Positions 1 to 25,337 of a DNA stretch of 25,337 nucleotides are shown here, piece by piece (position 1 is the first letter of the stretch; each line of letters opens with the position of its first letter). The notes below the pieces were generated by a model that worked only from the letters and a program-made list of their open reading frames with translations, was not told the DNA's origin and did no database searches. A program made the translations under genes and the position numbers. The stretch covers positions 1 through 25,337 of the IMG/VR virus record IMGVR_UViG_3300009104_000114, one strand, 5' to 3'. Source of the DNA: a virus.

Positions 1-22
1 TGAGGCGGGAGTCCCGTTTGAC

Positions 23-48
23 ATCCCAAACTTTCGAAAACCTGTGGT
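23..48. promoter_or_regulatory. Possible operator half-related to the 9681-9706 palindrome
   Basis: Positions 34-47 read TCGAAAACCTGTGG, which matches the right half of the much better palindrome at 9692-9705 (TCGAAAATCTGTGC) except at two positions. Around the TCGA centre this copy is only partly symmetric (8 of 13 pairs). A shared regulator binding both sites is inference from the similarity. Only two copies were found by eye. Confidence 0.3.
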
Positions 49-50
49 CC

Positions 51-121
51 GCCCCCTAGAGCGGGCACTAAAGCCAGAACGGCGGGCTGTTCCATTCTGG
101 CTTTAGGAGTACGCCCCCTAG
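51..121. repeat. Symmetric repeat structure upstream of integrase; candidate attachment or regulatory site
   Basis: A perfect 12-bp inverted repeat, CTAAAGCCAGAA at 68-79 and its complement at 95-106, surrounds a 15-nt loop. It is flanked on both sides by the direct repeat GCCCCCTAG (51-59 and 113-121), so the whole structure is nearly symmetric about position 86. Large serine integrases commonly recombine at an att site of about 50 bp next to their gene, and this is the only prominent structure between the window edge and int. A terminator is less likely because no T-run follows the hairpin. A protein operator is an equally open reading. Confidence 0.35.
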
Positions 122-151
122 GACGAGAGACCATTTCCAGTACCCCCAACC

Positions 152-176
152 GAACGGAGGCCTAGCCGCCTCCGAC
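152..176 (+). promoter_or_regulatory. ECF-type promoter P1 (integrase)
   Basis: GAAC at 152-155, a 14-nt spacer, then CTCCGAC at 170-176. This is one of six sites in the window with identical elements and spacing. The integrase ATG begins 11 nt after the last base of the -10 element, so the predicted transcript is leaderless or nearly so. Assignment as a promoter rests on recurrence, constant spacing and position; no transcription start is known. Confidence 0.7.
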
Positions 177-186
177 AGGGGGGAAC

Positions 187-1866
187 ATGGCAACGAAGGG
201 GAACACCACCCGGGCAGCGATCTACACCCGGAAGTCATCGCTGGACGAACGGTCCGGCGATAACCGCAGCACCACCGCCCAGGAGCGGGAGTGTCGGGCC
301 CTGGCCGAGCGCCTCGGGTTCGAGGTCGTCGAGGTCTACGCCGAGGCAATCGGCACCAGCGCCTCACACCTAACCAACGACGCCCGGCCCGAGTTCGCCC
401 GGGCCATGGCCGACATGGGCTCCCGGTTCGACGTCCTCGTCGCCTGGGCCCTCGACCGGGTCACCAGGAAGGGCATCGACGAGATGGCCGGCCTGTTCCG
501 CCGCATCGAGGAGACCGGGGGCCGGGTCGTAACGAACGACTTCGACAGCGCCGGCAGCGAGGCCCGCATCCTGGGCACGCTGGTCTCCGAGCTCAGCCGA
601 GGCGAGATGGCCAAGCTCTCGGAGCGGGTCCGCCGGGGCAAGTCCGAGCAGATGTTGAGGGGCGAGTACCAAGGCGGCAGCGTCCCCTACGGCTGGCAGG
701 CCGTCCGCCGTCCGAACGAGCCGACCATGCTCGAGCTGGACCCCGAGGCCGTTTTGGTCATCCGGGAGATGGTCGACCGGATCATCGGCGGCGCCACGCT
801 GGGCGAGGTCTGCACCTGGGCCAACGGTGCCGGACACCGAACCTCGAACGGGGCGCCCTGGTCGAAGTCGACCCTCGGCCGGTTCATCAAGTCGAAGCAC
901 CTCCTCGGCCACCTCCGGCAACTCGACGACGTCTACCGGGACGCCGAGGGCAACCCGGTCGAGGTGGTCGAACCGATCCTCACCGAGGGGCAGTTCGTCC
1001 GGGTGGCCAAGGTCCTAGCCAGCCGCCGCCGTGGCGGTGACGGTGGCACCGGACGGCCGAAGGTTCAGGACCGGCTGGCTATTGGCAAGACCATGCTCGC
1101 CGGACTGATCAAGTGCGGGGACTGCGGTCGCAACCTCTCGAGGTACTCGTACCAACGGCATAACAAGCCCTACACCTACTACCAGTGCCACGACTGCCTG
1201 ACCGGCAAGCCCTTCATGGTCCGGGGAGCCGAGGTCGACGCCTTGGTGGCCGGCGAGGCCCTGGGCTTCCTCGCCCGCCTCGAGCCCGAGTCGCCGATTG
1301 TCGACGAGGTCGCCCGCCGCTGGATGGCCCGGTACACGCCGGAACAGATGACCAAGCGCCAGGAGCTAGAGGACGAGGTCGAGGCCATCGAGGGCCGGCT
1401 CCGGAAACTCCGCAGCGACTACTACGACGCCGGCCGGATGTCCGACGACGAGTTCGACGAGCGGGAGGAGCGCCTCCAGGGCCGGGTCGATGAGCTACGG
1501 GCAGAGGTGGGCACCATGCCGGCGCCGACCGCTGACCTGTCGGCCATCCAGGCGCTCGTCGATTCCAACGACGACCCCGACGCCGACCCGACGGCCGAGG
1601 GTTCAGCCTGGGCCAACCTCGAAGACCACGATCGGCGGGACATCATCAAGCTCCTCGTCGACACCGTGACCATCGAGCGACGGGCCAAGGCCGGCGATGA
1701 CATCGAGACCGCCGAGAACGGTGGCCGGGTGTCGATCACGTTCGCCACGCCGTCCAACGTCGTTGAGCTAGGGGCCAGGACCGCCCGCCGCCGGACCTAT
1801 TCCACGGCGGTGAAGGTCGCTGGCTTTGAGGGGGCCAGCAGAGCGACTGTGGCCGCCACGGCCTGA
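187..1866 (+). CDS. int: Large serine recombinase / phage integrase
   Basis: Site-specific recombinase that would integrate the phage genome into the host chromosome and, with a directionality factor, excise it. The 559-residue length is typical of large serine integrases. The N-terminal resolvase domain (about residues 9-160) contains the catalytic motif YTRKS with the nucleophile predicted at Ser17. A recombinase domain follows, with the conserved GGSVPYGW stretch near residue 165. A zinc ribbon is formed by Cys310-x2-Cys313 and Cys334-x2-Cys337, followed by a charged coiled-coil segment at about residues 384-441. ATG 187 follows a G-rich run and lies close to promoter P1, which supports this start. 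The gp3-like protein at 3476 is the expected directionality partner. Annotation of family is secure; the attachment site is not proven. Confidence 0.97.
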   Translation: MATKGNTTRAAIYTRKSSLDERSGDNRSTTAQERECRALAERLGFEVVEVYAEAIGTSASHLTNDARPEFARAMADMGSRFDVLVAWALDRVTRKGIDEMAGLFRRIEETGGRVVTNDFDSAGSEARILGTLVSELSRGEMAKLSERVRRGKSEQMLRGEYQGGSVPYGWQAVRRPNEPTMLELDPEAVLVIREMVDRIIGGATLGEVCTWANGAGHRTSNGAPWSKSTLGRFIKSKHLLGHLRQLDDVYRDAEGNPVEVVEPILTEGQFVRVAKVLASRRRGGDGGTGRPKVQDRLAIGKTMLAGLIKCGDCGRNLSRYSYQRHNKPYTYYQCHDCLTGKPFMVRGAEVDALVAGEALGFLARLEPESPIVDEVARRWMARYTPEQMTKRQELEDEVEAIEGRLRKLRSDYYDAGRMSDDEFDEREERLQGRVDELRAEVGTMPAPTADLSAIQALVDSNDDPDADPTAEGSAWANLEDHDRRDIIKLLVDTVTIERRAKAGDDIETAENGGRVSITFATPSNVVELGARTARRRTYSTAVKVAGFEGASRATVAATA

Positions 1867-1879
1867 ACAGGAGGACACG

Positions 1880-2242
1880 ATGGACGACTCAACCTTCCGA
1901 CCGAACTCCCGGAACACCTGCCCGTACCCAGGCTGCGACATGCCGAAGGGCGACGGGTTCGCCGGCACCTGCTTCCGCCACGATGGCCGCGAGGACCTCG
2001 ACGTGGACCAGGTGCTGAGCTACGACCCCGACTCCGAGAGGCCGTACCAGCCGCCACGGCGAACGATCGAGGCCGGCGACGTTCTGACCTATGCCACCTA
2101 CGGCGGCAGCCACCGGCAGGTGGTCGTCACCCGGCACTACGACGACATCAAGTACGGGGAGCCCGGGTTCACCGGCGAGATGGCCAACGGCCACCAGGTC
2201 TGGGGCTACGACCGACAGGTGGTGCGCTGGCCCGGCGAGTAG
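1880..2242 (+). CDS. Small putative zinc-binding protein, unknown function
   Basis: A 120-residue protein not recognised as a named family. The N-terminus has Cys14-x4-Cys19-x11-Cys31-x2-His34, a plausible single zinc site. The C-terminal half (about residues 55-118) is rich in Thr, Val, Tyr and Gly with short alternating hydrophobics, suggesting a small beta-barrel such as an SH3-like fold; this is inference. ATG 1880 is preferred over an in-frame upstream start at 1826 because AGGAGG at 1869-1874 sits 5 nt before it and the upstream extension overlaps the integrase. It is the last gene of the integrase transcription unit, directly before the 2258-2293 terminator, so it may be a regulator or accessory factor of lysogeny. 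Confidence 0.8.
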   Translation: MDDSTFRPNSRNTCPYPGCDMPKGDGFAGTCFRHDGREDLDVDQVLSYDPDSERPYQPPRRTIEAGDVLTYATYGGSHRQVVVTRHYDDIKYGEPGFTGEMANGHQVWGYDRQVVRWPGE

Positions 2243-2250
2243 CTCGAACT

Positions 2251-2275
2251 GAACACCAGGGGCCGCACCTCCGAC
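2251..2275 (+). promoter_or_regulatory. ECF-type promoter P2, nested in a terminator
   Basis: GAAC at 2251-2254, 14 nt, CTCCGAC at 2269-2275. The -10 element lies across the end of the left arm and the loop of the terminator hairpin at 2258-2293. A transcript starting about 7 nt downstream would begin at the right arm and could not form the hairpin, so P2 transcription would escape the terminator that stops upstream RNA. A GTG starts 10 nt after the -10 element, but the SD-supported ATG is at 2354. Confidence 0.68.
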
Positions 2276-2293
2276 TGAGGGGGTGTGGCCCCT
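2258..2293 (+). terminator. Rho-independent terminator of the integrase unit
   Basis: AGGGGCCGCACC (2258-2269) pairs with GGTGTGGCCCCT (2282-2293), 12 bp with one G-U pair and a 12-nt loop. It is followed by the pyrimidine-rich tract CTTCCTTTCTTCT. It lies 15 nt after the stop of the 1880-2242 gene. Confidence 0.85.
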
Positions 2294-2353
2294 CTTCCTT
2301 TCTTCTACAAGGGGCCCGACCTATCGCCGACCGACCCTCGCTGGAGGTCCCCC

Positions 2354-2527
2354 ATGTTCCCCAAGTTCCACCTCGTCCACCCCGCCCGCCTGTTCGCCCT
2401 CATTGAGGCCGTCATCGCCGCCGTCGCTGCGTTCCTACCGATGAGCGGGCCCCAGGTGGCGGCCCTGTGCGCCGTCGCCGCCGTCATCACCGGCGAGGGC
2501 GTCAAGCGTCGAGTCCCTGCGGGGTAG
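2354..2527 (+). CDS. Small membrane protein, possibly holin-like
   Basis: A 57-residue protein with two hydrophobic stretches, about residues 13-29 and 33-47, separated by a short MSGPQ turn, and a basic C-terminus (VKRRV). This is the layout of small phage membrane proteins, some annotated as holins; no endolysin is present here to support a lysis role, so function is unassigned. ATG 2354 is chosen because GGAGG lies 6 nt upstream. An alternative start at GTG 2285 would give an 80-residue form and sits at the same short distance from P2 as the starts after P1, P4 and P6. The gene has its own promoter and is closed by the 2563-2602 terminator, making it a self-contained cassette. Confidence 0.65.
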   Translation: MFPKFHLVHPARLFALIEAVIAAVAAFLPMSGPQVAALCAVAAVITGEGVKRRVPAG

Positions 2528-2562
2528 GCCCCGGGCGCCTGGCCCGAATCAACCAGCTCACG

Positions 2563-2602
2563 AGAAGGCCCGCCCCTCACCTCCCCTGGGGGCGGGCCTT
2601 CT
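2563..2602 (+). terminator. Strong Rho-independent terminator
   Basis: A perfect 14-bp stem: AGAAGGCCCGCCCC (2563-2576) with its exact complement at 2589-2602, a 12-nt loop, and the T-rich tail TCTTGG after the right arm. It closes the membrane-protein cassette and immediately precedes promoter P3. Confidence 0.9.
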
Positions 2603-2615
2603 TCTCTTGGTGGCC

Positions 2616-2640
2616 GAACGCCGACGCCTCGTTCTCCGAC
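2616..2640 (+). promoter_or_regulatory. ECF-type promoter P3 (exonuclease/RDF operon)
   Basis: GAAC at 2616-2619, 14 nt, CTCCGAC at 2634-2640, beginning 13 nt after the right arm of the 2563-2602 terminator. The first gene downstream starts at ATG 2671 with its own GAGGAG Shine-Dalgarno, so this transcript would have a short leader. Confidence 0.72.
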
Positions 2641-2670
2641 TGGGGAAGGCGTACAGCGTGAGGAGCCCAG

Positions 2671-3489
2671 ATGACCCAGCCCAAAGTGAAGACCATCAGC
2701 CGTGGCCAAGGAGCGGCACGAGGCCGGTGGTACGTCGACCAGGCCACCGGCGACAAGTTGCCCAGCGTCACGTCGATCACCGGCCAACTGCCGAAGCCGG
2801 CGATCGCTTTCTGGCGCGGCAAGGAGGTGGCCAAGGCCGCCGTCGAGGACTTCGGCACCCTGGCCGACTTCATCACGAAGGGGAAGCCGGACGCCGCGAT
2901 CGACCACTTGAAGAGGGCGCCGGACCGCAGCAGCGGTAAGGCCGCCGAGCTGGGGAGCATCATCCACGACCTCGTCGACCGCCATAACAAGGGGGAGACC
3001 CTCGAGCGGGTTCATCCCGACCACCGGCCGTTCGTCGACCAGTACGAGCGGTACATCCGGGAGTTCAGCCCGGGCGTCATCGAGTCCGAGGTAACGGTCT
3101 GGAGCGACACGCATGGGTACGCCGGCACCTTGGACCAGGTCGCCATGTTCGACGACGAGGCCGTCATCATCGACGTGAAGACCGGCGCCAGCGGTGTCTG
3201 GCCAGACACGGCGCTGCAGCTGGCGGCGTACGCCCGGGCCGACTGCATCATCGACGCCGAAGGCGAGCGCCGGCCCATGCCTCAGATCGACGGCGCTGCA
3301 GTGCTGTGGCTCCGGCCGGACAAGTTCGAGCTCGTCCCGGTGCGGGCCCTGGACGACGACGTGTTCGAGGTGTTCCTCGCCCTGCAAAAGATCTCCTCGT
3401 GGTCCTACGAGGTGAGCAAAACGGTCCTCGGACCGCCACTGAAACCAGAAACAAGCACAGACAAGGAGGCCGCAGATGGCCCTCAGTAA
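2671..3489 (+). CDS. PD-(D/E)XK exonuclease, RecB/Cas4-like
   Basis: A 272-residue nuclease of the phage recombination exonuclease type, expected to resect double-stranded ends during replication or recombination. The core motifs are in order: His99 in ELGSIIHDL, Asp155 in GTLD, the Asp168-x-Lys170 pair in IIDVKTG, and QLAAYA about 15 residues later, the usual Q-x3-Y tail motif of RecB-family nucleases. The N-terminal part (GDKLPSVTSIT, AFWRGKE) resembles the region found in phage members of this family. The last 14 nt overlap the next gene, which implies coupled expression. There is no annealing protein of recognisable type beside it, so pairing with a recombinase is not shown. Confidence 0.85.
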   Translation: MTQPKVKTISRGQGAARGRWYVDQATGDKLPSVTSITGQLPKPAIAFWRGKEVAKAAVEDFGTLADFITKGKPDAAIDHLKRAPDRSSGKAAELGSIIHDLVDRHNKGETLERVHPDHRPFVDQYERYIREFSPGVIESEVTVWSDTHGYAGTLDQVAMFDDEAVIIDVKTGASGVWPDTALQLAAYARADCIIDAEGERRPMPQIDGAAVLWLRPDKFELVPVRALDDDVFEVFLALQKISSWSYEVSKTVLGPPLKPETSTDKEAADGPQ

Positions 3490-4120
3490 GGCAATCTTCG
3501 ACACCGCCCCGAGCTTCGGGCAGACCGACATCGTCGGGCGGTTCAGGTCCGGGACCCAGGACGGTGGTCGCCCCATCGCCCTGTCCGCCTGGCGGGTGAC
3601 GACGGGTGATCCCGAACTCGCCGCCCAGGTGGCCAAGGCCTACGGCGGTACGCCGGCGCCATGGGACACCCGCACCGAGGAATCCCTCGAGGTCTACACC
3701 GACGCCTCGGAGGTGGCGGTGATCTTCGAGGACATCTTCGGTGAGATGACCCTGTGGGGTCGCAACAAGCCGATCCGTAGCTGTGACGGCGTGGTCCAGA
3801 ACGACGACGGCCAGACGCCCTGCGCCTGCCCGGCCGACTTCAGCGAACGGAAGGCCAAGGCCCGGGAGGGCAGCGCCTGTCAGCCGAACATCCGGGTGCG
3901 GTTCCGCCTGGCCGACATGCCCGACGCCGGCCTGTGGCGGTTCACCTCGTCCAGTTGGCAGCTGGCCCAGGAGATCCCCGACCTGGTCGAGGACCTCAAG
4001 GCGGCCGGCAGCGGTGAAGGCACCCTGTCGCTGAAGCTCATCGAGTGGGAAACCAAGGCCGGCGAGGCCCGCAAGTTCACCAAGCCGGTCCTGAAGCTTC
4101 ACGCCCCGGCCGCCGCCTAA
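3476..4120 (+). CDS. Recombination directionality factor-like protein (phiC31 gp3-like)
   Basis: A 214-residue protein resembling the gp3 family, whose phiC31 member binds the serine integrase and switches it from integration to excision. Supporting features are the LSAWRVTTGDPELAAQVAKA segment (residues 36-55), the YGG-x4-W motif, RSCDG at 101-105, and four cysteines (103, 116, 118, 135) likely to hold zinc, then the LWRFTSSSW strand. Many members sit among replication genes, as here, rather than beside int. ATG 3476 has AGGAGG upstream and overlaps the exonuclease end. Family recognition is from memory of conserved motifs; some members may have a replication role rather than, or as well as, an RDF role. 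Confidence 0.72.
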   Translation: MALSKAIFDTAPSFGQTDIVGRFRSGTQDGGRPIALSAWRVTTGDPELAAQVAKAYGGTPAPWDTRTEESLEVYTDASEVAVIFEDIFGEMTLWGRNKPIRSCDGVVQNDDGQTPCACPADFSERKAKAREGSACQPNIRVRFRLADMPDAGLWRFTSSSWQLAQEIPDLVEDLKAAGSGEGTLSLKLIEWETKAGEARKFTKPVLKLHAPAAA

Positions 4121-4455
4121 TGGCCAACCCGTCGAAGGCCCGAGGCACCCGGTTCGAGGTGGCCTGCGCCGACTACCTGAGGTCGGCCGGCTTCCCGGAC
4201 TGCTTCCGAATGGCCGACGGCGGTGAACACGACGCCGGCGATCTGGGGGGGCTGCCCCAGGTCGCCGCCGAGTGTCGAGATCGGGCCCGCCTGGACCTGG
4301 CCGGCAACGTGGCCGACGCCAACCGCCGAGCCATTGAGAAGGGCGTGCCCTTCGGCGTGACGATCATGAAGAAGCGAGGCGCCCCGATCGCCGACGCCTA
4401 CGTGGCGTGCGACCTGGAAACGTTCGCCCGCCTCCTCCATGCGCTGAACAACTAG
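4120..4455 (+). CDS. Holliday junction resolvase-like PD-(D/E)XK nuclease
   Basis: A 111-residue protein of the size and pattern of phage Holliday junction resolvases that process branched DNA. Conserved positions visible are Arg11-Phe-Glu13, Gly40-Asp41 in GDLGGLP, and Glu51 in AECR, followed by ALVVAVK-like strand residues (VTIMKKRG). The expected E-x-K catalytic lysine is an arginine here (Glu51-Cys52-Arg53), which could reduce activity or be a tolerated variant. ATG 4120 overlaps the preceding stop by one base (TAATG), so translation is coupled; an upstream in-frame start at 4045 would lie inside the RDF gene and is disfavoured. Promoter P4 starts inside its last codons. Confidence 0.68.
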   Translation: MANPSKARGTRFEVACADYLRSAGFPDCFRMADGGEHDAGDLGGLPQVAAECRDRARLDLAGNVADANRRAIEKGVPFGVTIMKKRGAPIADAYVACDLETFARLLHALNN

Positions 4456-4470
4456 CGACGGATCTCCGAC
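4446..4470 (+). promoter_or_regulatory. ECF-type promoter P4 (primase-polymerase operon)
   Basis: GAAC at 4446-4449 lies inside the end of the resolvase gene; after 14 nt comes CTCCGAC at 4464-4470. The GTG start of the primase-helicase begins 10 nt after the -10 element, predicting a leaderless or near-leaderless mRNA. Confidence 0.7.
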
Positions 4471-4479
4471 GGGGTAGGG

Positions 4480-6999
4480 GTGACGACACTTCAAGACATC
4501 CTCGACCGGGTCGGCGACGTCACTGAGAAGGACGGCACCTACGTCGGCGTCTGCCCTTGTCACGATGACCGCCGGCCCAGCCTGGCCCTGACCCTCCAGG
4601 CCGGCGGCAAGTTGCTCGTCTATTGCCGGGCCGGCTGCCACACCACCGAGGTGGTGCGGGCCCTGGGCCTGAGGATGAGCGACCTGTTCGGTGTCGAAGC
4701 CGGCGACGGCGTCGTCGTCGCAAGCTCTGGCCCTGCGGCACCTCCCACCGCCGACATGATCGCCGAGCTCGAGGACTACGTGACCGAAGCCAACGGCCTC
4801 TACCGGGGGAGCCCGGCGGCGGCCTACGCCTTGGAGCGGTTCGGTCTCACCGAGGACATGGGGTACTGGTTCCGCCTCGGCTACGACGACGGCAGCCTGG
4901 ACATGACCTGGGTGACGCCGGAGTTCCACGCCGTTCCCCGGCTGGTGGTCCCCTTTGTCGGCTTCGACTCGGTCGTCAGGGCGGTCCAGGGGCGAGCCCT
5001 GGTCGAGCACCGCACCCGCTGGTGTGGCCTCCGTAACCCGCCCGGCCACAGTTGGGCCACGCTGGGGACGTTCCTGCTCGACGGGGACGACCACAACATC
5101 TGCGTGGCCGAAGGCCCGGGCGACGCCCTGACCTCTCTGGCGGCCGGCACCTCATCGGTGCTGATCCGAGGCGCCGCCCTGAGCCGCAACTCGTCCACCC
5201 TGGACACGCTGATAGCCGGCACCGAGGGCCGCCGGGTCGTCCTGGCCGGCGACGCTGACCCCAGCGGCGTCGACTTCAACATCAGCCTCGGTGCGGCGTT
5301 GGCCGATGCCGGCGCCCAGGTCCACACGCTCCAGTTGGGTGCCGGCGGGGACCTCACAGAGTGGCGTGAGAGCGCCACACAGACGTTCAGGGACGAGTTC
5401 CAACGTGCCCTGCGGTCAGCGCCCCGCATCGACGCCAACGCCCTACCGCCGGCCATTACGGGCCAGGACGGCGACGAGCTAGAGGCCGACCTGCCGGAGC
5501 AGTTCCGCCGCACCGACGAGGGCAACGCCCGCCGCCTGGTCGCCATCACCGGCGGCATGGCCCGGTGGTGCCCGGCGCTGGGCTGGCTCATCTACGACCG
5601 GGGCGCCTGGCAGATCGACGACACCCGCATGATCGAACGGGCCATGGCAGCGATGTGCGAGAACATGCTGGCCCAGGCCACGGACATGATCGCTGCCGGT
5701 GAGCTTGTCGATGACGACGAGCTCGTCGCCTACGGCCAGTCCCTCATGAGTTGGGCCCTCCGGTCCGAGAACACGCCGAGGTTTGAGGCAGCCATCAAGC
5801 GGGCCCAGCCGATGGTGGCCGTCGGCTTCGACCTGCTCGATGCGAACGACCACCTATTGCCGGTGGCCAACGGGACCATCGACCTCCGGACGTCGGAGCT
5901 ACGGCCGCACGACCCGGCCGACTTCATGACGTTCCGGGTGGATGTCGAGTACCACCCCGACGCCGAGTGTCCGAAGTTCAAGGCGTTCCTGTTGCAGGCC
6001 ATGAATGGCGCCAGCGAGATGGTCGAGTTCCTACGCCGCACGATCGGCTACGGCCTGACCGGCTCAACCGCTGAGCAGTCGTTCGCCGTTTTCCACGGCG
6101 GCGGTGCGAACGGTAAGTCCGTCCTGACATCGACGCTGTCCAAGGTGTTCGAGGCCATCACCGCCGTGGCCAGCTTCGCCACGTTCGAGCTAAAGCCGGC
6201 GGGGTCATCGACGGCGGACTTGGCTGCGCTTCGCAACAAGCGCCTGGTCCTGTCCCAGGAGGGCGAGGCCGGCCGGGCGATGGCCGAGTCCGTTCTGAAG
6301 CGCTGCACCGGCGGGGACAAACTCACCGCCCGGATGCTTTACCGGGACGCCATGAGTTTCTGGCCCAAGTTCCTGCTCATTCTCTCAACGAACCACCGGC
6401 CGACCGTCCGGGGCCAGGACCCGGGCTTCTGGCGGCGGGTCCTGTATTGCCCGTTCGACCGGTTCGTCCCGCCGGACGAACGGGACCCGCAGCTCGTCGA
6501 GAAACTGCTCATCGAGGCAGAGGGCATCCTGGCCTTCTTCGTCGAGGGGGCACGGCAGTGGTACGAGGCCGGCGGACTGAACCCGCCCGCCCAGGTCCGA
6601 GAGGGCACCGCTCACTACCAGCAGACATCCGACGAACTCGGCGGCTTCGTCGGCTGGGTCGTCGTCGCTGATCCGTCAGCCCGCATCCTGGGCCGGGAGG
6701 TCTACGAGGAATACAGGTCGTGGGCGATTGCCGAAGGTGTGCCCCCGTGGTCGGCGAGGGCGCTGAACGAGGGCCTGTGCGAACGCCTGGCCGGCGTGGT
6801 CAAACGCAAGCGCCGCGAGGGTGTCTGGCTGGACGGTCTCCGCCTGGCCACCGACGACGATCGCATCGGTGACGAACGTGGCGGTGACGACCCCCCTTCT
6901 GAAACTTCCCCTAAGGGCTCCGATTCTGACTCACATGAGAAAGTCTCAGAGCGGGGGTCTACATCACCACAACCGTCACCGACCGAGGGCACCGAATGA
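4480..6999 (+). CDS. DNA primase-helicase fusion (CHC2 zinc finger, Toprim, D5/SF3 helicase)
   Basis: An 839-residue replication protein that combines primer synthesis and DNA unwinding. The N-terminal zinc site has Cys25, His28, Cys49 and Cys53. The Toprim core has Glu211 in VAEGPGD and Asp258/Asp260 in AGDADPSG. A D5_N-type linker (about residues 440-525) precedes the SF3 ATPase with Walker A GGGANGKS (Lys546), an acidic Walker B at about Glu594 in LSQEGEAG, and the LSTN...FWRR sensor/arginine segment near residues 640-665. The last 50 residues are acidic and Ser/Pro-rich, probably disordered. GTG 4480 is the start supported by frame and by P4; no good Shine-Dalgarno with normal spacing is present. 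It overlaps the polymerase start by ATGA. Confidence 0.93.
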   Translation: MTTLQDILDRVGDVTEKDGTYVGVCPCHDDRRPSLALTLQAGGKLLVYCRAGCHTTEVVRALGLRMSDLFGVEAGDGVVVASSGPAAPPTADMIAELEDYVTEANGLYRGSPAAAYALERFGLTEDMGYWFRLGYDDGSLDMTWVTPEFHAVPRLVVPFVGFDSVVRAVQGRALVEHRTRWCGLRNPPGHSWATLGTFLLDGDDHNICVAEGPGDALTSLAAGTSSVLIRGAALSRNSSTLDTLIAGTEGRRVVLAGDADPSGVDFNISLGAALADAGAQVHTLQLGAGGDLTEWRESATQTFRDEFQRALRSAPRIDANALPPAITGQDGDELEADLPEQFRRTDEGNARRLVAITGGMARWCPALGWLIYDRGAWQIDDTRMIERAMAAMCENMLAQATDMIAAGELVDDDELVAYGQSLMSWALRSENTPRFEAAIKRAQPMVAVGFDLLDANDHLLPVANGTIDLRTSELRPHDPADFMTFRVDVEYHPDAECPKFKAFLLQAMNGASEMVEFLRRTIGYGLTGSTAEQSFAVFHGGGANGKSVLTSTLSKVFEAITAVASFATFELKPAGSSTADLAALRNKRLVLSQEGEAGRAMAESVLKRCTGGDKLTARMLYRDAMSFWPKFLLILSTNHRPTVRGQDPGFWRRVLYCPFDRFVPPDERDPQLVEKLLIEAEGILAFFVEGARQWYEAGGLNPPAQVREGTAHYQQTSDELGGFVGWVVVADPSARILGREVYEEYRSWAIAEGVPPWSARALNEGLCERLAGVVKRKRREGVWLDGLRLATDDDRIGDERGGDDPPSETSPKGSDSDSHEKVSERGSTSPQPSPTEGTE

Positions 7000-8795
7000 G
7001 CCGCACCGCTGGCTTACGACCACCGATCGACGGGGCGATGGTGTACCCGGTCAGAACCGACGATGACGTCGCTGCGGCAATCGGCTGGCTCACCACCTGC
7101 CCGGGGATCGTCGCCGTCGACACCGAGACCGCCGGCGTCGGCTATCACGACGAGACCCGGCTGCTGCAGTTCGGCGACGCTCACATCGCCTGGGTCGTCG
7201 ACCCGCACCGCTACCCGGCGCTGCTGGAGATGCTGCTGTTCACCGAGGCGCCCCTCGTGTTCCACAACGGCGCCTTCGACGCCCTCCACCTGGGGCGCCT
7301 GGTCGACCCGGGCAACGTCGCCGACCACGCCGACCGAATCCTGGAGCGGGCGTCCGACACGCAGTTGCTCGGCCACCTCGTCGACCCGAGGGAGAAGGTC
7401 GACGGGGGACTGGGCACCAGCCTCAAGGGGCTGGCGGAGGCGCACGTCGATGCGGCGGCACCGGATGGCCAGAAAGCTCTGAAGCAACGCTTCGCCGAAC
7501 TGGGTCTGCGAGGCGCCGACGCCTGGGCCAACATCCCGGTGACCGACCCCACCTACCTGGTGTACGCCGGCGTGGACACTTTGCTCACGGCCAGGCTGTA
7601 CCCGATCCTGAAGGCCAAGGTCGACGAACTGAACCTGGGCCACCTCGCTGAGCTAGAGCATCGGGTCCAGCGGATCTGTACCCGCATGACGGCCGCCGGC
7701 ATCGAGGTCGACGCCGACTACGCCCGGGACCTGAGCGAAGATCTCGACCAGGAGCGACGGGCCGCTGAACGTCAGGCCGCCATGTTCGGCGTGGCCTCCA
7801 TCGGTTCACCCGCCCAGGTCGCCGAGGCGCTCAAGGTCCGAGGCGCCACCCTCACCGAGACCACCCCGACCGGGCAGGTCAAAGTCGACCGGACGGTGCT
7901 GGAGGGTCTCGACGATGACCTGGCCCGGGCGGTCCTCGCCGGAAAGGCCGCCGCCAAGGCCCGGACCACCTGGGTTGAGCCGATCATCGCCGCCGCCGAG
8001 GTCGACGGTCACCTCCATGCCCGCATTAGGACCCTCGCCGCCAGGACGGGCCGCAGCTCCATCACCGACCCGCCGCTGCAGCAGCTACCCGCTAACGACC
8101 ACCGCATCCGGTCGTGCCTCCTGGCCGGCGAGGGTCACACCTGGGCCAGCGTCGACTTCTCCAACATCGAGCTGCGGTGCCTGGCGGTCCTGTCCAGCGA
8201 GGAAGCGATGACCGCAGCGTTCCAGGCCGGCCAGGACCTCCACTCCACGATGGCGCAGCAGGTGTTCGGCGAAGTCACCCCCGAGACCAGGCGCCGCCAG
8301 AAGGGCCTGAGCTTCGGCGTCTGCTACGGCGGCGGAGTCCAGACCCTCGCCCGACAGACCGGGATCTCCGAGACCGAGGCCCGGGTGGCCATGGACCGCT
8401 TCGACCGATCGTTCCCTCGGATCAAGCGCTGGTCGTCGCAGCTCGTCGAGCGGGTGAAGTTCGGCGAGGGCGTCGTCATCACGCCGACAGGCCGGCGGGT
8501 GCCGGTCTCACGGGACCGGGCCTACCGGGCGATCTCGTACACGATCCAGGGGCTAGCGAGCGACATCTTCAAAGGCGCGCTGGTCGAGCTCGACGATGCC
8601 GGCCTGGGCGACTACATCCGCCTGCCGATCCATGACGAGGTGCTGTGCCGGCTCCCGCTGGGCCAGGAGGACGAGATAGCGGCGGCCATCGCCGAGACCA
8701 TGGCCGGCGAGCTGGGCAGTGTTCCGATCACGACCGACGCAGAAATCATTGGGCAGCGCTGGGGAGACAAGTACCGGACCGAGGTGTCCCCATGA
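6996..8795 (+). CDS. polA-like: Family A DNA polymerase with 3'-5' exonuclease
   Basis: A 599-residue phage DNA polymerase, lacking the 5'-3' exonuclease domain of bacterial Pol I. Exonuclease motifs are intact: Asp42-x-Glu44 in DTET, Asn91 to Asp95 in HNGAFD, and Tyr190-x3-Asp194. Polymerase motif A is DFSNIELR with Asp387, motif B is RQKGLSFGVCYG (Lys436, Phe440), and motif C is His546-Asp547-Glu548. Both catalytic centres therefore look functional. The start ATG overlaps the primase-helicase stop by 4 nt, so the two replication proteins are translationally coupled; ATG 7038 is a less favoured alternative. The HNH gene follows with the same ATGA overlap. Confidence 0.96.
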   Translation: MSRTAGLRPPIDGAMVYPVRTDDDVAAAIGWLTTCPGIVAVDTETAGVGYHDETRLLQFGDAHIAWVVDPHRYPALLEMLLFTEAPLVFHNGAFDALHLGRLVDPGNVADHADRILERASDTQLLGHLVDPREKVDGGLGTSLKGLAEAHVDAAAPDGQKALKQRFAELGLRGADAWANIPVTDPTYLVYAGVDTLLTARLYPILKAKVDELNLGHLAELEHRVQRICTRMTAAGIEVDADYARDLSEDLDQERRAAERQAAMFGVASIGSPAQVAEALKVRGATLTETTPTGQVKVDRTVLEGLDDDLARAVLAGKAAAKARTTWVEPIIAAAEVDGHLHARIRTLAARTGRSSITDPPLQQLPANDHRIRSCLLAGEGHTWASVDFSNIELRCLAVLSSEEAMTAAFQAGQDLHSTMAQQVFGEVTPETRRRQKGLSFGVCYGGGVQTLARQTGISETEARVAMDRFDRSFPRIKRWSSQLVERVKFGEGVVITPTGRRVPVSRDRAYRAISYTIQGLASDIFKGALVELDDAGLGDYIRLPIHDEVLCRLPLGQEDEIAAAIAETMAGELGSVPITTDAEIIGQRWGDKYRTEVSP

Positions 8796-9334
8796 CGATC
8801 ACTCCGCCCTCCGAGGTCCCGTTGGCCATCCGGCTCTGGGCCCGGGTCCAGCCCTTCGACGTCCGGGACAGTTCGGCCTGCGCCGACTTCATGGGCCACC
8901 GGACCCCGGCCGGCTACGGGACGCTGCATGACCCGGAGACCGGCCAGACGCTGTACGCCCACCGAGCGATGTGGTCCGAGGTCCACAAGCGGGAGATCCC
9001 TGAGGGTCACGTGATCCATCACACCTGCGCCAGGCCGTCCTGCGTACGCCCGGGGCATCTCGAATGTGTCAGCACCGCCGAGCATGGACCGATGGCGGCC
9101 CACAGTGGCCGGGCCCGGGTCCTACCGCCGCTGAACGACGCCGACGCCCTGGCCATCCGGGTGATGTACGACACCGGCAGGTGGTCGCAGGGCGACATCA
9201 GCAGGCTCTTCTTCGATGGCTCGGGTGCCGGCCAGCCGGCGGTGCAGCGAATCGTCACGGGCCAGACGTACAAGAAGGCCGGTGGTCCGATCGTCACCCG
9301 AGGGCGAGGCACCCGCCCGAAGCGGCGCCGGTAA
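8792..9334 (+). CDS. HNH endonuclease, homing-type
   Basis: A 180-residue protein with an HNH_3-type core: His76-His77-x-Cys79, Cys84, and His89-Leu90 within the pattern HHTCARPSCVRPGHL. Residues about 115-165 (DALAIRVMYDTGRWSQGDIS) resemble a small helix-turn-helix used for DNA recognition, as in free-standing phage homing endonucleases. The basic tail RGTRPKRRR also suggests DNA binding. It is overlapped with the polymerase stop (ATGA) and with the next gene (TAATG), so it is embedded in the replication operon rather than being an obvious insertion. An upstream in-frame start at 8645 lies in the polymerase gene and is rejected. Confidence 0.85.
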   Translation: MTITPPSEVPLAIRLWARVQPFDVRDSSACADFMGHRTPAGYGTLHDPETGQTLYAHRAMWSEVHKREIPEGHVIHHTCARPSCVRPGHLECVSTAEHGPMAAHSGRARVLPPLNDADALAIRVMYDTGRWSQGDISRLFFDGSGAGQPAVQRIVTGQTYKKAGGPIVTRGRGTRPKRRR

Positions 9335-9633
9335 TGAAGTCCGCCGACCGTCTGCTGTTTCATCAGCTCGAGGACCTGGAGGCCACCATCACCCACCTCC
9401 GGCGGGTGTTCCCCGAGGCCATCAGGTCCGCCGAGGACGCTATGCCGAGGCCCCCGACCGGGGTGCCGGTCCGCAGTTCGACGATCAGCGACCCGACCGC
9501 CAGCCTGGCGCTCGACCCACGTCGGCGTGCCCGGGCCCACAACGTGAAGATGGCCCGCCGGCGGGTCAAGGGGGCCCTGGTGGCGCTCAGGGAGGCTCTA
9601 GCGCACGCCGCGCTGGCCGCCGACAGGGGCTGA
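9334..9633 (+). CDS. Small helical protein, unknown function
   Basis: A 99-residue protein that I do not recognise with certainty. It is mainly predicted helix, with a leucine-spaced N-terminal helix (residues 4-30) and a basic C-terminal helix from about residue 68 (RRRARAHNVK), separated by a Pro/Ser/Thr-rich linker. No cysteines, signal peptide or membrane segment are seen. It starts by TAATG overlap with the HNH gene and ends the replication operon, 171 nt before the sigma-like gene. A role as a replication accessory or DNA-binding protein is only a guess from context. Confidence 0.72.
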   Translation: MKSADRLLFHQLEDLEATITHLRRVFPEAIRSAEDAMPRPPTGVPVRSSTISDPTASLALDPRRRARAHNVKMARRRVKGALVALREALAHAALAADRG

Positions 9634-9680
9634 TTGCCCCGTCACCTTCCGGGGGACGAATAACCGCCCCGGGATGCGTA

Positions 9681-9706
9681 GGCACACATTCTCGAAAATC
9701 TGTGCC
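9681..9706. promoter_or_regulatory. 26-bp palindromic operator-like site
   Basis: Left arm GGCACA and right arm TGTGCC flank a core centred on TCGA; 11 of 13 base pairs are symmetric, with mismatches only at the 9687/9700 and 9691/9696 pairs. It lies about 100 nt upstream of the sigma-like gene. The length and symmetry suit a dimeric repressor or activator. The right half recurs at 34-47 upstream of the integrase. No T-run follows it, so a terminator is unlikely. Confidence 0.55.
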
Positions 9707-9752
9707 TGAGATCCGCGAAGGGCACGCGCCGCCGCGCGTAGACTCATGTTTG

Positions 9753-9770
9753 CCGGGTGGGCTGACCCGG
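9753..9770 (+). other. Leader hairpin upstream of the sigma-like gene
   Basis: CCGGGT (9753-9758) pairs with ACCCGG (9765-9770) across a GGGCTG loop. A possible -10 hexamer TAGACT at 9739-9744 lies just before it, but no convincing -35 is seen. The rest of the 9634-9804 gap holds the operator-like site and nothing else I can support. Confidence 0.3.
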
Positions 9771-9804
9771 TGACCAGATCAGCGATTCGCAAAGGCGACA
9801 CCGA

Positions 9805-10560
9805 ATGACTTTCACCGACGACAACCCCTCAGCCCTCGACGGCGTCTTCATGGATTACCCGGACCGTGAGACCGAGCGCTACTGCCAGTCCCAGGCCAGG
9901 CGCCGAGCCCGGCAGAAGGGCCTGAACCGGGAGGACGAGCGAGCACTCTCCAACGCCATCCTCGGCGTGGTCATGGCCTGTCAGGCCGAGACACCCGCCG
10001 GGCCCGACTACCGGAAGCGGTGGCAAGGCCTGTGTAAGACGAGGCTCCGGCGCCTACGGGACGTCCTGCCCGAGATCATCACCCGGCCCGGCTACAACCT
10101 CACGGCCTGGGACGACCGGCAGATCACCGGCGCTCACGCCGCCGCCGCTGCTGAGCTAGAAGGCCAGGCCGTCCGGCCCGATGAGATCAAAGACCGGGCC
10201 AAGGTCATCTACACCCTTGGCGGCGGGTCGGCATCGGTGTTCGAGATGGCCAACGGTCAGATGGTGTGGCTCGAGGCCAACGAAGTCGAGTCGCCGGGGG
10301 TAAAGACGTGGGCCGACGTTGCCGACCGCCTCGTCGACGTCGAGGACCAGGCCATCCGGAACACCAGCAGCGAACGGGCGGACCTGGACCTCGCCACCAG
10401 CGGACTGACCGACCGTCAGAAGCTGGTCGCCGAGTTCCTCAAGAGAGGCGACACCCAGGCCGAGATCGCCCAGCGCCTGCGGCGCTCCAAGTCGACGATC
10501 AGCGCCGAGGTGGCAGCGATCAAGGCGTGGCTGACCGGCCAGGGGGTCGAGTCGTCGTGA
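9805..10560 (+). CDS. Sigma-factor-like transcription regulator
   Basis: A 251-residue protein with a clear C-terminal region-4-type helix-turn-helix at about residues 201-243: LTDRQKLVAEFLKRG, then TQAEIAQRL, then SKSTIS. The N-terminal part (about residues 40-90) contains DERALSNAILGVVMAC and RKRWQGLCKTRLRRLRDVL, which is reminiscent of sigma region 2. The middle (about 100-195) is longer than the linker of a minimal ECF sigma. I call it sigma-like rather than a proven sigma; an ArpU/RinA-type activator is an alternative. ATG 9805 has only a weak AAAGG upstream. Its control region has the 26-bp palindrome but none of the GAAC-N14-CTCCGAC sites, which is what is expected if it acts above that regulon. 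Confidence 0.6.
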   Translation: MTFTDDNPSALDGVFMDYPDRETERYCQSQARRRARQKGLNREDERALSNAILGVVMACQAETPAGPDYRKRWQGLCKTRLRRLRDVLPEIITRPGYNLTAWDDRQITGAHAAAAAELEGQAVRPDEIKDRAKVIYTLGGGSASVFEMANGQMVWLEANEVESPGVKTWADVADRLVDVEDQAIRNTSSERADLDLATSGLTDRQKLVAEFLKRGDTQAEIAQRLRRSKSTISAEVAAIKAWLTGQGVESS

Positions 10561-10580
10561 ATGAACAAGGGGAGGACACC

Positions 10581-11726
10581 ATGACCAAGGAGACCACCGG
10601 CGAGTTCCAAGCGCCGGAGTCCGCCACCATCGACCCGGACGGCTGGGAGGTGCGCCACAGGCACAACCCGTTCGCCGATCCGAAGATCAAGATGACCCGG
10701 GGCGTCCGGCAGCTGCTCAACCTGATCGACGCCGCCGGCCCCAACGGGCTCCTCATGGTCGGCGATGCGAACCTGGGCCGGGTCCTGGCCTGGCATCTCC
10801 AGAGGTCCCAGGAGATCCCGATGGGCAAGGAGTCCCGGTGGCGGACCATCGGCCGCACCGCCCGCACCCTGTCGGAGCGGGGATTCATCGAGATCAACTG
10901 CACCAAGACCGACGACACCCTCGGACGAGGTGAGAAGGCCGGCACCGCTTGGTGGCTCACCCTCAAGCCGCTGGGCCGGAAAGTCCTCGTGTCCACTCCC
11001 GCCGAGACCATCCCGAACCCTGGCCGGCAGGCATGGACGTTCACCACGGGAACTCTGCACGGCGCAGCGATAAGGGCCCACGAGCTACGTCCCGAGGGGT
11101 ACGGCCTCGCCGAGACCACGTACGACGGCCTCACCTCCTGGCCCGATGAGCAGGTGACCATGCAGATGAATCGGGCACCATCGGACCGCGAACAGACCAT
11201 CGTGATGCGGCTAGGAACCGCCATCGACGGTGCGGGACCGCTGAGCGATTACTACGACCGCTGGCTGGGTGGGAAGAAGCCGACCCGCGACCGGGCCCAG
11301 AAGGAGGTGGCCTACCTGGCGGCCTTCGTCGTTGAGAGCCGGATGACACCTGACCCCAAGAAGGTCCAGGACGTGTCGGCGGCGCTCATGTTCCTGTCCG
11401 AGGCCGACCTACTGGCCACCCGCCGCTGGCTATTCGACCTCGGTGGCCCCGAACTCCAGGCGACGATGACCGACCGAATGATGACCGACCCTGGCGGCCT
11501 GAAGCCGTGGCAGTGGGTCTCGGGCACCCTCGATGAGATGTGGGCCACCTGCTGGAAGGGCAACGCCCACGGCCCGGACCGACGGTGGGCGCTGCGTCAG
11601 ATCCGCCGGCTAGCCGTCGCCGCCGTCCAGGCATCGCTCGACCTGGACCACGACCTGGTGGTCTACGCCGCCACGGGCAGCGAGATGGCTGAAAAGACCA
11701 GGGAGCGGGAAGCCCGCGAGACCTAG
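10581..11726 (+). CDS. Winged-helix DNA-binding protein, unknown role
   Basis: A 381-residue protein of no certain family. Residues about 38-135 look like a winged helix-turn-helix: a helix at GVRQLLNLID, a recognition-type helix at RTARTLSERGFIEI, and a wing ending in AWWLTLKPLGRKV. The larger C-terminal part is helical, with no catalytic motif seen. Such an arrangement is common in phage replication initiators and in regulators; either is possible here. ATG 10581 is chosen because GGGGAGG lies 5 nt upstream; GTG 10557, overlapping the sigma-like stop (GTGA), would add eight residues in frame. It is co-transcribed with the sigma-like gene and followed by a strong hairpin. Confidence 0.72.
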   Translation: MTKETTGEFQAPESATIDPDGWEVRHRHNPFADPKIKMTRGVRQLLNLIDAAGPNGLLMVGDANLGRVLAWHLQRSQEIPMGKESRWRTIGRTARTLSERGFIEINCTKTDDTLGRGEKAGTAWWLTLKPLGRKVLVSTPAETIPNPGRQAWTFTTGTLHGAAIRAHELRPEGYGLAETTYDGLTSWPDEQVTMQMNRAPSDREQTIVMRLGTAIDGAGPLSDYYDRWLGGKKPTRDRAQKEVAYLAAFVVESRMTPDPKKVQDVSAALMFLSEADLLATRRWLFDLGGPELQATMTDRMMTDPGGLKPWQWVSGTLDEMWATCWKGNAHGPDRRWALRQIRRLAVAAVQASLDLDHDLVVYAATGSEMAEKTREREARET

Positions 11727-11728
11727 GA

Positions 11729-11768
11729 AGGTCGGCCGGGACGGGCAGCCCTCCGTCCTGGCCGATCT
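11729..11768 (+). terminator. Rho-independent terminator of the regulatory operon
   Basis: A 16-bp stem pairs 11729-11744 with 11753-11768, with two G-U pairs and an 8-nt loop (GCAGCCCT). The following sequence, CCTTATTG, has only a short T-rich tract. It begins 3 nt after the stop codon of the winged-helix gene and directly precedes promoter P5. Confidence 0.75.
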
Positions 11769-11775
11769 CCTTATT

Positions 11776-11800
11776 GAACTCGAAACGGCCAACCTCCGAC
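11776..11800 (+). promoter_or_regulatory. ECF-type promoter P5 (HNH gene)
   Basis: GAAC at 11776-11779, 14 nt, CTCCGAC at 11794-11800, starting 8 nt after the 11729-11768 terminator stem. The HNH start at 11890 is about 80 nt downstream, giving the longest leader of the six predicted transcripts. Confidence 0.72.
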
Positions 11801-11889
11801 TGAGACCTACGTACTTCAGCCCGGTCGAGTGCGGCGTCAGCTGGCCCATGTCGGAGCGGCCCGCTCGACCTCCTCGTGAAGGGGAACTC

Positions 11890-12264
11890 ATGGCTCTATC
11901 GAAGCCCTGCATCATCTGCGAACGCATCACCAGGCCAGGCCTCACCAGGTGCGACACCTGCAACCGAAAGGCCCGCCGCATCTGGGACGCCGGGGCGGTC
12001 GCTAACCGACGAGCCCGACTGCGCGAAGGGGGAGGGGGGTCAGCCCGCCTACGCCGCGCCCTGAACACCCGGAGGTCCGGAACCTGCGCCCGGTGTGGCA
12101 TCGACTACTCGAGCGACTTCCTGAAGGTCGACCACGTCCAGCCGCTCTCGCTCGGGGGCGGGGACGATCCCGAGAACTTGCAGGTGTTGTGCGACCCCTG
12201 CCACCGGGCCAAGTCGGAGCGTGAAACCCGGGAGCGTGCCGCCATCGCCCGGAATGACCGGTAA
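11890..12264 (+). CDS. HNH endonuclease, McrA-like
   Basis: A 124-residue protein with two zinc sites. The N-terminal knuckle is Cys7-x2-Cys10 with Cys21-x2-Cys24. The HNH core has Cys66-x2-Cys69, Asp81-His82 in KVDHVQPLSLGGG, Asn96, and Cys101-x2-Cys104-His105. Phage HNH proteins of this kind often lie near the terminase genes, and several are needed for efficient packaging cleavage, but here two methyltransferases intervene before terS. ATG 11890 follows GAAGGGG and is preferred over ATG 11848, which has no Shine-Dalgarno. It stands alone between promoter P5 and a T-run terminator, so it is a second one-gene cassette. Confidence 0.88.
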   Translation: MALSKPCIICERITRPGLTRCDTCNRKARRIWDAGAVANRRARLREGGGGSARLRRALNTRRSGTCARCGIDYSSDFLKVDHVQPLSLGGGDDPENLQVLCDPCHRAKSERETRERAAIARNDR

Positions 12265-12337
12265 AGGCCCCTCCTGGGGCGGGGCCGGCCGAAAGTTCCC
12301 AGACCGGCCGGTTCCTAGGCGGGCGACTGGGCACCAC

Positions 12338-12366
12338 AAACGCGATCCGGGTCGCTTTCGTTTTTT
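12338..12366 (+). terminator. Probable terminator of the HNH gene
   Basis: AAA-(C)-GCGA pairs with TCGC-TTT around a TCCGGG loop, with one bulged C, and is followed by CG and a run of six T residues (12361-12366), the longest T-run in the window's non-coding DNA. The stem is weak, so termination efficiency is uncertain. Confidence 0.55.
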
Positions 12367-12383
12367 GACCTGAACTGGTTTGG

Positions 12384-12427
12384 CCACCGGTTCCCGAACC
12401 CCGCCCCGGTTCCCGAACCCCCGGTGG
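12384..12427. repeat. Tandem palindromic repeats, operator- or iteron-like
   Basis: CCGGTTCCCGAACCCC occurs twice, at 12387-12402 and 12406-12421, 19 bp apart. Each copy contains GGTTC-CC-GAACC, a dyad with 5-bp arms. The pair is enclosed by a longer inverted repeat, CCACCGG at 12384-12390 and CCGGTGG at 12421-12427. The element is thus both directly repeated and symmetric overall. Its binding protein is unknown. Confidence 0.7.
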
Positions 12428-12448
12428 TCCAGACTCTCAAGGCCTGGC

Positions 12449-12501
12449 CTGCGAAGCCACCGGGGGCTCAACCCCCACGCAGAACGACCCCCCGAAGGGG
12501 G
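12449..12501 (+). other. Nested RNA hairpins
   Basis: CTGCG (12449-12453) pairs with CGCAG (12478-12482), enclosing a hairpin GGGGG-CTCAA-CCCCC (12462-12476). A further hairpin CCCCC-GAA-GGGGG occupies 12489-12501. The T-arm-like look of the first hairpin does not extend to a full tRNA. It may belong to a structured RNA or act as a transcription barrier; this is unproven. Confidence 0.4.
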
Positions 12502-12668
12502 CCGCTCGAGGTACCGGGGCCGGCCGATCCGAGGATGGGTGTCGCTCCTGCGATGGGCTGCCCCGGCAACCGGAACCTACCGGCGAACCGCCAGCGACTC
12601 GTGTCGTCCAAGTCATCCGTGATCCAGATGCCTGTCCGCCCTGGTCACCTGTTGTCCAGATCAACTCT

Positions 12669-12693
12669 GGACGCCGGGCGCCTCGCCTCCGAC
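12669..12693 (+). promoter_or_regulatory. ECF-type promoter P6 (methyltransferases)
   Basis: GGAC at 12669-12672 (the only one of six with GGAC instead of GAAC), 14 nt, then CTCCGAC at 12687-12693. The -35 element lies in the right arm of the hairpin at 12654-12672. The methyltransferase ATG begins 11 nt after the -10 element, the same distance as at P1. Confidence 0.65.
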
Positions 12694-12703
12694 TGGAAGA
12701 GCC

Positions 12704-13441
12704 ATGGCGCCCGAGCCGATCTACGAGACCGACCGAGCGACCCTCTACTGCGCCGACGCCCTCGACGTGCTGCCAGCCATCCCGGCCAGCGCCGTCGACC
12801 TCCTGGTAACCGACCCGCCCTACGGGGTGGAGTTCCGATCCAACATGAGGAAGGCCACGCCCAGGTTCGATGCCATCGCCGGCGACGACTCGACCGACGT
12901 CGGTGAGCTAGTCGTTGCAGCGTCGCTGCGCTGCCTACGGAAGCACCGGCACCTCTACGTGTTCGGCCCGTTCGAGGACGCCCTCGTCGCCATGGCCGGC
13001 GTGACCCGTCCGGTCGGCCTGATCTGGGACAAGGGCAAACTCGGGATGGGGGACCTCACCCTGCCCTACGGGCCGAGCTGGGAGCCCATCTTCTTCGCCA
13101 CCTTGTCGCCTAGTCCCAAGGGCAACGGCCTCGGCGAGCCGGGGCGCCTGGCCGCCAGCCTTCGCCGGGGATCGGTGCTGCGGTACAACCGCCGCTGCGC
13201 CACGAAGTACCGGCACCCCACCGAGAAGCCCGTCGAGCTACTGCGGGCGCTCATCGAGTGTTCCTCACTACCAGGCGAGACCGTCCTGGACCCGTTCGCC
13301 GGGTCCGGGTCGACCCTGGTCGCCGCCGTCCTGGCCGGCCGCCGAGCCATCGGCGTCGAACTCAACGAGGAGTACGCCGACCTGTCTGCCGAGCGCCTCG
13401 CCGCAGCGGAGACCCTCGCCGATCAACTCGACGGGGCGTGA
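12704..13441 (+). CDS. Beta-class DNA methyltransferase (N4-cytosine or N6-adenine)
   Basis: A 245-residue S-adenosylmethionine-dependent methyltransferase that would modify phage DNA, typically to evade host restriction. The catalytic motif DPPY is at residues 37-40 and the cofactor motif DPFAGSGS begins at Asp196; this order (catalytic before cofactor) is that of beta-class enzymes. HPTEKP, a family signature, lies between them. No partner restriction endonuclease gene is recognisable, so it is probably an orphan enzyme. The target sequence cannot be read from the protein. The stop overlaps the start of the second methyltransferase (GTGA), so the pair is co-expressed from P6. Confidence 0.93.
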   Translation: MAPEPIYETDRATLYCADALDVLPAIPASAVDLLVTDPPYGVEFRSNMRKATPRFDAIAGDDSTDVGELVVAASLRCLRKHRHLYVFGPFEDALVAMAGVTRPVGLIWDKGKLGMGDLTLPYGPSWEPIFFATLSPSPKGNGLGEPGRLAASLRRGSVLRYNRRCATKYRHPTEKPVELLRALIECSSLPGETVLDPFAGSGSTLVAAVLAGRRAIGVELNEEYADLSAERLAAAETLADQLDGA

Positions 13442-14496
13442 CCTCCGAACCAGGGGACGTGCGAATCATCCACGGCGACGCCTTGGAGGTCATGGCCACC
13501 ATCGACGACGCCTCGGTCGATCTCATCCTCACCGACCCGCCGTACTTCCGGGTCAAAGACCTGCCCTGGGACAACCAGTGGGACACCGCCGACGGGTTCC
13601 TCGAGTGGATGGCCCGACTGAGCCACGAGTGGCAGCGGGTTCTAGCTCCGAACGGGTCCCTCTACGTCTTCGCTTCGGCCCGCATGGCGGCCCAAGTCGA
13701 GCGGGTAATAGCCGCCGACTTCGTCATCCTGAACTCAATTGCCTGGGCTAAGCCCATCCACACCACCCGCGCCCCATCGGTCAGCAAGGAGTCCCTCCGC
13801 AGCTACTTCCCCGCCTCGGAGCGGGTCGTCTTCGCTGAGCAGTACGGGGCGGACTCCTTCGCCATGGGAGATGCCGGCTACCGCCAGAAGTGCGAAGAGC
13901 TGCGGGGCTGGGTGTTCGAGCCCATCCGGGCGTACCTCGCCGGCGAATGGGAACGGGCCGGCCTGACCCGGGCCGATGCCAACAAGGCCACCGGCACCTT
14001 CATGGCCGGCCATTGGCTCAGCCAGTCCCAGTGGCAACTCCCGACCCGGGACAAGTACGAGGCCCTCCGGGACTATGCCAACGAACACGGCGCCGGCCGG
14101 GATGTCCTGGTCAAGGATTACGACTACCTCGCCAAGGATTACGACTACCTCGCCAAGGATTACGAGTTCCTCCGCCGGGACTACGACCACCTGCGCCAGG
14201 AGTACGAGGCCCTCCGCCGACCGTTCGCCGTGTCAGTCGAGGTGCCCTACACCGACGTCTGGACCTACCCGACGGTTAGCCGCCGGTCAGGCAAGCACCC
14301 CTGCGAGAAGCCCTACGAGATGATGGCCGACATCATCAGGGCCTCGACCCGGGAGGGCGCCCTCGTCCTCGACTGCTTCGCCGGTTCCGGGGTGTCCCTC
14401 GTGGCGGCCCGTGACCTTGGCCGCAGAGCTATCGGCATCGAGCTCGACGAGGCCTGGGTCAACCAGGCCACCGACCGGCTCAGCCACCCGAACTAA
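13438..14496 (+). CDS. Second beta-class DNA methyltransferase with heptad-repeat insert
   Basis: A 352-residue methyltransferase with DPPY at residues 33-36 and the cofactor motif DCFAGSG beginning at Asp312. About 280 residues separate the motifs, far more than in its neighbour. The insert includes residues 226-260, five tandem heptads of the type KDYDYLA with Tyr and Leu at coiled-coil core spacing. This region probably forms a helical rod for dimerisation or target recognition. GTG 13438 overlaps the preceding stop by 4 nt; GTG 13459 is possible but has a Shine-Dalgarno too close. The two enzymes probably have different specificities, given their different target-recognition regions. Confidence 0.9.
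   Translation: MTSEPGDVRIIHGDALEVMATIDDASVDLILTDPPYFRVKDLPWDNQWDTADGFLEWMARLSHEWQRVLAPNGSLYVFASARMAAQVERVIAADFVILNSIAWAKPIHTTRAPSVSKESLRSYFPASERVVFAEQYGADSFAMGDAGYRQKCEELRGWVFEPIRAYLAGEWERAGLTRADANKATGTFMAGHWLSQSQWQLPTRDKYEALRDYANEHGAGRDVLVKDYDYLAKDYDYLAKDYEFLRRDYDHLRQEYEALRRPFAVSVEVPYTDVWTYPTVSRRSGKHPCEKPYEMMADIIRASTREGALVLDCFAGSGVSLVAARDLGRRAIGIELDEAWVNQATDRLSHPN
14113..14217 (+). repeat. Five tandem 21-bp coding repeats
   Basis: Units begin at 14113, 14134, 14155, 14176 and 14197. The first two are identical in all 21 bases and the third shares their first 11; units four and five have diverged. Because 21 bp equals seven codons, copy-number change would add or remove one coiled-coil heptad without a frameshift. 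Confidence 0.9.
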
Positions 14497-14497
14497 C

Positions 14498-14513
14498 GCC
14501 TCCACAAGGAGGC
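14498..14513 (+). promoter_or_regulatory. Hairpin containing the terS ribosome binding site
   Basis: GCCTCC (14498-14503) pairs perfectly with GGAGGC (14508-14513) around an ACAA tetraloop. The right arm contains the GGAGG Shine-Dalgarno of terS, 6 nt before ATG 14519. In free mRNA the site would be sequestered, so terS translation may be throttled or temperature/ribosome dependent. Confidence 0.5.
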
Positions 14514-14518
14514 CCACC

Positions 14519-14968
14519 ATGTCTCGACCACGCCCTGCCGGGTCCCGTCAAGGCCACTCACCAACGACACCGACCGTCCCTCAGACTGATGTCCTGGCCG
14601 AGCCACCGGACCCGCCCGACACCCTGGGCGTCTACGGCTCATCTCTGTGGACAGACATCTGGCGGGCCGGCGCTGGGGTCTACCAGCCGTCCACGGATCG
14701 CTGGACCATCGCTCGCTACTGCGAGATCGCCGAACGTCGCCGGCACCTCCTCCGCTTGGTGGAGGCCGACGGCTTTCAGGCGATCGGTTCGACGGGTCAA
14801 ATCGTCATGCACCCAGCGGCGCGGATGGTCATGGACCTCGAACGGATGATGAGCAGCCACGAGGACCGTCTAGGTCTGAATCCCGAAGCCCGGGCTCGCC
14901 TGGGCATCACTTTGGTCGAGTCCCAGTCCCGACTTGACCGCTTTATCTCTGAGGCGGGTGATGCCTAG
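14519..14968 (+). CDS. terS: Terminase small subunit, P27 family
   Basis: A 149-residue DNA-recognition subunit of the packaging motor, which binds the phage genome and hands it to TerL. The conserved core runs from about residue 40 (SLWTDIW) through YCEIAERRRHLLRLVEADG, GSTGQIVMHPA and LGLNPEARARLG, the typical P27/Terminase_4 pattern. The first 35 residues are Pro/Ser/Thr/Arg-rich and probably disordered. ATG 14519 is chosen for the GGAGG 6 nt upstream over an in-frame ATG at 14411 inside the methyltransferase. The stop codon TAG is part of the AGGAGG of the ribonucleotide reductase gene, which separates this gene from terL. Confidence 0.85.
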   Translation: MSRPRPAGSRQGHSPTTPTVPQTDVLAEPPDPPDTLGVYGSSLWTDIWRAGAGVYQPSTDRWTIARYCEIAERRRHLLRLVEADGFQAIGSTGQIVMHPAARMVMDLERMMSSHEDRLGLNPEARARLGITLVESQSRLDRFISEAGDA

Positions 14969-14976
14969 GAGGCGTT

Positions 14977-16908
14977 ATGACCCCGTGGGGCCCTATTGGC
15001 CAGGACGTGTTTGAGCGGACCTACAGCCGGCGGAAGCCGGACGGGTCCCGGGAGACCTGGGCCGACACCGTCGACCGGGTCGTCAACGGCAACCTGGCCC
15101 TGGTCCCCAGCGACCACCACGAACACGACGAGGCCGAACGGCTCACCGAGCTCGTCAGCGCCTTCCTGGTGATTCCGGCCGGCCGGCACCTATGGGTCGG
15201 CGGAGTTCCTGGCCGGAGCTACAGCTTCAACTGTCATCGGGCCGGGTTCACCGATGACCTCGCCACCCACTTCTGCTGGACGTTCGCCCGCCTCATGGAG
15301 GGCGGCGGCGTCGGCGCCAACCTCTCGAGCTCCTATCTCGAACAGCTCCCGGTGCCCGGCCCGGTAGAGCTACGGGTGACGGCTGACCCCAGCCACCCCG
15401 ATCGAGCGGAGTTCGCCCCTCGCCTGGTCCCCTCCCCAGGCGAGGCGGTCGTACGGCTACCGGACACCCGGGAAGGGTGGTGCCAGGGCCTTCAACTCAT
15501 CCTCGACACGGCGGGCGCCGGCGGAGGACTGGTCGAGCTCGACGTGTCTGACATCCGCCCCCGAGGCAGCCTCATCCGGGGCTTCGGCGGCGTGGCATCC
15601 GGGCCAGGACCGCTGGTCGAGATGTACCACCAAGTCGCCGAGACCCTGAACGCCTGCGCCGGGCGACGCCTCACCACGCTCGACGTCATGGACATCACGC
15701 ACGCGATCGCCAGCTGCGTGGTCAGCGGCAACGTCCGCCGCAGCGCCCGCTGGGCCGGGAAACTCTGGTCCGATCCAGACGTCCTCGACTTCCTCAATGT
15801 GAAGGCCGACACCGCAGCCCACTGGACCACGAACGTCAGCCTGGAGATCAACGACGACTTCTTCACCGCCCTCGACGCCGGCGACCCCCAGGCCACGGTC
15901 TGCTGGGACGCCGTCATCGACGGGATGCTGTCAACCGGCGAGCCCGGCCTGTTCAACTCGTCGGCGGCCAGCGTCGGCGAGCGGGGCGACGTGCGGGCCT
16001 GCAATCCCTGCGGCGAGATCGCTCTCCAGGAATGGGAGCCCTGTTGCCTGGGGCACATCGGCCTGGGGCTCATCGGCACCGACCTGACCCTGGCCACCGA
16101 GGCCGCCCGGCTCATGACCCGGTTCCTCATCCGGGCCACCTACGCCGACATCGAGGACCCGAGGCAGCGAGACATCGTCGATACCAACCGCCGAATCGGT
16201 CTGGGCTTCTTCGACCTCCAGGGCTACGCCGCCGCTCACGGAATCCGGTACAGCGAGATCCACACCTCCAAGGTGCTGGCCACCAAGCTCGAAGTCATCG
16301 CCGATGCGGCCAGGACCGCCGCCCGCAGCTACGCCGACGAGCTCGGCATCCCGCACCCGATCAAGACCACGACGGTCGCCCCGACCGGGACAATCGCCAA
16401 GCTCCCCGGCGCCACCGAAGGCGCCCACCCGATCTATAGCCGGTACTTCGTTCGCCGGATCAGGTACGCCGACAACGACCCGCTGCTGGAGCGTCATGTC
16501 GCTGCCGGCCGCCACATCGAGCCCTGCCAGTACGCCGCCGGCACCTCGGTGGTCTCGATCGTCACCCGGGACTCGCTCCTCGATCGGTTCCCCGAGGACC
16601 TCATCGAACAGGCAGACGAGATCTCCCCGGCGGTGATGCTGGCCACCCAGGCCTTCATCCAGAAGCACTGGAGCGACAACGCCACCAGCTTCACGGTCAA
16701 CATCGCTCCCGACACCAGCCGAACCGAACTGGCCACCGCCCTCCGCAAGTGGGCCCCGATCCTGAAGGGCACCACCGTCATGTCCGACGGGGCACGACCC
16801 CAGGCTCCCTACGAACGCATCGACGCCGAGACCTACGCCCAGGCCACAGCGGCCACGGTGGGCCAGGCCATCGACGAGTGCGCCACCGGCGCGTGCCCTG
16901 TGAAGTGA
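14977..16908 (+). CDS. nrdJ: Adenosylcobalamin-dependent (class II) ribonucleotide reductase
   Basis: A 643-residue enzyme that reduces ribonucleotides to deoxyribonucleotides without oxygen-dependent radical chemistry, needing coenzyme B12. Catalytic residues line up with the Lactobacillus leichmannii monomeric enzyme: Cys86 in SFNCHR, Asn343-x-Cys345-x-Glu347 in NPCGE (thiyl cysteine Cys345), Cys356 eleven residues later, and a C-terminal redox pair Cys635/Cys640 five residues apart, as in the bacterial enzyme. PTGTIAKLPGATEG is a further conserved element. It is about 100 residues shorter than the Lactobacillus enzyme. There is no ATP cone visible. AGGAGG 14967-14972 precedes the start. 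The gene lies between terS and terL, so dNTP supply is tied to the packaging operon. Confidence 0.93.
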   Translation: MTPWGPIGQDVFERTYSRRKPDGSRETWADTVDRVVNGNLALVPSDHHEHDEAERLTELVSAFLVIPAGRHLWVGGVPGRSYSFNCHRAGFTDDLATHFCWTFARLMEGGGVGANLSSSYLEQLPVPGPVELRVTADPSHPDRAEFAPRLVPSPGEAVVRLPDTREGWCQGLQLILDTAGAGGGLVELDVSDIRPRGSLIRGFGGVASGPGPLVEMYHQVAETLNACAGRRLTTLDVMDITHAIASCVVSGNVRRSARWAGKLWSDPDVLDFLNVKADTAAHWTTNVSLEINDDFFTALDAGDPQATVCWDAVIDGMLSTGEPGLFNSSAASVGERGDVRACNPCGEIALQEWEPCCLGHIGLGLIGTDLTLATEAARLMTRFLIRATYADIEDPRQRDIVDTNRRIGLGFFDLQGYAAAHGIRYSEIHTSKVLATKLEVIADAARTAARSYADELGIPHPIKTTTVAPTGTIAKLPGATEGAHPIYSRYFVRRIRYADNDPLLERHVAAGRHIEPCQYAAGTSVVSIVTRDSLLDRFPEDLIEQADEISPAVMLATQAFIQKHWSDNATSFTVNIAPDTSRTELATALRKWAPILKGTTVMSDGARPQAPYERIDAETYAQATAATVGQAIDECATGACPVK

Positions 16909-16909
16909 C

Positions 16910-18352
16910 ATGGACAGCCAAGGCCCCAGGGTCGTCAAGTTCATCGAACAGTTCCTCACGCTCGGCGGGTCGTTCTACGGGCAACCCTTCAAGGTCCTCG
17001 ACTTCCAGCGGGAAGTGCTCGAGGACATCTACAAGCTCGACGAGGACGGCCGGCGGCTGCATCGCACCTACCTGCTGGGCCTGCCTCGCAAGAACGGCAA
17101 GACCCTCCTGGCCGCCGCCCTCGGCGTGTACCACCTCATCGCTGACGACTCGGACCTGGCCCCGGTGGTCATAGCCGCCGCCGGCGATCGCCAACAGGCC
17201 CGCCTGGTGTTCGACGAAGTCCGGCGGATGATCCTGGCCTCCGAGGACCTGTCCTCTGTGTGCCAGGTGTTCCGGAACGAGATCCGGTGCTCCAGGAACG
17301 GCGGCACCTTCCGAGTGGTGTCGGCCGACGCCGGCGCCCAGATGGGCCTGGGACCCAGTTGCGTCATCGTCGACGAGGTCCACGTTCACCGAAACAACGA
17401 ACTCATCGACGCCCTCACCCTGGGCAGCGCCACCCGAAACCAGCCGCTCACGCTCATGATCTCCACGGCCGGCTTCGACCTCGAGAGCCCGCTGGGCAAG
17501 TTGTACCGCTACGGCCGGCAGTGTCAGTCCGGTGAGGTCGATGATCCGACCTTCGGGATGACTTGGTACGGACCGTCGGACACCGACGACTTCGACCCGA
17601 ACGACCCCGAGGTGTGGGCCGCGCACAACCCGGCCTGGCCGCACTTCATGAACCAATCAGAGTTTGAGTCGGCTCACCGCCGCACCGCCCAGGCTCCGTT
17701 CATCCGGTTCCGGCTCAACGGCTGGACAAAGACCGAGAACTCCTGGCTAGCCGCCGGCGTGTTCGAGAAGTTGGCCACCGACCGGCGCCTGGAACCAGGG
17801 GAGAAGATCGTCCTCGGGTTCGACGGCGCCTGGCAGTCAGACTCCACGGCCCTCGTGGCCTGCACCGTCGACGAACCCCGCCACCTCGAGATCCTCGGGC
17901 TGTGGGAGAAGCCGATGGACGTGGCGGCCCAAGCCTGGCGGACACCGGTCGGCGAGGTCCGGGACGCCATGGTCGCCGCCTTCGAGCGGTTCACCGTCGT
18001 CGAGCTATCGGCCGACCCGTGGCGCTGGGAAACCGTCCTCCAGGACCTCGCCGACGAAGGGTTCCCGATCATCGAATGGCCAACGAACTCGGTGGCCAGG
18101 ATGACCAAGGCCAGCCAGGCCATGTACGACGCGATCATCGACGAGCGGGTCAGCCACGACGGGAACCCGGCCCTGGTCCGTCACTTCCAGAACGCCATCC
18201 TCCGGGAGGATTCCCGGGGGGCCCGGATCACGAAGGATCGCCGAGGGTCCACGAAGAAGATCGACGCATGTATCGCGTCGATCATCGCCCACCACCGCGC
18301 CGTCGTCTGGCGCGAGGACGACATCACCGAGCCACAGCTCCTGGTCTTTTAG
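16910..18352 (+). CDS. terL: Terminase large subunit
   Basis: A 480-residue packaging ATPase/nuclease of the HK97/Terminase_1 type. The ATPase has Walker A LPRKNGKT with Lys64, Walker B VIVDE with Asp155-Glu156, and the AGDRQQA adenine-side segment at about residue 89. The nuclease domain begins with Asp305 in LGFDGAW, followed by WPTNS and the VSHDGNPALVRHFQNA stretch found in many actinophage TerL proteins; an acidic residue near RGSTKKIDACIA (Asp at about 453) completes the site. ATG 16910 lies 1 nt after the reductase stop. The stop TAG is part of the AGGAGG of the protease gene, so the two are tightly linked. There is no portal gene directly after it, as would be usual. Confidence 0.95.
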   Translation: MDSQGPRVVKFIEQFLTLGGSFYGQPFKVLDFQREVLEDIYKLDEDGRRLHRTYLLGLPRKNGKTLLAAALGVYHLIADDSDLAPVVIAAAGDRQQARLVFDEVRRMILASEDLSSVCQVFRNEIRCSRNGGTFRVVSADAGAQMGLGPSCVIVDEVHVHRNNELIDALTLGSATRNQPLTLMISTAGFDLESPLGKLYRYGRQCQSGEVDDPTFGMTWYGPSDTDDFDPNDPEVWAAHNPAWPHFMNQSEFESAHRRTAQAPFIRFRLNGWTKTENSWLAAGVFEKLATDRRLEPGEKIVLGFDGAWQSDSTALVACTVDEPRHLEILGLWEKPMDVAAQAWRTPVGEVRDAMVAAFERFTVVELSADPWRWETVLQDLADEGFPIIEWPTNSVARMTKASQAMYDAIIDERVSHDGNPALVRHFQNAILREDSRGARITKDRRGSTKKIDACIASIIAHHRAVVWREDDITEPQLLVF

Positions 18353-18361
18353 GAGGCCCCC

Positions 18362-18991
18362 ATGTCTATCGAGCGCCGCACCGCCACCGAGGGCGTCGAA
18401 CTCCGTGAAGAGGACGGCACCCTGACCGCCGTCGGCTATGCCGCCACCTTCAACCGGTTCTCACAGAATCTCGGAGGCTTCGTCGAACGGGTAGCGCCTG
18501 GCACGTTCCGCTCGACGCTGAACCAGGCCGACGTCCGGGCCCTCTTCAATCACGAGCCAGACCACCTCCTCGGTCGTTCGACGACCGGCACCCTGCGCTT
18601 GTCCGAGGACGACCACGGCCTCCGCTACGAGGTCGACCTTCCCAACACGACCCTGGGCCGCGACGTCGCTGAGCTACTCCGCCGGGGCGACATCTCAGGC
18701 TCGTCGTTCGGCTTCCGAACGATCAGCGACGACTGGACCGAGACCGAGGACGGCTACCCGCTACGCACGCTCACCGAGGTCGCCCTCCGAGATGTCGGGC
18801 CAGTCACCTTCCCGGCCTATTCCTCGACGGACGCCTCGCTGCGGTCCCTCGCCGATGACCGGGACCTCGACCTCACTGCTCTCATCCAGGCCGCCGAGGC
18901 CAACGAACTCCGTGACCTGATCTTCCCCACCGACAACCAGGAGCCGGGCGAACCCCACTCCGTTGTCCGCCATCCGGGGACCATCCGCTGA
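18362..18991 (+). CDS. HK97-family prohead protease (S78)
   Basis: A 209-residue serine protease that matures the procapsid by removing the capsid delta domain. His64 in LFNHEPDHLLGR and the serine motif ISGSSFGF (residues 111-118) are the family's catalytic elements. The DVGPVTFPAY segment at about residues 150-159 is a typical family strand. The C-terminal 50 residues are acidic and unstructured, as in homologues where they are auto-cleaved. Stop-overlapping AGGAGG precedes ATG 18362. It sits next to the capsid gene, as expected for its substrate. Confidence 0.93.
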   Translation: MSIERRTATEGVELREEDGTLTAVGYAATFNRFSQNLGGFVERVAPGTFRSTLNQADVRALFNHEPDHLLGRSTTGTLRLSEDDHGLRYEVDLPNTTLGRDVAELLRRGDISGSSFGFRTISDDWTETEDGYPLRTLTEVALRDVGPVTFPAYSSTDASLRSLADDRDLDLTALIQAAEANELRDLIFPTDNQEPGEPHSVVRHPGTIR

Positions 18992-19047
18992 CCGGGCGCC
19001 CCCCATCAGCACCCACCCAGCCCTTCAACCATGAGGAGTCTCAACTC

Positions 19048-20256
19048 ATGACCCCGACAGACATCCAGCAGGCGTTCCACGAACGTTCTGCAGCGGTGGC
19101 ATCTCTCCGGGACCTGGCCGAACAGGCCAAGGATCGGGAGTTCACCGCCGAGGAGACCGAGGTAGCCGAGCGGACCAACGCCGCCATCGACGCCCTCGAC
19201 TCCCGCATCGACACCGGCCTCCGGGCCATGGAGCGCGAAGCCAAGGCCACCGAGGCCCTGGAGGCCTTCCGCACCTACAACGACCTGACCGCTCCGACGC
19301 CGGAGAGCGCCGTCGAGCCGGCAGAGACCGATGAGGTCCTGTTCCGCAAGCTCGTCAGCGGCGAGATCCGGTCGTTCGAGAGCCTCCCGTCCGAACAGCG
19401 CGACCTCACCAAGGGCAGCGCCACGGCCGGCGGCAACCTCGTCGACAGCACGATGTTCGACCGCATCTTCCAGAAGCTCGAGGAGGAGTCAGTCGTCATC
19501 CGCGCTGGCGCCACGGTCATCCGCACCGCCTCCGGCGAGGACCTCCTGGTCCCCAAGGTGACGACCAACCCCACCGGGGCCATCGTCGCCGAGGCCGGAA
19601 CCATCGGCGAGAGCGACCCGGTGTTCGGCCAGGTCACCCTGGGAGCGTTCAAGTACGCCGCCCTGACCCAGGTCAGCCAGGAACTCCTGGCCGACTCGGT
19701 GTTCGATGTCGCCTCGTTCGTCACGAACGTCGGTGGCCAGGCGGTCACCCGGGCGCTCGGCGCTGACCTGAGCAACGGCTCGGGCTCGTCCAAGCCCAAG
19801 GGCATCGCCCAGGCAGCGACCTCGTTCGGCACGTCGGCCACGGCCACCACGATCACCTACGCCAACCTGGTAGAGGTCGAGGCGACCATGCCGGTCCCGT
19901 ACAAGAACGTGGACACCGCCTGGGTCATGAGCCCGGAGGCCGTCAAGGTCATCCGGCTGCTGACCGATGACCAGTCCCGGCCGCTGTGGGAGCCCTCGCT
20001 CAAGGCGGGCAACCCCGACATGCTCCTGGGCTACCCGGTCTGGGTCGACGGGAACATCGACGCTGCCACCTCCGGCAAGCGGGCGGTGGTCTTCGCTCAC
20101 ATGCCCAGCTACGCCGTCCGGATCGCCGGCGGTCTCCAGATTGACCGTTCCGACGACTTCGCCTTCAACACCGGCCTGGCCACCTTCCGGTACCAGCTGC
20201 GCGGTGACGGCGACGGCATCGACGACAACGGGATCGGTTGCCTGACCCAGGCGTAG
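19048..20256 (+). CDS. Major capsid protein, HK97 fold
   Basis: A 402-residue shell protein. Residues about 1-75 are charged helical coiled coil and 75-105 a Pro/Glu-rich linker, together the scaffold-like delta domain; cleavage by the upstream protease would probably fall between residues 100 and 130. The HK97-type core follows: TKGSATAGGNLV, the E-loop and spine region (SQELLADSVFDVASFV), the P-domain WVMSPEAVKVIR, and GYPVWVD near residue 330. The DDFAFNTGLATFRYQLRGDG end is typical. GAGGAG lies about 10 nt upstream of ATG 19048. No separate scaffold gene is visible, consistent with a fused scaffold. Confidence 0.95.
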   Translation: MTPTDIQQAFHERSAAVASLRDLAEQAKDREFTAEETEVAERTNAAIDALDSRIDTGLRAMEREAKATEALEAFRTYNDLTAPTPESAVEPAETDEVLFRKLVSGEIRSFESLPSEQRDLTKGSATAGGNLVDSTMFDRIFQKLEEESVVIRAGATVIRTASGEDLLVPKVTTNPTGAIVAEAGTIGESDPVFGQVTLGAFKYAALTQVSQELLADSVFDVASFVTNVGGQAVTRALGADLSNGSGSSKPKGIAQAATSFGTSATATTITYANLVEVEATMPVPYKNVDTAWVMSPEAVKVIRLLTDDQSRPLWEPSLKAGNPDMLLGYPVWVDGNIDAATSGKRAVVFAHMPSYAVRIAGGLQIDRSDDFAFNTGLATFRYQLRGDGDGIDDNGIGCLTQA

Positions 20257-20277
20257 CCCTCCCACCCCCAGAGAGTT

Positions 20278-20307
20278 GGCCGGGCGGTCCCCCTACGCCG
20301 CCCGGCC
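20278..20307 (+). terminator. Hairpin after the capsid gene, partial terminator
   Basis: GGCCGGGCGG (20278-20287) pairs perfectly with CCGCCCGGCC (20298-20307) around a 10-nt loop, followed by TTCTCC. The weak T-tract suggests partial termination or mRNA stabilisation, which would favour high capsid expression over downstream genes. Confidence 0.6.
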
Positions 20308-20341
20308 TTCTCCCTGGCCCCCATCTACCCAGGAGTCCCTC

Positions 20342-20536
20342 TTGAAGATCCGCCTGCTTGCTCACGTTTCCTCATCGGTCCACGGCTCCCACAAAGCCGG
20401 GGACATCACCGACTGGAGCGACGACGACGAGGCCAAGCAGCTCATCGCTGCCGGCATGGCCGAAGCCGTCAAAGCCACCAAGTCCAAGGTCGAAAAGGCC
20501 ACGTCCCACAAGGCGGTCGAAACCGCCACCGAGTAG
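20342..20536 (+). CDS. Small head-region protein, unknown function
   Basis: A 64-residue protein that starts with TTG 20342, supported by AGGAG 6 nt upstream. Residues 1-40 (MKIRLLAHVSSSVHG, AGDITDWSDDDEAKQLIAAG) match the pattern of small proteins often found after capsid genes, in which a beta-strand start is followed by an acidic 'AxxLIAAGxAE' helix. The C-terminal 25 residues are Lys/Thr/Ala-rich. Its role, possibly a capsid accessory or decoration factor, is unproven. The longer frame from 20276 has no binding site and overlaps the hairpin. Confidence 0.7.
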   Translation: MKIRLLAHVSSSVHGSHKAGDITDWSDDDEAKQLIAAGMAEAVKATKSKVEKATSHKAVETATE

Positions 20537-20545
20537 GAGTCCCCG

Positions 20546-21439
20546 TTGGCCTACTACGCCGACCCTTCAACTGACTCCCGACAGATTCTCCGCGACACCG
20601 CCGAGACCCTGACGGTGACCTTCTACAGCGGCGAGACCGCCACCGATGCCTCGACAGGCTCGGTCACGATCGGCATCGTCGACGAGGCGGGCGCCACCGT
20701 CGTCGCTTCAGGGACGGCGACGACATCAGCCGGGTCCGGCGTCTACACGTACGACCTAGCCGCCCAGTCGAACCTCAAGAAGCTCACCGCTACCTGGTCG
20801 GGCACCTTCGGCTCGGCGATGACGTTCGACACCCACCACGAGATCATCGGCGGCTGGTACGCAACGCCGGCCGAAGTGCGGGCCCTCGATTCGATCGACG
20901 GCCAGTCGTCCACCTTCCCCCTGGCCGACCTCATAGATGCGATCGACTACGCCACCGCGATTGTCGACGACTACACCGGCGCCTCCTGGTGTCAGCGGTA
21001 CCACCGACTCGTTCTCAATGGCACCGACACCGACACCATCCGCCTGCCGGTCATGTTCCCGACCACGCTGCTGTCGGCGTCGATCAACGGCAGCGCCCTC
21101 ACCGCCACCGAGATCTCCGAGGTCGCCCTGTTCGACGACGGCCTCCTCCAGCGCAAGTCCGACGTGTGGGACTACACCGAGCCTGGCAACCTCGTCGTCC
21201 TCGAAGTCGAGGCCGGCGTCGGCACCGTCGCCCCGAACGACATCCGATGGGCGGCCCGCACCCTGGCCCGGTATCACCTGCTCGAGCAGGTCTCCCGCAT
21301 CCCGGACCGGGCCATCTCGGTTCAGAGCGAGTTCGGTCAAATCCAGCTCGCACAGCCGGGCATGAACAGGCCGAGCCCGCTGCCCGATGTGAACACGGTG
21401 CTCAACCGGCACCGCCATCGGGCTCCCACCTCTTTCTAG
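20546..21439 (+). CDS. Head-tail connector protein (gp6-like) with N-terminal Ig-like domain
   Basis: A 297-residue protein with two parts. Residues about 15-100 look like an immunoglobulin-like beta sandwich (GSVTIGIVDEAGATVV, GVYTYDL, LTATWSG). From about residue 105 a helical adaptor domain resembling HK97 gp6 begins, with YATPAEVRALD, ADLIDAIDYATAIVDDYTG and a beta region ending in ARYHLLEQVSRIPDRA. Adaptors of this type form the ring under the portal. TTG 20546 has GGAG about 9 nt upstream and follows the previous stop closely. Unusually it is encoded before, not after, the portal. Confidence 0.75.
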   Translation: MAYYADPSTDSRQILRDTAETLTVTFYSGETATDASTGSVTIGIVDEAGATVVASGTATTSAGSGVYTYDLAAQSNLKKLTATWSGTFGSAMTFDTHHEIIGGWYATPAEVRALDSIDGQSSTFPLADLIDAIDYATAIVDDYTGASWCQRYHRLVLNGTDTDTIRLPVMFPTTLLSASINGSALTATEISEVALFDDGLLQRKSDVWDYTEPGNLVVLEVEAGVGTVAPNDIRWAARTLARYHLLEQVSRIPDRAISVQSEFGQIQLAQPGMNRPSPLPDVNTVLNRHRHRAPTSF

Positions 21440-21448
21440 GAGCCCTCT

Positions 21449-21595
21449 ATGGAATGGCTGACCTCTGCGCTATCCGGCGTGGGCCTCGCCCTGATCGTCT
21501 TCGGGCTCTACCTCGCGTGGACGCCGCTGGCCTTCCTGGTCGGCGGCCTTGTCGCTGTCCGGGTGGCCTGGTCCCTGGACGGGGGTGACTCATGA
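21449..21595 (+). CDS. Very small two-helix membrane protein
   Basis: A 48-residue protein starting MEWLTSALSGVG, with AGGAG upstream. Two hydrophobic segments, about residues 8-23 and 26-41, are separated by the WTP turn; the end is WSLDGGDS. The stop overlaps the portal start by ATGA, so it is translationally coupled to the portal. Small membrane proteins of this kind occur next to portal genes in several actinophages; a role in assembly or membrane docking is not established. The hydrophobicity, Shine-Dalgarno and overlap support a real gene despite its size. Confidence 0.72.
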   Translation: MEWLTSALSGVGLALIVFGLYLAWTPLAFLVGGLVAVRVAWSLDGGDS

Positions 21596-22794
21596 TCCGA
21601 CGACTCCTCGGCGGCGAGCGCAGGTCCCTCAGTTTCCAATCCATCTGGGGCCGTGGCCTCGACATGACGACGGCCACCACGACCTCCGGTGAAGTCGTCA
21701 ACTACGACAGCGCCCTCACACTGTCGGCGGTCTATGCCGCCATCCGGCTGCTGTCCGATTCGGTCTCGACCCTCAGCCTGGATGTCCTCTACCGAACCAA
21801 CGGCAGCGAGCAGAAGTTCAGGCCCCTCCCGCCCTGGGTGGTCAGTATGAACACCGAGCTCCGGAACCACGAGATCCTCGGCCAAGTCGTCACGTCCCTC
21901 CTCCTGGACGGCAACGCCTACCTGGCAACACTGCGCGACGACACCGGCCGCGTCCTGTCGCTCTCGGTGCTCGACCCGAGCGACATCACCCCCAACCTGG
22001 GCACCGACGACGAGGGCATCCAGCGGCTCACGTTCACCTCAGCTAAAGCCGCCGGGGTCACGCTCACCAGCCGGGACATCACCATGGTCCGAGGGCTCAT
22101 GAAGCCCGGCCAGATCAAGGGCGTGTCACCGGTGACCGCCGCCCGGGAGTTCATCGGCCTCGGCATCGCCACCCAGAAGTTCGGCGCCGCCTTCTTCGGC
22201 AACGGCGCCACGCCTGGCAGCGTCATCGAAGTGCCGGGGCAGCTGTCCCCGGAAGGAGCCCAGGCCCTAAAGACGGCCTGGAACGAGGTCCACCGGGGTT
22301 CCGGCAACGGCAACCGCCTGGCGGTGCTGACCGAGAGCGCCACGTTCTCCAAGATCAGCCTGAGCCCCGAGGACAGCCAGTTCCTCGAGACACGCCAGGC
22401 CACCGTTCAGGACGTCGCCCGCCTCTACGGCGTACCGCCGCACCTCCTGGCCGACGCCTCCGGCTCGACGTCATGGGGCTCCGGCCTTCACGAACAGAAC
22501 GTGGCCTTCTCCCAATACAGCCTCCGGCCGCTCGTCACCCGGGTCGAGGCCGCCCTCACGTCGATCATGCGAAGCGAGGGCATCGCCGTGGCCTACGCCC
22601 GGTTCGACCTCGAATCCATGCGCCGGGTCACCGCCGACCGCTGGGCGTCGTACTCCACGGCGATCCAGACCGGTGTCCTATCCATCGACGAGGTCCGCGC
22701 CTATGAGGGCCTAGCCGCCCTGCCCGACGACCAGGGCACCCGTCACTACGTGCCGCTGAACCTCGCCCCGGTCGACGCCGAGCCCGACGAGTAG
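21592..22794 (+). CDS. Portal protein, HK97 family
   Basis: A 400-residue subunit of the dodecameric portal through which DNA enters and leaves the head. Family features are ALTLSAVYAAIRLLSDSVS (residues 41-59), DGNAYLATLRD near 105, RGLMKPGQIKGVSPV and LGIATQKFGAAFFGNGATPG near 165-205, the VARLYGVPPHLLAD motif near 280-293, and a C-terminal LSIDEVRAYEGL crown helix. The protein is the normal length for HK97-type portals. Its start overlaps the small membrane protein. Its position after protease, capsid and connector departs from the common TerL-portal-protease-capsid order. Confidence 0.95.
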   Translation: MIRRLLGGERRSLSFQSIWGRGLDMTTATTTSGEVVNYDSALTLSAVYAAIRLLSDSVSTLSLDVLYRTNGSEQKFRPLPPWVVSMNTELRNHEILGQVVTSLLLDGNAYLATLRDDTGRVLSLSVLDPSDITPNLGTDDEGIQRLTFTSAKAAGVTLTSRDITMVRGLMKPGQIKGVSPVTAAREFIGLGIATQKFGAAFFGNGATPGSVIEVPGQLSPEGAQALKTAWNEVHRGSGNGNRLAVLTESATFSKISLSPEDSQFLETRQATVQDVARLYGVPPHLLADASGSTSWGSGLHEQNVAFSQYSLRPLVTRVEAALTSIMRSEGIAVAYARFDLESMRRVTADRWASYSTAIQTGVLSIDEVRAYEGLAALPDDQGTRHYVPLNLAPVDAEPDE

Positions 22795-22797
22795 CTC

Positions 22798-23247
22798 ATG
22801 GCCTCCACCACCATCTACGAGGTCAAAGCGGCCCTGCTCACCAAGCTGAAAGCGGCCTCGGGCCTGTCCGGCGTCCAGGTCACCTACGGAGACCCAGGCG
22901 GATCAGCCCGGCGGGAGTTCGTCTTCATCGGAGATGTCACCGCCGGCGGCCAGGAGCCCGAGTCCCTATCCAGCGGCCGGCGCCGGCGAGTCGAGTCCTA
23001 CCGGCTCGACGTCGTGGTCTCGGTCCAGTCAAAGCCACAGGGCCTCCAGGAAAACGAACAGCGGGCCTTCGTCCTGGCCTCCGCTGTCGAGGACGTGGTC
23101 GCCGACTATCCGACCCTGGACGACTCGGTGACCGGCCTCATGTTCCTGGAGTGCGCCGGCATGTCCGTTAGCTCAAACGAGGCCGGGGCCGATGGCCCCC
23201 ACTCCCTCATCACCGTCCACTTCGAAGCGAAAGCGAGGCTCAGTTGA
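22798..23247 (+). CDS. Putative tail terminator / tail completion protein
   Basis: A 149-residue protein with a helix at IYEVKAALLTKLKAAS, a beta-rich middle (REFVFIGDV, ESYRLDVVVSVQ) and a helix at ENEQRAFVLASAVEDVVADYP. This alternation and its place just before the tail tube gene suit the tail terminator family that caps the tail tube. The identification is from pattern and position and could instead be a neck protein. ATG 22798 starts 3 nt after the portal stop; no strong Shine-Dalgarno is seen, so translation is probably coupled. Confidence 0.6.
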   Translation: MASTTIYEVKAALLTKLKAASGLSGVQVTYGDPGGSARREFVFIGDVTAGGQEPESLSSGRRRRVESYRLDVVVSVQSKPQGLQENEQRAFVLASAVEDVVADYPTLDDSVTGLMFLECAGMSVSSNEAGADGPHSLITVHFEAKARLS

Positions 23248-23453
23248 GTCCCACCAAGACACCCAGCAAATCCGTGACGTACTCAGGCGGGTCCGACGGA
23301 GTGGTCGTCCACTTCGCAAGCGGCCACGTCGTCGAGTTCCTCCACGGCGTACCCGTTGAGGTCTGTGCCCAGGATGCCAAGGCCCTGGCCAACGACCCCG
23401 ACTTCCAACCGGCCGCCAAGGCCACCACCAACCCCCGGCCCGAGGAGGGCTAG
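23244..23453 (+). CDS. Small tail-region protein, unknown function
   Basis: A 69-residue protein read from TTG 23244, which overlaps the previous stop (TTGA) and has GAGG 5 nt upstream. The middle (VVVHFASGHVVEFLHGVPVEV, split by a glycine) is beta-rich and is followed by AKALANDPDFQPA. This resembles the small protein at 20342 in general plan, strands and then an alanine-rich 'distance' helix, but similarity is too short to prove relatedness. The C-terminus is low-complexity. Confidence 0.62.
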   Translation: MSPTKTPSKSVTYSGGSDGVVVHFASGHVVEFLHGVPVEVCAQDAKALANDPDFQPAAKATTNPRPEEG

Positions 23454-23456
23454 CCC

Positions 23457-24437
23457 ATGTCATCCATTCTCGACCAGGTCGTGACCGTAGGAGTCGAGAG
23501 CACCTACGGGACCGCCCAGACATCCACCGTCCGTTCCTACGAGGCAAAGGCCGACACGTTCACCCGCGATGTGGAGTACCTCCAGTCGATCGGGTTCCGG
23601 CGTGACCTCCAGACCATCCGAAGCGACCGGGACGACACCATCTCCCTGGGCGCCACCGGTTCCATCGAGTTCGACCTGTTGAACAAGGGCGCCGGCCTAC
23701 TGCTCCAGCATGTCCTGGGAACGACCTCCGGACCGACCCAGCAGGGAGCGACGGCCGCCTACCGGTCGACGTTCACCACCGACGACACGGGACCCACCGG
23801 CTCGTACACCGTCCAGGTCAGCCGGGTGGACTCTGGCGGGACGCTTCGCCCCTTTACGTACGAAGGCTGCGTGGTCACCGGGTTCAACATCGCCCAGGAC
23901 CTGGGCTCGAACCTGGGCGTCACGCTGAACTTCGACGCCGAGAACGAACAGACCAGCACCGGCGAGGCCACGCCCTCGTACCCGTCGAGCGCCGATCCGT
24001 TCAACTACACGCAGGCGGTCATCGCCATCGACGGCAGCGCCGCCTCGAACTTCACCAGCTTCAGCCTGGACGGTGACCTCGGCATGGACACCGCCCGGCG
24101 GTTCCTGAACGGCAGCGCCACCAAGTCACAGCCGAAGCGGTCCTCGGTGCCCTCGTACACCGGGACCATCACCGCCGAGTTCGAGGACCTGACGGATTAC
24201 AACAAGTTCGTCAACGGCACCGAGTTCAGCATCAACGCCAGCTGGAACGGCGCTGAGATCGCCACCGGTTACAACTACGAGGCGGTCATCTCGATCCCGG
24301 TGGCCAAGTTCACCGGGTCGACGCCGGTGGCCAGCCTGGACTCCATGACCACGGTGGAGCTTCCCTTCACCGTCCTGGACAACGGGTCCTCGGCGGCCAT
24401 CACGCTGACCTACACCAGCACCGACACTTCCCTGTAG
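23457..24437 (+). CDS. Major tail protein (tail tube)
   Basis: A 326-residue beta-rich protein of the long non-contractile tail tube type. It opens with DQVVTVGVESTYGTAQT and contains GSIEFDLLNKGAGLLLQHVLG, a pattern seen in actinophage tube proteins, followed by FTYEGCVVTGFNIAQDLG and a run of Thr/Ser/Gly-rich strands ending in TLTYTSTDTSL. GAGGAGG about 9 nt upstream supports ATG 23457. Its stop overlaps the next GTG by one base. Absence of a sheath-like neighbour supports siphovirus morphology. Confidence 0.85.
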   Translation: MSSILDQVVTVGVESTYGTAQTSTVRSYEAKADTFTRDVEYLQSIGFRRDLQTIRSDRDDTISLGATGSIEFDLLNKGAGLLLQHVLGTTSGPTQQGATAAYRSTFTTDDTGPTGSYTVQVSRVDSGGTLRPFTYEGCVVTGFNIAQDLGSNLGVTLNFDAENEQTSTGEATPSYPSSADPFNYTQAVIAIDGSAASNFTSFSLDGDLGMDTARRFLNGSATKSQPKRSSVPSYTGTITAEFEDLTDYNKFVNGTEFSINASWNGAEIATGYNYEAVISIPVAKFTGSTPVASLDSMTTVELPFTVLDNGSSAAITLTYTSTDTSL

Positions 24438-24889
24438 TGGCCCAGCCCAAGGCGCTCATGCAGGTGGGTGGTGTCCGGGGCCTGGCCAACTCTCTGCACA
24501 AGCTCGGCCGGGAAGGGCAGCGGGACAACGAGCTCGACAAGGAGATGAAGGCAGCGTCCAAGGCCGCCGCCGAGGCGATCGTCCCCTATGCCAAGCGGCG
24601 GGTGCCGGTCGTATCGGGCCGGCTACGGGATTCGATCAAGGCCGACGCCACCAGGCGCTACGGCCGGATCATCGCCGGAACCCCGACCCGGGTGCCCTAC
24701 GCCCGCATCGTCCACCGAGGCGGGCAGGTCCCGAACGGCCGGCGGTACAAGGGCACGAAGTACGTCTCGAAGGCCATCCCCGAGGCGTTCCCCGAGATCA
24801 TCGACGCCTACATCTCGGCCATGAACGAGGTGGCCAAGAAGTTCCAGAAGCGCTACGGCGTCGACCGAATCATCAGCGCCAGGAGGTAA
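24437..24889 (+). CDS. HK97 gp10-like head-tail/tail protein
   Basis: A 150-residue protein matching the HK97 gp10 pattern: VRGLANSLHKLG, a charged helix ending AIVPYAKRRVPVVSGRLRDSI (given in two parts: helix about 35-55, PVVSGRLRDSI about 57-67), and VPYARIVHRGG at about 89-99. Members usually lie before the tail tube gene; here it follows it. GTG 24437 overlaps the tube stop (TAGTG). The basic C-terminus ends in RIISARR. Confidence 0.78.
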   Translation: MAQPKALMQVGGVRGLANSLHKLGREGQRDNELDKEMKAASKAAAEAIVPYAKRRVPVVSGRLRDSIKADATRRYGRIIAGTPTRVPYARIVHRGGQVPNGRRYKGTKYVSKAIPEAFPEIIDAYISAMNEVAKKFQKRYGVDRIISARR

Positions 24890-24892
24890 CCG

Positions 24893-25147
24893 ATGGCAGA
24901 CACCGACGACCACTACACCGTCGACATCAACTCACTCACCATCGCCGAGGTGGTCGAGATCGAGGACCGGACGGGGATGCCCCTGGACGCTCTCGGCCAG
25001 GCCGACAAGCCGAAGGGCCGGATGCTCCAGGCCCTGGCGTACATCTCGAAGCGACGGGACGACCCCGACTTCACCTGGGAGATGGCCGGCGAGTTGAAGA
25101 TCAACCCCGAGCAGAACGATCCGGGCCCTACCGACGGCGACGAGTAG
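24893..25147 (+). CDS. Tail assembly chaperone, unshifted product (G-like)
   Basis: An 84-residue acidic protein in the position of lambda G-type tail assembly chaperones, between tail tube and the expected tape measure gene. ITSLTIAEVVEIEDRTG-like opening residues (about 13-30) and ALAYISKRRDDPDFTWEMAG (about 47-66) form helical segments. AGGAGG precedes ATG 24893. The product stops at 25147; a longer -1 shifted form is described separately. Confidence 0.75.
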   Translation: MADTDDHYTVDINSLTIAEVVEIEDRTGMPLDALGQADKPKGRMLQALAYISKRRDDPDFTWEMAGELKINPEQNDPGPTDGDE

Positions 25148-25299
25148 TCAACCTGGCCCTCGTCGCCCACCGGTTCGGGTTCTCCTGGGCTGACGTACAG
25201 ACCCTGACGGTCTGGCAGCTCGCCGCCCTCATCGACCACATGGACACCGAGGCCAAGCGGCAGAAGGCCGCCGAGGCCGAGGCGAGGAGGCGGCGCTAG
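24893..25299 (+). CDS. Tail assembly chaperone, -1 frameshift product (GT-like)
   Basis: A second frame, offset by -1, is open from before 25123 to the TAG at 25297-25299 and has no start of its own at its beginning. Shifting at GGGCCCT gives join(24893..25129, 25129..25299), 135 residues. The extension (ALVAHRFGFSWADVQ, then TVWQLAALIDHMD) has the look of the T domain of other phage chaperones, followed by a Lys/Arg/Glu/Ala tail. The final 38 nt of the window (25300-25337) are too short to assign; a tape measure gene would be expected to begin here. Confidence 0.68.
25123..25129 (+). promoter_or_regulatory. Candidate -1 frameshift slippery heptamer
   Basis: G GGC CCT is in the correct frame for the X XXY YYZ rule relative to the 24893 gene, and lies 16 nt before the zero-frame stop. 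Most known sites use A or T at the Y positions, so C is unusual and efficiency is uncertain. Confidence 0.5.
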
Positions 25300-25337
25300 A
25301 GCAGTTCCGCCTGGATCGGATCTTGAATCTGGATCTC

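Follow-up and report, generated by a model that had tools for sequence, protein, structure and literature searches.

Six GAAC-N14-CTCCGAC sites as a candidate phage-specific promoter regulon in a distant relative of actinophage φC31

Introduction

Among the described systems closest to the locus analyzed here are those of the actinophages φC31 and TG1. The φC31 repeated promoter is said to have been described experimentally by Ingham and colleagues in 1993; in the two genomes we counted 10 and 9 forward copies, respectively, of a one-block promoter (GTTGCCGACTCCCTT in φC31 and GTCGCCGACTCCCTT in TG1), and no reverse copy in either. Promoters read by bacterial ECF sigma factors, such as Bacillus subtilis SigX and Streptomyces SigE, combine an AAC-containing -35 element with a short, CG-rich -10 element at a distance of about 17 nt. 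Mycobacteriophages of cluster K carry the SAS, a repeated asymmetric element located just 5' of many start codons. Phage-encoded sigma factors include the middle and late sigma factors of SPO1 and T4 gp55. Sporulation-like phage sigma factors are found in Bacillus phages (PMC9429907).

This study concerns the IMG/VR virus record IMGVR_UViG_3300009104_000114, analyzed over its whole length of 25,337 nt (hereafter, the window; record topology linear, GC content 67%). Six sites in it had been proposed to be ECF-type promoters forming a phage-specific regulon. We compared these sites and their genomic setting with the systems named above and with relatives of the phage.

Results

Genome context and presumed host

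The window carries a φC31-type terminase, portal protein, primase, polymerase, exonuclease, and gp3, as expected of a φC31-like genome. These proteins are 35-50% identical to their φC31 and TG1 counterparts (large terminase about 49-50%, portal protein 43%, primase 38-40%, polymerase 38%, exonuclease 35%, gp3 38%), which makes the phage a distant relative of the Streptomyces phage φC31; it is a temperate phage, and the window represents a fragment of its genome. The early gene order is that of φC31-like phages, and the structural genes come after the early region. A large serine integrase is followed by small genes, an exonuclease, a gp3-like gene (φC31 gp3 is the recombination directionality factor), a RusA-like gene, primase, DNA polymerase, and an HNH gene, then by a small gene, the candidate sigma factor gene, a gene encoding 378 amino acids, a further HNH gene, two methyltransferases, and the small terminase, and finally by ribonucleotide reductase, large terminase, protease, capsid, portal, and neck/tail genes (Table 1).

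Table 1. Putative promoter sites and selected genes of the window
Feature	Coordinates	Strand	Remarks
Putative promoter site 1	152..176	+	GAAC-N14-CTCCGAC; 10 nt 5' of integrase ATG (187); counterparts in L267 (179) and L283 (163)
Large serine integrase	187..1866	+	phrog_95, E 2e-83
Putative promoter site 2	2251..2275	+	5' of orf 2354-2527 (small protein); overlaps 15-bp terminator-like hairpin
Putative promoter site 3	2616..2640	+	30 nt 5' of exonuclease ATG (2671)
Exonuclease (φC31 gp1-like)	2671..3489	+	phrog_298, E 5e-49; 35% identity to φC31 gp1
φC31 gp3-like protein	3476..4120	+	38% identity to φC31 gp3
Putative promoter site 4	4446..4470	+	9 nt 5' of primase GTG (4480); -35 overlaps end of rusA-like gene
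DNA primase/helicase	4480..6999	+	phrog_6088, E 6e-194
DNA polymerase (φC31 gp11-like)	6996..8795	+	phrog_17, E 9e-122
Imperfect palindrome (possible operator or terminator)	9680..9707	+	in the gap before the candidate sigma factor gene
Candidate phage sigma factor P0001	9805..10560	+	251 aa; C-terminal sigma-4/HTH; location as φC31 gp12 and L267 P0004
Putative promoter site 5	11776..11800	+	89 nt 5' of HNH gene ATG (11890); counterpart in L267 (13890)
HNH endonuclease under site 5	11890..12264	+	Pfam HNH, E 4e-13
Putative promoter site 6 (GGAC variant)	12669..12693	+	10 nt 5' of DNA methyltransferase ATG (12704)
DNA methyltransferase under site 6	12704..13441	+	phrog_67, E 2e-60

A nucleotide search of the window against phage records matched nothing, and no relatives were found by single-sequence protein scans of viral contigs (primase, terminase, and P0001 queries) or of genome contigs (integrase query); relatives were recovered with alignment queries instead. 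The nearest relative among bacterial genomes is a prophage in an Acidimicrobiales MAG, where it is split between two contigs; its terminase is 73% and its primase 51% identical to those of the window. This relationship suggests that the window phage probably has a host in the Acidimicrobiia. No additional close prophage was found by a primase search across 395 genomes of this presumed host class.

The six sites

As the original prediction held, GRAC-N14-CTCCGAC is present at exactly six sites in the window, all on the forward strand (five GAAC and one GGAC), against a chance expectation of 0.15 (sd 0.41, maximum 2; 100 dinucleotide shuffles), and GAAC or GGAC is preceded by a pyrimidine (C or T) in each case. 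CTCCGAC occurs seven times on the forward strand of the window, and six of these copies are preceded by GRAC at a spacing of exactly 14 nt; at spacers of 8-13, 15-18, and 20 nt GRAC is absent, and the one case at 19 nt belongs to site 2 (2251), as its second GAAC. On the reverse strand, all four CTCCGAC copies are without GRAC at 14 nt. The layout reads AAC-N17-CGAC in five sites and GAC-N17-CGAC in the sixth.

The sites had also been placed at the starts of gene units, which holds, but with the gene starts behind sites 2 and 5 moved by homology with the Acidimicrobiales prophage to ATG 2354 and ATG 11890, giving leaders of 78 and 89 nt. Five of the six sites are wholly non-coding and the remaining one covers the final 10 nt of the preceding gene, in a window whose non-coding share is 5.7% according to our gene list, in which a few gene starts are approximate; position alone would give such a placement with a probability of about 2e-8. 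Near-identical, forward-only elements at early gene starts, which characterize the φC31 early-promoter family, are therefore present in the window. Copy number alone proves nothing, since another dyad, CGAG-N18-GCCGGCG, has five exact copies in the window, inside genes; the six-site motif is set apart by its intergenic placement and by its counterparts in relatives. Site 2 lies within a terminator-like hairpin of 15 bp with a pyrimidine tail (-34 kcal/mol), which may therefore also terminate the integrase transcript.

No site of the six lies beyond 12.7 kb of the window, so that the structural genes present in it are probably not direct members of the regulon. A search for sigma-70-type promoters at positions 1-14500 found none. 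The promoter block of φC31 and TG1 is absent from the window, where the conserved block GGTTGCCGACTYCCTT has one chance-level match with 3 mismatches, and the SAS sequence (GGGATAGGAGCCC) is not enriched, with 2 matches at 2 mismatches and 1.2 expected. The exact window motif, in turn, is absent from φC31, TG1, L267, L283, and L004, and a scan of viral contigs with YGAAC-N14-CTCCGACTGRG yielded 53 contigs with a single match, about the chance level, and none with a set. Among the genomes examined, the exact CTCCGAC set belongs to one only, that of the window.

Counterpart sets in relatives

L267, a contig of the Acidimicrobiales MAG prophage, has the same early gene order as the window and lacks its motif. 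Searched without a prior motif, it gave GCAAC-N15-GACATG as its top over-represented dyad, with five forward sites and no reverse site, located before the integrase, a kinase gene, the exonuclease, the primase, and HNH2; four of these five target genes are those under window sites 1, 3, 4, and 5. The leaders, counted from the end of the -10 element up to the start codon, measure, in the window and L267, respectively, 10 and 8 nt for the integrase, 30 and 32 nt for the exonuclease, 9 and 8 nt for the primase, and 89 and about 95 nt for HNH2. One L267 site lies within the final 31 nt of the preceding gene, comparable to the -35 element of window site 4. In four of the five L267 sites, GACATGTC is palindromic.

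L283 (primase 53%) carries CAA-N16-GACAT, which is not palindromic, 5' of the integrase, kinase, and exonuclease genes, and L111, a more distant phage (primase 38%), carries GAAC-N16/17-CGCATAGG six times, four of these sites preceding the kinase, exonuclease, gp3, and primase genes. The counterparts of site 3, 5' of the exonuclease, are at 4380 in L267 (the 32-nt leader), 4493 in L283, and 3707 in L111, and those of site 4, 5' of the primase, at 6202 in L267 (the 8-nt leader) and 6691 in L111. AAC-N17 before a core of CGAC, CATG, or CGCA is common to the window, L267, and five of the six L111 sites. An anchored dyad search in L268, L269, L270, L146, and others found no convincing set, so that the AAC-N17 type is not general. 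New here is that member genes and spacing are retained among the related phages, whereas the -10 sequence and the candidate sigma factor vary.

Candidate sigma factors

A confirmed or candidate sigma factor gene lies 3' of the DNA polymerase gene in the window, L267, L283, L111, φC31, and TG1. φC31 gp12, directly 3' of the polymerase gene, carries a sigma factor annotation and has a Sigma70_r2 match; its homologues occupy this place in dozens of φC31-like contigs, and 25 of 34 of them match Sigma70_r2 and five match Sigma70_r4. The L111 protein aligns with sigma factor models along most of the sequence (E 6e-10), the models matched being SigB/F/G and RpoD, and no ECF subfamily.

In the window, the best candidate is P0001. 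Its top NCBIfam match is TIGR02937 (sigma70-ECF, E 1.8e-5), which is below the curated cut-off, has a stretch of about 100 amino acids between its halves, and is due mostly to the C-terminal HTH, and its Pfam match to Sigma70_r4 (E 0.017) is also below the cut-off, other HTH families scoring better. In the structural model the HTH is confident (pLDDT about 90), and three helices at residues 21-93 are of moderate confidence. The best Foldseek match of this low-confidence model is the Mycobacterium tuberculosis ECF sigma factor SigL (E 0.056); structural matches with an rmsd of about 20 Å were set aside. The N-terminal half searched alone matches nothing, and no P0001 homologue was detected in the collections searched. 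The gap upstream of its gene measures 171 nt (9634-9804) and contains the imperfect palindrome.

L267 P0004, at the location of gp12, matches nothing in profile libraries by sequence, and all 50 structural matches listed for its low-confidence model are sigma-factor chains, aligned over residues about 17-104 with Z up to 5.9 and an rmsd of about 3 Å, a resemblance to sigma domain 2. L283 carries a P0004 homologue at the corresponding place (31%, E 8e-20); the L283 contig stops within this gene. A gp12 profile gave no significant match to P0001 or P0004. P0001 is without a homologue in L267 and L283, and both lack its putative promoter, so that candidate and motif co-occur in these few genomes, which is consistent with sigma-promoter pairing without proving it.

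Discussion

We conclude that the six sites are probably promoters of one phage-specific regulon, most likely read via a phage-encoded sigma factor. The regulon part of the original prediction is supported by the set of sites, by the concentration of the L267 motif in its prophage, and, most strongly, by the counterparts in relatives. With YGAAC as the -35 and CTCCGAC as the -10 element, 17 nt separating AAC from CGAC, we infer that the host RNA polymerase core and a phage sigma factor would bind these elements, and that transcription would start a few bases downstream. This sigma factor may be P0001, the best candidate, encoded at the place of φC31 gp12. The sites would drive integration, replication, and DNA-modification genes. 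Leaderless mRNAs are common in actinobacteria; before the integrase, primase, and methyltransferase genes CGAC lies 9-10 nt ahead of the start codon, and these mRNAs are probably leaderless or nearly so. The gene for the sigma candidate may be transcribed from a separate promoter in the 171-nt gap with the palindrome, which would solve the start-up problem.

Reading by an alternative (ECF) sigma factor of the actinobacterial host, used by the phage as a stress or lysogeny cue, appears unlikely. The ECF-like AAC-N17-CGAC layout, the marginal sigma factor matches of P0001, and the fact that the host of the window phage is a presumed one would all fit it, but relatives whose presumed hosts belong to the same class have other -10 elements at the same genes, and the L267 motif occurs 5 times in the 14.7-kb prophage contig versus 4 times in the other 2.9 Mb of its host genome.

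Quite unlikely, in our view, is that the sites bind a phage activator or repressor over promoters, in the manner of the φC31 CIR operators or the SAS, CTCCGAC then being no -10 element. P0001 might act as an HTH activator and not as a sigma factor, φC31-like phages do have repeated operators at promoters, and palindromy is found in most of the L267 sites. However, the window sites are asymmetric, always co-directional with the genes, and bipartite with fixed spacing, their short fixed distance to the start codon leaves scant space for a separate downstream promoter, no sigma-70-type promoter was found in the first 14,500 nt, and the L283 variant has no palindrome.

It is very improbable that CTCC(GAC)NGRGG acts in RNA as a small hairpin serving as a terminator, ribosome-site control, or processing site. 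Site 2 does lie inside its terminator-like hairpin, and at sites 1, 3, and 4 CTCC could pair with GGGG, but the upstream GAAC stands at a fixed distance outside these stems, local hairpins at sites 5 and 6 are not stable (-2.3 and -2.9 kcal/mol), and the L283, L267, and L111 counterparts do not form such hairpins; the stems are not conserved among the sites, and this explanation was set aside. Chance or coding bias, with an over-represented dyad chosen post hoc, is negligible, for the dyad with five copies that might suggest it lies inside genes, whereas the six sites lie at gene starts and have positional counterparts in relatives.

Returning to promoters read via a phage sigma factor, we tentatively propose, as a serious possibility, that the sigma-promoter pairs of φC31-like actinophages differ from one another and are interchangeable, with the sigma factor gene at a constant location beside the DNA polymerase gene and the AAC -35 and N17 kept. 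Four candidate pairings were seen, namely CTCCGAC with P0001, GACAT(G) with the P0004 type, CGCATAGG with the L111 sigma factor, and the one-block TTGCCGACT with gp12. The sigma factor gene would be replaced or diverge, and the entire promoter set at the same genes would change along with it. If true, these phages would form a natural series in which the promoter specificity of a regulon has changed with its member genes constant, making sigma-promoter co-evolution directly testable; they would also indicate a function for the sigma-like φC31 gp12 and provide possibly orthogonal sigma-promoter pairs for actinobacteria.

The term ECF-type, used in the original prediction, suits the layout of the sites. 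As to their reader, the sigma70-ECF match of P0001 falls short of its cut-off, and the L111 sigma factor resembles the region-3-containing type rather than an ECF subfamily; the label is better held back until a sigma factor reading the sites is demonstrated. The accompanying remark that no such regulon was known from actinophages was wrong in kind, since φC31 and TG1 each possess a repeated promoter. With φC31, an actinophage with a phage-specific promoter set was already known, and what is new is the GAAC-N14-CTCCGAC sequence type.

φC31 and TG1 (Lomovskayavirus and Tigunavirus) share with the window the genome type, near-identical forward promoters before the exonuclease, gp3, primase, and polymerase genes, and a sigma-like protein, gp12, encoded beside the DNA polymerase; their promoters (CCGGGTTGCCGACTCCCTTAC and GTCGCCGACTCCCTT, respectively) are single blocks about 50 nt 5' of the genes, whereas the window sites are bipartite. 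ECF promoters share the AAC-N17-CGAC layout, but the window set is phage-borne and its -10 element changes among related phages. The SAS resembles the window sites in being repeated, asymmetric, and close to start codons. In SPO1, T4, and the Bacillus phages, as presumably here, a phage sigma factor redirects the host RNA polymerase to unusual phage promoters; the families and promoters differ, and the homology of the putative window sigma factor is marginal from divergence. Unlike these other phage sigma factors, that of the window group seems to be swapped among relatives at a constant location.

Gene content and assignment of related contigs

In the window, the small and large terminase genes flank a ribonucleotide reductase gene, which is also present in two other contigs, L004 and L160; L159 gave no ribonucleotide reductase match. 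L160, whose terminase is actinophage-like and of the window type, is assigned to a Gammaproteobacteria MAG, a placement that is probably a binning error. L159 and L267, contigs from one Acidimicrobiales MAG, appear to be two halves of a single prophage.

Probable attachment site and repeated elements

The integrase gene of L267 and of another relative, L283, is directly preceded by a complete tRNA-Lys(CTT), the probable attachment site; the window lacks such a tRNA. Upstream of the window integrase lies a 15-nt inverted repeat (CTAAAGCCAGAACGG / CCATTCTGGCTTTAG; complementarity 93%, loop 9 nt), a candidate terminator or attachment-site feature.

Coordinates of the features described
Feature	Contig	Position
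Inverted repeat	window	68-106
Terminator-like hairpin	window	2258-2293
Imperfect palindrome	window	9680-9707
Ribonucleotide reductase gene	window	14977-16908
tRNA-Lys(CTT)	L267	68-141
tRNA-Lys(CTT)	L283	44-118

The -10 element (CTCCGAC) of the second putative promoter overlaps a terminator-like hairpin of 15 bp, followed by a pyrimidine-rich tail. An imperfect palindrome, AGGCACACATTCTCGAAAATCTGTGCCT, is located in the gap preceding the gene of the sigma candidate, P0001. In the phiC31-like loci (L075-L140), differing palindromes, including TACTCACGTGAGTA, TAGGAACGTTCCTA, TACTCAATTGAGTA, TCCCAAATTTGGGA, and others, are repeated along the genomes, with approximately one type per phage, and probably represent a diverging set of repressor operators.
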